Positions 1 through 64,000 of a stretch of DNA of 64,000 nucleotides are shown here, in pieces. Source of the stretch: Maricaulis sp. (GTDB lineage Bacteria; Pseudomonadota; Alphaproteobacteria; Caulobacterales; Maricaulaceae); contig NZ_JAEPOL010000001.1 of assembly GCF_017642925.1 (NCBI RefSeq), forward strand, positions 62,001-126,000, in the 5' to 3' direction. Every line of letters starts with the position of its first letter. Within the stretch, counting starts at the first letter, position 1. The notes under the pieces were generated by a model. That model saw only the letters and a program-made list of their open reading frames with translations. It searched no databases and had not been told where the DNA came from. The translations under genes and the position numbers were made by a program.

Positions 1-870
1 CAGCGCCGGCTTGAAGGCGCCGAAGCCCTGGCCGCCGAACTCGGCGAGCACATCCGCCTTGGTCTTGCCGGTCAGCGCGGCATAGATGCCGACCAGATTG
101 GACGCTTCGGCACGGGCCTCCAGGCCTTCCACCGTTTCCGGCAGCGGCTCGGGATCGGTTTTCGCCTTCTTGATCTTGCGGGCGATCGTGTCGGCATCGT
201 CTTCCAGATTGATGCGCGAATTGTCCGACACGTCGGACTTGGACATTTTCGCCGTGCCGTCGCGCAGGCTCATGATGCGCGCGCCCGGCCCCTGGATCAC
301 CGGTTCGGTGAGCGGGAAAAAGGCCTGGCCATCGCCATAGTCGCGGTTGAAGCGCGCCGCGATATCGCGGCACAGCTCGAGATGCTGCTTCTGGTCCTCA
401 CCGACGGGCACATGCGTCGCCTTGTAGGCGAGAATGTCGGCGGCCTGCAGCACGGGATAGGTCAGCAGGCCGACGGAGGAGCGCTCCTTGTCCTTGCCGC
501 CCTTGTCCTTGAACTGGGTCATGCGCTCGGCCCAGCCCAGACGCGCCACACAGTTGAATATCCAGGCCAGTTCCGCGTGTGCGGACACAGCGGACTGGGC
601 GAAGATGATGCTCTTGTCGGGGTTCACGCCGGCCGCGATGTAGGCGGCAGCCGCAGCACGCACAGCGCCGGGCAGGGCCTTGGGGTCGTGCGGCATGGTG
701 ATCGCGTGCATGTCGACCACGCAATAGATGCACTCGGCATCGCCCTCGTCCTGCAGCGCCACCCAGTTCTTCAGCGCGCCCAGATAATTGCCGAGATGCA
801 GGCGGCCGGTGGGCTGCATGCCGGAAAAGATGCGCTCGGGACCGGTGTAGTCGGTGGGCGTTTCGCTCAT
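1..870 (-). CDS. trpS: Tryptophan--tRNA ligase (TrpS), 3' end outside the window
   Basis: This class I aminoacyl-tRNA synthetase charges tRNA-Trp with tryptophan in the cytoplasm. The ATG at 870 opens 290 codons that run off the left edge, so about 40-50 C-terminal residues are missing. The N-terminus reads [19 protein letters not shown], where HLGN is the HIGH-type ATP-binding motif. KMSKS appears near residue 208, followed by the DNSRI segment usual for bacterial TrpS. It lies 61 bp downstream of murJ in the same direction and probably ends a glnD-murJ-trpS operon, an order familiar in alphaproteobacteria. Identification is firm; only the 3' end is unseen. Confidence 0.96.
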
Positions 871-931
871 GGGATCATGCCTTGGCAGAAAAGGGTCGGA
901 CGGCGCGTCTTACCCAGCCGGAGCCCAAGCC

Positions 932-2476
932 TCAAGAGCGCTTGAGCGCCGTGCGCACTTCGGACAGGCGCAGGGCGCCGGTCAGGAGCGAGGCAAGCGC
1001 GAAGACGACGAGGCCTGCCGCACACACGGCGGCGAGCACCAGAAGTGTCGAATTGAACAGCCAGGGATAGAGCCAGCCGAGGTTCTGGTGCGCCAGCAGC
1101 AGGAAGCCGGCCATGATCGCGCTGGCCACGACAATGCGCGGCAGGCGGTTGAGCAGGCGGGCATCCGGCTCGAACAGGCCACGCCGGTGAAGTGTCACCG
1201 CGAGCAGCAGCGTGTTGACCCAGCCGGCGACCGAGGTGGCAATGGCGAGCCCGGCAAAGCCGAGCGGACCGAAGAAGAGCGACAGCCCCAGCGCGAGATT
1301 GATCACCACGCCGACCGTCGCGAACTTCATCGGCGTCATTGTGTCCTGGCGCGCAAAGAAGCCGGGTGAGAGGACCTTGATGAGAACGAAGGCAGGCAGG
1401 CCGGCCGCAAAGGCGATCAGCGCCTGGGCAACCATTTGTGCATCCTGAGGCGTGAAGGCGTCGCGCTCGTAGATGCCGGTGGCGATGAAGACCGGGATCG
1501 CCGCCAGCGCCGCTGCGGCCGGCAGGGTCAGCGCCATGGAAATCTCCAGCGCGCGGTTCATCGCATTGCCCGCCGCCGGCAGGTCGCCGGCCCGCAGGCG
1601 CGCGCTCAGCGTCGGCAGCAGCACGACCCCCATCGCGATCCCGACCACGCCCAGCGGCAGTTGATAGAGGCGGTCGGCATAATAGAGCCAGGAGCGCGCA
1701 CCCTCCTGCAGCGTCGCGATGGAGGAGGTGACGAGGATATTGATCTGGGTGACACCGGCCGCCATTGCGCCAGGCACGCCGAGCACGATCAGCCGCTTCA
1801 CATCCGGGGTGAGCTTCGGCAGGCGCACCGACAGCCGCACGCCGGTCGCGCGCGTTGCCGCCCAGAGCCAGATGAGCTGCGCGACTCCCGACACACTGAC
1901 ACCCACTGACAACCATAGCGCCAGCTGGCGACCTTCTGCCGGGGAAAAAGCGAGGATGCCGATCAGGGTGAGGTTCAGCAGGACCGGCGCCGCAGCGGCA
2001 ACCGCAAACTTGCCGTGGGAGTTGAGGACACCGCTGAGCATGGCACTGAGCGACATCATCATGAGGTAGGGCATGGTGATCTGTGTCAGGAGTACCGCCA
2101 GACCGAACAGGCCGGGGTCTCCCACGAAACCCGGCCCCAGCGCATACATCAACCACGGCATGACCAATTGTGCCGCGACCACCAGAACCAGCATGGCTGT
2201 CAGGAGGACCGACAGGACCTGACGGGCAAACAGCTGTGCCTCGGTCAGACCGTCGGCTTCCAGCTTGCCGGCATAGAGCGGCACGAAGGCCGCATTGAAC
2301 GCGCCCTCGGCAAATATCCGCCGAAAAAGGTTGGGGAATTGCAGCGCTGTCAGGAAAACGTCAGTAACCGCGCCTGCGCCCAGCGCCGCCGCCAGCATCA
2401 TCTCGCGCACAAGGCCGAGGACCCGGCTGGCCATGGTGAAAAGTCCGACCACCGCCGAGGACCGAAGAAGACGCAT
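932..2476 (-). CDS. murJ: MurJ, lipid II flippase (MviN family)
   Basis: MurJ moves lipid II across the inner membrane so that peptidoglycan can be polymerised outside. The 514-residue product has the usual family length and is almost wholly hydrophobic, consistent with 14 transmembrane helices. It opens with MRLLRSSAVVGLFTMASRVL, and the SRVLGLVREMMLA stretch is the diagnostic first-helix segment. The FRRIFAEGAFNAAFVPLY region near residues 50-66 is also typical of the family. The gene starts only 4 bp after the glnD stop, so the two are probably co-transcribed and translationally coupled. Nothing looks degenerate. Confidence 0.96.
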   Translation of the reverse strand: MRLLRSSAVVGLFTMASRVLGLVREMMLAAALGAGAVTDVFLTALQFPNLFRRIFAEGAFNAAFVPLYAGKLEADGLTEAQLFARQVLSVLLTAMLVLVVAAQLVMPWLMYALGPGFVGDPGLFGLAVLLTQITMPYLMMMSLSAMLSGVLNSHGKFAVAAAAPVLLNLTLIGILAFSPAEGRQLALWLSVGVSVSGVAQLIWLWAATRATGVRLSVRLPKLTPDVKRLIVLGVPGAMAAGVTQINILVTSSIATLQEGARSWLYYADRLYQLPLGVVGIAMGVVLLPTLSARLRAGDLPAAGNAMNRALEISMALTLPAAAALAAIPVFIATGIYERDAFTPQDAQMVAQALIAFAAGLPAFVLIKVLSPGFFARQDTMTPMKFATVGVVINLALGLSLFFGPLGFAGLAIATSVAGWVNTLLLAVTLHRRGLFEPDARLLNRLPRIVVASAIMAGFLLLAHQNLGWLYPWLFNSTLLVLAAVCAAGLVVFALASLLTGALRLSEVRTALKRS

Positions 2477-2480
2477 GCCG

Positions 2481-5291
2481 TTACCTCAGAACACTGGCGC
2501 GGGCCCGCGCGATACCGCGCTGGGCGGCTTTTTCGTCGGCGGCCGTCTCGCTCTCGCTCAGCACGGCCATCAGACCTTTTTCCACCCGCTCGATCACCTC
2601 GGCATCTTCCAGCTTGGCCTGTCCGTGACTGACATAGAAGACGTCGGTCGCACGCTCGCCATAGCCGTCGATCTGGGCGGAATTAAGCGCGAGGCCTTCA
2701 TCGGCAAGCACGTCTGCCAGGTCGGCCAGCAGGCCCGGCCGGTCGCGGCCTGACGCCTCGATCACCGTGGCATTCTCGGCAATCTCGTTGGAGATCGTGA
2801 CAGAGGGCGTGACCCGGAAAGCGGCATCGCGGCGCTGCAGCGGCATGGATTTGCGCCGGCGAACGGTGAGCTCGCCGGTCGCGACCTCGCGCAGATAGGC
2901 GACCAAGGCCTGGCGCTGGCGCTCGTCCTGCTGACCATAGGGCTGACCGGCCGCGTCCTGGATGTAGAAAATGTCGAAGACCTGGCCCGACGCAGTCGTG
3001 TTGATCGTCGCACCGACGACGTCTGCCCCCATCTCGGCGAAGGCGGCGACGATATCGGCAAAGATGCGCGTGCGGTCAGGCGACCAGATCATCACCTCGG
3101 TCGCCGCACGCCGCCGGTCCACACGCACACCGGCCGCCGTTGTCTCCCCGGCTTCGAATGCCCGCCGGACAAAGGCCGCATGGCGGTACCGGTCCTCGCG
3201 GCCGAAGGATACCCAGTAGGCATCGTTCAGCTCGGCCACCCACCAAGCCGCAAATTCCGGATTGAGCCGCTCCAGCCGCGGCAGCACGGCCTCGCGCTCG
3301 GCCCGCGCCCGGTCCGAAAGGCTGCGCCGGGCCGAGGCCATTGCGTCACCATCGCTGAGCAGTACCGCTTCGGTGGCGGTGTAGAGCTCGCGGATCAGCT
3401 GGCCTTTCCAGCCATTCCAGACGCCGGGCCCGACAGCTCGGATGTCGACCACAGTCAGCACGGTGAGCAGGCGCAAGCGTTCGACCGAGCCCATCGCGGC
3501 CGCGAAATCGGCGACGGTGCGCGGATCGGACAGATCGCGCCGCTGGGCGGTATCGCTCATCAGAAGGTGGGAGCGGATCAGCCAGGCCACCAGCTCGGTA
3601 TCGTCATGGCCCAGACCCAGGCGTTCGCAGGCCGTCAGCGCCCGCAGCGCGCCCTCGATACACTGGTCGCCCGCTCCCTTGCCGGTATCGTGCAGCAGGA
3701 TGGCGAGGTGCAGCGCGCGGCGGTTCTGGATCAGCGGTGCAATCCGGGTCGACAGCGGATGATCGAGCGGGTGCAGCCCGTCCTCGATCTCGCGCAGCAG
3801 ACCCAGCGCCTGCAGCGTGTGCTCATCCACCGTGTAGCGGTGATACATGTTGAACTGGGTGCGCGCGACAATATCGCCGAACTCGGGGATATAGCGCCCC
3901 AGAACGCCCGCCTCGGTCATCATGCGCAGCACCGCCATCGGCGCCGGACTGTCCAGCAGCACCGCGAAGAAGGCGCGCGCCGCACGCGGGTCGCGGCGGA
4001 ACTCGTCATCGATCAGATAGAGTGTACGGCCGATCCGGGCGACGGCTTCCGGGTGCAGATCCAGTCGCCGGGAGGCCGCCATGTGGAAGAAGCGCAGCAG
4101 CCGCACCGGATCCTCGCGGATCTGGGTGGCGTGGGCAAAGTCGAGCCGGCCCTCGCGGATGATGAATTCGCCGACATCGGCGCCTTCCTCATGATCCATG
4201 CCCGGCGGCAGGAAGCGCGCCAGTCCCTTCGGCTTGGCCTTCCAGGCATCGGCCTCCAGCTTGGCACAGACGAGGCGGGTCAACGCGCCGACGGCCATGG
4301 CGGTGCGGAAATAGCGGCGCATGAAGCGCTCGACGGCACTTTCCGTCTCGCTGTCCTCATAGCCCATGCGGGCCGCAATTTCCGGCTGCAGGTCAAAGGT
4401 CAGGCGTTCATCCTTGCCGCCCGCCAGATCGTGCAGATGGAAGCGGACGGTCCACAGGAAGTCATCGGCTGCCACATAACGGCTGACATCCTCGACCGAA
4501 AGCAGGCGCGTGCCGACCCAGCGTTCGAAGGCGTCGGCGCCGTAGAGGAATTGCGCCAGCCAGCGCATCAGCTGCAGGTCGCGCAGCCCGCCCTTGCCGG
4601 ATTTAAGATTGGGCTCGACCGTGTAGCGCGAGCGCCCGGCCTTCTCGATCCGTGCATCGCGTTCACGCAGCTTGGCCTCGACGAAGCCCTGCAGATCGCC
4701 CGCGACAATCTCCTCGCGGAAACGCTGGGCAAGCGACTGGGTCGCGGTCTCGTCGCCCGCCAGATGCCGCAGGCTGAGCAGGGCCGTGCGTTCGGATGCA
4801 TCTTCGCGCGTCAGATCGAGGGTCTGGTCGATCGTGCGGCAGGCCCCGCCGCCGACATCGATTTTCAGATCCCACAGGGCGTAGAGGAATTGCTGCAGGA
4901 ATTCGTCGGTCTCCGGCCGCTCGCCCTCCGGCTTCACCAGCAGGAGGTCGACATCCGAGGACGGGGCCAGCTCGCCGGCCCCGAACCCGCCCTGGGCACA
5001 CAGGGCGATACCGGCCGATCCGTCCGGGTCGCCGGCGGCCATGGAGTCGAACAGGGCATGCAGGCAGACACTCATCCCGTCCGACAGGACCTGCGCCGCC
5101 GCGGCACCACCGCCGGCACCGGACAGACGGGCAAAGGCCTGTTCACGGAACCCGTCCAGCGCCGAGCGGACATGGGCCAGTCCTGCCGAGCGTGCGGCAG
5201 GCGAGGTCCAGCCCGACTGCGCCGTGGCGGCAGCCAGTTGCGCCCGCAGTTTCAGGGCGTCGAGCGAGGCGGGCAGGGCGGACCGTGTCAT
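2481..5291 (-). CDS. glnD: GlnD, bifunctional [protein-PII] uridylyltransferase/uridylyl-removing enzyme
   Basis: GlnD senses glutamine and adds or removes UMP on PII proteins, which sets the nitrogen response. The 936-residue length is normal. The nucleotidyltransferase signature is visible as GGFGAGEL (101-108) followed by SDVDLL (112-117). The central HD domain carries LHDTGKGAGDQ. Two C-terminal ACT domains follow: one near IFADIVAAFAEMGADVVGA and one at ASGRDRPGLLADLADVLADEG. The gene follows mutS by 34 bp and precedes murJ by 4 bp. No glnB or amt gene lies in the window, so its targets are elsewhere. Confidence 0.97.
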   Translation of the reverse strand: MTRSALPASLDALKLRAQLAAATAQSGWTSPAARSAGLAHVRSALDGFREQAFARLSGAGGGAAAAQVLSDGMSVCLHALFDSMAAGDPDGSAGIALCAQGGFGAGELAPSSDVDLLLVKPEGERPETDEFLQQFLYALWDLKIDVGGGACRTIDQTLDLTREDASERTALLSLRHLAGDETATQSLAQRFREEIVAGDLQGFVEAKLRERDARIEKAGRSRYTVEPNLKSGKGGLRDLQLMRWLAQFLYGADAFERWVGTRLLSVEDVSRYVAADDFLWTVRFHLHDLAGGKDERLTFDLQPEIAARMGYEDSETESAVERFMRRYFRTAMAVGALTRLVCAKLEADAWKAKPKGLARFLPPGMDHEEGADVGEFIIREGRLDFAHATQIREDPVRLLRFFHMAASRRLDLHPEAVARIGRTLYLIDDEFRRDPRAARAFFAVLLDSPAPMAVLRMMTEAGVLGRYIPEFGDIVARTQFNMYHRYTVDEHTLQALGLLREIEDGLHPLDHPLSTRIAPLIQNRRALHLAILLHDTGKGAGDQCIEGALRALTACERLGLGHDDTELVAWLIRSHLLMSDTAQRRDLSDPRTVADFAAAMGSVERLRLLTVLTVVDIRAVGPGVWNGWKGQLIRELYTATEAVLLSDGDAMASARRSLSDRARAEREAVLPRLERLNPEFAAWWVAELNDAYWVSFGREDRYRHAAFVRRAFEAGETTAAGVRVDRRRAATEVMIWSPDRTRIFADIVAAFAEMGADVVGATINTTASGQVFDIFYIQDAAGQPYGQQDERQRQALVAYLREVATGELTVRRRKSMPLQRRDAAFRVTPSVTISNEIAENATVIEASGRDRPGLLADLADVLADEGLALNSAQIDGYGERATDVFYVSHGQAKLEDAEVIERVEKGLMAVLSESETAADEKAAQRGIARARASVLR

Positions 5292-5325
5292 GACGGCGTC
5301 AATCTAGTCGTGCCGCGGGCCGTCG

Positions 5326-8022
5326 TCACGCCTTCTTCACCAGCGATTTTAGCGCATAGACAAGGTCCAGCGCCTCGCGCGGCGTCAGCGCATCCGGGTC
5401 GATCCCGTCCAGCCGCTTTTCCACCTCTGACGGTTCCAGGATCGGCGCCTGTTCCGGCTCGGCGACGGCAAAGAGCGGCAGGGTGTCGAGTGCGGCGGCG
5501 GGCGCGCCATCGGACTCCAGGCGCTTGAGGATCGATTTGGCCCGGCTGATCGCCTTGCGCGGCAGACCGGCCCGGCGCGCGACCTCGATGCCGTAGGAGC
5601 GGTCGGCCGCCCCGGCCCCGACCTCGTGCAGGAAGACCAGCTCGCCCTTCCATTCCTTGGCCTTGAGCGACACGTTTCCGGCCGCATCGAGGTCTTCGGC
5701 GAGGCGGGTCAGCTCGTGATAGTGGGTGGCGAAGAGCGCGCGGCAGCGATTGATCTCGTGCAGATGTTCCGCCGCCGCCCAGGCAATGGACAGCCCGTCA
5801 AAGGTCGCCGTGCCGCGGCCGATCTCGTCGAGGATGACAAAGCTGCGCGGTGTCGCCTGGTTGAGGATCGCCGCCGTCTCGATCATCTCGGCCATGAAGG
5901 TCGAGCGGCCACGCGCCAGATCGTCGGCCGCCCCGACGCGGGAATAGAGCCGGTCGGCGACACCGATCTCGGCCCGCTCCGCCGGGACATAGCAGCCGGC
6001 CTGGGCCAGCATCAGGATCAGGGCATTCTGGCGCAGGAAGGTCGATTTACCCGCCATGTTGGGGCCGGTAACGAAGGTCAGACGGACCGCATTTTCCCCC
6101 GATCCGTCGAGTTGGCAGGAATTGGGGGTGAAGCGTCCCTCGCCGGATTTCGCCAGCGCGCGCTCGACCACGGGATGCCGGCCGCCATCGACAGAAAACG
6201 TAAACGAATCGTTAATTTGTGGGCGGCACGCCCCGGCCTCTTCGGCCCATTCGGCGAGCGCGGACGACACATCGAATTCTGCCAGAGCGGCCGTCGCGAG
6301 GCGGATAAAGCCTGCCAATGCCTCCACACGGTCACGCAGCGCGGCAAATGTCTCGATCTCCATCGCCAGCGCCCGCTCACCGGCACTCGCGATCTTCGAT
6401 TCCAGCTCCGCCAGCTCGGTCGTGGTGAAGCGGACGGCGTTCGCCATGGTCTGGCGGTGGATGAAAGTATCATCCCCCATCAGCGCATCGGCATGACGCG
6501 CCGTCACCTCGACGAAATAGCCCAGCACATTATTGTGCTTGACCTTCAGGCTCGAAACGCCCGTCGCCTCGGCATAGGTCTGCTGCAGGCCGGCAACGAT
6601 GCGGCGCGAAGCGTCGCGCAATTGCCGAGTCTCGTCCAGCTCCGGCATCCAGCCTTCAGCCACGAACCCGCCATCGCGCGCCAGCAAGGGCGGCTCGTCG
6701 ACAATCGCCCGGTCAAGATCGCCGACCAGGGCCGCAAGCTCCGGCTTGTCGGCCAGAGTCAGTGCCGCGATCCCGTCGGCAATGCGTTGCGGCGGCCGGT
6801 CGAGCTGGGCGTCCAGCAGGCGCGCGGCGATCGCCTCTCCCTCCTGCAGCGCGCCGCTCAGCGCCTTGAGGTCCCTCGGACCGCCACGGCCGACGAGCAG
6901 GCGCGACAGGCCCCGCTCGGCATCGCCGGCGGATTTCAGCCGCTCGCGCAATTGCCGGCGCAGCCCGGCCTCGCGCTCGAACCAGGCAACCGCGTCCAGC
7001 CGCGCCTCGATCACGGCGACATCGGTCAGCGGACGCGCCAGCCGGTCGGCGAGCGCCCGCGCACCCGGCGCGGTGACGGTCCGGTCGATTGCACCGAGCA
7101 GCGAACCCTGGCGGTCACCGGAGAGGGTGCGATCGATTTCCAGACTGGCCCGGGTCGCCGGATCGATGGCCAGAACACTGCCCTCGCGGGCCTGGCGCGG
7201 CGGCGACAGCTTGGCCGGAGCACCGGCCTGGGACAGGGCGAGATAGTCCAGCAACGCCCCCAGCGCGGCGCGCTCGGCCTTCGAGAAATCCCCGAACGCG
7301 GTCAGCTCCTGCACCTCGAACTGGGCCTTGAGCTGCCGCTCCGCTGAAGCGACATCGAACTTGGCCCGCGGCAAAGGCGTGAGCGTGGTGCGCGGCAGAA
7401 GGCCCGCCGCCTCGCCGAACCGGCTCTCCTCGACCAGCAGTTCGGCCGGGTTCATCGCGGCCAGCTCGGCCGTCAGGGCGTCGCCCGCAACAGCACAGAC
7501 CGCAAACTCCCCGGTCGAGATATCCGCCCAGGCGATGGCGTTCTCGCCGGTCGCCAGCTGCGCCAGCGCGGCAATCCGGTTGGCCGAGCGTGGATCGAGC
7601 AGACTGTCCTCGGTCAGCGTGCCCGGCGTGACGATACGGGTGATGGCCCGCTGCACGACCGCCTTGGATCCGCGCGCCTTGGCGGCCTTGGGATCCTCGA
7701 TCTGCTCGCCCACGGCGACCTTGAAGCCCGCCTTGATCAGCCGCGCCAGATAGGCCTCGGCCGTGGCTGCCGGCACGCCGCACATCGGGATCGGCTCGCC
7801 CTGGTGCTCACCGCGCTTGGTCAGCGCGATATCCAGAGCCGCAGCCGCCCGCACGGCATCGTCGAAAAAGAGCTCGTAGAAATCGCCCATGCGATAGAAG
7901 AGCAGGGCATCGCCCGGCGCCTGCAACCGCAGGGCCAGGAATTGCTCCATCATCGGCGTGGCCCCCTCGGCTGAGGGGAAGGCGCGATCGGCGGGCATGG
8001 GAAGGCTGGACAGGGAATTCAT
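5326..8022 (-). CDS. mutS: MutS, DNA mismatch recognition ATPase
   Basis: MutS finds mispaired bases and starts methyl-independent or MutL-dependent repair. The product has 898 residues. The mismatch-wedge motif F-Y-E is at residues 48-50 (GDFYELFF). The ABC-type ATPase begins with Walker A GPNMAGKST at 653-661 and continues with FVILDEIGRGTATFDGLSIAWA (Walker B and signature) and ATHYHEL. Translation may begin at the ATG at 8022 or at a second ATG at 7998 (MPADRAF); the choice is not decisive. It is divergent from maeB across about 100 bp. Confidence 0.97.
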   Translation of the reverse strand: MNSLSSLPMPADRAFPSAEGATPMMEQFLALRLQAPGDALLFYRMGDFYELFFDDAVRAAAALDIALTKRGEHQGEPIPMCGVPAATAEAYLARLIKAGFKVAVGEQIEDPKAAKARGSKAVVQRAITRIVTPGTLTEDSLLDPRSANRIAALAQLATGENAIAWADISTGEFAVCAVAGDALTAELAAMNPAELLVEESRFGEAAGLLPRTTLTPLPRAKFDVASAERQLKAQFEVQELTAFGDFSKAERAALGALLDYLALSQAGAPAKLSPPRQAREGSVLAIDPATRASLEIDRTLSGDRQGSLLGAIDRTVTAPGARALADRLARPLTDVAVIEARLDAVAWFEREAGLRRQLRERLKSAGDAERGLSRLLVGRGGPRDLKALSGALQEGEAIAARLLDAQLDRPPQRIADGIAALTLADKPELAALVGDLDRAIVDEPPLLARDGGFVAEGWMPELDETRQLRDASRRIVAGLQQTYAEATGVSSLKVKHNNVLGYFVEVTARHADALMGDDTFIHRQTMANAVRFTTTELAELESKIASAGERALAMEIETFAALRDRVEALAGFIRLATAALAEFDVSSALAEWAEEAGACRPQINDSFTFSVDGGRHPVVERALAKSGEGRFTPNSCQLDGSGENAVRLTFVTGPNMAGKSTFLRQNALILMLAQAGCYVPAERAEIGVADRLYSRVGAADDLARGRSTFMAEMIETAAILNQATPRSFVILDEIGRGTATFDGLSIAWAAAEHLHEINRCRALFATHYHELTRLAEDLDAAGNVSLKAKEWKGELVFLHEVGAGAADRSYGIEVARRAGLPRKAISRAKSILKRLESDGAPAAALDTLPLFAVAEPEQAPILEPSEVEKRLDGIDPDALTPREALDLVYALKSLVKKA

Positions 8023-8122
8023 CGGCGCAGACGGTGGCGAGGTTTCACCTTGCGTGCAAGGGTGTGAAGCGGCTAGAGCCCATACGATTGTCCATAATCA
8101 AAATAAAGCAGGGAATACGGGG

Positions 8123-10408
8123 ATGAACGACAGAACCAGCCACGTCGAGGACGAAGAAGCGCTCGCCTTTCACAAGGAGCCCGTTCCCGGCAAGCTCGCC
8201 CTGTCTCCGACCAAGCCGATGGCGACACAGCGCGATCTCTCGCTGGCCTATTCGCCCGGCGTGGCTGCGCCGGTGAAGGCGATCGCGGAGAACCCTGACG
8301 CCGTCTACGATTTCACCTCCAAGGGCAATATGGTCGCCGTGATCTCCAACGGCACGGCCATTCTCGGCCTGGGCGATCTGGGCGCCATGGCGTCCAAGCC
8401 CGTGATGGAAGGCAAGGCGGTGTTGTTCAAGCGCTTTGCCGATATCGACGCGATGGACATCGAGGTCGAGGAGACCGATGCCGACGCCTTCATCGAATGC
8501 GTCCGGCGCATCGGCAACACGTTCGGCGGCATCAATCTGGAAGACATCAAGGCGCCGGAAAGCTTCATCATCGAACAGCGCCTGCGCGAACTGCTCGACG
8601 TGCCGGTCTTCCATGACGACCAGCATGGCACGGCGATCATCTCGGTTGCCGGTATCATCAATGCCTGCGACATCACCGGCCGCAAGATCAGCGATCTGAA
8701 AGTCGTGGTGAACGGCGCCGGCGCGGCCGGCATCGCCGTGCTCGAACTTCTCAAGGCCATGGGCGTCAAGCACGAGAACGCGCTGCTGTGCGATTCCAAG
8801 GGTGTCATCCATGCAGAGCGCGACGGGCTGAACCAGTGGAAGGCGGCGCATGCCGCCGACACGGATCGCCGCTCGCTGGCCGAGGCGCTGGACGGCGCCG
8901 ACTGCTTCCTCGGCCTGTCGGTCGCCGGTGCGGTGACCCAGGACATGGTCAAGTCGATGGCCAAGGACCCGATCATCTTCGCGATGGCCAATCCGGATCC
9001 CGAGATCAAGCCGGAAGACGTGCGGGCCGTGCGCGACGACGCCATCATCGCCACCGGCCGCTCGGACTATCCCAACCAGGTCAACAATGTCCTCGGCTTC
9101 CCTTACATCTTCCGCGGTGCGCTGGACGTGCGCGCCCGCACGATCAATGAGGAGATGAAGATCGCCGCCGCCCGCGCCCTCGCCGCGCTGGCGCGCGAGG
9201 ATGTGCCGGACGAAGTGGCCGCCGCCTATCATGGCTCGCGCCCGACATTCGGCCGCGACTACATCATCCCCTCACCCTTCGATCCGCGGCTCATCCACTA
9301 TGTGCCGCCCTATGTCGCCCAGGCTGCGATGGATACCGGCGTCGCACGCAAGCCGATCGCCGACATGACCGCCTACCGGGCCTCGCTGGCCCGGCGTCTC
9401 GACCCGACCGCCGCCCTGCTGCAACGCATCCAGGGCGCGGTGATGGGGCATGGCCGCCGCATCGTCTTTGCCGAGGGCGAGGAGCCGTCGGTGATCCGCG
9501 CCGCCTATGCCTTCCAGAACCAGGAGCTGGGCAAGGCGATCCTGGTCGGCCGCGAAGAGATCACGCGCGCCAACATGCGCCAGGTCGGCGTGCCGGAAGA
9601 CGCGATCGAGATCGTCAACGCCCGCCTGTCCGACCGCAATGCCGATTATGCGGATTTCCTGTATGAGCGTCTGCAGCGCAAGGGCTATCTGCGCCGCGAC
9701 GTGCAGCGTCTGGTCAACAACGACCGCAACGTCTTCTCCGCCTGCATGGTGAAGCTGGGCGATGCCGACGGCATGGTGACGGGCACGACCCGTTCCTATG
9801 CCGCCGCGCTGAGCGATGTCGGCCTCGTGCTCGACCCGGCGCCGGGCCAGCGCGTGATGGGCATGTCGATCGCCCTGGCAAAAGGGCGCACGCTGTTCAT
9901 CGCCGACACCAATATCGCCGAGTTTCCCGACAGCGAGGCGCTGGCCGATATCGCCACGGAGACCGCGGCGGCGGCCAAGGGTTTCGGCTTCACGCCGCGC
10001 GTCGCCTTCCTGTCCTACTCCACCTTCGGCAATCCGCAGGGCCAGCGCTCCGACAAGCTGCAGGAAGCCGTGCGCCTGCTCGACGAGCGCGGCGTGAACT
10101 TCGAATACGAGGGCGAGATGAATGTCGATGTGGCGCTCGACCCGTCACACCGCTTCCTCTACCCCTTCTCGCGCCTGAAGGGTCCGGCCAATGTGCTGGT
10201 CATGCCGGCGATCCACGCCGCCTCCATCGCCACCAAGCTGCTGCGCGTGGCCGGCGGGGCGACCGTGATCGGCCCGATGCTGGTCGGTGTCGAAAAACCC
10301 GTGCAGATCGCCCGCCTCGGCGCCTCGGTCAGCGAGATCACCACGCTGGCGGCGCTGGCTGCATACGACCCGGAAAAGCATGAGGTGGACAGCACGCTGG
10401 CGGAGTAG
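8123..10408 (+). CDS. maeB: NADP-dependent malic enzyme with C-terminal phosphotransacetylase-like domain (MaeB type)
   Basis: The protein decarboxylates malate to pyruvate, yielding NADPH for biosynthesis. I chose the ATG at 8123 (MNDRTSHVEDEEALAFH), which gives 761 residues, the standard MaeB length. The in-frame upstream extension overlaps the mutS promoter region and looks non-coding. The malic-enzyme half has LAYSPGVAAPVKAI, VLFKRFADIDAMDIEVEE (catalytic Lys and metal ligands), HDDQHGTAI and the dinucleotide site NGAGAAGIAV. From about residue 430 a phosphate-acetyltransferase-like domain follows. In this family that domain binds acetyl-CoA as a regulator rather than acting as an enzyme. 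Its stop is 3 bp from that of the convergent transporter gene. Confidence 0.96.
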   Translation: MNDRTSHVEDEEALAFHKEPVPGKLALSPTKPMATQRDLSLAYSPGVAAPVKAIAENPDAVYDFTSKGNMVAVISNGTAILGLGDLGAMASKPVMEGKAVLFKRFADIDAMDIEVEETDADAFIECVRRIGNTFGGINLEDIKAPESFIIEQRLRELLDVPVFHDDQHGTAIISVAGIINACDITGRKISDLKVVVNGAGAAGIAVLELLKAMGVKHENALLCDSKGVIHAERDGLNQWKAAHAADTDRRSLAEALDGADCFLGLSVAGAVTQDMVKSMAKDPIIFAMANPDPEIKPEDVRAVRDDAIIATGRSDYPNQVNNVLGFPYIFRGALDVRARTINEEMKIAAARALAALAREDVPDEVAAAYHGSRPTFGRDYIIPSPFDPRLIHYVPPYVAQAAMDTGVARKPIADMTAYRASLARRLDPTAALLQRIQGAVMGHGRRIVFAEGEEPSVIRAAYAFQNQELGKAILVGREEITRANMRQVGVPEDAIEIVNARLSDRNADYADFLYERLQRKGYLRRDVQRLVNNDRNVFSACMVKLGDADGMVTGTTRSYAAALSDVGLVLDPAPGQRVMGMSIALAKGRTLFIADTNIAEFPDSEALADIATETAAAAKGFGFTPRVAFLSYSTFGNPQGQRSDKLQEAVRLLDERGVNFEYEGEMNVDVALDPSHRFLYPFSRLKGPANVLVMPAIHAASIATKLLRVAGGATVIGPMLVGVEKPVQIARLGASVSEITTLAALAAYDPEKHEVDSTLAE

Positions 10409-10411
10409 GGA

Positions 10412-12037
10412 TCAGCTGTCTTCGACGGTCTCGCGCTCGGCGAATTTGTATTCGCCGCGGGCCGCTTTCGGGCCGAAGAGCAAGATCACTGCCAACAAGA
10501 TGCCGGCGGGAATGGTCCAGGCCGCGGTTAGAACGAAGAACATCACCCAGCCCACGGCGTCGGCTAGGACGCCGGAGAAGCCCGACAGGAATTTCGCGAA
10601 CAGGGCATAGAAGGAGCTGACCCAGGCATACTGGGTCGCGGCACTGGCGGGATCGACCAGGCTGGACAGATAGGCGATGAAGACCGTCGTGACAAAGCCA
10701 CCGGCAAGGTTGTCACCCACAATGGCCACGGTGAGCTTCCAAGCGTCCTCGGGCTGGGCGGTCGCTGCCAGCCAGGCAAATGCACCATTTGTGATCAGGG
10801 TAATCAAAAGGCCCACCACCAGGGCCCGCATCATTCCGATGCGATAGGCTACGACACCACCGATAAACAGTCCGACAAAGGTGGATATCAGCCCCGGCCC
10901 GCCCTGGACGGCACCGACGACGGCGCGGTCGAAGCCTAGGTCCGAATAGAGTGGCGACGCCATTACGCCCATGGTGAAGTCACTGATGCGGTAGAGCGAA
11001 ATCAGCGCGACGACGGCAATGATCCACCAGCCGAGCCGCTCGAAGAAGTCCTTGAAGGGCTGCCAGACGGCGCGGACAACTTTCATTCCCAAGGAGCCTT
11101 CCAACTCACGGCGGCCGGTCCCGGCCTTGGGTTCCTTCATGAAAAAGACCAGCGCTGCCGTGATCGCCATCGCCGTGGCCATGACCAGGAAGGAGGCGTG
11201 CCAATTGACCCATTCCGATATCGCCAGACCCAGGCTGGAGGTGAGATAGGCGATGCGGTAGCCGAAGGAATAGGCCGCCGCCATGTTGGCCTGGAGGTCG
11301 TTGGGCGCCGACTCGATCCGCCAGGCGTCAATCGCGACATCAAGCGTCGCGCCGGAATAGGCCAGCAACAGCGCCGCGATCATAATGGGGAACAGAATGG
11401 TGAAACTGCGATAGTCCGACAGGGCTTCGAAATGCTCATCCTCACGGACGATTTCGAGCAGGCGGCGGTAGTCGTCGGCCGGGAGCAGTACCGTCTCGGT
11501 ACCGTCGACGTCGGTTTCGCGGGTGTAGCCAGCCGTCAGGAGGGCCGCGTCGCTCTCGGTCAGGAGGTCCTCTTCCTCGGCGAAAGCCAGCGAGTCCGTA
11601 AGGACCGCATATTCGCCGGCGCTGATCTGCGCCAGGCGCTCGCCGTCCGTGCCCTCCAGATAATTTGCTCCGGTCGGGTCGTTCGTGGAGAGCATCGCCA
11701 GCGCAACCACCGTGCCGGCAATCGCCGTCACGATCCAGGACCGCCGGGCGCCCAGAAGCTTGTGCAACCCCGGCAATTTCACCCGGTCGACGACCGGCGC
11801 CCAGAGCCATTTCAGAGAATAGGACAGGGTGACGAAGTAGAAAAAGCCGATCGTCGAGCGCTCGATACCGGCGTCGCGCAGCCAGTAGGACAGTTTCTGA
11901 AACACCATGTAGAGCGGCAGGCCCGAGGCGAAGCCCAGGATCAGCATGGAGAGCATGACCGGGGTGAAATAGACGGTGAGCGTCTTGAGCCAGGTGGTGC
12001 GGCCGGCCGCACCGATCTCCGCATTGCTGTCGGCCAT
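10412..12037 (-). CDS. AmpG-like major facilitator superfamily transporter with a large loop insertion
   Basis: This is a 541-residue membrane transporter. The N-terminal PVMLSMLILGFASGLPLYM, the KWLWAPVVDR motif and SGATLDVAIDAWRIE (228-242) are hallmarks of AmpG-type muropeptide or related MFS permeases. Residues about 119-208, between helices 3 and 4, form an acidic hydrophilic insertion predicted to face the periplasm. Typical AmpG has only a short loop there. The gene follows the hybrid histidine kinase by 27 bp in the same direction. No ampC- or ampR-like gene is nearby, so the substrate (anhydromuropeptide or another) is not established. Confidence 0.85.
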   Translation of the reverse strand: MADSNAEIGAAGRTTWLKTLTVYFTPVMLSMLILGFASGLPLYMVFQKLSYWLRDAGIERSTIGFFYFVTLSYSLKWLWAPVVDRVKLPGLHKLLGARRSWIVTAIAGTVVALAMLSTNDPTGANYLEGTDGERLAQISAGEYAVLTDSLAFAEEEDLLTESDAALLTAGYTRETDVDGTETVLLPADDYRRLLEIVREDEHFEALSDYRSFTILFPIMIAALLLAYSGATLDVAIDAWRIESAPNDLQANMAAAYSFGYRIAYLTSSLGLAISEWVNWHASFLVMATAMAITAALVFFMKEPKAGTGRRELEGSLGMKVVRAVWQPFKDFFERLGWWIIAVVALISLYRISDFTMGVMASPLYSDLGFDRAVVGAVQGGPGLISTFVGLFIGGVVAYRIGMMRALVVGLLITLITNGAFAWLAATAQPEDAWKLTVAIVGDNLAGGFVTTVFIAYLSSLVDPASAATQYAWVSSFYALFAKFLSGFSGVLADAVGWVMFFVLTAAWTIPAGILLAVILLFGPKAARGEYKFAERETVEDS

Positions 12038-12064
12038 GTCCCTGAAACTCCAGCGGGGTTGAGA

Positions 12065-14371
12065 TCAGCCCATGCTGGCGCGCTTTTTCCGTCCGCACAA
12101 GTTAACGAGAACAGAGGTCAGACGGTCGGGATCGAGGGGTTTGGAGAGGAATTCGTCCATCCCGGCGCCCAGGCACAGCTTGCGGTCGCTTTCCGAGGCA
12201 TTGGCCGTCAGTGCGATCAGCGGCAGGGTCAGTCCGGCTTCGCGCGCCTTGCGGGCGACATCCGGCCCGTCGCGCTTGGGCATGCGCTGATCGAGCAGGG
12301 CGGCGTCGAATTCCTGCACCGCCAGCGCTTCGCTGGCGGCTTCACCATCGGTCACGAGCGTGACGGCAATGCCCAGGCTCTCCAGGCATTTGCGGGCAAT
12401 GAGAGCGTTGACCGGATCGTCCTCCGCGACCAGCAGGCTGAGGCCGGAAACATCGGGCTGTACGGACGGCCGTCGCGGCGCTTCGGCGTCCGGCCCGTCT
12501 TCACGGCCGGTCAGCCGGTCGACCAGGGTTGCGGAGCGGACCGGTTTGACGAACCAGCCCTGGCCGGGCCCTGCGGTTTCGATGACCGCCGCCTTCTGGT
12601 CCGGCCCGACCAGGTGCCAGGTCCGCACGACGCCCGTTTCGGCAGCGGCCGCCGCCCAGACCGGATCGACGAGAAGTTCCCGGCCATCGGCCTCCGCGGC
12701 GAGCGCGTCGGGCGAGTCGATTGCCAGGGCGTCGGCCCCGAGTGCCTGCAGCTGGTCGCACAGGCTCGTGCGCAGAATGGTATTGGGCGCAGCGACCGCG
12801 ACCCGGTATCCCGTCAGCGGCCGTGCATCCATCACCGCCTCGACGGGCAGGTCGAACACGACCCAGAATTTCGCGCCTTCGCCCAGCCGGCTTTCCAGGC
12901 CCATCGTGCTGTCCATGGCTTCCACAAGCCGGCGCACCATGGCGAGACCCAGGCCGGCGCCGCCCTCGGCACCGTCACGTTCCGCAGCACCGCGCTCGAA
13001 ATGCTCGAACAGGGTCTGCTGGTCGGCCTCGGCAATGCCCGGCCCGGTATCGCTGACCGAGAGCGCCAGACGCACCGCGCCATCGGCGCCGGGTGTGCCG
13101 GTGATGTCGACCCGCACACCGCCGGACCGCGTGAATTTCACCGCATTGCCGATCAGGTTGAACAGGATCTGGCGCAGGCGCGCGGCGTCGCCGATGACAC
13201 GCACCGGGGCACCGGCGGCCTGCACGACCCCGATTTCGAGCCCTTTCTCGCGGGCCCGCGGCGCCGCGAGCTCGACGGTTTCGCGCACCAGTTCGGCGAC
13301 ATCGACCGGTTCGGGACGCAGATCGAGCTTGCCGGCCTCCAGACGCGACAGGTCGAGAATATCGTCCACCATCGCCAGCGCATGATCGGCCGATGTGGCG
13401 ATCGAGCGGACATAGTCGGCCTGGTCCGGACGCAATGGTGTGGCTTCCAGCAGGCGGGCAACCCCCAGCGCGCCGGCCAGCGGCGTGCGCAGCTCATGGG
13501 TGACAGCGGCGAAGAACAGGGATTTGGCGCGCTGCGACGCTTCCAGATCGTCATGCGCCTCACGGCGGCGGGTGACGTCGCGCCCGACGGAGATCACGCC
13601 GCCATCGTCAGGCAGGAGGCGCTCGTCCCATTCGATCCAGACCGGACCGGAGCGCGTGCGCATCAGCATTTCGTAACGTCGCTGATCGGCGGTCGATACC
13701 GGCGGCGCCACGGAGAACCAGCGTCCGACCCAGTCGGTCCGCTCGCCGCCGAATGCCGCGAGAAAGGCGGCATTGACGTAGAGCACGCGGCCGCTATGGC
13801 TGCGCACCAGCATCAGCTCACCCGCCGCATCGAGCGCTGTGAGAAGCACAGTGTCGAGCGAGGGCTCGGCCTGCAGCCGGCGTGGTCCGGGCTCTCTGGC
13901 AGGAGCGGCATGGCCGGCGCCGCGACCGGGGAGACGCGTGATCGATCCGCTGTCCGGGTCTGCGACGCGACCCGGCGCCTGGTCCGGGCTTGTGTTCCCG
14001 TCACGCTGTTCCGTGTCAATAGGACCTTGGTCATTGGCGCCTGCGTCGCTGGGGGCCGTGTTACCGTGCCCGGCATTGTTGCAATCGGCATCGCCGCGTA
14101 AGGCGTCACTGCGACCGGGCTCACCGCGACCGGGATCGCTTTGACCGGCATCGCTTTGACGGGCTGCCTGCCGTGCCGCGGAACCTGTCGGGCGGATGAT
14201 TTGCGCACGGCGGCGCATGGGGTTTGGCGCAGACGCTTTCTCAGCCCCGGCGTCCGCGCGCCGGTCTGCATAGCCCTGCCTGTCGCTCTCGCCCGCCGTG
14301 CCGGTGCGGGAACCGTCCCGCGGCGCGCCAGGGGGAGGCCCGGAGGATCCGTCTTTGCCGTCCCGTTTCAT
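12065..14371 (-). CDS. Hybrid sensor histidine kinase with PAS-like and two receiver-type domains
   Basis: This 768-residue soluble hybrid kinase has no evident membrane helix. Residues 1-165 are a low-complexity, charged Gly/Asp/Arg/Pro linker. A PAS-like sensor follows at about 172-270. The H-box contains His292 (THELRTPLAG) and the catalytic domain has N-box Asn409, DTGPG (441-445) and GAGLGLAMV. Residues about 520-620 resemble a degenerate receiver lacking the acidic pocket but keeping a KP pair. A canonical receiver follows with acidic residues at 650-652, phospho-acceptor Asp694 and Lys744. The stimulus and the downstream phosphotransferase are unknown. The start is uncertain because of the unusual N-terminal stretch. 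Confidence 0.88.
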   Translation of the reverse strand: MKRDGKDGSSGPPPGAPRDGSRTGTAGESDRQGYADRRADAGAEKASAPNPMRRRAQIIRPTGSAARQAARQSDAGQSDPGRGEPGRSDALRGDADCNNAGHGNTAPSDAGANDQGPIDTEQRDGNTSPDQAPGRVADPDSGSITRLPGRGAGHAAPAREPGPRRLQAEPSLDTVLLTALDAAGELMLVRSHSGRVLYVNAAFLAAFGGERTDWVGRWFSVAPPVSTADQRRYEMLMRTRSGPVWIEWDERLLPDDGGVISVGRDVTRRREAHDDLEASQRAKSLFFAAVTHELRTPLAGALGVARLLEATPLRPDQADYVRSIATSADHALAMVDDILDLSRLEAGKLDLRPEPVDVAELVRETVELAAPRAREKGLEIGVVQAAGAPVRVIGDAARLRQILFNLIGNAVKFTRSGGVRVDITGTPGADGAVRLALSVSDTGPGIAEADQQTLFEHFERGAAERDGAEGGAGLGLAMVRRLVEAMDSTMGLESRLGEGAKFWVVFDLPVEAVMDARPLTGYRVAVAAPNTILRTSLCDQLQALGADALAIDSPDALAAEADGRELLVDPVWAAAAAETGVVRTWHLVGPDQKAAVIETAGPGQGWFVKPVRSATLVDRLTGREDGPDAEAPRRPSVQPDVSGLSLLVAEDDPVNALIARKCLESLGIAVTLVTDGEAASEALAVQEFDAALLDQRMPKRDGPDVARKAREAGLTLPLIALTANASESDRKLCLGAGMDEFLSKPLDPDRLTSVLVNLCGRKKRASMG

Positions 14372-14597
14372 GCCGTCCTGTCTAGCAGGGGACGGTTAAC
14401 GAAGCGTCGTGACCGCCCCTCCGCGCACACCACAAGGCCTGGCGCAGCGCAACGCCGGGCGCAACCCGGCAGCGGCAGGAGGTTGCGCCGCGCCGGATCG
14501 CGCCCGGGCCTCCGGAGCCCGGTTTTGATGTCCTATTCACGGCTCTGTCCCAGACCGGCCAGCGGACGCACCGCAGGGCCCTGCACGGGCATGCCTC

Positions 14598-16133
14598 CTA
14601 TTGCGCCGCCAGTACCGCACCGGATGACATCTGCGTCGCCTCGAACAGGCCGCGCCGGCAGGCCAGCGCTTCGGCAATATGGATGCGGCGTACGCCCTCC
14701 TGGCCTTCCAGATCGGCAATGGTCCGGGCGACGCGCAAGACGCGGTGATAGGAGCGGGCGGTGAGATTGTGCGCCGTCGCCGCCTCGTTGAGCAGAGCCT
14801 CGCCCGGCCGGTCCGGCGTTGCGACATGGTCGAGAATATCGGTTGGCAGATGGGCGTTGAGATAGCCGCGCGCCGCCTGGATCTCGCGAGCCCGGGCGAC
14901 ACGCCGGGCAGCTTCGGCGGTGCCTTCGGCCGGCGGCGGGAGGGCCAGATCGGCCGGCGTGACGGCCGGGACGTGGATCTGGAGGTCGATCCGGTCGAGC
15001 ATCGGACCGGAGATGCGGGCCTGATAATCACGCGCGCAGCGCGGACCGCGGCGGCAGCCCTGCCCGCCATCCCCGCCACCGCCACAGCGGCAGGGATTCA
15101 TGGCAGCGACGAGCTGAAAACGCGCCGGATAGGCGATATGGGCATTGGCTCGGGCGACGGTGATCGAGCCGGTTTCCAGTGGCTGGCGTAGACTGTCTAG
15201 CACCTGGGGATGAAATTCCGGCAGTTCGTCGAGAAACAGCACGCCGCGATGGGCGAGCGAAGCCTCGCCCGGCCGGGCGCGCATGCCCCCGCCGACCATC
15301 GCCGCCATCGAAGCGGAATGATGCGGCGAGCGGAAGGGACGGGTGCGTGTCAGGCGCCCGCGCTCGAGCAGGCCCGCAACCGAGTGGATCATCGAGACGT
15401 CGAGCAATTCTTCCGGCGCCAGCGCTGGTAGGAGGCCCGGCAGGCGCTCGGCCATCATCGACTTGCCGGAACCGGGCGGCCCCACCATCAGGAGATTGTG
15501 GTGACCGGCGGCAGCGATCTCCAGCGCGCGCTTGGCCGCTTCCTGACCGCGGACCTGGGCGAGGTCCGGCCCCGTGCCGGCATCGAGCAATTCGCCCGGC
15601 ACCGGACGGGCAAGCACCTGGGTGCCCTTGAAGTGATTGATCAGCTGGATCAGCGTCGCCGGTGCCAGGATGGCCAGATCGCCCCCGGCCCAGGCCGCTT
15701 CGGCACCGCAGGCGTCCGGACAGATCAGCGACAGGCCGGCCGCGTTGGCAGCAACGGCGGCCGGCAGCGCCCCCGGCGCCGAGCGGATTCGCGCATCGGC
15801 TCCCAGCTCGCCGAACACCAGATGCCCCTCGACAGCATCCTTGGGCAGTATGCCCATTTCCGCGAGCACGCTGACGGCGATCGGCAGGTCGAAATGCGCC
15901 CCTTCCTTGGGGCGGTCGGCCGGCGCGAGATTGACGATCAACCGCTTGGACGGCAGCGACAGGCCCAGCGCCGCAAATGCCGCACGCACCCGCTCGCGGC
16001 TTTCCGTGACCGCCTTGTCGCCCAGACCGACGACGGAAAAGATCGGTTGCTGACCGCCCGCTACCTGGACTTGTACGTCAACCAGGCCCGCTTCAGCCCC
16101 GTCGAACGCCACCGATGTCGTTCGCGCTGCCAT
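14598..16133 (-). CDS. comM: ComM/YifB-family Mg-chelatase-like AAA+ ATPase
   Basis: ComM is a hexameric helicase that promotes branch migration during natural transformation; relatives are annotated YifB. I chose the ATG at 16133 (MAARTTSVAFDGAEAGLV) because an AGGGAG ribosome site lies just upstream, giving 511 residues, the usual size. The N-terminal Lon-protease-like fold contains VGLGDKAVTESRERVRAA. Walker A is GPPGSGKSM, and LFLDELPEF is Walker B. AMNPCRCG with several further cysteines is the zinc-binding insertion of the family. Whether this organism is competent cannot be judged from the window. Confidence 0.94.
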   Translation of the reverse strand: MAARTTSVAFDGAEAGLVDVQVQVAGGQQPIFSVVGLGDKAVTESRERVRAAFAALGLSLPSKRLIVNLAPADRPKEGAHFDLPIAVSVLAEMGILPKDAVEGHLVFGELGADARIRSAPGALPAAVAANAAGLSLICPDACGAEAAWAGGDLAILAPATLIQLINHFKGTQVLARPVPGELLDAGTGPDLAQVRGQEAAKRALEIAAAGHHNLLMVGPPGSGKSMMAERLPGLLPALAPEELLDVSMIHSVAGLLERGRLTRTRPFRSPHHSASMAAMVGGGMRARPGEASLAHRGVLFLDELPEFHPQVLDSLRQPLETGSITVARANAHIAYPARFQLVAAMNPCRCGGGGDGGQGCRRGPRCARDYQARISGPMLDRIDLQIHVPAVTPADLALPPPAEGTAEAARRVARAREIQAARGYLNAHLPTDILDHVATPDRPGEALLNEAATAHNLTARSYHRVLRVARTIADLEGQEGVRRIHIAEALACRRGLFEATQMSSGAVLAAQ

Positions 16134-16257
16134 GCTTTCTCCCTGACGTACCGGGAAATAGAATCGACGAGCAGCCGCATGTGTCGCACAATGCCGCTCA
16201 CCGGGCCTTTCTGCCACGATCGCACAGCGACCGTTCTAAAGGCCCATCATGACAGGG

Positions 16258-16266
16258 TTTTCCACA
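16258..16266 (+). promoter_or_regulatory. Exact match to the DnaA-box consensus
   Basis: TTTTCCACA fits TTWTNCACA at every position. It lies in the 184-bp gap between comM and gshB. A weaker copy (CTGTCCACA, two mismatches) follows about 10 bp later. A single nine-base match can occur by chance, so function is uncertain. Confidence 0.35.
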
Positions 16267-16317
16267 GACCCTGTCCACACCCGGATCAAAACAGGAACAC
16301 AGAGTGAACGAAGACAA

Positions 16318-17286
16318 TCAACACGTCAAGCGTGTATTATAGATGGCCAGCCGTTTTTCGACGCAGTCCCAGAAAATGGCGCAGGTATCGATGCCGGAGA
16401 AACGCTTGAGCTCCTGTACGCCGGTCGGCGAGGTGACGTTGATCTCCGTCATCCGCCCGCCGATCACATCGATCCCGACCAGGACCAGGTCCCGCTCGCG
16501 CAGGACCGGGCCAATCGCGGCACAGATCGCACGGTCGGCATCATCGAGTTCGGAAGCCTCAGCCACACCGCCGACATGCATGTTCGAACGGGTCTCGCCC
16601 TTCTGCGGCACGCGATTGATCGCGCCCACGGGCTCGCCATCGATGAGAAGGACGCGCTTGTCGCCCTTCTCGACGGCCGGCAGGAAGGCTTGGGCGACAA
16701 CGGGTTCACGCGACTGGGCAAAGAACATTTCCAGCAGCGAGGAGAAATTGCCGTCGCCGGGGCGCAGCCGGAACACGCCGGCGCCGCCATTGCCGTAGAG
16801 CGGCTTGATGATGATGTCGGAATGGGTGTCGCGGAAGGCCCGCAGCGCGCCGATATCGCGCGAGATCAGCGTCGGCGGGATCAGGTCCGGAAACAGCAGC
16901 GGCATGATCTTTTCCGGGCTGGAGCGCACCCAGGCCGGGTCGTTCAGCACCAGGGTCCGCCCCTTGAGGAATTCCAGGATGTGGGCGGCGGTCTGGTAGG
17001 CCATGTCGAAGGGCGGATCCTGGCGCATCAGGACGACATCGACATCCTCGGCCAGGTCCAGCATGACGGGTTCGCCAAGATCGGCATGATTGCCCTGCTC
17101 GTGCCGTACGGTCACCGGACGCGCCCGTGCCAGCACACGGCCCTGCAGCCAGACAAGCTGGTCGGGATGGTAGACGAAGAGCTCGGCACCACGGGCCTGG
17201 GCTTCTTCCATCAGGGCGAACGTGGTGTCTGCATCCACATTCACCGTCTCGATCGGGTCCATCTGGACCGCAACGCGCATGGTCAT
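16318..17286 (-). CDS. gshB: Glutathione synthetase (GshB)
   Basis: GshB joins gamma-glutamylcysteine and glycine in the second, ATP-dependent step of glutathione synthesis. The product is 322 residues from the ATG at 17286 ([20 protein letters not shown]), which has GGAG eight bases upstream; an ATG six bases later is possible. [31 protein letters not shown] and [15 protein letters not shown] are conserved GshB/ATP-grasp segments. The start codon overlaps the stop of the upstream BON-lipoprotein gene in a TGATG junction, so the two are translationally coupled. gloA at 39.1 kb would depend on the product. Confidence 0.97.
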
Positions 17287-17945
17287 CAACGTGTCTCCGG
17301 GGCGCCCAGCAATTGCGGACCGGAGTTAGGGGTTTCCGCCGCCGGATCAAGAGCCGGGCGGGCTTCCCCCTCACACACTTCCGCGCGGCGCTCGCCGCGG
17401 GCAGGCAGATCGGTGGGCACACCATCGATGCGCACATAGGTGATCACTTCTTCCACCCCCTCGACCAGCGAGGCATGGCTGGACGCGCGCTCGAGCTCGG
17501 CCCGGTTGCGGGCAACGCCGAGCAGGTAGACATGGCCGGCGCGGGTCTCGACATTGAAATTGATCGAGCGGATGTTGCGGTCGGCGGCCAGGCGCGCATT
17601 CACCCGCGCCGTGATCTGGCCGTCGCGGACCCGGTTGCGGAAACCGTCGCCCGGACCGACCTCCAGCTCGTTGGCCACATTGCGCACAGCGACCGACGAC
17701 CAGGCCAGGCATTCCGCCATGCGCCTGTCGGCCTCGCGCGGCACGGCGCCGGTCAGAAGGGCAATCCCCTCGGTGACCTCCACATCGACGCCATCGAGTG
17801 CATAGCCCTCGGTGCGCAGCATCGCCGCCTTGATCGAGACGGAGGCATTCGTGTCGTCCAGCTGGCGGCCGATGGAGCGCTCTTCCTGCACCGTTGAACA
17901 GGCGGTCAGCAGGGCGAGGGCAGGCAGGGCCAGAATGCGGAACAT
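17286..17945 (-). CDS. BON-domain outer-membrane/periplasmic lipoprotein
   Basis: This 219-residue protein starts [19 protein letters not shown], a type II signal peptide with lipobox cysteine Cys16. Two BON domains follow: about 30-100 ([21 protein letters not shown], then a [10 protein letters not shown] end) and about 105-180 ([32 protein letters not shown], then [11 protein letters not shown]). BON domains bind phospholipid surfaces and support envelope integrity, as in OsmY and DolP. The C-terminal 40 residues are acidic and unstructured. Its TGA stop overlaps the gshB start. I cannot say why these two are coupled, although the arrangement is striking. Confidence 0.88.
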
Positions 17946-18037
17946 GGGGACGCTCTCCAGTCGAATCGTGCGGTTCACTCTACGCGATGGGACGCGCAAG
18001 ACCACGTCCCGGTTCCCGGCCCATGTGCAGAGAAGCG

Positions 18038-18424
18038 TCAGATCAGGCTGACCGCGCCATCGCCGGGGACCCAGGCCGCACGATGATGCACCGGAAGCCG
18101 CCCCGGCGCGACCAGAAACAGATCGTACCGCACGAACAGCCGCCGGAAGCGCGCATCGTGCCGGGCGAGCCACAGGCTGGCGGCCCGTTCGATGCGCTGG
18201 CGCTGGCGCGGACCGACGGAGTCGCGCGCCTCGGCGACCGACGGGCGCAGCTTGACCTCGATGAAGGTGATGTACTCGCCGCGGCAGGCGACAAGATCGA
18301 CCTCGCCGGCCGGCGTACGGGCGCGGCGGTCGAGCAGGCGATAGCCTTTTGCCGCCAGCCAGGCCATGGCCAGCCATTCCGCCCAGCGGCCGCGAGCCTC
18401 CGCTGCCTGCCGGGCCCGGCTCAC
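18038..18424 (-). CDS. YraN family endonuclease-like protein (UPF0102)
   Basis: This 128-residue protein has the UPF0102/YraN core: a restriction-endonuclease-like fold with GEVDLVACRGEYITFIEVKLR, where Asp, Glu and Lys form the PD-(D/E)xK-type cluster. Its biological role is unsettled. The gene begins with GTG at 18424, overlapping the rsmI stop (GTGA), so it is coupled to rsmI. The rsmI-yraN pairing is common in proteobacteria. Confidence 0.9.
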   Translation of the reverse strand: MSRARQAAEARGRWAEWLAMAWLAAKGYRLLDRRARTPAGEVDLVACRGEYITFIEVKLRPSVAEARDSVGPRQRQRIERAASLWLARHDARFRRLFVRYDLFLVAPGRLPVHHRAAWVPGDGAVSLI

Positions 18425-19326
18425 CCCTTGTCCCGCAGCGCCAGGGCGCGGGCATAGACATCGCGTTTGGCCCAGCCGGACTGGGCGGCGATCTCGGCCG
18501 CGGCATCCTTGACCCGCATCTCCGCGAGCACGCGTTTCAGCGCCGCATCGATGCGCGCCTCGTCCCAGCCGGTCTCGCTGGGCGGGCCGATCACGATCAC
18601 CACCTCGCCGCGCGGCGGACCGGCCTCGGCATAGTGTTCCGCCAGTCCGGCGAGCGTGCCGCGGCGGGCTTCCTCATGCAGCTTGGTCAGTTCGCGGCAG
18701 ACGGCCGCCGGCCGGTCACCCAGCACTTTTGCCATGCTCGCCAGGGAGGCCGGCAGGCGGGAAGCGCCTTCATAGACAACCAGACTGCCCGGCGACCGGC
18801 CCATTTCCGCCAGCCAGGTCTCGCGGGCTCCGGTCTTGGGCGGCGGAAAACCGGCAAAGGTGAAACAGTCGGTCGGCAGGCCGGCAATGGTCAGCGCCGC
18901 CAGAACGGCAGACGCGCCGGGGATCGCGATCACTTTGTGGCCGGCCGCAATAACCTCGCGCGCCAGCTTGAAGCCGGGATCGGAGACGAGGGGCGTGCCG
19001 GCATCGGAGACCAGCGCGATCCGCTTTCCCGCCTCCAGCGCAGCCAGGATGTGCGGCCGGACCTTCTCGCCATTATGGTCGTGATAGGGCTGCAGTTCGG
19101 CCCGGATACCGTAGGCGTCGAGCAAGCGGCGGGAGACGCGGGTGTCCTCGGCCAGAACGCTATCGGCAGCAGCGAGCACGTCGAGGGCGCGCAGGGTGAT
19201 GTCGCGCAGATTCCCGATCGGGGTGGAAACCAGGTAGAGACCGGGCTCCAGTGCTTGCCCCTTTCCACCCGGCCAGATAGCTTCGCGAGAAATTTCATCG
19301 GGTAGTCCGCTCATGCCGTCCGTCAT
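18421..19326 (-). CDS. rsmI: RsmI, 16S rRNA (cytidine-1402-2'-O)-methyltransferase
   Basis: RsmI adds the 2'-O-methyl group at C1402 in the ribosomal decoding centre using S-adenosylmethionine. The 301-residue product has the tetrapyrrole-methylase-type fold: LYLVSTPIGNLRDITLRALDVL near the N-terminus, ADSVLAEDTRVSRRLL, and SDAGTPLVSDPG (SAM pocket). IPGASAVLAALTIAGLPTD and TFAGFPP follow. The start is ATG 19326; an internal Met five codons on would also fit. The divergent lipoprotein gene begins about 31 bp away. Confidence 0.95.
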   Translation of the reverse strand: MTDGMSGLPDEISREAIWPGGKGQALEPGLYLVSTPIGNLRDITLRALDVLAAADSVLAEDTRVSRRLLDAYGIRAELQPYHDHNGEKVRPHILAALEAGKRIALVSDAGTPLVSDPGFKLAREVIAAGHKVIAIPGASAVLAALTIAGLPTDCFTFAGFPPPKTGARETWLAEMGRSPGSLVVYEGASRLPASLASMAKVLGDRPAAVCRELTKLHEEARRGTLAGLAEHYAEAGPPRGEVVIVIGPPSETGWDEARIDAALKRVLAEMRVKDAAAEIAAQSGWAKRDVYARALALRDKG

Positions 19327-19357
19327 TTTTTCGCGTTTTCATTCCTGTCTTTCCAGC

Positions 19358-20656
19358 ATGACACAAAGCGCGGGCTTGCGCGCCTTCGCTGTCATCGGCC
19401 TTGTCGGCTTCGCCGCAGCGGCCTGCAGCACCACGCCGCCGCCCCCGCCGCCGGTCCAGCAACCGCCCGTCACCCAGCCGGAACCGGAGCCCAAGCCGGA
19501 GCCTGAACCCGAGCCGGAAGTGCGCACCGGGCTTATCCCGCCGCACATGGCCGATCGCGATCTCGTTCGCGTCGCCATCCTGCTGCCCTTCTCGGCCGAG
19601 AATGCCGGCGCCCGCACCGAGGCCCTGCGCCTCTTGCGCGCCGCAGAACTGGCGCTGTTCGAGCGCGGCAGTGGCAATCTCCTGATGATTCCCAAGGATA
19701 CCCAGGGCACGCCCGAGGGCGCCCGCGCCGCCGCCATGGCGGCCGCCGGCGACGGTGCCGACATGATTATCGGCCCGCTGTTCGGCCCGGCTGTTTCCGG
19801 TGCCGCCTCGATTGCCCGCCAGGCCAATATTCCGGTCATCGCCTTCACCACGGACACGACGGTGGCGGGCGATGGCGTCTATCTGATGAGCTTCCCGCCG
19901 GAGATCGAGGTCGAACGAATTGTCGAATACGCCGCCCGCCAGGGCGTTGAACGTTTTGCCTATCTGGGTCCGCAGGACCGTTATGGCATGGCGGTCTATG
20001 ATGCCCTGCAGAACAGTGCCGGGCTGAATGGCGGCTATGTCGCCGCGGATTCCTTCTATACCGGCGATGTCGAAGCCATGGCGCGCGCGTCGGCGCGCCT
20101 GGCCAGCGGTGTCTTCGAACCGCTCACTCCGGAAGAAGCACTCGAGCTGCAACGCCAGGAATGGGTGCCGGATCCCGATGCCGCTTTCCAGGCCGTGATC
20201 CTGCCCGAGGGCAGCACGCGCCTGCGCGCCCTGGGCCCGCTGCTGGTCTCGCAGAATGTCGACCCGCTGGTCGTGCGCTTCCTGGGCACCGGCCTGTGGA
20301 ACGATCCGGAACTGCTGCGCGAACCGGCGCTGCATGGCGGCTGGTTTGCCGGCCCCGACCAGGCCGCCCGCGAGCGCTTCGAGACGGCCTATCGCGACGC
20401 CTATGACAGTCCGCCCTCGCGCATCGCCAGCCTGGCCTATGACGCGATGGCCCTGGCCGCACACCTCGATGGCGGCGAGCGCGGCTTCTCGCGCGCGGCG
20501 ATCGAGGAAGAGCAGGGCTTCATGGGGGCAGACGGTCTGTTCCGTTTCCGCTCTGACGGGATGATCGAGCGCGGTCTGGCGATCTTCGAGATCCGCCCGC
20601 GCGGTCTGCGCGAGATCGAACCCGCACCCCTGAGCTTCGAACCGCAGGCCTTCTAG
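19358..20656 (+). CDS. LppC/LpoA-family penicillin-binding-protein activator-like lipoprotein
   Basis: I start at ATG 19358, giving 432 residues and a normal lipoprotein signal (MTQSAGLRAFAVIGLVGFAAAAC, lipobox Cys23, split here only for description). An upstream in-frame ATG at 19313 would overlap rsmI. A Pro/Glu-rich linker (PPPPPP, then repeated PEPEPKPEPEPE) precedes a type I periplasmic-binding fold beginning near LVRVAILLPFSAENAG. The fold continues with ADMIIGPLFGPAVSG, IPVIAFTTD and FAYLGPQDRYG. LpoA members stimulate class A penicillin-binding proteins; the alphaproteobacterial homologue's partner is unproven. Its stop overlaps the convergent hemW stop. Confidence 0.85.
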   Translation: MTQSAGLRAFAVIGLVGFAAAACSTTPPPPPPVQQPPVTQPEPEPKPEPEPEPEVRTGLIPPHMADRDLVRVAILLPFSAENAGARTEALRLLRAAELALFERGSGNLLMIPKDTQGTPEGARAAAMAAAGDGADMIIGPLFGPAVSGAASIARQANIPVIAFTTDTTVAGDGVYLMSFPPEIEVERIVEYAARQGVERFAYLGPQDRYGMAVYDALQNSAGLNGGYVAADSFYTGDVEAMARASARLASGVFEPLTPEEALELQRQEWVPDPDAAFQAVILPEGSTRLRALGPLLVSQNVDPLVVRFLGTGLWNDPELLREPALHGGWFAGPDQAARERFETAYRDAYDSPPSRIASLAYDAMALAAHLDGGERGFSRAAIEEEQGFMGADGLFRFRSDGMIERGLAIFEIRPRGLREIEPAPLSFEPQAF

Positions 20657-21816
20657 GGTACGAGTTCGCCGGAAACCCTGTCGGCCAGAAGACGGCCGGC
20701 GGCGGTCAGGCGTATCCGCGAACCGGCCTGTTCCACCATGCCCTGGCGCACCATGCGCGCCAGACCGTCCGGGTTGACCCCGCCGCCGGTAGTGGCGTGC
20801 AGATGGTGGATGTCCAGCCCGTCTGCCAGGCGCATCCCCATCAGGATGCGTTCGGCGATCTCGTCCGCGACCGCAAGCGCTTCCTCGCCCGCAATGCCGC
20901 TGCCGGTCCCTGCGACACGGCGGATATAATCGGCCGGGCGCCGGGCCGCTTCTGTCGCCGCTCGCCCGCCCGCGCTGGCGCGTCCGATACGGCCATGGGC
21001 CCCCGGGCCGATACCGATCCAGTCGCCGCCCTCCCAGTAGAGCCGGTTGTGAACCGACTGGTCGGCGCGGCTGCGGGCATGATTGGAGATTTCATAGCCT
21101 TCAAACCCGGCGTCCGCGCACAGGCTTTCGGTCAGTTCGTAGAGGTCGGCGGCAAAGTCCGGCGGCGCGTCCAGCTGTTCGCCGCGGCCGGCGCGCTTTC
21201 CGAAGGCCGTACCCGGCTCGATGGTCAGCTGGTAGGGCGAGATATGCCCGACACCGCTGGCCAGCGCCTCGCCGAGCTCGGCTGCCCAGTCATCCGCCGT
21301 CTGGCCGGCGCGGGCATAGATCATGTCGAGCGAGACACGGGCGAAATCGCGCTGGGCGGCGTCGATCGCCCGGCGCGCCAGTGAGGCGTCATGGTCCCGG
21401 CCGAGCGAGACCAGTGCCTGATCGTCAAAGCTCTGCACGCCCAGCGACAGCCGGTTGATGCCCGCCGAGGCCAAGCCGGAAAATCCGTCGATATCCTTGG
21501 GATTGGCTTCCAGACCGATTTCCGCGCCGCCGGCGAAGCCCCACAGACGCTCTGCCTCACCGATCACGGCGGCGAGCTGCTGCGGGGTCATCAGGGATGG
21601 CGTGCCGCCGCCGAAATGCAGGCTGGCGAGCGGCCGGGCGCCGGTGCGGGTGCGCCAGTGCGCCATATCGGCCAGCATGGCCGCCAGAAGCGCCTCGTCA
21701 TCGCCCTTCGGCCGGTAGACGTTGAAGTCGCAATAGGGACAGATACGGGCACAATAGGGCCAGTGCACATACAGCCCCAGCGCATTGCCGAGGCCGGAGG
21801 CCGGCCCGTCACTCAC
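20653..21816 (-). CDS. hemW: HemW, radical-SAM haem chaperone
   Basis: The 387-residue protein has the radical SAM cluster motif Cys22, Cys26, Cys29 (CARICPYC) preceded by LYVHWPY. This CxxxCxxC layout followed by DFN is typical of HemW, which binds haem and delivers it to membrane targets; it was earlier misannotated as coproporphyrinogen oxidase. [11 protein letters not shown] and [14 protein letters not shown] are further family segments. Translation starts at GTG 21816, overlapping the rdgB stop (GTGA). Its 3' end overlaps that of the convergent lipoprotein gene by 4 bp. Confidence 0.95.
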
Positions 21817-22409
21817 GATCCGAATTCCGCTGCGATCATCGCGGCCAGGGCGCGGGCGCGATGGCTGAGTTCGCGTTTTTCCTCCGGCGCCATCTCGCCG
21901 AAGGTGCGGCTCTCGCCCGCCGGGCAGAAGACCGGGTCATAGCCGAAACCGCCCGTGCCGCGCGGCGGCCAGACGATGGTTCCAGCCACCTCACCGCGAT
22001 AATGGCTGATCGATCCGTCAGGCCGGGCGAGGGCAATCACGCTGACAAAGCGCGCCGTACGGTCCGCCGCCTCGCCCAGTTCGTCATGGACCCGCTGCAT
22101 GGCCCGGCCGAAATCGCGGGGCTCGCCGGCCCAGCGGGCCGAATAGATGCCGGGCGCTCCGTCCAGCGCATCGACGGCCAGTCCGGAATCGTCCGCCAGG
22201 CAGACAAGCCCCGTCGCCTCGCACGCGGCACGCGCTTTCAGCGCAGCATTACCCTCGAATGTCGGCTCGGTTTCTTCGGGTTCAGGAAGCTCGAGTTCGG
22301 CAGCGCTTTTCAGGGCGATCCCGCGGGGTAGGAGAATGTCCCGCAACTCCTTGATCTTGCCCGCATTATGGCTTGCGAGAACCCAGGTTTCACCGTCTGA
22401 AATCACCAT
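21813..22409 (-). CDS. rdgB: RdgB, non-canonical purine NTP pyrophosphatase (XTP/dITP diphosphatase)
   Basis: RdgB hydrolyses XTP, dITP and related nucleotides to keep them out of DNA and RNA. The 198-residue length is standard. [16 protein letters not shown] is the nucleotide-binding N-terminal motif, [23 protein letters not shown] the catalytic region, and GGFGYDPVF the C-terminal substrate loop. It heads an rdgB-hemW pair joined by a GTGA overlap. In many alphaproteobacteria rph-rdgB-hemW are contiguous. Here rph is 1.5 kb away, separated by the DUF2975 cassette. Confidence 0.96.
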
Positions 22410-22445
22410 TATTCCGGTCCTCTTTTATCGCCTTTCGAAAAATTC

Positions 22446-22462
22446 ATATCGAAAAACGATAT
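22446..22462. promoter_or_regulatory. Palindrome ATATCG-AAAAA-CGATAT, candidate operator
   Basis: This perfect 6-bp inverted repeat with a 5-bp spacer lies in the 175-bp divergent promoter region between rdgB and the 38-residue ORF. The octamer TCGAAAAA is also directly repeated at 22435-22442 and 22449-22456. The obvious candidate ligand is the Xre regulator encoded at 23351-23587; this is inference. Confidence 0.45.
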
Positions 22463-22490
22463 TTTTCGCTTGCGCACCCGCCGCCTCTCG

Positions 22491-22502
22491 TTTATCGATA
22501 AA
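22491..22502. promoter_or_regulatory. Palindrome TTTATCGATAAA, candidate second operator
   Basis: This perfect 12-bp palindrome shares the TATCG core with the palindrome 30-45 bp to its left. It lies about 80 bp before the 38-residue gene. Two related palindromes in one promoter region suggest cooperative repressor binding. Confidence 0.4.
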
Positions 22503-22584
22503 CAACAAGGACGGGAGACACCGTCCCGCGTACCACGAATGACAACGGTAATTGGTCAGATTAAAGCAGAAAGGAAACAGTCAA

Positions 22585-22701
22585 ATGGTCAGGTCCGGAA
22601 ATTCGAGCATGCAGGTCGTCGCGTCCATCGCGGTCAATGCCATGCTGCTGATCTCGGTTGCCGCCGGCGCGTTCTACGCGATTGCACCGGTTGCTGCATG
22701 A
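22585..22701 (+). CDS. 38-residue predicted single-span membrane protein
   Basis: This short gene is supported by a strong ribosome site (AAGGAA, ending about 7 bases before ATG 22585) and a complete frame to TGA at 22699. The product starts MVRSGNSSMQ and continues as one hydrophobic helix (VVASIAVNAMLLISVAAGAFYAIAPVAA). It could be a small membrane protein or a short secreted peptide ending AVAA. The gene lies directly upstream of the DUF2975 and Xre genes in the same direction and may belong to their operon. I do not recognise a family. Confidence 0.6.
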   Translation: MVRSGNSSMQVVASIAVNAMLLISVAAGAFYAIAPVAA

Positions 22702-22715
22702 TTGCTACTGACGGG

Positions 22716-22753
22716 TGAGGCCTGACGGGCGGACGCGCCGCTCACAGGCCTCA
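22716..22753 (+). terminator. Inverted repeat between the 38-residue gene and the DUF2975 gene
   Basis: TGAGGCCTG (22716-22724) and CAGGCCTCA (22745-22753) are perfect complements around a 20-bp loop. There is no T-run, so this is more likely an attenuating or mRNA-stabilising hairpin than a full terminator. Confidence 0.35.
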
Positions 22754-22788
22754 TTCGCAAGCCGCATTGCCTATGGGAAGGGGCGGGC

Positions 22789-23337
22789 ATGAAAACACTG
22801 GGCCAAGGATCGCTCGCATCCATTGTGAAGATCATCCTGGATGTCGTCTGGTATCTGGGCTGGGTCCTGCTGAGTTTCGCCGCGCTGGTCCTTCTGGCAG
22901 CCGCTGCCACGCTCGTCATGGATTTCCTCGGCTATTCGCCGGGTGTTGTAACAGAGCTTTTCCAGTCGATCCGCGAACACGGATGGCTTTTCCCGCTGCT
23001 GGTCACCGAGATTATCGCCTTCATGATCGTGATCGACCGGCTGCGCCGCATTTCCTCGACCCTGATCGCGGGGGACCCCTTTGTGCCGGAAAATGCCGGA
23101 CACCTGCGGGTCATTGCGATCGCCATCGCCGGCTACCAGGTTCTGCGTCACGTCACGCAGGGGGCCGTTGCGATGCTGCTGACCATCATGGACCAGCCCG
23201 TTCTGGGCGGTCTGGAACTCACGGCGACGGCGAATATCGACCTGGGCGCCTGGTTTGCGGTGGCAGCGCTGCTGGTACTCGCGGAGATCTTCCGCGAAGG
23301 TGCGAAAATGCGCCAAGAACAGAAACTCACGATTTAG
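22789..23337 (+). CDS. DUF2975 family membrane protein
   Basis: The 182-residue product has four predicted transmembrane segments (about 12-45, 60-82, 110-133 and 150-168). Between helices 2 and 3 it has the motif RLRRISSTLIAGDPFVPENAGHLRVI, typical of DUF2975 proteins. The function is unknown. In Firmicutes and proteobacteria, DUF2975 genes are regularly followed by a small Xre-type regulator (YoaS/YozG pattern), exactly as here, where the regulator begins 13 bp downstream. A GGAAGGGGCGGG purine stretch precedes the ATG. The pairing suggests a membrane protein that controls, or is controlled by, the regulator. Confidence 0.85.
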   Translation: MKTLGQGSLASIVKIILDVVWYLGWVLLSFAALVLLAAAATLVMDFLGYSPGVVTELFQSIREHGWLFPLLVTEIIAFMIVIDRLRRISSTLIAGDPFVPENAGHLRVIAIAIAGYQVLRHVTQGAVAMLLTIMDQPVLGGLELTATANIDLGAWFAVAALLVLAEIFREGAKMRQEQKLTI

Positions 23338-23350
23338 GGAGGCGCCTTTC

Positions 23351-23587
23351 ATGCCCATTCGCGTCACCCTGGACCGTATGCTCCTCGAGCGCCGCATGTC
23401 GCTGACCGAATTGTGCGACCGTGTCGGCATCACCATGGCCAACCTGTCCATCCTCAAGACGGGCAAGGCCAAGGCCGTGCGCTTCTCCACGCTGGAGGCG
23501 CTGTGCCGCGAACTCGACTGCCAGCCGGGCGACCTGCTGAGCTTCGATGATGACGAGGATGAAGACGGGCGCGACGCCGCCGAATAG
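23351..23587 (+). CDS. Small Xre-family (YozG-like) HTH transcriptional regulator
   Basis: This 78-residue protein is almost entirely a helix-turn-helix domain: LDRMLLERRMSLTELCDRVG, ITMANLSILKTGKAKAVRF, STLEALCRELDCQPGDLL. It ends in an acidic tail (DDDEDEDGRDAAE). This form is the usual partner of DUF2975 proteins. The likely targets are the palindromes at 22446-22462 and 22491-22502 upstream of the cassette, giving autoregulation (inference). Confidence 0.9.
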   Translation: MPIRVTLDRMLLERRMSLTELCDRVGITMANLSILKTGKAKAVRFSTLEALCRELDCQPGDLLSFDDDEDEDGRDAAE

Positions 23588-23942
23588 GCGCGGGCGTTCC
23601 TGGCAGAACACGAAACTTCGCCGTCCCTCATACCGGCGAAGCAGACGGCGGGGGTGGGCCTGCACGGAAGACCCTCCCTCACGGAAGGGGCCCTTCCCAA
23701 GGAGCCCGTGCGGGCCATTTCCAGCCCCCCAGCGCACTCCCGCCGTCTGTCTCTATGCTCGCAAGTCGCAGCAATTTCTGCAGGATAACGCGGCCGGCCG
23801 CGCTGGCAAGCGCGTTGACGCCACGCACCGCTTCCCCCGGACCCCGTTCCGGGGCCTGGAATCTGCCTGCGATTATCGCTTCACGGAACCGACGGCAGGC
23901 CCCGGAATGCGCTGTGCGCCGCCGGAGAAAGCCCGACTGGCG
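23588..23942. repeat. Intergenic region with a CCCCGGA-type palindrome
   Basis: This 355-bp stretch separates the convergent Xre regulator and rph genes. It holds one copy of the CCCCGGA..TTCCGGGG palindrome (23835-23856) and a partial inverted copy at 23897-23907. The rest is GC-rich with no convincing ORF. Confidence 0.65.
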
Positions 23943-24659
23943 TTAGCCCTTCAACGCCGCCAGCTGTGCCGCGCACAGGTCGGTCACACCCGCTTTAGCC
24001 AGCGCGAAGAGTTCATGGAAATCGCTTTCCGGGATCGGCTTGTCCTCGGCGGTCGCCTGGATCTCGACAATGCCGCCGGTATTGGTGAGGACGAAATTGG
24101 CGTCGGCCTCGGCGCGGCGGTCTTCCTCGTATTCCAGATCGAGGCGGGTTTCCCCGTCGATCACGCCACAGGAAATCGCCGCGAGCTGGCCGTGCACCGG
24201 ATCGGCTTTCAGCAGACCTTCCTCGATCAGATAGCCGGTGGCCTGTTTCAGGGCGACCCAGGCGCCGGTAATGGCCGCCGTGCGGGTGCCGCCATCGGCC
24301 TGGATGACATCGCAGTCGACCGTGATCTGGCGTTCGCCCAGGGCCTTGAGGTCGACCACGGCGCGCAGGGAGCGGCCGATCAGACGCTGGATTTCCTGGG
24401 TGCGGCCAGACTGTTTGCCGGCCGCCGCTTCGCGGCGTCCGCGGGTGTGCGTGGCACGCGGCAGCATGCCGTATTCCGCCGTCACCCAACCCTTGCCGCC
24501 ACCGCGCAGCCACGGCGGAACGCTGTCTTCGATGCTCGCCGTGCACAGCACGTGCGTGCCGCCGAAGCGGGCCATGCAGGAGCCTTCGGCATAGACGGAA
24601 ACACCGGCTTCCAGGCTGATCTCGCGCATTGCGTCGCGGGCGCGTCCGAAGGGTCTCAT
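23943..24659 (-). CDS. rph: RNase PH
   Basis: RNase PH is a phosphorolytic 3'-5' exoribonuclease that trims tRNA 3' ends. I chose ATG 24659 ([15 protein letters not shown]), preceded by an AGAGA ribosome site, giving the standard 238 residues. Conserved segments include [34 protein letters not shown] and the phosphate-binding [37 protein letters not shown] follows. It is divergent from hrcA across 127 bp; this rph/hrcA arrangement is common in alphaproteobacteria. Confidence 0.97.
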
Positions 24660-24786
24660 GCGTCTCTCCACGTCTTGATACCGGCCGCTCCTAGCGGCAT
24701 GTGCGCATCGCTTCAAGCGCCGCGGCAGGAATGGAAGACAGGATTAGAGAATTGAACCGGCGCAAACCCGCGATTAATTGAGAGGC

Positions 24787-25857
24787 ATGGCTGATACGCG
24801 ACCCGAATCGACCCTGGCGGCCCTGGACGGACGGATGCGCACGATCTTTCGCGAGATCGTGGAGGCCTATCTGCGCTCCGGCGAGCCGGTCGGCTCGCGC
24901 ACCCTGTCGCAGACCGGCAATCTGTCGCTGTCGCCGGCCTCGATCCGCAATACCATGTCCGACCTGGCCCAGATGGGCCTTCTGACCGCGCCGCATTCCA
25001 GCGCCGGCCGCATGCCGACCCATGCCGGCCTGCGGCTGTTCGTCGACGGGCTGTTGCAGGTCGGCCAGCTGACCGAGGACGAGCGCAAGGCGATCGAGGG
25101 CAAGGTGACCCGCTCGGGCCGCACCCAGCAGGACCTTCTCTCGGAAGCCTCCTCCCTGCTGTCGGGCCTGGCGGGCGGGGCCGGCCTCGTTGTCACGCCC
25201 AAGCGCGAGGCACCGCTGCGGCATGTCGAATTCGTGCCCCTCTCTCCGCAGGAAGTGCTGGCGGTCCTCGTCTTCGAGGACGGCACGGTGGAGAACCGGC
25301 TGATGCGCGCGCCGGACGGCATGCCGCCGGTCACGCTGATCGAGGCGGGCAATTATCTCTCCGCCCGGCTGAAGGGCCGTTCCCTCGCCGAGGCGCGCAA
25401 GGCGATCGAGGCCGAGATCGCCCAGCGCCGCTCCCAGCTGGACAGTGCCGCAGAAGACCTGGTCAAGCAGGGCCTGGCCGACTGGTCCGGCGGCTCGGCC
25501 GAGCGCGCCCTGATCGTACGCGGCCAGGCGCGGCTGCTGGAAAGCGTCGATGCGGCAGGCGATCTGGAGCGTATCCGCCTGCTGTTCGAGGATATCGAAC
25601 GCAAGGAGGAGCTGATCACCCTGCTGGACAAGGCCCGAGACGGCGATGGCGTGCGCCTGTTCATCGGCGCCGAGAACCCGCTTTTCAGTCTGTCGGGTTC
25701 AAGCGTGATCGTGGCTCCCTATATGAATTCCGACCAGGAAATCATCGGGGCGCTGGGTGTAATTGGCCCCACCCGTTTGAACTATGCGCGTGTTATCCCC
25801 CTTGTCGACTACACCGCCCGTGTCGTCGGACAGATCCTCGACGGCACGCGATCTTGA
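24787..25857 (+). CDS. hrcA: HrcA, heat-inducible transcription repressor
   Basis: HrcA represses heat-shock genes (classically groESL) by binding CIRCE elements. The product is 356 residues from ATG 24787 ([16 protein letters not shown]). A TTG nine bases upstream is possible, since the GAGAGG stretch sits very close to the ATG. The N-terminal winged helix contains [12 protein letters not shown] and [37 protein letters not shown] is the family signature, and [23 protein letters not shown] is the C-terminal signature. No CIRCE sequence was seen here, so its targets lie elsewhere. grpE follows by 12 bp. Confidence 0.97.
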
Positions 25858-25869
25858 GAGTGAAAGCGA

Positions 25870-26517
25870 ATGAGCGAGACCGAAAACAGCAAGCCTGAAG
25901 ACAACGGCCAGCCCGAAACGGAAGACGCCGCCGCGACCCCGCAAGCGGGCGCGGAGGACACGGCCGGCGAGACCGGTGCCGATGCGTCGCCGGAAGATGC
26001 GATCGTGAAGCTGACGGCCGAGCTGGACTCCATGCGCGACAAGCTGTTGCGCGCCCTGGCCGAGGCCGAGAATACCCGCCGCCGGGCCGAACGCGATGTC
26101 GCCGATGCCCGCAGCTATGCGGTATCCAGCTTTGCCAAGGACATGCTGGACGTGTCCGACAATCTGTCGCGGGCGGTCGGCGCCGTCGATCCGGCGACGC
26201 TGGACGGCGCACCGGACGCGGTGAAGAACCTCGTGGAAGGCGTGGCGATGACGGAGAAGGCCCTGCTCTCCAAGATGGAGCGGCATGGCGTGAAGAAGGT
26301 CGATCCCCAGCCGGGTGACGCCTTCGACCCGCACCGCCACCAGGCCGTCGCCCAGATCCCGTCCGACCAGCCCAATGGCCGCATCGCCTCGGTGATGCAG
26401 ACCGGTTTCGTCATCGGCGAACGCACCCTGCGCGCTGCCATGGTCGCCGTCTCGGCGGGCAATCCGTCCGGCGATGGCCATGCATCAGGCGGCAACGGCG
26501 TCGACGTCACCGCCTGA
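25870..26517 (+). CDS. grpE: GrpE, nucleotide exchange factor for DnaK
   Basis: GrpE releases ADP from DnaK. The 215-residue protein has an acidic, low-complexity N-terminus (about 1-45), a long coiled coil (LTAELDSMRDKLLRALAEAENTRRRAERDV) and the C-terminal beta domain. That domain contains VEGVAMTEKALLSKMERHGVKKVDPQPGDAFDPHRHQAV and GFVIGERTLRAAMVAVSAG. It follows hrcA within one operon; dnaK and dnaJ are 5-9 kb downstream on the same strand. Confidence 0.97.
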   Translation: MSETENSKPEDNGQPETEDAAATPQAGAEDTAGETGADASPEDAIVKLTAELDSMRDKLLRALAEAENTRRRAERDVADARSYAVSSFAKDMLDVSDNLSRAVGAVDPATLDGAPDAVKNLVEGVAMTEKALLSKMERHGVKKVDPQPGDAFDPHRHQAVAQIPSDQPNGRIASVMQTGFVIGERTLRAAMVAVSAGNPSGDGHASGGNGVDVTA

Positions 26518-26549
26518 CCGGACAGCGGATCAAACATCACCTGTTTTCA

Positions 26550-26574
26550 CCGCGCCCCCTCGCAAGGGGCGCGG
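26550..26574 (+). terminator. GC-rich hairpin after grpE
   Basis: CCGCGCCCC (26550-26558) pairs with GGGGCGCGG (26566-26574) around a 7-base loop, 33 bp after the grpE stop. No T-tract follows, so it may be a weak or Rho-assisted terminator. Confidence 0.45.
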
Positions 26575-26617
26575 CGGCAGTCCATGATGGCCCCGTCATG
26601 AAACAGGATTGAAAATC

Positions 26618-28150
26618 ATGTCGATGCTGCCGCAATGGGCGATGGACGCGCTGAACATCCTGACCCAGCTCTTTGTGCTGGCGCTGGGGGCTGCGGCGCT
26701 GGCGATGATCGTCATGTATATCGTTGATCGCGCGCAGACCGCCGACGCGGTGCGCCGCAACTATCCGCTGGTCGGCCGGTTCCGGAACCTGTTCACGACG
26801 CTGGGCGAGTTCTTCCGCCAGTATTTCTTCGCCATGGACCGCGAGGAACTGCCGTTCAACCGCGCCGAGCGCGACTGGGTCTACCGATCGGCGCGGGGCG
26901 AGGGCGGCACCGTGCCGTTCGGCTCCACCAAGCCGATGGACAAGGTCGGCACGGCGCTTTTCGTCAATTGCGCCTTCCCGCTGCTCGACGATCATGCCGC
27001 CGCCACCGAACCCCTGCGCATCGGGCCGCATGCCCGCAAACCCTATGACGCGCCCTCCTTCTTCAATATTTCCGGCATGAGCTATGGCGCGCTGTCGAAA
27101 CCGGCGGTGCGCGCGCTGTCGCGCGGTGCGGCCAAGGCCGGGATCTGGCTGAATACCGGCGAGGGCGGGCTCTCGCCCTGGCATCTGGAAGGCGGCTGCG
27201 ACATCGTCTTCCAGATCGGCACCGCCAAGTATGGCGTGCGCAATGCGGAAGGCGGGCTGGACGATCAGCGCCTGCGCGACATGGCCGGTATCGATGCGGT
27301 AAAGATGATCGAGCTGAAGCTCTCCCAGGGCGCCAAGCCGGGCAAGGGCGGCATCCTGCCGGCCGAAAAAGTGACGGCAGAAGTCGCGGAAATCCGGGGC
27401 ATTCCGGTCGGCGAAGCCTCGATCTCACCCAATCGCCACCCCGAATTCGACGATGTCGACGGCCTCCTCGACATGATCGGGCATATCCACGAAGTCACCG
27501 GCAAGCCGGTCGGACTGAAGGCGGTGATCGGCGCCTATGGCTGGATCGAGGACATGTGCGAGGCGATCACGCGCCGCGGCACGGAAAGCGCACCCGACTT
27601 CTTCACCATCGACAGCGGCGATGGCGGCACCGGCGCAGCGCCGATGGCGCTGATGGACAATGTCGGCCTGACAATCCGCGAAAGCCTGCCCATAGTGGTC
27701 GATATTCTCGACCGCTACGGCCTGCGCGGCCGGGTGCGGGTGATCGCGACGGGCAAGCTGCTGCTGCCGGGTGCTGTGGCCTGGGCGCTGGCGGCCGGCG
27801 CCGATTTCGTCCAGTGCGGCCGCGGCTTCATGTTCTCGCTGGGCTGTATCCAGGCGATGAAGTGCCACCGCAATACCTGTCCAACCGGGGTCACTACGCA
27901 CGACAAGCGCCTGCAGCGCGGTCTCGTGGTCACCGACAAGGCCGAACGCGTCGCCCGCTATGCCGACACGATCCGCAGCCATGTCGAGATGATCGCGCAT
28001 TCCTGCGGTGTCGCCGAGCCGCGGCAATTGCGCCGCAAGCATGTGCGGATCATCCAGGAAAACGGCCGTTCGCTGCCGATGAGCGCGATCGACTTCATGC
28101 CGCCGCCCGATGGCCGCAACCGCCCCGGCGACATGCCGTCACAGCCCTGA
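26618..28150 (+). CDS. FMN-binding glutamate-synthase-like protein with N-terminal membrane anchor
   Basis: The 510-residue protein begins at ATG 26618 after an AGGA ribosome site. A hydrophobic helix (about residues 10-35) is followed by a GltB-type FMN domain: FFNISGMSYGALSKPAVRALSRGA, NTGEGGLSPWHLEGG, KPGKGGILPAEKVT and FTIDSGDGGTGAAP. CIQAMKCHRNTCPTG supplies cysteines for a 3Fe-4S cluster. It lacks the glutaminase half of true glutamate synthase, so it belongs to the stand-alone GltS-FMN family. Its substrate in bacteria is not settled. It may share a promoter with grpE, or start separately after the hairpin. Confidence 0.9.
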   Translation: MSMLPQWAMDALNILTQLFVLALGAAALAMIVMYIVDRAQTADAVRRNYPLVGRFRNLFTTLGEFFRQYFFAMDREELPFNRAERDWVYRSARGEGGTVPFGSTKPMDKVGTALFVNCAFPLLDDHAAATEPLRIGPHARKPYDAPSFFNISGMSYGALSKPAVRALSRGAAKAGIWLNTGEGGLSPWHLEGGCDIVFQIGTAKYGVRNAEGGLDDQRLRDMAGIDAVKMIELKLSQGAKPGKGGILPAEKVTAEVAEIRGIPVGEASISPNRHPEFDDVDGLLDMIGHIHEVTGKPVGLKAVIGAYGWIEDMCEAITRRGTESAPDFFTIDSGDGGTGAAPMALMDNVGLTIRESLPIVVDILDRYGLRGRVRVIATGKLLLPGAVAWALAAGADFVQCGRGFMFSLGCIQAMKCHRNTCPTGVTTHDKRLQRGLVVTDKAERVARYADTIRSHVEMIAHSCGVAEPRQLRRKHVRIIQENGRSLPMSAIDFMPPPDGRNRPGDMPSQP

Positions 28151-28234
28151 CGAAAGCGTAATCAGCCTTACACGGGCGTGACAGGTCTCGACCGCCAGTT
28201 TGACAGAATTGATCTGTTTTTCGGGGGGAATGGC

Positions 28235-29152
28235 ATGCTGGGACTGATCGCACTTCTCGCGCTTGGGGCGCCGCCGGCCGAACCGCTGGCGCTCTACGCC
28301 CGGGCCCGCGCGACCATCGAAACCCATGGCGACACACTCTGGCCGGGCTTCGCCGATGCGCCCTTCCGGATGCTGCTGAACGATGGCGAGCGGGAGTTTC
28401 TGGTCTGCGGCGATACACCGGACGGGTTCGAACCGGCCGGGACGGATCCCGTGACCGGCTGTTCCCTTGCCGCGCGCGACGCCCGGTTCGGGCCGAACCT
28501 GCTGGCCACTTTCCCGCTGTTCGGGGTCAGCACGATCGTGATCGGCACGCCGGAAGAGACCGGACAGAGCCCGCGCGCCTGGCAGCAGACTGTCCTGCAC
28601 GAGCACATGCACCAGTTCCAGGACACACATCCCGCCGCCAGCTATGCCGCCGTTCAGGCGCTGGACCTGCATGGCGGTGACGAGACCGGCATGTGGATGC
28701 TGAACTATCCTTTCGCCTACGACGATCCGGCAACCGCCGAGGCAGGGCGTGCCCTGGCCGATGCGGCCCTGGCAGCGCTCGACGCAGAGCCGGACGGGTT
28801 CGACGCGGCCTTCGATGCCTATGCCGCCGCCCGCGCAGCCTTCATCGCCCGCCTGAGCGATGCCGATCATCGCTATTATGAATTCCAGGTCTGGAAAGAG
28901 GGGGTTGCGCGCTGGGCCGAGCTGGCGCTGGCCCGCCTTGCGGATGACAGCGACGAGACCGCACGCCAGGAGGCCCGGCTGCGCCAGGAATTGCGCGAAC
29001 TGTCACTGCCGGACTGGCAGCGCGTCGCCTTCTATGCGCTGGGCTCGGCCGATGCCGAACTGCTCGAACGCCGGGGTGCTGCCTGGCGGGAAGCCTATTT
29101 CGACTACCCCTTCCGGCTCGACACCCATTTTGTCTCTGCCGGCGCCCGCTGA
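28235..29152 (+). CDS. Putative secreted HExxH-motif protein, unrecognised family
   Basis: The ATG at 28235 has a strong GGGGGGA ribosome site and encodes 305 residues, beginning with a short hydrophobic signal (MLGLIALLALGAPPAEP). The motif HEHMH (122-126, in QQTVLHEHMHQFQD) matches the HExxH zinc-metallopeptidase pattern. A glutamate such as Glu216 or Glu222 (YYEFQVWKEGVARWAEL) could be the third ligand. Two cysteines (59 and 76) could form a disulphide. I do not recognise the family, so protease activity is inference. It is convergent with the glycine-zipper lipoprotein gene. Confidence 0.7.
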   Translation: MLGLIALLALGAPPAEPLALYARARATIETHGDTLWPGFADAPFRMLLNDGEREFLVCGDTPDGFEPAGTDPVTGCSLAARDARFGPNLLATFPLFGVSTIVIGTPEETGQSPRAWQQTVLHEHMHQFQDTHPAASYAAVQALDLHGGDETGMWMLNYPFAYDDPATAEAGRALADAALAALDAEPDGFDAAFDAYAAARAAFIARLSDADHRYYEFQVWKEGVARWAELALARLADDSDETARQEARLRQELRELSLPDWQRVAFYALGSADAELLERRGAAWREAYFDYPFRLDTHFVSAGAR

Positions 29153-29164
29153 ACCGGCGCCGGC
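29138..29164. terminator. Inverted repeat spanning the stop of the HExxH gene
   Basis: GCCGGCGCC (29138-29146) and GGCGCCGGC (29156-29164) are perfect complements with a 9-bp loop that contains the TGA stop. It sits between convergent genes and could act in both directions. No T-run is present. Confidence 0.35.
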
Positions 29165-29184
29165 AAAGACCTGTGTCTGCCAGA

Positions 29185-29532
29185 TTAGCAGGCGCGGTAT
29201 TCGCCATCCCGCCAGTAGGTACAGCCGTCACGCTCGTCGACATAGTATTCGCGGCGCGCGCGCTCATCGTAATAGAGGCGGGAATGGCTGGGATTGTTCT
29301 GGTTCCATGCACAGCCGCCCTGGGACCGGCATCCGGCATAGGCACCCCCCGCCGCACCGATCACGCCGCCGATGATGGCGCCGGTCTCGGCATCGCCGGA
29401 GCCGGTATTATTGCCGATAATGGCGCCCGCCGCCGCGCCCAGCGCGCCGCCGGTGATCGCCCCCTGGGTGGTGGCCCCGCAGGCCGTCAGGCCCAGTGCG
29501 AGAACACTCACTGCAAACGCTTTCGAGATCAT
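29185..29532 (-). CDS. Glycine-zipper lipoprotein, paralogue A
   Basis: This 115-residue protein has a type II signal peptide (MISKAFAVSVLALGLTAC, lipobox Cys18) and a glycine-zipper segment. That segment contains GGALGAAAGAIIGNN and GAIIGGVIGAAGGAYAG. A compact C-terminus ends CTYWRDGEYRAC. The ribosome site GGGAG precedes the ATG. It is a tandem paralogue of the gene at 29729-30076, with the same length and the same C-terminal module. Glycine-zipper lipoproteins associate with the outer membrane; a specific role is unknown. Confidence 0.88.
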   Translation of the reverse strand: MISKAFAVSVLALGLTACGATTQGAITGGALGAAAGAIIGNNTGSGDAETGAIIGGVIGAAGGAYAGCRSQGGCAWNQNNPSHSRLYYDERARREYYVDERDGCTYWRDGEYRAC

Positions 29533-29654
29533 GCTCGTCTCCCTGTCGCACCCGGCACGGTCCGGCCGTCTGCCGGGGCATCGCGAGCGGGTGGAGATGC
29601 CATTCTGCCCGCAATTGCATGACTGCGCCATGAACCAACAGGTCGCAGGGCGCA

Positions 29655-29687
29655 CAAAAAACGCCGGGAGCGGAAACTCCCGGCGTT
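29655..29687 (-). terminator. Rho-independent terminator after paralogue B
   Basis: On the minus strand an 11-bp perfect stem (29660-29670 with 29677-29687, six-base loop) is followed by a run of six T. It lies 41 bp beyond the stop of the gene at 29729-30076, separating the two paralogues into different transcripts. Confidence 0.8.
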
Positions 29688-29728
29688 CGACCGGCAAGGG
29701 GTACCGGTGATGTCTGTGGCGTTCGGGT

Positions 29729-30076
29729 TCAGCAGGCGCGGTATTCGCCGTTGCGCCAATAGGTGCAGCCGTCGCGATCGTTGACGTAGTAATACCGGTT
29801 GGCGCGGCGATCGAGATAGAGCTGCGAATGGTTGGAATTGCTCTCGTTCCAGCGGCAGCCGCCCTCTTCGCGGCACCCGGAATAGGCACCGGCCGCTGCG
29901 CCGACGGCACCGCCGATCAGGGCACCGGTCTGGGCATCGCCCGAGCCGGTATTGTTACCGATAATCGCGCCCGCAGCCGCGCCCATGGCGCCGCCGGCAG
30001 CCGCATTTCGCGTGGTGGCACCGCAGGCCGTAACGGTCAGGGCGGCAGCACTGACGATCAGAAGTGTCTTCATCAT
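29729..30076 (-). CDS. Glycine-zipper lipoprotein, paralogue B
   Basis: This 115-residue protein has a lipoprotein signal MMKTLLIVSAAALTVTAC (Cys18). The glycine zipper (GGAMGAAAGAIIGNN, then GALIGGAVGAAAGAYSG) leads into CREEGGCRWNESNSNHSQLY, and the end is CTYWRNGEYRAC. It matches paralogue A closely along its whole length, so this is a recent tandem duplication. Six cysteines are shared between the copies: the lipid-anchored one and five others. The 29655-29687 terminator follows it. Confidence 0.88.
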   Translation of the reverse strand: MMKTLLIVSAAALTVTACGATTRNAAAGGAMGAAAGAIIGNNTGSGDAQTGALIGGAVGAAAGAYSGCREEGGCRWNESNSNHSQLYLDRRANRYYYVNDRDGCTYWRNGEYRAC

Positions 30077-30172
30077 GGCGTCCAGTCTCCCGTGTATTGT
30101 TCGACACCGGATGCAACGCCCGGACGCAGGACCCGTTCCATGGACCGGCGATTTTGCCGGCGCCGCAGGCGC

Positions 30173-30811
30173 TCAGGCCGGCGTCACCCGCCGCATCGTC
30201 AGATTGATGCGTCCACCGCCGGGAAAGACGTCTTCCGGCAAGAGGGTGGACGTGCCCGGATAGATCCGGTCGACACCGTGATAGCTGCGCCGCGAGGCCC
30301 CGCCGAGCACCACGACATCGCCCGAGGACAGCACCATGGAGACCGTCTTGCCGCGCCGCGTGGTGCCGCCGATCCGGAAGCGGGCCTTGTCCCCCAGCGA
30401 GACCGAGACGACGGCCGCATCGGTCGCCGCCTCGTCGCTGTCGACATGCAGGCCCATGCGGCTGCCCGGCGCATACCAGTTCACCAGGCAGGCTTCCGGC
30501 GGCGCGGGATAGCCGGACACGGCATTCCACAGGTCCAGCAATGCTGCCGGCAGGGGCGGCCAGGGGGCGCCGGTTTCCGGATGCGCGGGCTCGTAGCGAT
30601 AGCCGCGCGCCTGGTCGGTGACCCATCCCAGCGGGCCGAAATTCGTCATCTTCACCGAGAGGGGCTGGCCCGTGCGCGGCATGGAGGGCCGCCAGAAGGG
30701 CGCCGTCGCGGCCGCCTCGACGACGGCCGCCATCAGGTCCGACTGGGCCGTCCGGTCGAAATGACCGGGCAGAAAGCGAAAACCGGGCAGAGGCGGGGCG
30801 GGCGCGTCCAT
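30173..30811 (-). CDS. AlkB-family 2-oxoglutarate/Fe(II)-dependent dioxygenase
   Basis: AlkB enzymes oxidatively remove alkyl groups from 1-methyladenine and 3-methylcytosine in nucleic acids. I start at ATG 30811 (MDAPAPPLPGFRFLPGHF), giving 212 residues. The iron ligands are His122, Asp124 (LHVDSDE) and His178 (SYHGVDRI). RINLTMR supplies Arg201 and Arg207, the 2-oxoglutarate clamp. NWYAPGSRMGLHVD matches the bacterial AlkB subfamily. It stands alone rather than next to ada, although an Ada-like gene lies at 40.2 kb. Confidence 0.92.
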   Translation of the reverse strand: MDAPAPPLPGFRFLPGHFDRTAQSDLMAAVVEAAATAPFWRPSMPRTGQPLSVKMTNFGPLGWVTDQARGYRYEPAHPETGAPWPPLPAALLDLWNAVSGYPAPPEACLVNWYAPGSRMGLHVDSDEAATDAAVVSVSLGDKARFRIGGTTRRGKTVSMVLSSGDVVVLGGASRRSYHGVDRIYPGTSTLLPEDVFPGGGRINLTMRRVTPA

Positions 30812-30932
30812 GCCCCCAACATGGCGCGCCGCAGGCCGCGCTTCCACCCGGAATTCATCCCCCGGCAATCATCCCCTGTCGACCGCCGGCGGGCGCGTTG
30901 CTGCGACACCCGCCGGCGGCCGTCCCAAACGC

Positions 30933-31361
30933 CTAACGCGCGCCGGAACCGGTGAAGTCGAGCCGCATCTCGCCGTTGTTCAGCTGGACATTGCGGGATT
31001 CCCGGCGTCCATCGGGATAGATCACCTCGACGAAGGCCTCGGTGTAGACCGTGTTCATGCTGGCCGAGAATTCGCCGGGCGAAGCGACGCCCGGGCGATG
31101 ACGGGTGATGTGGAAGGTGTGCGTCAGCGGTGTCGTGCCGATGAAGTTCATCGAGGTCGTGTCCCGTCCGGCCGGAATCGAGCCCATCACATCCGTCGAA
31201 TTGACGCCGACCGAGCGGTGGCCGGTCAGCGACATGTAGACCTCGGCCCCCGGTTCCGGCGTGGTGACGATGAAGGTCTGCTGCGGCAGAATCACCGAAC
31301 AGGCGGACATAATTAATGAGAGCGCTGCGACAACAGGCAGCATCAGGCGTCTGGCGATCAT
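30933..31361 (-). CDS. Small lipoprotein with PEGA-like beta domain, unknown function
   Basis: The ATG at 31361 is preceded by GGGGGGAGA and encodes 142 residues. MIARRLMLPVVAALSLIMSAC is a lipoprotein signal (Cys21). FIVTTPEPGAEVYMSLTGHRSVG resembles the start of a PEGA-type beta domain. The end, VEVIYPDGRRESRNVQLNNGEMRLDF, is also beta-rich. I do not recognise a specific family. It is divergent from dnaK, with 358 bp between the starts. Confidence 0.72.
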   Translation of the reverse strand: MIARRLMLPVVAALSLIMSACSVILPQQTFIVTTPEPGAEVYMSLTGHRSVGVNSTDVMGSIPAGRDTTSMNFIGTTPLTHTFHITRHRPGVASPGEFSASMNTVYTEAFVEVIYPDGRRESRNVQLNNGEMRLDFTGSGAR

Positions 31362-31719
31362 TCTCCCCCCTCGGGCCGCCGGGCCCTGTCCTTGAAAACC
31401 CGTACGGTTTATTGGGGGCTTGCACGGTAGGCCATTCGGCGATCGACGAAGACGCGGGGGATTTTCTGCGGTTCGCGCCGCCGCGACACCCCGTCCCTGC
31501 AATGGACGCGTCTGCGGCCTTGCGCTTGCAGTCATCCCTCCCTAAATCGCCCACCAAGCGCGGGGTTATTCCCCGAACATGCGTGAACCACTCCGGTGTC
31601 GGCATCACCGGATATTCAATGACGATCCCGAAGGGGACGGTGAACGGCATCCGGTACGCTTGCGACAAGGTCCTGATGCGCCGAACCGGTCCCGCTTGGA
31701 AAAAACGGAGAGACGATCA
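31362..31719 (+). promoter_or_regulatory. Long dnaK upstream region, possible heat-shock promoter
   Basis: These 358 bp contain no convincing gene. At 31525-31530 CTTGCA is followed about 10 bp later by CCTAAAT. That loosely resembles the sigma-32 pattern (CTTGAA..CCCCATNT) and would give a 5' leader of about 160 bases. The spacing is shorter than usual, so this is only a candidate. The dnaK ribosome site is GGAG. Confidence 0.3.
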
Positions 31720-33633
<1,914 letters not shown>

Positions 33634-33644
33634 GGTCCGGTGAT

Positions 33645-33677
33645 CCGGAGCGGCACGCGTTCACGCGGCCGCTCCGG
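33645..33677 (+). terminator. Hairpin between dnaK and the FkbM gene
   Basis: CCGGAGCGGC (33645-33654) pairs perfectly with GCCGCTCCGG (33668-33677), 12 bp after the dnaK stop. No T-run follows. It could reduce read-through or mark an mRNA processing point, so that dnaK is made in excess over dnaJ. Confidence 0.5.
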
Positions 33678-33700
33678 GCCCGCCGGCCCAGGAGTGCCAC

Positions 33701-34564
33701 ATGGCCCGTCCCGACCCGATTTCCGCACCTTTCGGTGCCTTTGCGCTTCCCGAGCTGGCGGAGCGATTCCGGCGCCTCCCCATGTCCCTTCCGCTCGACG
33801 GCCTGCGCCGCGGCGCGGAGACCGTGGTGCGGCGGACCCTGATGTCCGGCGGCCGCGACATCGCCGATGTCGAGGTGTTCCCCGGCCAGTTCGCCCGTCT
33901 GCACCTGCGCGACAATCGCTGCGAAAAGCGCGTCTTTGCCGGTGCACGCACCTGGGACGATGCGGAACGGGCCGAGATCCGCGCCCGCATTGCCGCCCAC
34001 AGCGCCGATACCCCCTTCAATTTCGTCGATGCCGGCGCCAATGCCGGTCTCTACACCCTGTCGGTTCTGGCAGACGGAAAGACGCTGGGGCGGCCGGTGA
34101 CGGTGGTGGCGATCGAGCCGGACACGGAAAACCGGCGGCGGCTGGAATTCAATCTGCGATCGTCGGGCGCCGAAGGCGTGACGGTCGTGCCCTGTGCGCT
34201 GGGCGCCGAGGCGGGTGAAGCCCGCATGGTGCAGTCCGGCAGGAACCGGGGCGAAGTGCATGTCGAAACCGGCGGCGAGGGCGACACGGTCGCCATGCGT
34301 CCGCTGCAGGCCGTGCTGGAAGAGGCCGGCATTGCGCGCGTCGATGTCATGAAGATCGACATCGAGGGCTATGAGGCTCCGGTTCTGGAGGCTTTCTTTG
34401 CCCGGGCGCCGCGCACGCTGTGGCCCGGCATGATCCTGATCGAAACGCGGCACGAGGCCGCGATCCATGACGGCGCCGCGGGCCTGTGTCTTGCACAGGG
34501 CTATACGCTGGCGCGGCAGATGCGGCAGAACGCGGTACTGGTTCTGTCCCACGGTAAAGCTTGA
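33701..34564 (+). CDS. FkbM-family SAM-dependent methyltransferase
   Basis: This 287-residue protein starts at ATG 33701 after an AGGAG site. [18 protein letters not shown] is the SAM-binding motif I of FkbM enzymes, [18 protein letters not shown] is motif II, and [20 protein letters not shown] is the family signature. FkbM enzymes O-methylate diverse small molecules and glycans; the substrate is not predictable here. Its TGA stop shares a base with the dnaJ ATG (TGATG), so it is translationally coupled to dnaJ. This placement is unusual for a dnaK-dnaJ locus. Confidence 0.88.
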
Positions 34565-35751
34565 TGAGTAAACGCGACTATTACGAGACACTCGGTGTCG
34601 ACCGGACGGCAGACGAAAAGGCGCTGAAGAGCGCCTATCGCAAGCTGGCGATGCAATATCACCCGGACAAGAATCCGGGCGATGCGGAGGCCGAGGCCAA
34701 GTTCAAGGAAGTCGGCGAGGCCTATGCCATCCTGTCCGACAAGGACAAGCGCGCCGCCTATGACCGCATGGGCCACGCCGCTTTCGAGCATGGCGGCATG
34801 GGCGGCGGCCAGGGCCCGTTCGGCGGTGGCGCCGGCGCGGCCGAGTTTGCCGACATTTTCGAACAGGTCTTCGGCGAAGCCTTCGGCATGGGCGGAATGG
34901 GCGGCGGACGCCGGGGCGGCGGACGCAGCCATGGTCCCGCCCGCGGTGCCGATCTGCGCTATGATCTGGAAATCGCGCTGGAAGACGCCTTCAACGGCAA
35001 GGAAGCGACCATCAAGGTCCCCACGGCGATGCATTGCGAGCGCTGCGACGGGCAGGGCAATGAGCCGGGTACCGAGCTGGAGACCTGCGGCACCTGTGGC
35101 GGCGCCGGCCGGATCCGCCGCTCCCAGGGCTTCTTCACCATGGAACAGACCTGTCCGCATTGCGGCGGGCGCGGCCAGTACGTGAAAACCCCCTGCCAGG
35201 ACTGCGACGGCGTCGGCCGGGTCCGCAAGACCCGCACGCTGAATGTCACCGTTCCGGCCGGCGTCGAGGACGGTACGCGCATCCGTCTTGCCGGCGAGGG
35301 CGAAGCGGGGGCCCGGGGCGGTCCGCGCGGCGATCTCTACATCTTCATTTCCGTCAGGCCGCACGAGATTTTCGAGCGCGACGGACCCAATCTTTACTGC
35401 CGCACGCCGGCCTCCATGGTGCAGGCCGCGCTGGGCTGTTCCATCGAAGTGCCGACGATCGAGGGCGGCAAGGCCGAGATGAAAATCCCCGAAGGCGCCC
35501 AGACCGGACGCCGCATGCGCCTGCGCGGCAAGGGCATGCCCCGCCTGCGCGGCGGCCCGCGCGGCGACATGATTGTCGAGCTGTTCGTGGAAACCCCGCG
35601 CAATCTGTGCGACCGCCAGAAAGAGCTCCTGAAGGAGTTCTGCGATCTCTCCGGCGAGGGCTGCAATCCCGACAGTGCGGGTTTCTTCAACAAGGTCAAA
35701 CAGTTCTGGGACGATGTGACGACCGATGACGGTCGTCCCAACGCCAACTGA
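34564..35751 (+). CDS. dnaJ: DnaJ, Hsp40 co-chaperone
   Basis: DnaJ delivers substrates to DnaK and stimulates its ATPase. ATG 34564 gives 395 residues. The J domain (about 3-70) contains YHPDKNPGD with the essential HPD. A Gly/Phe-rich stretch (about 75-125) follows. The zinc-finger region has four CxxCxGxG repeats ([32 protein letters not shown]). The C-terminal substrate-binding domain is complete. The start overlaps the FkbM stop. Confidence 0.98.
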
Positions 35752-35775
35752 TCCACCGCACGCAATCCGCGTGAC

Positions 35776-35800
35776 ACCCTGCGCCGCAACGGCGTAGGGT
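35776..35800 (+). terminator. Hairpin after dnaJ
   Basis: ACCCTGCGCCG (35776-35786) pairs with CGGCGTAGGGT (35790-35800), with one G-T pair and a three-base loop. It lies 24 bp past the dnaJ stop and ends six bases before the next ATG. It probably attenuates read-through; no T-run is present. Confidence 0.5.
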
Positions 35801-35806
35801 TCGCGC

Positions 35807-36928
35807 ATGGATACCCGGCCGGACACGACTGCCCCTGCTGACACGCCCGCGGACGCGGCGCATTTCGAACCCTTCGAGATGCGGCTCTATCGCGTCTCGC
35901 CGCTGGGCCCGCTCCTGACAACGCTGGCGCTGTTCGTGCTGGTCTATGGCGCTTTCGTGCTGATCGCCGAAACCACCCGCCAGCCGTCACTTTTCCATGT
36001 CAGCGCGGCCGGCGAAATCGTGCTGGTGCAGGTCGCCTGGATCGCGCTGGTCCTGTCGCTGATCTTCACCGCCGGCATTGCCTTTACCGAATTCAGCCGC
36101 CGCATGTGGCAGGCCGAGACCGATGCCCTGGTCGCCGCCCTCGAACCGGCCGGCGCCGACAGTGCAAATGCTTTCGCCCTGGGCATTCCGCGCAGCTGGA
36201 GCCGGCGCTATGCGCTGATGTTCTTCGCCGGAGCCGCCGCGGGTCTTGCCTTCAACGGCATGATCATCCTCACCAGCAATTTCACCTTCGCCAGCTATCT
36301 CCGCTCGGTCGGTCTGTGGTTTGTCCTGGTCTCGCCGGTTCTGTACGGGATCGGCTTCCGCGCCGGGATCGATCTGGCGCGCGAGAGTGCGGCCATCAAA
36401 CAGCTGATCCGCGACCATCTGGCGATCGATCTCTTCCATCTCGACCGGCTGGACGTGTTCGGCCGGATCGGGCTGCGCGCCGCGCGGTCCTGGCTGATCA
36501 TGGCCGGTATCCTGCTGCTTTTCCTGATCAATCCGAACCGGCCCGACGCGCTGTTCGACGCCACCCAGTTGTGGATCACCGTGCCCGTGGTCGCGGCCTC
36601 GATTGCCGGCGGCGTCATCGTGCTGACCAGCGCGCTGCACCCGGTGCACACCAAGATCCGCGCCGCCAAACAGGCCGAGCTCGACCGCATCCATGCCGAG
36701 ATGGCCCGGGTGCGCGAGCGGGCACTGGCCGGCGATGCCGGGGCCGCCTCGGCCCTGGCCGGTTTGACCGATTACGAGATCTGGGTGAATGCGCGGCCGG
36801 AATGGCCGGTCTCGGCCGGTGTGACGACGCGCTTCTCGCTGTATGTACTGATCCCGGTCATTCCCATCATCGGGTCCTATGTGTTTGAAAAGCTGGCCGA
36901 TCAGTTTGTTTCCGGAGGGGGAGTATGA
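35807..36928 (+). CDS. Multi-spanning membrane protein of unknown function
   Basis: The 373-residue protein has about six hydrophobic segments (near 35-53, 70-93, 137-157, 170-188, 230-247 and 262-282) and a final one near 347-362. A short Pro/Asp-rich cytoplasmic N-terminus precedes them. A charged helix (KIRAAKQAELDRIHAEMARVRERALAG) follows helix six and may be a coiled coil. I do not recognise a family. Its stop overlaps the dapB start by ATGA, so it is translationally coupled to dapB. That need not imply a role in lysine synthesis. Confidence 0.8.
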   Translation: MDTRPDTTAPADTPADAAHFEPFEMRLYRVSPLGPLLTTLALFVLVYGAFVLIAETTRQPSLFHVSAAGEIVLVQVAWIALVLSLIFTAGIAFTEFSRRMWQAETDALVAALEPAGADSANAFALGIPRSWSRRYALMFFAGAAAGLAFNGMIILTSNFTFASYLRSVGLWFVLVSPVLYGIGFRAGIDLARESAAIKQLIRDHLAIDLFHLDRLDVFGRIGLRAARSWLIMAGILLLFLINPNRPDALFDATQLWITVPVVAASIAGGVIVLTSALHPVHTKIRAAKQAELDRIHAEMARVRERALAGDAGAASALAGLTDYEIWVNARPEWPVSAGVTTRFSLYVLIPVIPIIGSYVFEKLADQFVSGGGV

Positions 36929-37755
36929 GCCAGGTCATCCGTGTAGCGCTTCTGGGTGTGACCGGGCGCCTGGGCCGGGCCATCGGCCGGGCGGTCCTGC
37001 ATGCACCCGATTTCGCCCTGACAGGCGCCGTCGTGCGCGCCGGATCGTCCTCGGAAGGCGAAGATGTCGGCGAGTGGCTGACCGGTTCGCCCTGCGAGTG
37101 CATCGCGACGGTCGCGCTAGAGGAGGCGGTCCGTGACGCCGATATCGTGCTCGATGCCAGCCTGCCGCGCATGACGGTGGCCACGGCAGAGCGCCTGGCC
37201 GGCTGGAACGGTCCGCCCCTGGTCAGCGGTGTGACCGGGTTCGGCGCGGACGAGCAGGCCCGGCTGGCTGACGCCGCCCGCCGCCTGCCCATTCTCTCGA
37301 CGGGGAATTTCTCGCTCGGCGTCGCCCTGGCCGAAGCCCTGGTGCGCCAGGCTGCCGGGCGGCTGCGCGCCCATGACTGGGATATCGAGGTCGAGGAGAC
37401 CCATCACCGCATGAAGCCCGACGCGCCCTCGGGCACCGCGCTGTTGCTGGGCCGGGCCGCGGCCGAGGCGCGCGGCGAGGATCTTGACGCCGTCGCGACA
37501 CCGGGACGCCATGGCACGACCGGTCCGCGCAAGCCGGGCACGATCGGTTTTTCCGCCACCCGCGGCGGCACCATTATCGGCGAACATGCCGTGCGTTTTC
37601 TGGGCGATATGGAAGAGATTTCCATCTCCCACCGCGCTTTCGACCGCTCTATCTTCGCCGCCGGAGCGCTGGAAGCCGCGCGCTGGATGTCGAACACGGG
37701 CGAGGGCCGGCTGGCCGGTCTCTACTCCATGCAGGACGTCATCGCCGGCGGGTGA
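36925..37755 (+). CDS. dapB: DapB, 4-hydroxy-tetrahydrodipicolinate reductase
   Basis: DapB performs the NAD(P)H-dependent reduction in the diaminopimelate/lysine pathway, feeding peptidoglycan synthesis. The product has 276 residues. VALLGVTGRLGRAIGRAV is the dinucleotide-binding motif, a variant of the usual G-x-x-G-x-M-G. The catalytic signature EETHHRMKPDAPSGTALLLG is intact with His-His and Lys. FSATRGGTIIGEHAVRFLGD and the ISHRAFDRSIFAAGALEAARW end are typical. The ATG overlaps the stop of the preceding membrane-protein gene. Confidence 0.96.
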   Translation: MSQVIRVALLGVTGRLGRAIGRAVLHAPDFALTGAVVRAGSSSEGEDVGEWLTGSPCECIATVALEEAVRDADIVLDASLPRMTVATAERLAGWNGPPLVSGVTGFGADEQARLADAARRLPILSTGNFSLGVALAEALVRQAAGRLRAHDWDIEVEETHHRMKPDAPSGTALLLGRAAAEARGEDLDAVATPGRHGTTGPRKPGTIGFSATRGGTIIGEHAVRFLGDMEEISISHRAFDRSIFAAGALEAARWMSNTGEGRLAGLYSMQDVIAGG

Positions 37756-37793
37756 CAGGGTTTGTCAGGACTTGTGTGACAGGCCTCGACCTG

Positions 37794-37809
37794 CGTTGCA
37801 CGTGAAACA
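37794..37809. promoter_or_regulatory. parS-like centromere site (ParB-binding)
   Basis: CGTTGCACGTGAAACA matches the general parS pattern TGTTNCACGTGAAACA at every defined base except the first. It differs from the fully symmetrical TGTTTCACGTGAAACA at two positions. It lies in the 157-bp gap between dapB and the WYL regulator, about 25 kb from the candidate origin. parAB is not in the window. Confidence 0.6.
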
Positions 37810-37912
37810 TGCCGGAGACGGCACCGGCCGGCCCCAGCTTGCGCAGGGTCCGAAATCCTGACATCATCCCGCCAGATCAGCCGGCCTCAAGGCCATATTT
37901 CAGGGGGTGTCA

Positions 37913-38587
37913 GTGCGCAGGGCCGAACGTCTCATCCGCATCGTGCAGGCCTTGCGGGAAGCGGCGCCCGGCGCCGTGACCGCCCATGACATGGGCAAGC
38001 GGTTCGAGGTTTCCGAGCGCACCATCTATCGCGACATCGCCCATCTGATCGGCTCCGGCGCGCCCATCGATGGCGAAGCCGGTGTCGGCTATGTGCTGCG
38101 CCCCGGTTTCGACCTGCCGCCGCTCACCTTCTCCTATGAACAGCTCGACGCGCTCGCCCTGGGCGCGCGCCTGGTCAAGGCGACCGGCGACAAGGACCTG
38201 GCCATGGCCGCCGCCGAGGCGCTGGGCAAGATCGAGCACGCCCTGCCCGACACGCACCGCCAGCGCCTGCGCTCCACGCCCCTGTTTGCCGCCTTCCTCG
38301 ACGAGACTGTGCGGCCGGAAGCCTTCGGTCCCGTGCGCAACGCCATCGCCAACAAGCGCAAGCTGCGCGTGGTCTACAATTCGCTGCAGGACGAGAAGAC
38401 CAAACGCGTCATCCGCCCGCTCGCGCTGACCTGTTTCGGCCGTGTCTGGCTGCTCTCGGCCTGGTGCGAACTGCGCAATGATTTCCGCCACTTCCGCACC
38501 GACCGCATCGAACGCCTCACCGTCCTCGCCGAAAGCTATGAAGACGAGCCCGGCAAGCGCTACGAAGACATGCGGCGCGCGGCGTAG
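37913..38587 (+). CDS. YafY-type HTH and WYL-domain transcriptional regulator
   Basis: I start at GTG 37913 (MRRAERLIRIVQALRE), which has AGGGGG five bases upstream and matches the usual start of this family; a GTG six bases earlier is less likely. The product has 224 residues. Residues about 1-60 form a winged helix (DMGKRFEVSERTIYRDIAHLIGSGAPIDGEAGVGYVL). The WYL domain spans about 130-215 (KRKLRVVYNSLQDEKTKRVIRPLALTCFGRVWLLSAWCE and FRHFRTDRIERL). WYL domains sense nucleic acids or small ligands in several systems. The target is unknown. Confidence 0.92.
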   Translation: MRRAERLIRIVQALREAAPGAVTAHDMGKRFEVSERTIYRDIAHLIGSGAPIDGEAGVGYVLRPGFDLPPLTFSYEQLDALALGARLVKATGDKDLAMAAAEALGKIEHALPDTHRQRLRSTPLFAAFLDETVRPEAFGPVRNAIANKRKLRVVYNSLQDEKTKRVIRPLALTCFGRVWLLSAWCELRNDFRHFRTDRIERLTVLAESYEDEPGKRYEDMRRAA

Positions 38588-38603
38588 CTCTCGCTCATCT
38601 CGT

Positions 38604-38766
38604 GTCATCCCGGCCGAACGGCCCGCGCAGGCGGGCCGAAGCGCCGGGACCCATACGCACGGTGTGGGCCGCAAGCAGGCTCGATATCTGTGACAGCTGG
38701 ATGAGCAGCGGGGTTATGGGTCCCGGACTTGCGCCCGGCTTTCGCCAGGCATCCATCCGGGATGAC
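38604..38766. repeat. 163-bp composite palindromic element, copy A
   Basis: The ends are perfect inverted repeats (GTCATCCCGG / CCGGGATGAC). An inner pair, CGGGACCCATA (38644-38654) and TATGGGTCCCG (38715-38725), is also perfect. A second copy of exactly the same length lies at 50799-50961. A related half element is at 39051-39076. It encodes no protein and resembles a REP/BIME-like intergenic family. Confidence 0.75.
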
Positions 38767-39107
38767 AGGGAAGGGCCGGGAAGATCCTCCCCCAGCCCCG
38801 TCTATCCATTGATCTCTTGCCAGCCAGCAGGCCGCAGGGGAGGCGTCTCGTCAAGGGCGCCGCATGCGGGCTGGCCCCTTGACGAGACGCCTCCCCTGCG
38901 GCGAAATCCCGGCATGAAATCAATGGGCTGGTTTGCGCGTGCGCGAGCCTGTCAAAGCCCAGACGCCCGCCTCAACGGGCGCAAGTGTCCGCCAGGGCCC
39001 GGTCCACAGGGCACGCTCATCACAACCAGCGACCATCCAGCTCTACGAGCTGGGTTCCGGCTTTCGCCGGAATGACGGTTTGAATGACGCCCTGAAAGAA
39101 ACCGGCG
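38767..39107. repeat. Intergenic region with a 26-bp perfect inverted repeat and a repeat half-copy
   Basis: Perfect 26-bp arms lie at 38832-38857 and 38876-38901. The 18-base loop contains the palindrome CCGCATGCGG. Outer 8-bp arms (CCATTGAT / ATCAATGG, 38806-38813 and 38919-38926) nest around it. A shorter repeat resembling the end of the 163-bp element is at 39051-39076. No gene is apparent. Confidence 0.7.
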
Positions 39108-39566
39108 CTACCAGCTGCCGGTGTTTTCCATCGAGGCCCAGGGCTCCTGCGGCGGGAGATTCTCGCCGCGCTGCAGGAGTTCCACCGAGATACCGTCCGG
39201 CGAGCGCACGAAAGCCATATGGCCGTCGCGCGGCGGACGGTTGATCGTATAGCCCATCGCCTGCAAATGGGCGCAGGTGTCGTAGACATTGTCCATGCGA
39301 TAGGCGAGATGCCCGAAATTGCGGCCGCCGGAATACTCCTCCGGATCCCAGTTATGGGTCAGCTCGACACAGGGCAGGCCTTCGGGGATCTTGCCGCCGG
39401 TATAGCCTGCCGCCGCGACATCTTCCGGCGTGGCGAGAAAGATCAGGGTGAAACGCCCCTTCTCGCTGTCCATCCGGCTGATTTCCTTGAGGCCCAGGCC
39501 TTCGCAGTAGAAACGCAGGCTCGCGTCCAGGTCCGAAACCCGGACCATGGTGTGCAGGTAGCGCAT
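39108..39566 (-). CDS. gloA: Lactoylglutathione lyase (glyoxalase I)
   Basis: GloA converts the methylglyoxal-glutathione hemithioacetal to S-lactoylglutathione. I start at ATG 39566 (MRYLHTMVRVSDLDASLRFY), giving 152 residues. FYCEGLGLKEISR, FTLIFLATPED, CVELTHNWDPEEYSGGRNFGHLAYRMDNVYD and FVRSPDGISVELLQRG are glyoxalase I segments; His, Glu, His and Glu supply the metal site. It follows a membrane-protein gene by 11 bp in the Ada-like operon. Confidence 0.94.
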   Translation of the reverse strand: MRYLHTMVRVSDLDASLRFYCEGLGLKEISRMDSEKGRFTLIFLATPEDVAAAGYTGGKIPEGLPCVELTHNWDPEEYSGGRNFGHLAYRMDNVYDTCAHLQAMGYTINRPPRDGHMAFVRSPDGISVELLQRGENLPPQEPWASMENTGSW

Positions 39567-39577
39567 GGCAATCCGTC

Positions 39578-40171
39578 CTAATTCGTCTCGTTGGCGGGTT
39601 CGGTCCCCGTGTCCCGCTGACCGGGATTTTTCGGATCGGGCACCGCTCTTACCGCCCATTTGGGGCGTTTGCGCGGAATGACAATGTCATCGAAGGGTTC
39701 GCCGCGCGCGCGGGCCAGGGCCGGCACGAAGGATTCCGGCGAGCGGGCATGGTGGATGCGGGCCATCAGCGCGCCGCAGGCCGCCCAGATCAGGCAGAAT
39801 CCGAAGAACATGTAGAACATCCACGGATAATAGCCCTCATCATACCAGGGCCCGCCATCCAGCCCCATGACGATGATCGGCCAGAACGCCACCAGGCCCA
39901 GCGCGGCCAGCGGCGTGATACCGATCGCCAGCACCAGCGTACCGGCGGCATAGAGCGCCCAGCGCGGCTCGTAGGCAGCGACATAGAGGCGTTCGAACGC
40001 GGCCGCATCGACGCCCCGCACGGTCGCCGGCTTGCTCTCGCAGCGCTCGGCATACTCGATCCGCGCGTCTTCCATCAGCCGCCGGCGCGCCGCGACCCAG
40101 CGGATCAGGAAGGCGGCGGCGGCAACAAGGCCTGTGATGCCGGCAATGGCGAAGGGGTGTGAAAGGTCCAT
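39578..40171 (-). CDS. Predicted membrane protein, unknown function
   Basis: ATG 40171 (MDLSHPFAIAGITGLVAAAAF) opens a 197-residue protein. Its hydrophobic segments are near 8-25, 73-108 and 118-140, and the C-terminal tail is charged. GGPWYDEGYYPWMFYMFFGF is aromatic-rich. I do not recognise a family. Gaps of 10-11 bp to the neighbouring Ada-like and gloA genes indicate one operon. Confidence 0.75.
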   Translation of the reverse strand: MDLSHPFAIAGITGLVAAAAFLIRWVAARRRLMEDARIEYAERCESKPATVRGVDAAAFERLYVAAYEPRWALYAAGTLVLAIGITPLAALGLVAFWPIIVMGLDGGPWYDEGYYPWMFYMFFGFCLIWAACGALMARIHHARSPESFVPALARARGEPFDDIVIPRKRPKWAVRAVPDPKNPGQRDTGTEPANETN

Positions 40172-40181
40172 GGGACCCAGT

Positions 40182-41036
40182 TTAGCTCGCTGCCGCCTCG
40201 TAGGCGAGCATGGCGCGCTTGCGTTCGACACCCCAGTGATAGCCGGTCAGCTGACCGTCCGCCGCAATGACGCGGTGGCAGGGGATCAGCCAGGCGACCG
40301 GGTTCGCCCCGACCGCGGCCCCCACGGCGCGCGCCGCCTTCGGGGTGCAGACCTGCTGGGCGATCGACTTGTAGCTCGTCGTCTCGCCGGCCGGGATGTC
40401 CAGCAGCGCCCGCCAGACCTGGCGCTGCCAAGGCGTGCCGTAGAGCGCCAGCGGCACCGGCGCACCAGGCCCGCCGCCCTGGAAGATGCGCTCGGCCCAG
40501 GCCCGCGCCTCGCTGTCATCGCGGACATAGTCTGCGGCGGGAAAACGGGCGTGCAGGTCTGCAAAGGCAGTGTCGATATCCGGTTCGGCAAAGGCGAGAG
40601 CGGAGAGGCCGCGCGGCGCGATCAGCAGCACCGCTTCGCCGAAGGGTGTGGGCGTTGCACCCCAGGTAAAGCTCAGCCCGGCACCGCGCCGTTTCGCATC
40701 GCCCGGCGTCACGGCTTCGTGGGCGATGAAGAGATCGTGCAGCCGGCCGGGGCCGGACAGGCCGGCATCGAAGGCGGCATCGAGAATGCTGGCGCCGTCC
40801 TCCAGCGCCTCGCGCGCGGCGCCATGGGCCAGCGCGCCGACATATTTCTTCGGGCTCAGCCCCACCCAGCGGGTGAACAGGCGCTGGAAGTGGTGCGGCG
40901 ACAGGCCGGCCGAGCGCGCTGCGGCGTCCAGATCGGGATGGTCGCGCCAGTTTTCGCCCAGCCAGGCGAGGGCCGAGGCGATGCGGCGATAATCACGGCA
41001 GGCCGTGTCCAGATCGAGAATTTGTGCGGTCATCAT
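40182..41036 (-). CDS. Ada-like AraC-HTH plus methylated-DNA-protein-cysteine methyltransferase
   Basis: The 284-residue protein combines an AraC-type helix-turn-helix (about 20-110, LDAAARSAGLSPHHFQRLFTRWVGLSPKKYV) with a C-terminal O6-alkylguanine transferase domain. That domain has YGTPWQRQVWRALLDIPAGETTSY and the acceptor Cys253 in IPCHRVI. The zinc-containing N-terminal methyl-phosphotriester domain of E. coli Ada is absent. It can therefore repair O6-alkylguanine but lacks the classical Cys38-type sensor. It is the first gene of the operon with the membrane protein and gloA. Confidence 0.92.
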   Translation of the reverse strand: MMTAQILDLDTACRDYRRIASALAWLGENWRDHPDLDAAARSAGLSPHHFQRLFTRWVGLSPKKYVGALAHGAAREALEDGASILDAAFDAGLSGPGRLHDLFIAHEAVTPGDAKRRGAGLSFTWGATPTPFGEAVLLIAPRGLSALAFAEPDIDTAFADLHARFPAADYVRDDSEARAWAERIFQGGGPGAPVPLALYGTPWQRQVWRALLDIPAGETTSYKSIAQQVCTPKAARAVGAAVGANPVAWLIPCHRVIAADGQLTGYHWGVERKRAMLAYEAAAS

Positions 41037-41045
41037 GCGGCCAGT

Positions 41046-41609
41046 CTAGCCACCGGCCGGCACGGCTCCACCCGGTTCTTGCGCCGGGTTGAGGGATCGG
41101 CGTGCCGTATCGATCGCCGCCCCCAGCGCCTCGGCAAATTCGCCGCGCTCGGGCGGGCTGAGAAAACTGCCCAGCACCAGCGCGCGGCCATGGGCGCTCA
41201 GCGCCAGCTGGGCATGGTGTTCACCCGGATCGATCAGGCGCAATTGCACCCAGGCCGTAGGCAGGCGGTAGCGGCGGCGATGCCCGGTCGGGTGCTGGCG
41301 CACCACCTCGATATCGCGTGCATTCACCGTCACCCATTCGCGCGCCCGCCCGTCGCGATAGGAGATGCGGAAGGCCAGCCAGACCAGGAAGGCATCGAGC
41401 CCGAAAAACGGCGTCACCGGCCAGGCCCCGATGGTGATGAACAGCATGCCGGCGCTGAAAGAGATGATGGCGATGGCGATCATCAGCGCCGTGAAGGCGG
41501 GATTGGGCAGCGACCGGTTGGGCGCCAGTTCGGCCTCCATGAAGGCCGGGCCCTCATGCGGTGCAACGGCCTCCGCCTCGGCGGGCCAGCTTTCCACGAT
41601 CGTGCGCAT
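41046..41609 (-). CDS. DUF2244 family membrane protein
   Basis: The 187-residue product from ATG 41609 has two close hydrophobic segments (about 37-58 and 62-80) and a downstream beta-rich domain. The RREWVTV-type segment appears as AREWVTVNARDIEVVRQ, and WVQLRLIDPGEHHAQLALSAHGRALVLGSFLSPPERGEFAEAL follows, typical of DUF2244. The function is unknown. The gene is divergent from nth across 93 bp. In many alphaproteobacteria a DUF2244 gene neighbours nth, which supports the assignment. Confidence 0.85.
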   Translation of the reverse strand: MRTIVESWPAEAEAVAPHEGPAFMEAELAPNRSLPNPAFTALMIAIAIISFSAGMLFITIGAWPVTPFFGLDAFLVWLAFRISYRDGRAREWVTVNARDIEVVRQHPTGHRRRYRLPTAWVQLRLIDPGEHHAQLALSAHGRALVLGSFLSPPERGEFAEALGAAIDTARRSLNPAQEPGGAVPAGG

Positions 41610-41702
41610 GACGGGCAAGATAATCGCTCCTGAGGGCGAGACAATGGCCGCCGGGTCCGCGCGCCGGATGACAGGCCGCGCGAAGCGGCTATACCTGCGG
41701 CC

Positions 41703-42419
41703 ATGACGATATCCACGCCCCGCAAGACCGCCGCCAAGCCGAAATCCCGCCGCAAGTCCCAGCCGCGCGGCCTTTCCCGCGAGCAGGCCCATGACCTGAT
41801 GGCGCGCCTGGCGCAGGATCGGCCTGCGCCGCGCACCGAGCTGGACTATACCAATCCCTATACGCTTTTGGTCGCGGTCGCCCTGTCGGCCCAGGCCACC
41901 GATGTCGGCGTGAACAAGGCGACGAAGCTCTTGTTCCAGGAAGCCGATACGCCGGAGAAGATGGTCGCGCTGGGCGAGGATCATGTGCGCGACCGGATCA
42001 AGACGATCGGCCTGTTCCGCAACAAGGCCAAGAATGTCATCGCCCTGTCGAAAATCCTGATCGAGAAGCATGGCGGCATCGTGCCGGCCGAACGCGAGGC
42101 GCTGGAAGCACTGCCGGGCGTCGGCCGCAAGACCGCGAATGTGGTGCTCAACGAGGCGTTCGGCGTGCCGACCATCGCCGTCGACACGCATATCTTCCGT
42201 GTCTCCAACCGCACGAAACTGGCGCCGGGCAAGGACCCGCTGGCGGTCGAACTGCGGCTGGAAAAGATCATGCCCGACGAATTCCGCCAGGGCGCCCACC
42301 ACTGGCTGATCCTGCACGGCCGCTATGTCTGCAAGGCCCGCAAGCCGGAATGCTGGCGCTGCCCGATCGAGGATATCTGCCAGTTCAAGGACAAGACACC
42401 GGCCCCGAAAGGCGTTTAA
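41703..42419 (+). CDS. nth: Endonuclease III (Nth)
   Basis: Nth is a base-excision-repair glycosylase/AP lyase for oxidised pyrimidines. The product has 238 residues with a basic N-terminal extension (about 1-25). The helix-hairpin-helix is LPGVGRKTANVVL with catalytic Lys143; Asp161 lies in VDTHIFRV. The [4Fe-4S] ligands are Cys210, Cys217, Cys220 and Cys226. All key residues are present. Confidence 0.97.
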   Translation: MTISTPRKTAAKPKSRRKSQPRGLSREQAHDLMARLAQDRPAPRTELDYTNPYTLLVAVALSAQATDVGVNKATKLLFQEADTPEKMVALGEDHVRDRIKTIGLFRNKAKNVIALSKILIEKHGGIVPAEREALEALPGVGRKTANVVLNEAFGVPTIAVDTHIFRVSNRTKLAPGKDPLAVELRLEKIMPDEFRQGAHHWLILHGRYVCKARKPECWRCPIEDICQFKDKTPAPKGV

Positions 42420-42826
42420 GGCGCAGGGCTTGCCCTGACACTCTCTCTATTTTCCCCGGACCTGTTCCGGGGCCTGGTGGCCTCGACGCGCTTGCGATGA
42501 AGCCGGCCACGTCCGGTTCGAGGGGCAGCAGTGATCCCCTCTTCACCTTTGCCAGGCCCCGGAACGGGGTCCGGGGAAACCGACTGGGTCTGGCCTTGGG
42601 CGGGTGAGGTCGAAGGGGGTAAGTGAATGCGCGCTGCCGCGCTCTGCGGTGCTCCGCACCGCCCCCTCAGTCCGCTTCGCGGACAGCTCCCCCGCAAGCG
42701 GGGCGAGCCCTTGCTTGTCCTGACACCCTCTCCATTTCCCCAGTACAATCCATTTTCCCCAACCTCACCACTTTCCCCGGACTTGTTCCGGGGCCCAGGG
42801 AAAGTGGCGAGGCTGAGTTTACCCCC
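42420..42826. repeat. Intergenic region with three CCCCGGA-type palindromes
   Basis: Copies of the palindrome lie at 42454-42474, 42555-42576 (inverted orientation) and 42775-42796. The stretch also carries a direct repeat of a TGACAC-led sequence (near 42437 and 42719). A CCGCTTCGCGG-type repeat with CCCCCGCAAGCGGGG is near 42670. These are non-coding repeats between convergent genes. Confidence 0.7.
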
Positions 42827-43327
42827 CTACCGCTCCACAGCGATCAGCGTGTCGTAGTCATACTGCGCCCGCAGGGCCTCGCTGATGCGTTCCAGGCGTT
42901 CGATAGCCGGGTGGCCGGAGCAGCCGCGATACCAGCTGACATCCTGACGGCCATCTACACGGGTGACGGACAGCTCATAGCCCGGCGCATCGGTGTGCCA
43001 GAGCGGGCAGGTGTTGTCGTCCTGTGTGTTGATCGAGACCGGCAGGCTGGCCGCATCCTCGCGCTCGAGCACGGCGGTCATGCGGGCAAAACTGCCGGCT
43101 TCCAGCGCGCCCGTGGTGCGGCCCTGCGTCTGCGTATGGCTGCGCGCCTCGAGCACATAGCGATCGTCCGGCGTGACGGTGATCGTATAGGCCGGGCAGA
43201 AGCCGAAACAGGGCGTCTCGGTGATGCTGATTGCGCGATAGGTGTCCGGTGCGGCCGGACCGGACGTCGCGGCACAGGCCGACAGGCCGGCAGCCAGGAG
43301 AAGGGCGGAGAGACTGTGACGGATCAT
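42827..43327 (-). CDS. DUF6438-type lipoprotein
   Basis: This 166-residue protein has a lipoprotein signal MIRHSLSALLLAAGLSAC (Cys18). Its domain starts AISITETPCFGFCPAYTITVTPDD, a pattern typical of DUF6438 proteins. Four further cysteines (in CFGFC, NTCPLW and YRGCSGHP) probably form disulphides. The role is unknown. CHAD and ATP-grasp genes follow the same direction upstream. Confidence 0.8.
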   Translation of the reverse strand: MIRHSLSALLLAAGLSACAATSGPAAPDTYRAISITETPCFGFCPAYTITVTPDDRYVLEARSHTQTQGRTTGALEAGSFARMTAVLEREDAASLPVSINTQDDNTCPLWHTDAPGYELSVTRVDGRQDVSWYRGCSGHPAIERLERISEALRAQYDYDTLIAVER

Positions 43328-43429
43328 GGCGGCCTCGCATGGGACGGGTCTGGACGTGGAAAGGCCTCATCAGGACGGGCAATCCGGGCCGTTTCAAGGC
43401 CCGGCTCCGGTCCCTGTTCAGGGTCAGCG

Positions 43430-44287
43430 CTATCCCGCGTCCCGGAAGCCGGCCTTCAGCGCCTTTTTCACCTTTTTCGGCCTGTCGCCGAACACGGCCT
43501 CGGCCCGCTCCAGCGCTTGGGCGGCCAGCGCCTCGCAACGCGCCTCGACCCGCTCGATCGCGGCATCCGCATCGGCCAGATCGTCCAGCCGGCGGGCGAG
43601 GCGGGAGAGGTCGTGGTGCAGGCCGAGCAGATCGACCAGCGCGTCGGTCTGCGACTTGCGGCGCGCCACCTCGTCCGGCCAGGCCCGCTTCAGCGCAATC
43701 GCCTGGTAGCGCCAGTCCTGGGTGCGTTTGCGCAATTCGTGCAGGCGTTCGCTATCCGGCACGGACTGCGCCTTGCCCAGCCGCTTTGCGGCGCGGCGAT
43801 AGGTGCGCGCCATGCCGCGGGCGACCACATCCGGCGCATCGTCCGGCGTGGGCAGGCCGGCCAGCGCCCGGTCCATCTCGTCCAGCGCACGGGCCGCCTG
43901 CCGGGCCGCCGTCTCGCGATCGACCCGTTCACGGTCGGCGCGCGCCTGCGCCGCCAGTTCCGACAGGGCCGGCCGCGCCGCATCGTCGTCGCAGTCACGG
44001 ACCATCGCACGGGCCAGCTGCTCCAGGCTGTCGGCATCGCGGGCCTCGGCCAGCACGTGTCCGGCGCGCCGGGCGGCGGCATTGACCAGGCTGGCCACCT
44101 CGCGATCGCTCTCGCGCAGCAGACGCGCAATCGACCGGGCGCGCTTGATGCTCTTGCGCGCCTCGTGCACGGCCAGCAGGGGATCCTCGCCCATGCCGTC
44201 CAGGGCGCGGCGGGCATTGGCGATCTCCAGGCGGACAAGACGCGTCACGCCGGTCAGATCGTCTTCATTGCGCAGTTTCTCGGTCAT
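43430..44287 (-). CDS. CHAD-domain protein
   Basis: The 285-residue protein has the CHAD signature VHEARKSIKRARSIARLL and the second-half ELRKRTQDWRYQAIAL. It is rich in conserved basic residues. CHAD domains bind polyphosphate and are often found near polyphosphate or CYTH proteins; no such neighbour is present here. The end is Lys-rich (KKVKKALKAGF). Confidence 0.9.
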   Translation of the reverse strand: MTEKLRNEDDLTGVTRLVRLEIANARRALDGMGEDPLLAVHEARKSIKRARSIARLLRESDREVASLVNAAARRAGHVLAEARDADSLEQLARAMVRDCDDDAARPALSELAAQARADRERVDRETAARQAARALDEMDRALAGLPTPDDAPDVVARGMARTYRRAAKRLGKAQSVPDSERLHELRKRTQDWRYQAIALKRAWPDEVARRKSQTDALVDLLGLHHDLSRLARRLDDLADADAAIERVEARCEALAAQALERAEAVFGDRPKKVKKALKAGFRDAG

Positions 44288-44372
44288 GGGCGCGGCTTTA
44301 TACGCAGTCGATGGCGAAGTCGTGACACCAACGGGCGCGTACGCCTGCGCGTTCCCCGGAACCGCCGCTTTT

Positions 44373-45266
44373 CTAGGCCGGCACCGCCAGCATCCGCCCC
44401 AGCGCGCGGGCCAGGGTCTCGCCCATTTGCGGGCCCTGTTCGGGATAGAGATAGGGTTCGATCAGCTCGATCTCGATCAGCGCCAGCTGGCCGTCGAGCC
44501 CGCGCAGCATGTCGACCCGCGCATACAGCGGCTCGCCATCGATACAGTCGAGCACCGAACGGGCCAGCGCCAGCTCGTCTTCGCCGGGCACATGGATTTC
44601 CTCGTGTCCGCCATATTCCGACTGCACGCGGTAATCGCCGCTGGCGGGGATTTTCCGGGCACAGTGCGAGAACTCGCCGCCGAAGAAGAGGAAGGCATAT
44701 TCGCCCTCTTCCGCCACGGCCGGCAGGAAGGGCTGGATCATGCAGTCCGCGGGCGGCAGGGCCTCGGCTGCGGGAACGGGCTCGCCCTTGCGGATCCGGG
44801 CCTGGCGCCAGGCCCCGGCCCCCAGGACCGGTTTCACCACGATATCGTCGCAGTCCAGCGTCTCGAAGGCTGCCGTGATCGTGTCCGCCGTGGCGCGGTC
44901 GGCCCACACGGTCGGGATCATCGGGGCGCCGCGTTCGGCAAGGTCCTTGAGATAGGTCTTGCGGCTGTTCCAGCGCACCATGGGCAGCGGATTGAACAGG
45001 CGCGTCGCCGCAGAAATCGCCTCCAGCTTCGCCATGAAGGCGTCCGGCTTTTCCATATAATCCCAGCAGGTGCCGATCATCGCGCCGTCGAAGGCGGCCG
45101 GGTCGAAGTCCGGATCGTCCCAGATCACCGGCACGAGGTCGAAACCGGCGGCCACACAGGCCGGCTGCAGCGCGGCGATCTCGAGCTCGTACTCGAAACA
45201 GTCGGCGCGGGCGGCGGGATTGTCGCGGAACATGCAGGCCGCGGTGAGGAAGGCGATACGGGTCAT
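44373..45266 (-). CDS. ATP-grasp domain protein, substrate unknown
   Basis: The 297-residue protein resembles the ATP-grasp family of RimK and the cycloserine-biosynthetic DcsG type. Features are LVPVIWDDPDFDPAAFDGAMIGTCWDY, RWNSRKTYLKDLAERGAPMIPTVW, IVVKPVLGAGAWRQ and the C-terminal metal-binding LIEIELIEPYLY. It would ligate an amine to a carboxylate. The actual substrate is not deducible. It precedes the CHAD gene by 85 bp in the same direction. Confidence 0.82.
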   Translation of the reverse strand: MTRIAFLTAACMFRDNPAARADCFEYELEIAALQPACVAAGFDLVPVIWDDPDFDPAAFDGAMIGTCWDYMEKPDAFMAKLEAISAATRLFNPLPMVRWNSRKTYLKDLAERGAPMIPTVWADRATADTITAAFETLDCDDIVVKPVLGAGAWRQARIRKGEPVPAAEALPPADCMIQPFLPAVAEEGEYAFLFFGGEFSHCARKIPASGDYRVQSEYGGHEEIHVPGEDELALARSVLDCIDGEPLYARVDMLRGLDGQLALIEIELIEPYLYPEQGPQMGETLARALGRMLAVPA

Positions 45267-45377
45267 GGCGCGGGCTTTAGCAGAGCGGCGTCCGGCCGCA
45301 AGCCTTGTTCTCGCGCAGCGCTGCGGTTAGGTGTCACGGCTCAACCCGCTGTCTTTCAGCCACTGAACGGATTTTCC

Positions 45378-46385
45378 ATGTCCCAAGCCCGTTTCGACGT
45401 GCTCGCCGTCGGCAATGCCATTGTCGACGTTCTCTCGCCGGCCAGCGACGAGTTTCTCGCCGCCGAGGGCATTGCCAAGAATGCCATGACACTGATCGAC
45501 GAGGACCGGGCGCGTTCGCTCTATGCGCGCATGCAGCCGGGCAAGGAAGCCTCCGGCGGATCCGCCGCCAACACCGTCGCCGGTGTCGCCTCGCTGGGCG
45601 GCAAGGCGGCCTATATCGGCAAGGTGGCCAATGACCAGCTGGGCGAGATCTTCACCCATGATATCCGCACGATCGGCGTGCATTTCGACACGCCGGCCCT
45701 GCAGGAAGGTCCGGCCTCGGGCCGCTGCCTGATCAATGTCACCCCGGATGCGGCACGCTCGATGTGCACCTTCCTGGGCGCCGCCGCCCTGGTGACCGAG
45801 GATGATGTGGAAGCCGGCGCTGACGCGCTCAAGGCTGCCGAGATCATCTATCTGGAAGGCTATCTCTTCGACCGCGAAGAGGCCAAGCGCGCCTATGTCG
45901 CCGCCGCCGAAATGGCTGCCGCTGCCAATCGCCGCACCGCGCTGACCCTGTCCGACGTGTTCTGCGTCGACCGGCACCGCGCTTCCTTCCGCCATCTCGT
46001 GGCCAATCACATCGATATCCTGCTGGCCAATGAGGCCGAGCTGCTGGCGCTGTACGAGACCGAGGATTTCGACACCGCCCTCAACGCCGTGCGCCAGGAT
46101 GTGGCGATCGCCGCCGTGACCCGGTCGGAAAAGGGCGCCGTGATCGTCGCCGGCGAGGAGACCGTGACCGTAGCAGCCGAACCGGTTTCGAAACTGGTCG
46201 ACACCACGGGCGCGGGCGATCTGTTCGCGTCCGGCTTCCTTCTGGGCATTGCCCAGGGCCGGCCGCTGGCGGAAGCGGGGAAAATGGGGGCGATTTCCGC
46301 CGCCGAGATCATCTCGCACTATGGCGCGCGTCCCGACTGCAGTCTGAAAGACCTCGCGGAAGAGGCCGGAATCGCCTTCGAGTAA
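45378..46385 (+). CDS. PfkB-family carbohydrate/adenosine kinase
   Basis: The 335-residue protein from ATG 45378 (MSQARFDVLAVGNAIVDVLS) belongs to the PfkB family. It most resembles adenosine-kinase-like enzymes common in alphaproteobacteria. GGSAANTVAGVASLGGKAAYIGKVANDQLG is the family N-terminal signature, and DTTGAGDLFASGFLLGIA contains the catalytic Asp and anion hole. The sugar or nucleoside used is not proven. Confidence 0.9.
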   Translation: MSQARFDVLAVGNAIVDVLSPASDEFLAAEGIAKNAMTLIDEDRARSLYARMQPGKEASGGSAANTVAGVASLGGKAAYIGKVANDQLGEIFTHDIRTIGVHFDTPALQEGPASGRCLINVTPDAARSMCTFLGAAALVTEDDVEAGADALKAAEIIYLEGYLFDREEAKRAYVAAAEMAAAANRRTALTLSDVFCVDRHRASFRHLVANHIDILLANEAELLALYETEDFDTALNAVRQDVAIAAVTRSEKGAVIVAGEETVTVAAEPVSKLVDTTGAGDLFASGFLLGIAQGRPLAEAGKMGAISAAEIISHYGARPDCSLKDLAEEAGIAFE

Positions 46386-46434
46386 AGGCGTTTCCGGTAT
46401 TCGACTAAAAACTTAACGAAAAAACTCCGGCATT

Positions 46435-46449
46435 TTAACCACAATTCAA
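46435..46449 (+). promoter_or_regulatory. CtrA-like box upstream of the GGDEF-EAL gene
   Basis: TTAA, seven bases, then TCAA differs from TTAA-N7-TTAA by one base. It lies about 105 bp before the GGDEF-EAL start. No CtrA gene is in the window, so this is a weak candidate only. Confidence 0.3.
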
Positions 46450-46555
46450 GTGCTTGGTGTCACCGTGACCCTTGAGAACGGGCGAGAAGGTCTTCTTGCC
46501 TGCGTATTTGGTGGTGAAAACGCGCTCCAGAACCGGAGCGCGCTCAGGGGTAGAC

Positions 46556-48649
46556 ATGGCACCCATCCGCAAAGCGGTGTCGCGGGTAATGCGTTCGCTG
46601 GTGATGAAGTTCACGCTGCTCACCGGCGCTCTTATCTTCGCGACCACACTCATGCTGATGACGCTGGAGAGCATTTCCGCGCAACGGGAAACGCGTAACC
46701 TGCTGATCGACCGGTCTGTGGCCTCGCTGCAGACGACGGCGAGCCGGCTGGCCAACGCGGTGTCCGAAAACAATAACGGTTTCGTCGACCTGTATGTCGA
46801 GGAACTGATCGCCTCGCTGGGCGCGCAGGAAATGTACGTCCTCAATAATCGCCGTGAAGTGCTCGGCGAAGCCTATGATGACGACCGCGAACAGGGCCGC
46901 CTGCGCGCTGCCGACATGGCCGTCATGGCCCTGGGCGCCGGGGATCTGCGCTATTCCGTGCATGACGGTTTCCTGGAAATGGCCGCGCCGGTCTACACCG
47001 CCGAACGCCGCCTGGTCGGTGTCGTCTACGCCAAGCGCGAACTGGTCGAACTGGTCGCCTCGCGCAATGCAGCGATCCAGCGCCAGACGCTGATCGCGCT
47101 GTTCGCCCTGGGGATTTTCCTGCCGCTGGCCGCCCTCATCGTCGGCCGCGCCCTCAAGCCGGTGCAGACGCTGACCGATGCCGCACGCCTGGCCTCGTCG
47201 AAAAATCTCGACATGCGCATCAATGTGAAGACGGGCGACGAGCTGGAAGTGCTCGCCAATGCCTTCAACCGCATGTTTGCGCGCCTGGACGGCAATCTCA
47301 AACGCATCCACCGCCTGGCCTATGTCGACCTGGTGACCGAGCTGCCCAACCGCGAGCGCTTCCGCAAGGAAACCGAGCGCGTGGCCCGCAAGGCGCTGGA
47401 AGAGGGCACGTCCGGTGCCGTGCTCTTCCTCGATCTCGATCGCTTCAAGCGCGTCAATGACAGTCTGGGTATCGGCGAGGGCGACCGCCTGCTGGAAATG
47501 GTCGGCCGCCGCCTGTCCGAGGTTGCCCGCGGCTGTGACATGGCCTCCGCCAGCGGCGAGGAACCCTCCATGGTCGCCCGTCTCGGCGGCGACGAATTCA
47601 CCGTGCTGCTGCCGCAGATCGCCGACAGCGCCGACGCGGCCCGTATTGCCAACAAGCTGGTCGACGCGATCCGCATGCCCTTCGAGATTTCCGGCCACCA
47701 CGTCTTCCTGGGCGTGTCGATCGGTGTCGCCGTCTTCCCGCAGGACGGGGCCGACCCGGAAACCCTGATGCGCCATGCCGACCTGGCGATGGCCCATGCC
47801 AAACGCGCCGGGGGTTCGGCCGCGCAATTCTTCGAGCCGACCATGAACCAGTCCGCCTTCGAGCGCCTGGTGCTGGAAAACGAGCTGCGCGACGCCGTGC
47901 AGCAGGACCAGCTGGTCGTCTACTACCAGCCCAAAGTCCTGATGAAAGACGGCACGTGTGCCGGGGCCGAAGCGCTGGTGCGCTGGCAGCACCCGACGGC
48001 GGGCCTTCTGTCGCCCGGCGCCTTCATCGAGGCGGCCGAGGAATGCGGCCTGATCGGCGAGATCGGCGACTGGGTGCTGCGCGCCGCCTGCCGCGAAGCG
48101 GCCTCTTGGCGCGCCCGCGGTCTGGAAATCCCGGTCGCAGTCAATGTCTCCGCCATGCAGTTCGAACGCGAGGGCTTCTCGGACTCCGTGCTCGACGCGC
48201 TGCAGGCCGCCGATCTGCCGCCGCACCTGCTGGAGCTGGAGCTCACCGAGTCGATCGCGATGGAAAACCCGGAACGGGTGATCGAACAGGTGCAGCCGCT
48301 GCGCGATCGCGGTGTCAGCTTCGCCATCGACGATTTCGGTACGGGCCACTCCTCCCTGTCCTACCTGACGCGCATGCCGTTCGACGTGTTCAAGATCGAC
48401 CAGTCCTTCGTGCGCGACATGGCGACCGACCCGCACGCCCGCATCGTCGTCGAGACGATCCTGGCCATGGCCAAGTCGCTGAAACTGGAAACCGTTGCGG
48501 AAGGCGTGGAAACCGCCGAGCAGATGAACATGCTGCGCCTGCAGGGGGCCACCCTGGCCCAGGGCTTCCTGTTCGGACGTCCGATGCCGGGTGCCGATCT
48601 GGTGGAATTCGCCACCGATTCCAGCGCCGACCGCGCCGTCAACGAATAG
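46556..48649 (+). CDS. Membrane GGDEF-EAL protein (cyclic-di-GMP metabolism)
   Basis: ATG 46556 follows an AGGGG site and gives 697 residues. A transmembrane helix (about 19-38), a periplasmic sensor (about 40-175), a second helix (178-198) and a HAMP domain (about 199-252) lead to GGDEF (344-348) and EAL (472-474). GGDEF is intact and could make cyclic-di-GMP. The EAL half retains EAL, ELTES, DDFG (592-595) and Lys613 and could degrade it. RGCD (325-328) resembles an inhibitory site, but about ten extra residues separate it from GGDEF. Confidence 0.93.
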
Positions 48650-48725
48650 CCCCGCCCGGCGCCGGGGACTTGATCCCGGCGCCGGACCCAGCCACATGCA
48701 GGGGGTATCCAAGGGAGACCCTCGC

Positions 48726-49298
48726 ATGACCCACGCTTCCCCGACCGACTATGCCGATGCCAGCCAGTGGCGGGGCACCACGATTGTCGCGGTCCGCAAG
48801 GCCGGCAAGCTGGTGGTCGCCGGCGACGGACAGGTGTCGATCGGGCCGACCGTGATGAAGGGCAATGCCCGCAAGGTGCGCCGCCTGGCCGGCGGCAATG
48901 TGGTGGCCGGTTTCGCCGGCGCCACGGCCGACGCCTTCGCCCTGTTCGAACGCCTGGAAGCCAAGCTGGAACAATATCCCGGCCAGCTCGCCCGCGCCTG
49001 TGTCGAGCTCGCCAAGGACTGGCGCACCGACCGCTATCTGCGCCGCCTGGAAGCCATGCTGATCGTCGGCGACAGCGTGGAAACCTATCTCCTGACCGGC
49101 GCCGGCGATGTGCTGGAACCGGAAGACGGCATCGTCGCTGTCGGCTCCGGCGGCAATTACGCCCTCTCGGCCGCCCGGGCCCTGTTCGACTACGAGGACG
49201 ACCCGGAAGTCATCGCCCGCAAATCCATGGCCATCGCCGCCCGCATCTGCGTCTACACGAACGAAAACCTGACCGTGGAAGTGCTCGGCAGCGATTAA
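48726..49298 (+). CDS. hslV: HslV, ATP-dependent protease subunit
   Basis: HslV forms the proteolytic double ring of HslUV. ATG 48726 after GGGAG gives 190 residues. Processing should expose Thr18 ([13 protein letters not shown]), the catalytic residue. [43 protein letters not shown] and [21 protein letters not shown] are diagnostic. The partner hslU usually follows directly; here it is 4.1 kb downstream. Confidence 0.97.
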
Positions 49299-49509
49299 GG
49301 GGTGTTCCCGTACTCCAGCAGACTTTTCTCTAGCTCAAGCGCACTTTCTCTAACTCAAGCGTACTTTCCCCGGACCCCGTTCCGGGGCCCGGCAAACGAC
49401 GACGCTCTGTGCTCAGTTTGTCAGCAATCACAGGCCCCGGAACGGGGTCCGGGGAAAACGGGCATGAAGTTTCTTCCTCACAATGTGGGGAAGAGAGCGC
49501 CCCAAACCC
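49299..49509. repeat. Intergenic repeats after hslV
   Basis: Two 20-bp tandem units (49325-49344 and 49345-49364) are followed by CCCCGGA-type palindromes in opposite orientations at 49368-49389 and 49433-49454. There is no gene. Confidence 0.7.
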
Positions 49510-49704
49510 TCACCCCTGCCGCCGCGCCATACGCACAACCAGCACCGCGCCGCTGGCCAGCGCGATGCCGGCCCACACACTGAAGACAAGCAGCGTCCGC
49601 GCGGGCGCATCGGCACCGAAGGCGGGTTGCAGGTAGAGCAGCGCCATGATGATGGACACGACAAGGATGGCGGCGTTGAAGCCGAGGGATCTGACGGGTG
49701 TCAT
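49510..49704 (-). CDS. 64-residue two-helix membrane protein
   Basis: MTPVRSLGFNAAILVVSIIM begins a short protein with two hydrophobic segments (about 8-28 and 37-58) and a basic end (RMARRQG). No family is recognised. It overlaps the regulator stop by ATGA and ends a three-gene operon. Confidence 0.65.
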   Translation of the reverse strand: MTPVRSLGFNAAILVVSIIMALLYLQPAFGADAPARTLLVFSVWAGIALASGAVLVVRMARRQG

Positions 49705-50069
49705 GAGGAGGTTTCCCTTCGTGTTTTCGTCCCCCGGGACGGCCGGATATCGATCAGGCCGAGAAAGCGGATCAGGGCCTTGCCCTGGGCATTCAGACGC
49801 GCGGCCCCGTCCTGTGTGATGCGCAGCGTTGTTTTCGGGCGCTTGCCCTCGAACCCTTTCTCGACCGACACCAGGCCGGCCGCGTCCAGCTTGCCCAGAT
49901 GGGCGGACAGATTGCCCTGGGTCAGTCCGGTCTGGCGCATCAGCCAGGTGAAGTCAGCACTATCGACCGAGAGCAGGAGCGCCAGGATCGCCAGCCGGGC
50001 CGGCTCGTGGATCGTCTTGTCCAGCGCCAGCACATCCCGGATCTCCGGCAGGATATCGGCCTCAGGCAT
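49701..50069 (-). CDS. ArsR/MarR-like winged-helix transcriptional regulator
   Basis: The 122-residue protein contains a winged helix: IHEPARLAILALLLSVDSADF, WLMRQTGLTQGNLSAHLGKLDAAGLVSVEKGF and the wing KRPKTTLRITQDG. This form (HTH_27-like) is often encoded with an integral membrane protein, as here. Its start overlaps the upstream membrane-protein gene by 8 bp, and its stop overlaps the next gene by 4 bp. The candidate operator is at 50678-50709. Confidence 0.85.
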   Translation of the reverse strand: MPEADILPEIRDVLALDKTIHEPARLAILALLLSVDSADFTWLMRQTGLTQGNLSAHLGKLDAAGLVSVEKGFEGKRPKTTLRITQDGAARLNAQGKALIRFLGLIDIRPSRGTKTRRETSS

Positions 50070-50652
50070 CCCCGCCCCCGCTTGCCGGATGGCGCATCAT
50101 GAAGCGGGCCAGAAGCGCACCGCCACATGCCAGAACCAGTACACCCGACAGGAGAATGAGCAGGCCGGGCCGGTCAACGCCCGTCCACACGCCGGCCAGG
50201 CCAAGCCCGATCGCGAAGAGACCGTAGGCCGCAAACCGTTTTGCACCCAGGATCAGTCCGGCGAAGAGACCCAGGCCAACCAGCATGACCGGAATACCGA
50301 CCGCCATATTGGCCAGGCCGCCCAGTCCCGTTCCGCCGCGATTGACGAATATCAGGAAGGCCAGCTCGGTCAGGCCGACGCCGGCCCCGAAGATCAGCCA
50401 GCCCGTCAGTGAACGCCGGGTTTCGGCCTGCTGCGCCGACCCGAATTGCGGCGAAGCAAGGCGGGGCTCAATCAGGCCGCGCCGGCCGATTGTCCAGAAT
50501 GGCGCGAGAACCGCCGGAACGAGTGCGCCGAGCACGATCTGGTCCGCCAGCCAGGCCAGCCCGATCAGCACCAGGCCGAGACCGGTCAGTGTGTCCAGCC
50601 AGCCATCGTCAAATGAGCGCCGGTACAGGGCGCGGGTCAGGGGCATCGTCAT
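50062..50652 (-). CDS. Multi-spanning membrane protein of a regulator operon
   Basis: I chose ATG 50652 (MTMPLTRALYRRSFDDGWLD), which has GGAGG five bases upstream; an ATG 12 bases earlier lies inside the ribosome site. The 196-residue product has about six hydrophobic segments. An N-terminal cytoplasmic piece (DDGWLDTLTGLGLVLIG) recurs in related putative permeases. The function is unknown. It is co-transcribed with the winged-helix regulator and the 64-residue protein. Confidence 0.78.
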   Translation of the reverse strand: MTMPLTRALYRRSFDDGWLDTLTGLGLVLIGLAWLADQIVLGALVPAVLAPFWTIGRRGLIEPRLASPQFGSAQQAETRRSLTGWLIFGAGVGLTELAFLIFVNRGGTGLGGLANMAVGIPVMLVGLGLFAGLILGAKRFAAYGLFAIGLGLAGVWTGVDRPGLLILLSGVLVLACGGALLARFMMRHPASGGGDA

Positions 50653-50677
50653 GGTCACCTCCATTGACGGGCATCAT

Positions 50678-50709
50678 GTCTGCATCACAGACTAAAATGC
50701 AATGCAGAC
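50678..50709 (-). promoter_or_regulatory. Inverted repeat, candidate operator of the regulator operon
   Basis: GTCTGCAT (50678-50685) and ATGCAGAC (50702-50709) are perfect complements with a 16-bp spacer. The spacer contains another partial AGTCTG copy on the minus strand. It lies 25-57 bp upstream of the first gene of the operon, where a repressor would block transcription. Confidence 0.5.
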
Positions 50710-50798
50710 TTTTTGTCGCAGCCCGCTGACAGCCGGAGCAAGCCTGGCGGAAGGCGTGCTGGATGGCGACAAGGAGCGGTCTCCCTGACCTCCCCTCT

Positions 50799-50961
50799 GT
50801 CATCCCGGCCGTATGGCCTGCGCAGGCAGGCCGGAGGGCCGGGACCCATACGCTCGCTGTCTGCCGAAAGCAGGTTCGATACCGACGACATCTGGGCACA
50901 CACCGGGATTATGGGTCCCGGACTTGCGCCCCGCCTGCGCGGGGCATTCATCCGGGATGAC
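50799..50961. repeat. 163-bp composite palindromic element, copy B
   Basis: It has the same terminal inverted repeats (GTCATCCCGG / CCGGGATGAC) and inner pair (50840-50850 and 50910-50920) as copy A at 38604-38766, with divergent filler between. It lies in the 337-bp gap (50653-50989) between two minus-strand genes. The rest of that gap holds only the operator described above. Confidence 0.75.
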
Positions 50962-50989
50962 ACGCCCGGGTTTGCGCGCCCCCACCCCC

Positions 50990-52252
50990 TCACCGCACCG
51001 GCGGCACCTCGATGACACGCGTTTCGCCTGCGCGATCCACCGTCAGCGCGCCGCCATCGGCCTCGCTGTACTCTGACATGAGCCAGAGCACGTCCTCGCA
51101 GCCATCACTGCCCAGCGCGCGCCCGTCGATCGCCGTGACGCGGTCGCCCAGGCGCAGGCCGGCTTCGTCTGCCGGCGAGCCCTCGTACAGCTGCACCACC
51201 TCGACACCCTCTTCGGCAAAGGCAAGGGCAAAGCCCGGCTCGATCCGTTCCGGCGCCGGCGCGTCGCGCGGCGACAGGGTGAAGGCCGCGCCGGGATAGT
51301 CCAGCGTCACGATGAACCGGTCCATCATCCCCGCGCCCACCAGGCTGGGCGGGACCGTGCGTGTGGTGGCGCGCACGAGACCGGGTGACATCTCGCCGAT
51401 CCGGAAGTCCTCGAGCGAGAAGCGCACCAGTTCGCGGTTTTCAGACCGCCCGCCCGCGCCTTCGCCATCACTGCCCTGGCCGGTCACCACCGAGCCGCGC
51501 ACGATGTGCGACCGCGCCGGACGGCTGTCCGCGACCTCCTGGAACAGCACCACTTCTTCCTCGCTGCCGGTATCGAACAATGCCTTGTCCTCGATCCGCC
51601 CCAGCGCATAGTCCAGCACCGGCGCGTGCGGATAGCCGAAATCATGCAGCGGTGCTTCCAGGGCCGTTTCCAGCGGCGCCAGAGCCGCGGCGCTTTCAGC
51701 GATCTCCAGCCGGCCGGCCGACGTATCGATCCGCCAGGCACTGCCGGGCAGGATTTCCGACCCGATCACCCCGCCATCGATCAGGCAGGCCCCGGTCGCC
51801 AGGCCGGAGAAATCATGGATCAGCACCGGCACGCGGGTGAAGGTGACGTCGCCCAGGGTCAGCCGGTCGATAATCGCGAAATCCATGGTGATCGGCGTGC
51901 CATTGGCATCGCGGCCGGTATTCTGGCCGACGATTTCCAGCCCCAGTGCATCGGCGAGCTGGCGCGACAGCACGGTCGGCGAACCGGTATCGAAAATGAA
52001 TTCACGGGTCTCGCCGTTCACCGACGCGTCGAGATAGAATTTCCGCACACGCGTCTGGAAGGGCACGCTGGACACCGCCGCCGCGCGCTCGATCCCCACA
52101 GGGGCCGACAGCAGGGCCTGCAGGTCATCCTGCCGGGCAAAAGCCGGTGAAGTGGCTGGAAGGGTTACGGCCAGCACACCGGTGAGCACCGGTAGGGCCA
52201 GTCGGACAAATGAAAATCGCCGGGTAAAGGGCGTCGGGCATGGTCTGGTCAA
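50990..52252 (-). CDS. Periplasmic retropepsin-like aspartyl protease with PDZ domain
   Basis: The 420-residue protein has a signal peptide (about 1-40, ending PAFARQ). Two DTGS motifs, at 88-91 (FIFDTGSPTV) and 227-230 (ALFDTGSEEEV), are the two catalytic Asp-Thr-Gly loops of a pepsin-like fold in a single chain. A C-terminal PDZ domain (about 338-415) contains GVEVVQLYEGSPADEAGLRLGDRVTAIDGR. Both Asp motifs being present supports protease activity, though this is untested. Confidence 0.85.
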   Translation of the reverse strand: MTRPCPTPFTRRFSFVRLALPVLTGVLAVTLPATSPAFARQDDLQALLSAPVGIERAAAVSSVPFQTRVRKFYLDASVNGETREFIFDTGSPTVLSRQLADALGLEIVGQNTGRDANGTPITMDFAIIDRLTLGDVTFTRVPVLIHDFSGLATGACLIDGGVIGSEILPGSAWRIDTSAGRLEIAESAAALAPLETALEAPLHDFGYPHAPVLDYALGRIEDKALFDTGSEEEVVLFQEVADSRPARSHIVRGSVVTGQGSDGEGAGGRSENRELVRFSLEDFRIGEMSPGLVRATTRTVPPSLVGAGMMDRFIVTLDYPGAAFTLSPRDAPAPERIEPGFALAFAEEGVEVVQLYEGSPADEAGLRLGDRVTAIDGRALGSDGCEDVLWLMSEYSEADGGALTVDRAGETRVIEVPPVR

Positions 52253-52892
52253 GGGTCATCTCCCCGTCAAGGAAACACCCGCATCGACCCATCCCCCGAT
52301 GTGCCTGCGGGCACTCTAGCCGGGGAGGCCCAAGGGCGCCAGCGTTCCATCATCAAGCACACTCCCGCCTTTCCTCCCCATTCCATGGGGAGGTGGATCG
52401 CCGCGTGAGCGGCGAGACGGAGGGGCGCCGCGTCAGCGGCGGTGTGTTGATGCCAGGCGCGACGGGCGTAGGCGGAAGAGCAGCAGCTTCACCCCAAACA
52501 CACTTCCCCCGGCCTTGTGCCGGGGCCCGTGATTGCTGACGGGCTGAGCGCAGTTGCCTTCGTATGCCGGGCCCCGGAACAAGGTCCGGGGAAACCGCGT
52601 GTTTGCTTGCTACTGCCTTTCCTCCCCATTCCATGGGGAGGTGGATCGCCGCGTGAGCGGCGAGACGGAGGGGCGCCGCGTCAGCGGCGGTGTGTTGATG
52701 CCGGGCACGACGGCCGTAGGCGTAAGAGCAGCAGCTTCACCCCAAACACACTTCCCCCGGCCTTGTGCCGGGGCCTGTGACTGCTGACGGGCTGAGCACA
52801 GTTGCCTTCGTATGCCGGGCCCCGGAACGGGGTCCGGGGAAACCGGCAAGTTGAGCGCCCCGCTTTTCTACCCGCAGACGCGGAGAAGAAAC
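52253..52892. repeat. 640-bp non-coding region with two 231-bp direct repeats
   Basis: The units lie at 52367-52597 and 52615-52845, offset 248 bp, with few mismatches. Each contains CCTCCCCAT..ATGGGGAGG, a CCGCGTGAGCGG-like hairpin and two CCCCGGA-type palindromes (52507-52527, 52570-52591, 52755-52775, 52818-52839). The first 114 bp hold nothing recognisable. No gene is seen. Confidence 0.75.
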
Positions 52893-53312
52893 TTACGCCG
52901 CGAAAATCTGGTCGTCGTTGCGGAAGGTCTTGAATTCAAGATTGTTTCCGGCCGGGTCGCGGACGAAGAATGTGCCCTGTTCGCCCGGCTGGCCCTCGAA
53001 GCGGACATAGGGCTCGATGACGAATTCGAAGCCGGCATCGCGGAATTTTTCCGCCAGGCTTTCCCAGTCGGACCAATCCAGCAGAAGACCGAAATGGCGG
53101 CAGGGCACCTGGTGGCCGTCGACCGCGCCGGTGGGCGGCGGCGTGCATTCGTCCGGCGCGTAATGGGCGACGATCTGGTGGCCATAAAGGTCGAAATCGA
53201 CCCAGTTCTCGGCCGAACGGCCTTCCGGACACCCGAGCAGACCGCCATAGAAACGGCGCGCTTCGGCAATATCGTTGACGGGAAAAGCCAGGTGGAAACG
53301 GGGACGGCTCAT
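52893..53312 (-). CDS. VOC-superfamily (glyoxalase/bleomycin-resistance fold) protein
   Basis: The 139-residue protein has the two beta-alpha-beta modules of the VOC fold. FHLAFPVNDIAEARRFYGGLLGC is followed by WVDFDLYGHQIVAHY, and then by RHFGLLLDWSDWESLAEKFRDAGF with FFVRDPAGNNLEFKTF. The metal-ligand positions resemble dioxygenase-like VOC proteins. The substrate is unknown. It is divergent from hslU across 81 bp. Confidence 0.85.
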   Translation of the reverse strand: MSRPRFHLAFPVNDIAEARRFYGGLLGCPEGRSAENWVDFDLYGHQIVAHYAPDECTPPPTGAVDGHQVPCRHFGLLLDWSDWESLAEKFRDAGFEFVIEPYVRFEGQPGEQGTFFVRDPAGNNLEFKTFRNDDQIFAA

Positions 53313-53393
53313 GGGCGTTCTGCCTTTCGGGACTGGTTTCAGGCCATAGCCCTGATTACATCATGCTGACCAACAGGCAACGCAAAGCTCTCG

Positions 53394-54701
53394 ATGACCG
53401 ATTTTTCTCCACGCGAAATTGTCTCCGAACTCGACCGCCACATCGTCGGCCAGTCCGACGCGAAGAAGGCCGTGGCCATCGCCTTGCGCAATCGCTGGCG
53501 GCGGCGGCAGCTGGACGAGACACTCGCCGAGGAAGTCACGCCGAAGAATATCCTGATGATCGGGCCGACCGGTGTCGGCAAGACCGAGATCTCCCGCCGC
53601 CTGGCCAAGCTCGCCGGGGCGCCCTTCATCAAGGTGGAAGCGACCAAATTCACCGAGGTCGGCTATGTCGGCCGCGATGTGGATCAGATCGCCCGCGACC
53701 TGGTCGAGATCGCCATTTCCCTGGTGCGCGAGAAAAAGCGCGAGGAAGTGAAATCGCGCGCCCACACCGCCGCCGAGAATCGCGTGCTCGAGGCGCTGGT
53801 CGGGCCGGGCGCGTCGGAGAGCACCAAGGACAGTTTCCGCAAGCGCCTGCGCGCCGGCGAGCTGGACGACAAGGATGTCGAGATCCAGCTGTCCGAAACG
53901 TCCTCGCCCATGCAGATGCTGGATATTCCGGGCATGCCCTCGGGCGGGGCCGGTGTGCTCAATCTGGGCGAACTCTTCGGCAAGGGCTTCCCGAAGAAGA
54001 CCAAGACCGTGCGCATGAAGGTGAAGGATGCCTATGAGCCGCTGATCGAGGAAGAGGCCGACAATCTGCTCGACGACGCCCAGATCACCGCCGAGGCGAT
54101 CAAGCTGGCCGAGAATGACGGCATCGTCTTCCTCGACGAGATCGACAAGATCGCCGCGCGCTCGGACGCCCGCGGCGGCGATGTCTCCCGCGAGGGTGTG
54201 CAGCGCGATCTTCTGCCCCTGATCGAGGGCACGACGGTGGCCACCAAGCACGGCGCCATCAAGACCGACCATATCCTGTTCATCGCCTCGGGCGCCTTCC
54301 ACGTCGCCAAACCCTCGGACATGCTGCCCGAATTGCAGGGCCGGCTGCCGATCCGGGTCGAGCTCAACGCGCTGACCGAGGCCGATTTCATCCGCATCCT
54401 CACCGAGCCGGAAGCCAATCTGATCAAGCAGTACACCGCGCTGATGGGTACGGAAGGCGTGACGCTGGACTTCACCGAAGATGCCGTGAAAGCGCTGGCC
54501 AAGCTGGCCGCCGACGTCAATTCCACCGTCGAGAATATCGGTGCACGGCGGCTGCAGACCGTGATGGAAAAACTGGTGGAGGAGGTCTCCTTCACCGCCT
54601 CCGACCGCTCCGGCGAGACGATCACGATCGACGAGGCCTATGTCGCCAAACATGTCGGCGAACTCGCCAAGAATGCCGATCTGTCGAAATTCATTCTCTG
54701 A
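53394..54701 (+). CDS. hslU: HslU, ATPase subunit of the HslUV protease
   Basis: HslU unfolds substrates and feeds them to HslV. The 435-residue product has Walker A GPTGVGKT (57-64), the pore motif GYVGRD and Walker [12 protein letters not shown]. The [12 protein letters not shown] and C-terminal SKFIL ends are also typical; the last residues insert into HslV. LysE follows by 18 bp, probably in one transcript. Its own promoter is likely in the 81-bp gap upstream, since hslV is 4 kb away. Confidence 0.97.
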
Positions 54702-54719
54702 CACGGGAAGGCTCGCGGC

Positions 54720-55355
54720 ATGGATGTTTCGCTGGCGGGGATTCTGGGCGCAGGCTTGCTGGTGATGGCCAGCCCGGGTCCGGCCACGCTGGCGATTGCT
54801 GCCGCCTCCATGCAGGACGGCCGGCGCAACGGGCTCGCCCTCGCCGCCGGGGTGACAACCGGGTCGGTGACCTGGTCGCTGCTGGCCGCGGCGGGGCTGG
54901 GCGTTGTCATGGCCAGCCATGCCTGGGCCTTCACCCTCGTGCGCTATCTCGGCGCCGGCTATCTGCTTTATCTGGCGATCAGATCGGCCCGCACCGCCCT
55001 GCAGCGGCAAACCCCCGCCGACACGCCGGACGAGTGGACCGCGCCCACTTCGCCGGCCGCGTCATACCGCCGGGGCCTGATGATCCATCTGACCAATCCC
55101 AAGGCGGTGTTGTTTTTCGGCGCGCTGTATTCCCTCGGCCTGCCGGCCGGCGCCGGCCTGTCCGAACTCGCCGTCATCGTCGCCGCACTCGGGGCACTGG
55201 CCGGGCTGATCTTCTGCGGCTATGCGATCCTCTTCGCCGCCCCGCCGGTCGCGCGCGGCTATGCCCGTCTCAAACGCGCGTTCAGCGCCGTCTTCGCTGT
55301 GCTGTTCGGCGGCGCGGCCATCCGCATCCTCATCTCCCGGGCCCCGGCCGGATGA
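54720..55355 (+). CDS. LysE/RhtB-family amino-acid exporter
   Basis: The 211-residue protein has five to six transmembrane helices. SPGPATLAIAAASMQDGRRNGLALAAGV is the family signature, and FTLVRYLGAGYLLYLAIRS and LTNPKAVLFFGAL follow. The transported amino acid is unknown. A GGAAGG site precedes the ATG, 18 bp after hslU. It is convergent with the P-loop ATPase gene. Confidence 0.92.
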   Translation: MDVSLAGILGAGLLVMASPGPATLAIAAASMQDGRRNGLALAAGVTTGSVTWSLLAAAGLGVVMASHAWAFTLVRYLGAGYLLYLAIRSARTALQRQTPADTPDEWTAPTSPAASYRRGLMIHLTNPKAVLFFGALYSLGLPAGAGLSELAVIVAALGALAGLIFCGYAILFAAPPVARGYARLKRAFSAVFAVLFGGAAIRILISRAPAG

Positions 55356-55365
55356 TGTTCAGCCT

Positions 55366-55944
55366 TCAAGCCAGCCGGGCCTCGATGAAATCGGCCCGTG
55401 CCGACAGCGGGCCTTTCGGCACGATCTCGACGTCATAGCCGGCGGCCGGATAGGCGGTCAGCAGATGCGCGTACTCGGCAACCGCCGCGCCGAAATCATG
55501 CTGGCGCTCACTGTCCTGCTCGAACAGGTCCTGCCAGGGCGGGACCAGGAAGACCGTACGCGCATAGCGCAGCCGCTCGACGATCCGGCGATGGTGCCCG
55601 GCCACGGCAAGACCGGTCCGCTCCAGCGCGGCGACGGCATCCACGACGGAGCGGTCGAAAATCGTCCGCCGCGCCTCCGCCACAGCCGTCGCATGAAAAT
55701 GCACCGCGCGCGACAGGCACAGTTCCGCGAAATGCGAAAGGTCCTTCCAGGGCAGGCCCGGACCGTCGATCAGCGTCTGCTCGCGCACAATCTGGCGGCC
55801 CGGTTCGGGCCGCACCGCATGTCCGCGCCGGGCCAGTTCCTCGAGCAGGCTCGACTTGCCACCGCCGGAACAGCCCGACAGCACGGTCAGGCGCGCCGTC
55901 TCCTCCGCCGTGGGCCGGCGGGTCATATAGCTCTCTTCGCTCAT
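55366..55944 (-). CDS. AAA_28-type P-loop ATPase
   Basis: The 192-residue protein begins with a P-loop LTVLSGCSGGGKSSLLEELA. It continues with EPGRQIVREQ, TIFDRSVVDAVAALERTG and TVFLVPPWQDLFEQDSERQ, the pattern of small predicted ATPases/kinases (AAA_28). The substrate is unknown. Its stop lies 10 bp from that of lysE. It lies downstream of the Smr gene in the same direction. Confidence 0.82.
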   Translation of the reverse strand: MSEESYMTRRPTAEETARLTVLSGCSGGGKSSLLEELARRGHAVRPEPGRQIVREQTLIDGPGLPWKDLSHFAELCLSRAVHFHATAVAEARRTIFDRSVVDAVAALERTGLAVAGHHRRIVERLRYARTVFLVPPWQDLFEQDSERQHDFGAAVAEYAHLLTAYPAAGYDVEIVPKGPLSARADFIEARLA

Positions 55945-55963
55945 CCTGATCGGTCCTGTCGTG

Positions 55964-56569
55964 TCAGGCGGTTTTCGGCTTGACCCGCAGCGTCACATAG
56001 AAGGCCCCGCCGCCGCCATGGCGGATATGGGCGGGGGCTATTCCTGACACCTGCTGACGAAACTCCGGACTGCCCAGCCATTCCGGCAATTTGCGCCGCA
56101 GGACGCCGGGTTCTTCGACATAGTCCCACGGCTCGGCATCGCGCTCGCGCGTCTTCAGCCCCTTGCCGGTGATCACCAGCACGGTGCGATATCCCCCCCT
56201 GTGGGCCATCGTGATAAAATGGCGCAGCGAGGACAGCGCCTGGTCCTGGGTCAGGCCGTGAAGATCGAGGCGGGCATCGATCTCCACCCGTCCCCGGCGC
56301 ACGCGTTTTTCCGTCGACCGGTCGTGCGGCACCGGCGGGTGATGGGTCGCCGGATCACGATAGGCATGACGCTGCGGCAGCGGCTTGTCCGGCTTGCGGG
56401 CGGAAACGTCACCGGACGGGGCATCAATGTTACGCGAAGGGGGCACCAATGGGGGCTCTTCGTCACGCTCAAGCGACTGTTTCTTGGCATCATCGAGCGG
56501 CTTCACCGACCGCGCCACCTTCCGCCAGAGCGCGCGCTCCTCGGGCCGGATTGTCCGCTTGCCCTTCAC
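55964..56569 (-). CDS. Smr-domain protein
   Basis: The 201-residue protein has a charged N-terminal linker (about 1-95) and a C-terminal Smr domain. RLDLHGLTQDQALSSLRHFI, VLVITGKGLKTRERD and HIRHGGGGAFYVTLR are the LDxHG, TGxG and HGGxGAxYV motifs. Smr domains are nicking nucleases or RNases in ribosome-collision and DNA contexts. It begins 6 bp after the mltA stop, a common alphaproteobacterial neighbour. Confidence 0.92.
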   Translation of the reverse strand: MKGKRTIRPEERALWRKVARSVKPLDDAKKQSLERDEEPPLVPPSRNIDAPSGDVSARKPDKPLPQRHAYRDPATHHPPVPHDRSTEKRVRRGRVEIDARLDLHGLTQDQALSSLRHFITMAHRGGYRTVLVITGKGLKTRERDAEPWDYVEEPGVLRRKLPEWLGSPEFRQQVSGIAPAHIRHGGGGAFYVTLRVKPKTA

Positions 56570-56575
56570 GGCCGG

Positions 56576-57829
56576 TCACGCAGGCGGGCGTTCGGCGAAC
56601 AGGCGCGCAACCACTGTGTGCGGCAACAGCATCACCCATTCTGCCTGCGCCCGCGTCGACCCGGCCCGGCGCTCTGCCGCCTCGCCCCAGCCCCAGAAAA
56701 AATCCACCCGCAACGGACCCGTGATCGCCCCGCCCGTATCCTGGGTCACGACCAGGCCGGACCAAGGACCCAGCTCGGGCAGGTCGGCACTCAGCCAGAC
56801 CGGCACGCCATAGGCATGCTGGGACGGGTCGACCGCGATCGAGGCCATCGGCGTCAGCGGCACGCCGGCCGAACCGGACGGACCGATCGCCGGATCGTCC
56901 AGCATCCGGGTCTGGAAGAAGACATAGCGCGGATTGACGGCAAACAGCTCGGCCGTGGCCTGCGGACCGTTATCCTCCAGCCAGGCCTCGATCCCCGCCT
57001 TGGACGCGGCATGCGCTTCCAGCTCGCCACGCTCGATCAGCTCGCGGCCGATCGAGCGGTAGGGCAGGCCGTTGTGCGCGGCAAAGGCGGCGCGCTCCTG
57101 ATGACCGTCGGGCCAGACCAGGCGGCCGGACCCCTGGATCTGCAGGAAGAAGACATCGGCCGGACGGCCCCAGGCAAAAATCTCGCCGGCATTCAGGCGC
57201 TCGATCTCGCCGCGATCCTTGTAGAGGACCAGCTCGCCGCCTCGCACCTCGCCGACAATCCGGCGCCCGGCCAGGGCCGGATCGAACCGGCCCAGATCGA
57301 CCGTCACCAGATCGTCCGGACGCCGGCGCAGGGGCTGGGTGAAACCGTTTCCGGGCTCCGGACGGACATGGACGAAAGGCTCGTAATAGCCTGTCATCAT
57401 GCCGGTTTGCGCCTCGGTCCCGCTCTCCGGCTCCACAGCGACAACGCGGACCGGCGTGAACACCGCCTCGAAAACCGGCTGCAGCGGCGCCGAACCGGGT
57501 TCCACCGCATCGAGCTGGGTACAGGCCTCGCGCCAGTCGGCGACCGTTCCGGCCCAGGCGGCCCGTTCGCTGAGCGCCGCAGCCCCCTCACGCACCCGCA
57601 GGCGTTCACAGCTGCGCAGGAAGGCCGATTGCGCGTCGGCGAGATCGGCCTCTGCCCAGCCGGGCAGCGCATCCCAGCTGGCGGGCAGGAATTCGAGCGT
57701 ATCGGGTAGGGGCGCCGGCGGTTCTTCCGGCTGCGGCGCGGGTTCAGGCTCCGGCTGGCATGCGATCAGCAGCAGACAACCGGCCGCGACCGTCCAGGGT
57801 GCGCGCCGGCCATCAAGCCGAGGCGACAC
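56576..57829 (-). CDS. mltA: MltA, membrane-bound lytic murein transglycosylase A
   Basis: MltA cleaves peptidoglycan glycan strands to 1,6-anhydro products. The 417-residue lipoprotein has a lipobox at Cys24 (LLLIAC) followed by a Pro/Glu-rich linker. The MltA domain contains GMMTGYYEPFV and FFLQIQGSGRLVWPDG. The 3D segment, VTQDTGGAITGPLRVDFFWGWG, has conserved Asp364 and Asp376. The start overlaps the Tim44-like gene by 17 bp. Its product would supply an AmpG-like permease. Confidence 0.94.
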   Translation of the reverse strand: MSPRLDGRRAPWTVAAGCLLLIACQPEPEPAPQPEEPPAPLPDTLEFLPASWDALPGWAEADLADAQSAFLRSCERLRVREGAAALSERAAWAGTVADWREACTQLDAVEPGSAPLQPVFEAVFTPVRVVAVEPESGTEAQTGMMTGYYEPFVHVRPEPGNGFTQPLRRRPDDLVTVDLGRFDPALAGRRIVGEVRGGELVLYKDRGEIERLNAGEIFAWGRPADVFFLQIQGSGRLVWPDGHQERAAFAAHNGLPYRSIGRELIERGELEAHAASKAGIEAWLEDNGPQATAELFAVNPRYVFFQTRMLDDPAIGPSGSAGVPLTPMASIAVDPSQHAYGVPVWLSADLPELGPWSGLVVTQDTGGAITGPLRVDFFWGWGEAAERRAGSTRAQAEWVMLLPHTVVARLFAERPPA

Positions 57830-58442
57830 GGGTCAGCACCCAGTTCGGATTGCTGTCGTCCGTGCGGCGCTGGAAGACCCAGTCCTCGTGGACCGTGGAG
57901 AGACGACTGAAGTCGCCGGCGACAGACTTGCCATTGGCGTCCAGGGTCTCGGTCGCGATCTCGGCATCGAAATGCACCTTGATCGTCGCGACATGATCGG
58001 TGTGATCCGCCTCGGTGATCTCGGCCGAACGGATGCGCTCGATCTCCGTACGCACGGTCTCGCCCTTCGTCTCGCGCTTGGCAATGGCGGCCTCGTAGCG
58101 ATCGTAGACGGTTGGTGCGAGCAGCGGTTTGAGGGTTTCGCGATCGCCCCGGGCAAAGGCCTCGACGATCATTTCATAGGCGGCGCGGGCGCCTTCCAGG
58201 AAGCGCGCCGGGTCGAAGCTGGTATCGGCAGCGGCAATGGCTTCCAGACCGGCCGCGGCCGGTCCCTCGAAGGCCGGGCGCAGATGCGTGGCGTTTTCCG
58301 ACGCCAGGCCCTTGCGGGTTTCGACATCCCGGGGGGCTGGCGCTTCCATATGGCCTTCCCGCCGTCCGAGCACGGAATACAGGCGGATGGCGAAGAAAAC
58401 GGCGATGGCACCGAAGATAAGGGTCGAGAGGAGTTCGATCAT
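57813..58442 (-). CDS. Tim44/TimA-like membrane-anchored protein
   Basis: ATG 58442 (MIELLSTLIFGAIAVFFAIR) gives 209 residues with an N-terminal anchor (about 3-22). The Tim44-like domain includes FLEGARAAYEMIVEAFARGDRETLKPLLAPTVYDRYEAAI. Such proteins lie in the Tim44 superfamily and sit beside secB and mltA in alphaproteobacteria. The gene is divergent from secB. Its role in secretion is suggested only by homology. Confidence 0.9.
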   Translation of the reverse strand: MIELLSTLIFGAIAVFFAIRLYSVLGRREGHMEAPAPRDVETRKGLASENATHLRPAFEGPAAAGLEAIAAADTSFDPARFLEGARAAYEMIVEAFARGDRETLKPLLAPTVYDRYEAAIAKRETKGETVRTEIERIRSAEITEADHTDHVATIKVHFDAEIATETLDANGKSVAGDFSRLSTVHEDWVFQRRTDDSNPNWVLTRVASA

Positions 58443-58645
58443 CAAGGTCCGCCAGACTGGGCAAGCAACAGGTCCAGTCCCTAGATATAGGCCGGATTGG
58501 CGGTCACGTCAGCCTCTGCGCTGTGGTGCTGCCAGCTTGCCGCAGGCAGGCCCGCATGTTAACGGGCCCGCCTTGTTTCAGTGCGGCCCTGTTAGAAGGG
58601 TCCGACATTCACCTTGCCCGAACCGGGGCTCATCCGGGGACTTAA

Positions 58646-59179
58646 ATGACCGACGCACCGTCCACGCCGACCGATAACCAGACGCCCGCCCAGCCGCAGC
58701 TTCGCGTGCTGGCGCAGTATGTGAAGGATCTCTCCTTCGAAAATCCCGGTGCGCCGGACACGCTGCGCCCGGGTCAGCCGGCCCCCGGCATCGACCTGTC
58801 GATCGACGTGCGCGCCCGCAATGTCGGCGACGATACGTTTGAAGTTCTCCTGGTGATCAATGCGCGCGCCAGCCGCAAGACCGAAGCCGGTGAAGACAGC
58901 GTCGTCTTCATCGCAGAGCTGTCCTATGGCGGCCTGTTCCAGCTGGCCAACATCCCGGACACCGAGCGCGAGCCCTTCCTGCTGATCGAATGCCCGCGCA
59001 TGATCTTCCCCTATGCGCGCCGCATCCTCGCCGACACCACGCGCGACGGTAATTTCCCGCCGCTGATGCTGGATCCGGTGGATTTCGCCAGCCTCTACCG
59101 CCAGCAGCTGGCCAAGCGTGCCGCGGCCGTTCCGGGCGCCGACACGAACGGCAATGGCGATCCGGCCGCGTCGAACTGA
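58646..59179 (+). CDS. secB: SecB, protein-export chaperone
   Basis: SecB holds pre-proteins unfolded for SecA. The 177-residue product has the SecB core: VLAQYVKDLSFENPGAP, FEVLLVINARAS, VFIAELSYGGLFQLANIP and PFLLIECPRMIFPYARRILAD, then GNFPPLMLDPVDFASLY. The N-terminal and C-terminal tails are longer than in E. coli, as is usual in this class. It is divergent from the Tim44-like gene and convergent with dnaQ. Confidence 0.97.
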   Translation: MTDAPSTPTDNQTPAQPQLRVLAQYVKDLSFENPGAPDTLRPGQPAPGIDLSIDVRARNVGDDTFEVLLVINARASRKTEAGEDSVVFIAELSYGGLFQLANIPDTEREPFLLIECPRMIFPYARRILADTTRDGNFPPLMLDPVDFASLYRQQLAKRAAAVPGADTNGNGDPAASN

Positions 59180-59188
59180 CGCAAGCCG

Positions 59189-59881
59189 CTAGACGTTCGA
59201 CAGACGTTTCCAGAGCGCGTCGTCGCCCAGCTCGTCGATAAAGGCGGCATGGGCGGCGCGCTCTGCGTCGGACACGCGCGAAACCAGCGGCTGCGGCCGC
59301 GGCGCTCGCGCAGGAAACGCCACCTTGCCACCCTCCGAGGCGTGCCGGCCGGACAGGTCGAGCGCCCGGGTGCGCCCACCGGTCAGTTCCAGATACACCT
59401 CGGCCAGCAGCAGGGCGTCGATCAGCGCGCCGTGCTTGTCACGCGTGTCGAGCGAGATATCGAACCGTTTGCAGAGCGCATCGAGCGACACATAGGAACC
59501 AGGAAACTTGGCGCGGGCAATGCGGGCCGTGTCCTTGAACCGGTCTTCCGGATAGATGGGGTGGCCGAGCCGCGCGAGCTCCATATTGATGAAGCCGCGG
59601 TCGAAAGGCGCATTGTGCGCGACCAGGACGGCGTCGCCGACAAAGGCCAGGAAATCCTCGGCGATCTCCTCGAACAGGGGTTTGTCGGCGAGGAATTCCG
59701 CGGTCAGTCCGGTGATCTCGATCACTTCCTTGGGGATGGAGCGCTGCGGATTGACGTAGGCATGAAAGGTCTTGCCGGTCGGGATGCAGTCGATCACCTC
59801 GACGCAGCCCAGCTCGGTCACCCGGTCGCCGGTATTGGGATCGAGACCCGTGGTTTCCGTATCGAAGACAATTTCCCGCAT
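59189..59881 (-). CDS. dnaQ: DnaQ, DNA polymerase III epsilon subunit
   Basis: DnaQ is the 3'-5' proofreading exonuclease. I start at ATG 59881 (MREIVFDTETTGLDPN), preceded by an AGGGG site, giving 230 residues. The Exo motifs are FDTETTGLD (I), VAHNAPFDRGF (II) and KHGALIDALLLAEVY (III, HxAxxD). FVNYF-type binding ends are less clear. It follows coaE by 46 bp. Confidence 0.95.
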   Translation of the reverse strand: MREIVFDTETTGLDPNTGDRVTELGCVEVIDCIPTGKTFHAYVNPQRSIPKEVIEITGLTAEFLADKPLFEEIAEDFLAFVGDAVLVAHNAPFDRGFINMELARLGHPIYPEDRFKDTARIARAKFPGSYVSLDALCKRFDISLDTRDKHGALIDALLLAEVYLELTGGRTRALDLSGRHASEGGKVAFPARAPRPQPLVSRVSDAERAAHAAFIDELGDDALWKRLSNV

Positions 59882-59927
59882 GTCCGCCCCTGGACCTCTC
59901 TGGCTGTCGGCCGCCTGCCCAAAATGT

Positions 59928-60521
59928 CTAGCTGGCGCGCAGGGCCGCAATGATCTTGCTAACCTGCTGACGCGCATCGTCGAAACCGCCCGATGTTTCA
60001 ACGATATAATCCGCTTTTTCGAGCTTCACCGAATCAGGTGTCTGCCGCGCGATTATGGCCGCCAGCTTGTCTTCCGTCATGCCGGGCCGCTGCAGCACGC
60101 GTTCGCGGCGGACATCATGCGGTGCATGCACGGCAATCACCGCATCGACATGTTCATGACCGCCCGTTTCGAACAGGAGCGGGACATCCAGGATGACGAT
60201 GTCGGCGCCGTCTTTCTTTGCAACATCGAGAAAATGCTGCCGGGCCTCGCCGACCAGGGGGTGCACGATGGCTTCAAGGCGCGCAAAGCCGTCCGGATCG
60301 TCATTCAACTGCCGGGAAAGCCGCGCCCGGTCGATCGATCCGTCTTCGGCAAGCGAGCCGGGAAAAGCGGCCTCAACCGGCCCGACGGCCGCGCCGCCGG
60401 CATCATAGAGTGCATGCACACAAGCATCGGAGTCGAAGACCGGGATGCCGGCTTCGCGGAACAGCCTGGCTGTTGCCGACTTTCCCATGCCGATGGACCC
60501 TGTCAGACCGATGATTTTCAC
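59928..60521 (-). CDS. coaE: CoaE, dephospho-CoA kinase
   Basis: CoaE phosphorylates dephospho-CoA in the last step of coenzyme A synthesis. The 197-residue product has P-loop GLTGSIGMGKS (5-15), DSDACVH and VLDVPLLFETG. It begins with GTG 60521, overlapping the aroE stop (GTGA). Length and motifs are normal. Confidence 0.95.
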   Translation of the reverse strand: MKIIGLTGSIGMGKSATARLFREAGIPVFDSDACVHALYDAGGAAVGPVEAAFPGSLAEDGSIDRARLSRQLNDDPDGFARLEAIVHPLVGEARQHFLDVAKKDGADIVILDVPLLFETGGHEHVDAVIAVHAPHDVRRERVLQRPGMTEDKLAAIIARQTPDSVKLEKADYIVETSGGFDDARQQVSKIIAALRAS

Positions 60522-61369
60522 GGGCGGGCTCCCAGCACTTCAAGCAGGACCGGACGAACCGGCGGATCGGCCGGTGCTTCCCGGCCGAAGAAAGCGCGGA
60601 AGCTGGGCCGGGCCTGGCCGATCAGCATGTCCAGCCCGTCGATGGTTTTAAGCCCGGCCTGCCTCGCCCCGGCGAGGAAACCCGTGACGAGCGGCGTATA
60701 GACGCTGTCGAACACGATCGCACCGGACCGCGCTTTTCCCCAGTCCATGGCGAGGTCGTTTTCACCTTTCAGGCCAAGCGCAGTCGCATTGACGACGATG
60801 TCGGCATCGGCGAGGGCCGCATCGCGGTCGTCCCAGGCGACAATCGCGGCATCGGGGGCAAGTTCAGCCGCCAGGGCCCGGGCCCGGTCAGCGGTCCGGT
60901 TGGTGATGATGAGATGATTGACACCCGATGTCACCAGCGCATGGACCAGGGCGCGGGCCGCGCCGCCTGCACCGAGCACCAGGGCGGTTGACTGGTGATA
61001 GGCGGGTTTAGCGGGTTCCAGGGCATTCAGGAAGCCGGTGGCATCGGAATTGTCGACCAGAATACCGTCAGGATGAAATGTCAGGAGATTGGCGGCACCG
61101 ATGGCCTTGGCGGCCGGTGTCGCCCGGTCGGCCAGGGCCAGGGCAGCTTCCTTGTGTGGCAGGGTGACATTGAGGCCGCTGGCCTGGGTGCCGGCCAGCC
61201 CGCGCACAAAGGCCTCAAAACCTGATGGCGGCACGGCAAATGGCAGGTAGGCGGCGTCCAGTCCGAGCGTGCGGATCCAGTGCCCCATCAGTCTGGGCGA
61301 CAGCGAATGCGAGACCGGATCGCCCACCACGCCGGCAAAGACCGCCCGGCCTGTCAGCCCGACCGTCAT
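60518..61369 (-). CDS. aroE: AroE, shikimate dehydrogenase
   Basis: AroE reduces 3-dehydroshikimate with NADPH in the aromatic pathway. ATG 61369 (MTVGLTGRAVFAGVVGDPVS) gives 283 residues. SHSLSPRLM binds substrate, LNVTLPHK contains catalytic Lys73, and VLGAGGAARALVHAL binds NADPH. It overlaps the maf stop by ATGA and the coaE start by 4 bp. Confidence 0.95.
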   Translation of the reverse strand: MTVGLTGRAVFAGVVGDPVSHSLSPRLMGHWIRTLGLDAAYLPFAVPPSGFEAFVRGLAGTQASGLNVTLPHKEAALALADRATPAAKAIGAANLLTFHPDGILVDNSDATGFLNALEPAKPAYHQSTALVLGAGGAARALVHALVTSGVNHLIITNRTADRARALAAELAPDAAIVAWDDRDAALADADIVVNATALGLKGENDLAMDWGKARSGAIVFDSVYTPLVTGFLAGARQAGLKTIDGLDMLIGQARPSFRAFFGREAPADPPVRPVLLEVLGARP

Positions 61370-61956
61370 GCCGGGATCACGTCGAATTCGCGCAGCGCAT
61401 CCAGCAGCGGCAGAAGCGGCAGGCCGAGAATGGCGTAGTAGTCGCCGTCGATTTTCTCGAACAATTGCGCGCCCAGACCTTCGAACGCATAGGCACCGAC
61501 GCTGGCGGTCAGGGCAAAACCGGCCCGCTCGAGATAGTCGTCGAGGAAGGCATCGGAAAAGGCGCGCACATGCAGGGTGGAAGATTGCTGGTGCTGCCAG
61601 ACGCATTCACCGTCCCGATAAAGCGCCAGGCCGGAATGCAGCTGGTGCGACCGGCCCCGCATGGCCATCAGGCGATCGCGGGCGAGGGCGGCGTCCGGAA
61701 GCTTGTCGAGGAGTGAGCCGTCCAGTTCCATCGTCTGGTCGGCACCCAATACCAGGGCTTTCGGCCGGCCGCGCGAAACGGCTTCGGCCTTGGCCTTGCC
61801 CAGCACCAGCGCCATCTCGGCCGGCGAGAGATCGCTGCGCTGCTCCTTGATCACGCTCTCATCGACGTCGGGCTTTTCGACCGAGAAATCGATGCCCGCA
61901 TTGTCGAGGATCTGGCGGCGGATCTGGCTGCCGGAAGCGAGGACGAAGTCAGTCAT
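61366..61956 (-). CDS. maf: Maf/YceF-type nucleotide pyrophosphatase
   Basis: Maf proteins hydrolyse modified or canonical nucleoside triphosphates and affect septation. The 196-residue product begins MTDFVLASGSQIRRQILDNAG, the phosphate-binding motif, and contains LVLGADQTM with the catalytic Asp. The YYAILGLPLLPLLDALREF end is also typical. It sits in the ppsR-maf-aroE-coaE chain with ATGA overlaps. The substrate subfamily is not settled. Confidence 0.93.
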   Translation of the reverse strand: MTDFVLASGSQIRRQILDNAGIDFSVEKPDVDESVIKEQRSDLSPAEMALVLGKAKAEAVSRGRPKALVLGADQTMELDGSLLDKLPDAALARDRLMAMRGRSHQLHSGLALYRDGECVWQHQQSSTLHVRAFSDAFLDDYLERAGFALTASVGAYAFEGLGAQLFEKIDGDYYAILGLPLLPLLDALREFDVIPA

Positions 61957-62795
61957 GATTTGGCTGCGCGCTTTTCATTGACGAGATTGATGATCTTGGC
62001 GGCCGTTTCCTCGATCGATCGGCGTGTGACATCGATGGTCGGCCATTTATGCTTGGCGTAGAGCCGCTTGGCGTAAAGGATTTCGTCGCGCACTGCGAAG
62101 TCGTCAATATAATCGGTATCGCGGTCTTCATTCAGGCTCAGCAGGCGATTGCGGCGGATCTGCACGATGCGTTCCGGTGAAGCGGTCAGACCGACAACGA
62201 GCGGATTGCGCAGTTTGAAGATCGCCTCGGGCAGGGGCACATCCTTGACCAGCGGGATATTTGCGGCGCGATAGCCACGATGGGCGAGATAGACGCTGGT
62301 CGGGGTTTTCGAGGTGCGGCTGACGCCCAGCAGCACGATATCGGCCGCTTCATAATCGTCGCCCTGTCCGTCATCATGCGCCATTGTATAATTGAGCGCG
62401 TCGATGCGGCGGAAATATTCGGCGTCCAAGGAGCGCTGGGCGCCGGCCCGGCTAGCCACCGGCCGGCCGAGATAGGTACTCAGCGTGGCGAGCATCGGAT
62501 CGAGCACGGCAATCGCCGGCACGCCGAGCTCGGCACAGCGCGTTTCCAGCTCCCGGCGCAGATCGGCATTGACGATCGTGTACATCACCACGCCCGGATA
62601 GGCTTCCACCTCTTCGAACACGCGCTCCATCTGCCGTGACGAGCGGACCAGGGCGTACAAATGTTCCAGCGGATGCGTGCCTTCGAACTGCGCCACCGAA
62701 GCACGCATCACCTCCATCAATGTCTCACCGGTTGAATCTGACACCATATGGATGTGGAAACATGTTTCGAAGCGTGTGGACGGCGGAACGGTCAT
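61953..62795 (-). CDS. ppsR: PpsR/PDRP, PEP synthase or PPDK regulatory kinase/phosphorylase
   Basis: This protein reversibly phosphorylates PEP synthase or pyruvate phosphate dikinase to switch its activity. The 280-residue product contains FHIHMVSDSTGETLMEVMRAS near the N-terminus and the nucleotide motif GVSRTSKTPTSVYLAHRGYRAANIPLV. It was formerly UPF0085; the Rickettsia homologue is RP001. It starts the four-gene overlapping chain and faces hemE across the candidate origin. Confidence 0.95.
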   Translation of the reverse strand: MTVPPSTRFETCFHIHMVSDSTGETLMEVMRASVAQFEGTHPLEHLYALVRSSRQMERVFEEVEAYPGVVMYTIVNADLRRELETRCAELGVPAIAVLDPMLATLSTYLGRPVASRAGAQRSLDAEYFRRIDALNYTMAHDDGQGDDYEAADIVLLGVSRTSKTPTSVYLAHRGYRAANIPLVKDVPLPEAIFKLRNPLVVGLTASPERIVQIRRNRLLSLNEDRDTDYIDDFAVRDEILYAKRLYAKHKWPTIDVTRRSIEETAAKIINLVNEKRAAKS

Positions 62796-63249
62796 GGCGC
62801 GTTTTTGCCCCTCGATCGCGTTTACGATCTGTTAACAAATTGGGAAAACCGGCCACATTCTGGCCATTCGCTTCCCGCCCTGTGAGTAGTACCGGGTGTT
62901 ACCCGGCGCAACCAACACCTCTTTCCACACGCCGGACGCTGTGAACAAGCCTGTTCAGGAATATCGGCAATTCACAGGGTGTATCTCGTTTTCGACACGA
63001 TATTCTTTGAAGATATGTATCCAGCTTGTTGGATTTAAATAAGAGTTTCGGTTTTAAAACGGCTCGTTCTGGCCGGGGTGTGGATATCGCGCCGTGGACG
63101 GGGATATCCGGCAAAACGGTATAACCGTATTCGCCCACACCATTCACGGCCCTACAATCACATCAATTCAATAAGATGGTTTTGGGAAGAAAAAGGGGCT
63201 GGTGAAAAGGACGCATTGATCGAAAGCCCGCGGATGCCTATCAGGCGGT
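62796..63249. other. Candidate chromosomal replication origin (Cori-like)
   Basis: The 454-bp region between divergent ppsR and hemE holds an AT-rich block (62995-63060). Near-matches to the DnaA box TTWTNCACA with one mismatch lie at 62921-62929, 62940-62948 (minus strand) and 63079-63087 (minus strand); one with two mismatches is at 62968-62976. A CtrA-like box (TTTA-N7-TTAAC) is at 62821-62836. Palindromes GGATATC/GATATCC (63082-63109) and ACGGT-ATA-ACCGT (63116-63128) follow. In Caulobacter and Rickettsia the origin lies between these same two genes. Confidence 0.75.
62821..62836 (+). promoter_or_regulatory. CtrA-like binding box inside the candidate origin
   Basis: TTTA, seven bases, then TTAAC departs from TTAA-N7-TTAAC at one position. 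In Caulobacter, CtrA binds such boxes in the origin to block initiation. Only one convincing box is seen. Confidence 0.4.
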
Positions 63250-64000
63250 ATGACACTGACTTCGAAAAAACCGATGCTCGCCGTCCTCTCCGGAGAGACG
63301 CGCACTCCGCCTCCGGTCTGGCTGATGCGCCAGGCCGGCCGGTATCTCGACGAGTACCGGGAGGTTCGCTCCCGGGCGAAGAATTTCATCGATTTCTGTT
63401 TCTCGCCCGATCTGGCGGCCGAAGTGACTCTGCAGCCGATCCGCCGGTTCGGCTTCGACGCAGCGATCCTGTTTGCCGACATCCTGCTGATCCCGATCGC
63501 ACTGGGCCGCAAGGTCTGGTTCGTCACGGGTGAGGGTCCCAGGCTGGAGCCCTTCGATCCGCTGGCGTTCGAGACGCTGACGCCAGAGCGTGCCCGCGAA
63601 GTGTTGGCACCGGTCGGTGAGACCTTGCGCCGGGTTGCGCCTGAACTGCCAGACGAGACAACGCTGATCGGCTTTGCCGGAGCGCCCTGGACCGTCGCGA
63701 CCTATATGGTCGAGGGCGGGGGATCAAAGGACCGGTTTTCAGCCCGCGTTGCGGCCTGGCAGCACCCGGAAGCCTTTGACGGCATGCTGGACCGGATCGC
63801 CGATGCGACGGCAGAATACCTGGTCATGCAGGCCGAGGCCGGCGCCGAGGTTCTCAAGATTTTCGACAGCTGGGCGGAAGGGCTTCCGGAACCCCTGTTC
63901 GAGCGGGTCGTGATCCGGCCGACAAAGCGGATTGTCGACAAGGTGCGGGCTGCCGGCGTGACCGTGCCGATCATCGGCTTCCCGCGGGGAGCCGGGGCTT
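63250..64000 (+). CDS. hemE: HemE, uroporphyrinogen decarboxylase, 3' end outside the window
   Basis: HemE decarboxylates uroporphyrinogen III to coproporphyrinogen III. ATG 63250 opens 250 codons that run off the right edge; the full protein is usually about 340-350 residues. PPVWLMRQAGRYLDEYREVRS is the N-terminal signature, and FAGAPWTVATYMVEGGGSKD follows. The promoter lies in the candidate origin. The product supplies haem synthesis; hemW at 20.7 kb acts downstream in haem delivery. Confidence 0.96.
   Translation, partial: MTLTSKKPMLAVLSGETRTPPPVWLMRQAGRYLDEYREVRSRAKNFIDFCFSPDLAAEVTLQPIRRFGFDAAILFADILLIPIALGRKVWFVTGEGPRLEPFDPLAFETLTPERAREVLAPVGETLRRVAPELPDETTLIGFAGAPWTVATYMVEGGGSKDRFSARVAAWQHPEAFDGMLDRIADATAEYLVMQAEAGAEVLKIFDSWAEGLPEPLFERVVIRPTKRIVDKVRAAGVTVPIIGFPRGAGA

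Follow-up and report, generated by a model that had tools for sequence, protein, structure and literature searches.

In Caulobacter crescentus, the chromosomal origin of replication (Cori) is located between hemE and a COG1806 (ppsR) gene and is described as an AT-rich region with weak DnaA boxes and CtrA-type sites; its published inventory comprises five CtrA sites, an IHF site, two TGATCCACA G-boxes and five TCCCCA W-boxes (PMC1914354, PMC4285127). The origins of Rickettsia and Wolbachia are likewise described as AT-rich, flanked by hemE and supplied with DnaA and CtrA sites (PMC1914354). In Hyphomonas neptunium, which is placed with Caulobacter in the Caulobacterales (PMC8116508), the reported marker-frequency maximum lies close to hemE, with parAB about 7 kb from that gene (PMC6650430), and CtrA is reported to bind a site that adjoins the origin (PMC7200025). 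For Maricaulis, titles and abstract openings of the open literature, a scope that excludes DoriC and subscription journals, yielded no origin data; the available portions of PMC2877005 and PMC4221894 mention no Maricaulis origin, and the name Maricaulis is absent from the main text of PMC8116508.

The gap between ppsR and hemE in the Maricaulis genome studied here resembles Cori in its flanking genes (hemE and COG1806/ppsR), its AT-richness, its weak DnaA boxes and a candidate CtrA-type site. Compared with Cori as published, however, it contains one CtrA-like site, no exact IHF consensus and no copy of either the G-box TGATCCACA or the W-box TCCCCA, and dnaA of Maricaulis lies 25-188 kb away. 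While GC skew and DnaA sites are described as having given no clear result in H. neptunium, the skew of Maricaulis is clear, and the reported distance of about 7 kb between parAB and hemE in H. neptunium compares with about 12.6 kb from parA to the hemE start in Maricaulis. Wolbachia is described as carrying COG1253 where COG1806 would be, and the site numbers of the Rickettsia and Wolbachia origins differ from those of Maricaulis. In its location, GC skew, AT-richness, DnaA-box cluster and nearby parS/parAB, the Maricaulis gap fits the defining features of the Alphaproteobacterial hemE-ppsR origins of the Cori type. The origin reading is therefore correct and well supported, if unremarkable, and the Maricaulis origin would operate as Cori does, although fewer control sites can be recognised in it.

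The ppsR-hemE gap and its AT-rich core

The window, i.e. the whole 64-kb stretch of DNA that was analysed, corresponds to C20:62001-126000 of genome G000 (3,612,559 bases in 35 contigs). Near its right end, an earlier note had read positions 62796-63249 as a candidate replication origin, consisting of a 454-bp divergent gap between ppsR and hemE with an AT-rich core, paired palindromes and several near-consensus DnaA boxes (62921-62929, 62940-62948 and 63079-63087). The coordinates of the gap proved to be exact, and both flanking genes were confirmed with Pfam profiles. On the left, ppsR (DUF299/COG1806; 61953-62795, minus strand) matches PF03618 with 305.7 bits and NF003742 with 329.8 bits; on the right, hemE (63250-63999, plus strand, cut by the window end; full-length at L123:5250-6287) matches PF01208 with 280.6 bits. 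The PpsR protein matches its counterpart in a Maricaulis metagenome bin (L036) without a single difference and shares 81-91% identity with the PpsR proteins of 17 further genomes of the genus, several of them named Maricaulis, which assigns the genome to this genus.

The divergent arrangement is conserved in relatives. Among 111 ppsR loci, many of which represent one place taken twice, hemE was found at 104, and at all of these the two genes are divergent and separated by 331-551 bp; the seven loci at which hemE had no match offer less than 0.5 kb of upstream DNA in two cases and 1.6-10 kb in five. Elsewhere in the family and order, 27 of 29 additional places show a divergent gap of 320-547 bp, with no hemE match in the stretch taken at the other two. 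One locus, L043 (PANU01000030.1), which is titled Flavobacteriaceae bacterium, has a ppsR/hemE gap of the Maricaulis type and a PpsR that is 87% identical, and the bin therefore looks mislabelled or contaminated.

The AT-rich core of the earlier note is borne out by a GC content of 50.7% in the gap versus 66.3% in the whole window and by the presence in it of 63000-63059, the 60-mer with the lowest duplex stability anywhere in the 64 kb. Only 0.17% of 454-bp segments (step 10) match the AT-richness of the gap, the most AT-rich of all starting at 62821 and thus overlapping it, and the least stable 40-mer and 100-mer of the window also lie inside the gap. We consider 63000-63059 a candidate duplex-unwinding element. 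Its AT-richness recurs across Maricaulis gaps, but its sequence does not; when the region between 100 and 350 bp from ppsR is divided into 50-bp bins, AT content peaks in the 200-250 bp bin in 16 of 19 gaps. A second AT-rich stretch (63152-63211), adjoining hemE, ranks fourth in instability among the non-overlapping 60-mers of the window, and in 18 of the 19 gaps the bin 350-400 bp from ppsR reaches an AT fraction of 0.60 or more.

DnaA boxes, the dyad and the CtrA-like site

In an alignment of 19 distinct Maricaulis gaps (20 loci less one exact duplicate), the strongest conserved blocks are 62820-62844 and 62880-62904, in which the commonest base is shared by a mean of 17.0 and 16.5 of the 19 sequences, respectively, versus 11.6 over the gap as a whole. 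The first and most conserved block, GTTTACGATCTGTTAACAAATTGGG, contains the CtrA-like site TTTA-N7-TTAA at 62821-62835. The second coincides with the left part of a dyad at 62881-62917 (TGTGAGTAGTACCGGGT / ACCCGGCGCAACCAACA; inverted repeat I2), whose 17-nt arms are 71% complementary. Degenerate patterns of the first block and of 62881-62903 each have a single match in the genome at up to three mismatches. The palindromes of the earlier note are present, and the dyad is conserved in the genus: 17 of the 19 Maricaulis gaps, as well as L043, contain its core string at the same place, and 4 of 94 other distinct gaps contain it elsewhere.

The arms of the dyad end in two DnaA-like boxes, R1 (CTACTCACA; 62881-62889, minus strand), which starts with TGTG in 18 of 19 Maricaulis gaps, and F1 (CAACCAACA; 62909-62917, plus strand), which ends in CCCACA, CCAACA, TCCACA, CCCACG or TTCACA in all 19. 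These are followed by F2 (CTTTCCACA; 62921-62929, plus strand), in which CCACA (62925-62929) is present in 19 of 19, and by the partly conserved R2 (TTGTTCACA; 62940-62948, minus strand); a weakly conserved DnaA-like box, ATATCCACA, is found at 63079-63087 on the minus strand. Because F2, R2 and the box at 63079-63087 deviate from the scored consensus TTATNCACA by two, one and one mismatches, respectively, the earlier description of these three as near-consensus is fair, with alignment support being best for 62921-62929, partial for 62940-62948 and least for 63079-63087. A scan against TTATNCACA found no perfect DnaA box in the gap, which was counted against the origin reading.

Chance levels were estimated from dinucleotide shuffles, 500 of them for this gap. 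The gap contains nine DnaA-like sites at up to two mismatches versus a shuffle mean of 3.6, a count reached by 3 of the 500 shuffles, and two sites at up to one mismatch, a count reached by 25; the excess from this single gap alone is suggestive only. When the 19 Maricaulis gaps were pooled, 50 sites at up to one mismatch were counted versus 7.9 in shuffles (about sixfold; maximum of 13 in 40 shuffle sets), together with 56 copies of TCCACA versus 5.8 (maximum of 10), although these gaps are related and so are not independent trials. The DnaA-box cluster thus exceeds chance, clearly so once the 19 related gaps are pooled, and its boxes are weak.

The dyad is present once in the genome and, among the gaps examined, occupies its place only in Maricaulis and L043. 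It is conceivable, if rather unlikely, that the Maricaulis origin has been rebuilt relative to Cori, such that CtrA control has shrunk to one degenerate site and the dyad serves as an initiator core or as the target of a lineage-specific regulator.

The CtrA-like pattern TTWA-N7-TTAA is found in all 19 Maricaulis gaps, in its perfect TTAA-N7-TTAA form in L019 and L022. The gap studied here has one such site, with one mismatch, and its count of TTAA-N7-TTAA sites at up to one mismatch was reached by 108 of 500 shuffles. TTTA-N7-TTAA qualifies as CtrA-type under the loose rule described in PMC1914354, the genome possesses a CtrA gene (L236; NCBIfam NF045991, 435.7 bits), and CtrA binding at 62821-62835 is predicted from the motif. 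Two other response regulators, L232 and L233, were rejected by eye as CtrA. Judged by eye only, the same site also resembles the Caulobacter IHF site TAACGCTCTGTT, which is described as overlapping a CtrA site (PMC4285127); the congener L014 reads TTACGCTCTGTT. The IHF pattern WATCAA-N4-TTR is absent from the gap at up to one mismatch, and WATCA-N5-WTR has no exact match and four one-mismatch matches at 63156-63181, with exact matches in 5 of the 19 Maricaulis gaps; the sequence preference of IHF is loose. CcrM sites (GANTC) are absent from the gap; over the 19 gaps there are 19 versus about 31 in shuffles, a mild shortage (38 versus 62.2, sd 9.9, as counted by a script that scores this palindrome twice).

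GC skew, partition sites and the location of the origin

Cumulative GC skew, which the earlier note had proposed as a check, was computed for nearly the whole of our contig and for samples of two closed congeners, and it placed the origin at ppsR/hemE. The skew analysis covered C20, G015 and G010, with the single-contig relatives G019, G032, G041, G049, G053 and G060 left out. On C20 (320,000 of 320,607 bases), cumulative G-C declines on the whole from the vicinity of dnaA across the window, reaches its minimum at window position 59401, 3.4 kb from the gap, and from there climbs on the whole to the contig end; the best two-state change point is C20:123001 (window 61001). In closed genome G010 (3,142,398 bp), the minimum at 3032617 lies inside the homologous gap (about 3032564-3033004), and in closed genome G015 (3,368,780 bp), the minimum at 3258810 lies 1.8 kb from its gap, these minima being computed over stretches of 278,780 and 200,000 contiguous bases around the site. 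The closed chromosomes were also sampled by stretches of about 20 kb (40 in G015, 30 in G010), with the arms split at the switch points themselves. Skew was positive in 18 of 20 right-arm stretches of G015 and in 14 of 14 of G010 and negative in 19 of 19 and 15 of 15 left-arm stretches, one stretch straddling in each genome. The opposite switch, at about 1.53-1.63 Mb in G015 and about 1.35-1.52 Mb in G010, is about half a chromosome away.

The partition system lies nearby. In our genome, five parS sites at up to one mismatch are all located 5.3-12.2 kb beyond the hemE start, and parA/parB are found at C20:137848-139619, with the parA start about 12.6 kb from that of hemE. In 13 of 14 Maricaulis genomes (our own plus 13 of 18 congeners), parS lies on the hemE side, 5.8-12.8 kb from the ppsR start; the fourteenth has it on another contig. 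In our genome parS and parAB lie within some 15 kb of the gap, as expected of Cori-type origins. Because GC skew, synteny and parS agree on the location at ppsR/hemE, we regard the whole intergenic region, 62796-63249, with high confidence as the putative chromosomal replication origin of Maricaulis, and the original reading of this gap is supported by the skew switch, the proximity of parS and parAB and the conservation of the gap.

In two of the three genomes, the skew minimum is displaced 1.8-3.4 kb to the ppsR side, which was counted against this assignment. Such a displacement would be expected if the true origin were a few kb to the ppsR side and the conserved blocks were promoters or leader elements of ppsR and hemE, and the CtrA-like block, only about 25 bp from the ppsR start, could indeed act on ppsR. 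We consider this very improbable, as the minimum of G010 is inside the gap, which also contains the least stable DNA of the window and an excess of DnaA-like boxes, while simple scans, restricted to the sigma-70 type for promoters, detected neither a promoter of this kind nor a terminator or an Rfam RNA in it, and relatives with mapped or predicted origins are described as using the hemE/ppsR place (PMC1914354, PMC6650430).

An origin at dnaA, as in many bacteria, with the gap a mere divergent promoter region, might be suggested by the numbering of the closed congeners from dnaA (G015:443, G010:530), by the negative skew of the two exceptional right-arm stretches of G015 just past dnaA (those starting at 20001 and 40001, spanning 20001-60000) and by a dnaA only 25.3 kb from ppsR in G004, but it is rejected, as exceedingly improbable, by the skew, which switches at ppsR/hemE and, on our contig, declines on the whole between dnaA and the gap, with no lasting negative-to-positive switch at dnaA in G015 (already positive over 3270001-3368780 and 1-20000) or G010 (positive over 3040001-3100000 and 1-40000, with 3100001-3142398 left out), and by a dnaA-ppsR distance of 109.6-188.3 kb in seven of the eight Maricaulis genomes with both genes on one contig. 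In our genome dnaA is 115 kb from the gap, and in the remaining Maricaulis genomes the two genes are on different contigs. As to the earlier suggestion that the gap gives coordinate zero of the chromosome, zero is a convention of numbering, and both closed congeners have it at dnaA, which lies about 110 kb away from the origin.

Proposed initiation and origin segregation

Based on the motifs and on what is described for Caulobacter and Hyphomonas, we infer that the putative origin at ppsR/hemE is most likely engaged by DnaA at the ordered weak boxes R1-F1-F2-R2 (62881-62948), where DnaA would oligomerise and melt the adjoining AT-rich core. Two forks would then start at 63000-63059, the left one proceeding through the window and the right one through hemE. 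CtrA at 62821-62835 would probably restrain initiation, or else regulate transcription or ppsR, and ParB bound to the parS sites 5-12 kb beyond the hemE start would segregate the new origins. Skew and parS fix the replication start of Maricaulis, which lies about 110 kb from the zero that closed records set at dnaA, and a base-level map of the candidate sites within it is now available for testing. Our comparison suggests that the hemE-ppsR position of the origin holds while its internal control sites turn over within one order.

In the wider set, parS is present in 59 of 61 genomes. Among the matches listed, parS is found on the ppsR side in the family and order genomes G043, G047, G039, G019, G029, G026 and G050, with a distance of about 54 kb in both G047 and G039; the parS cluster therefore switches sides within the order. 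Four of the 14 Maricaulis genomes possess an extra one-mismatch parS site 19-23 kb off on the ppsR side. A parS-like palindrome variant, TGTTTCACGTGCAACA, is found in five Maricaulis genomes on the ppsR side of the origin, at a distance of 19-25 kb and apart from the parAB-proximal cluster, at G010:C1:3055830, G012:C4:216593, G014:C3:171362 and G015:C1:3276449 in congeners and, as a copy one base further off, at window 37794-37809 (G000:C20:99794-99809) in our genome.
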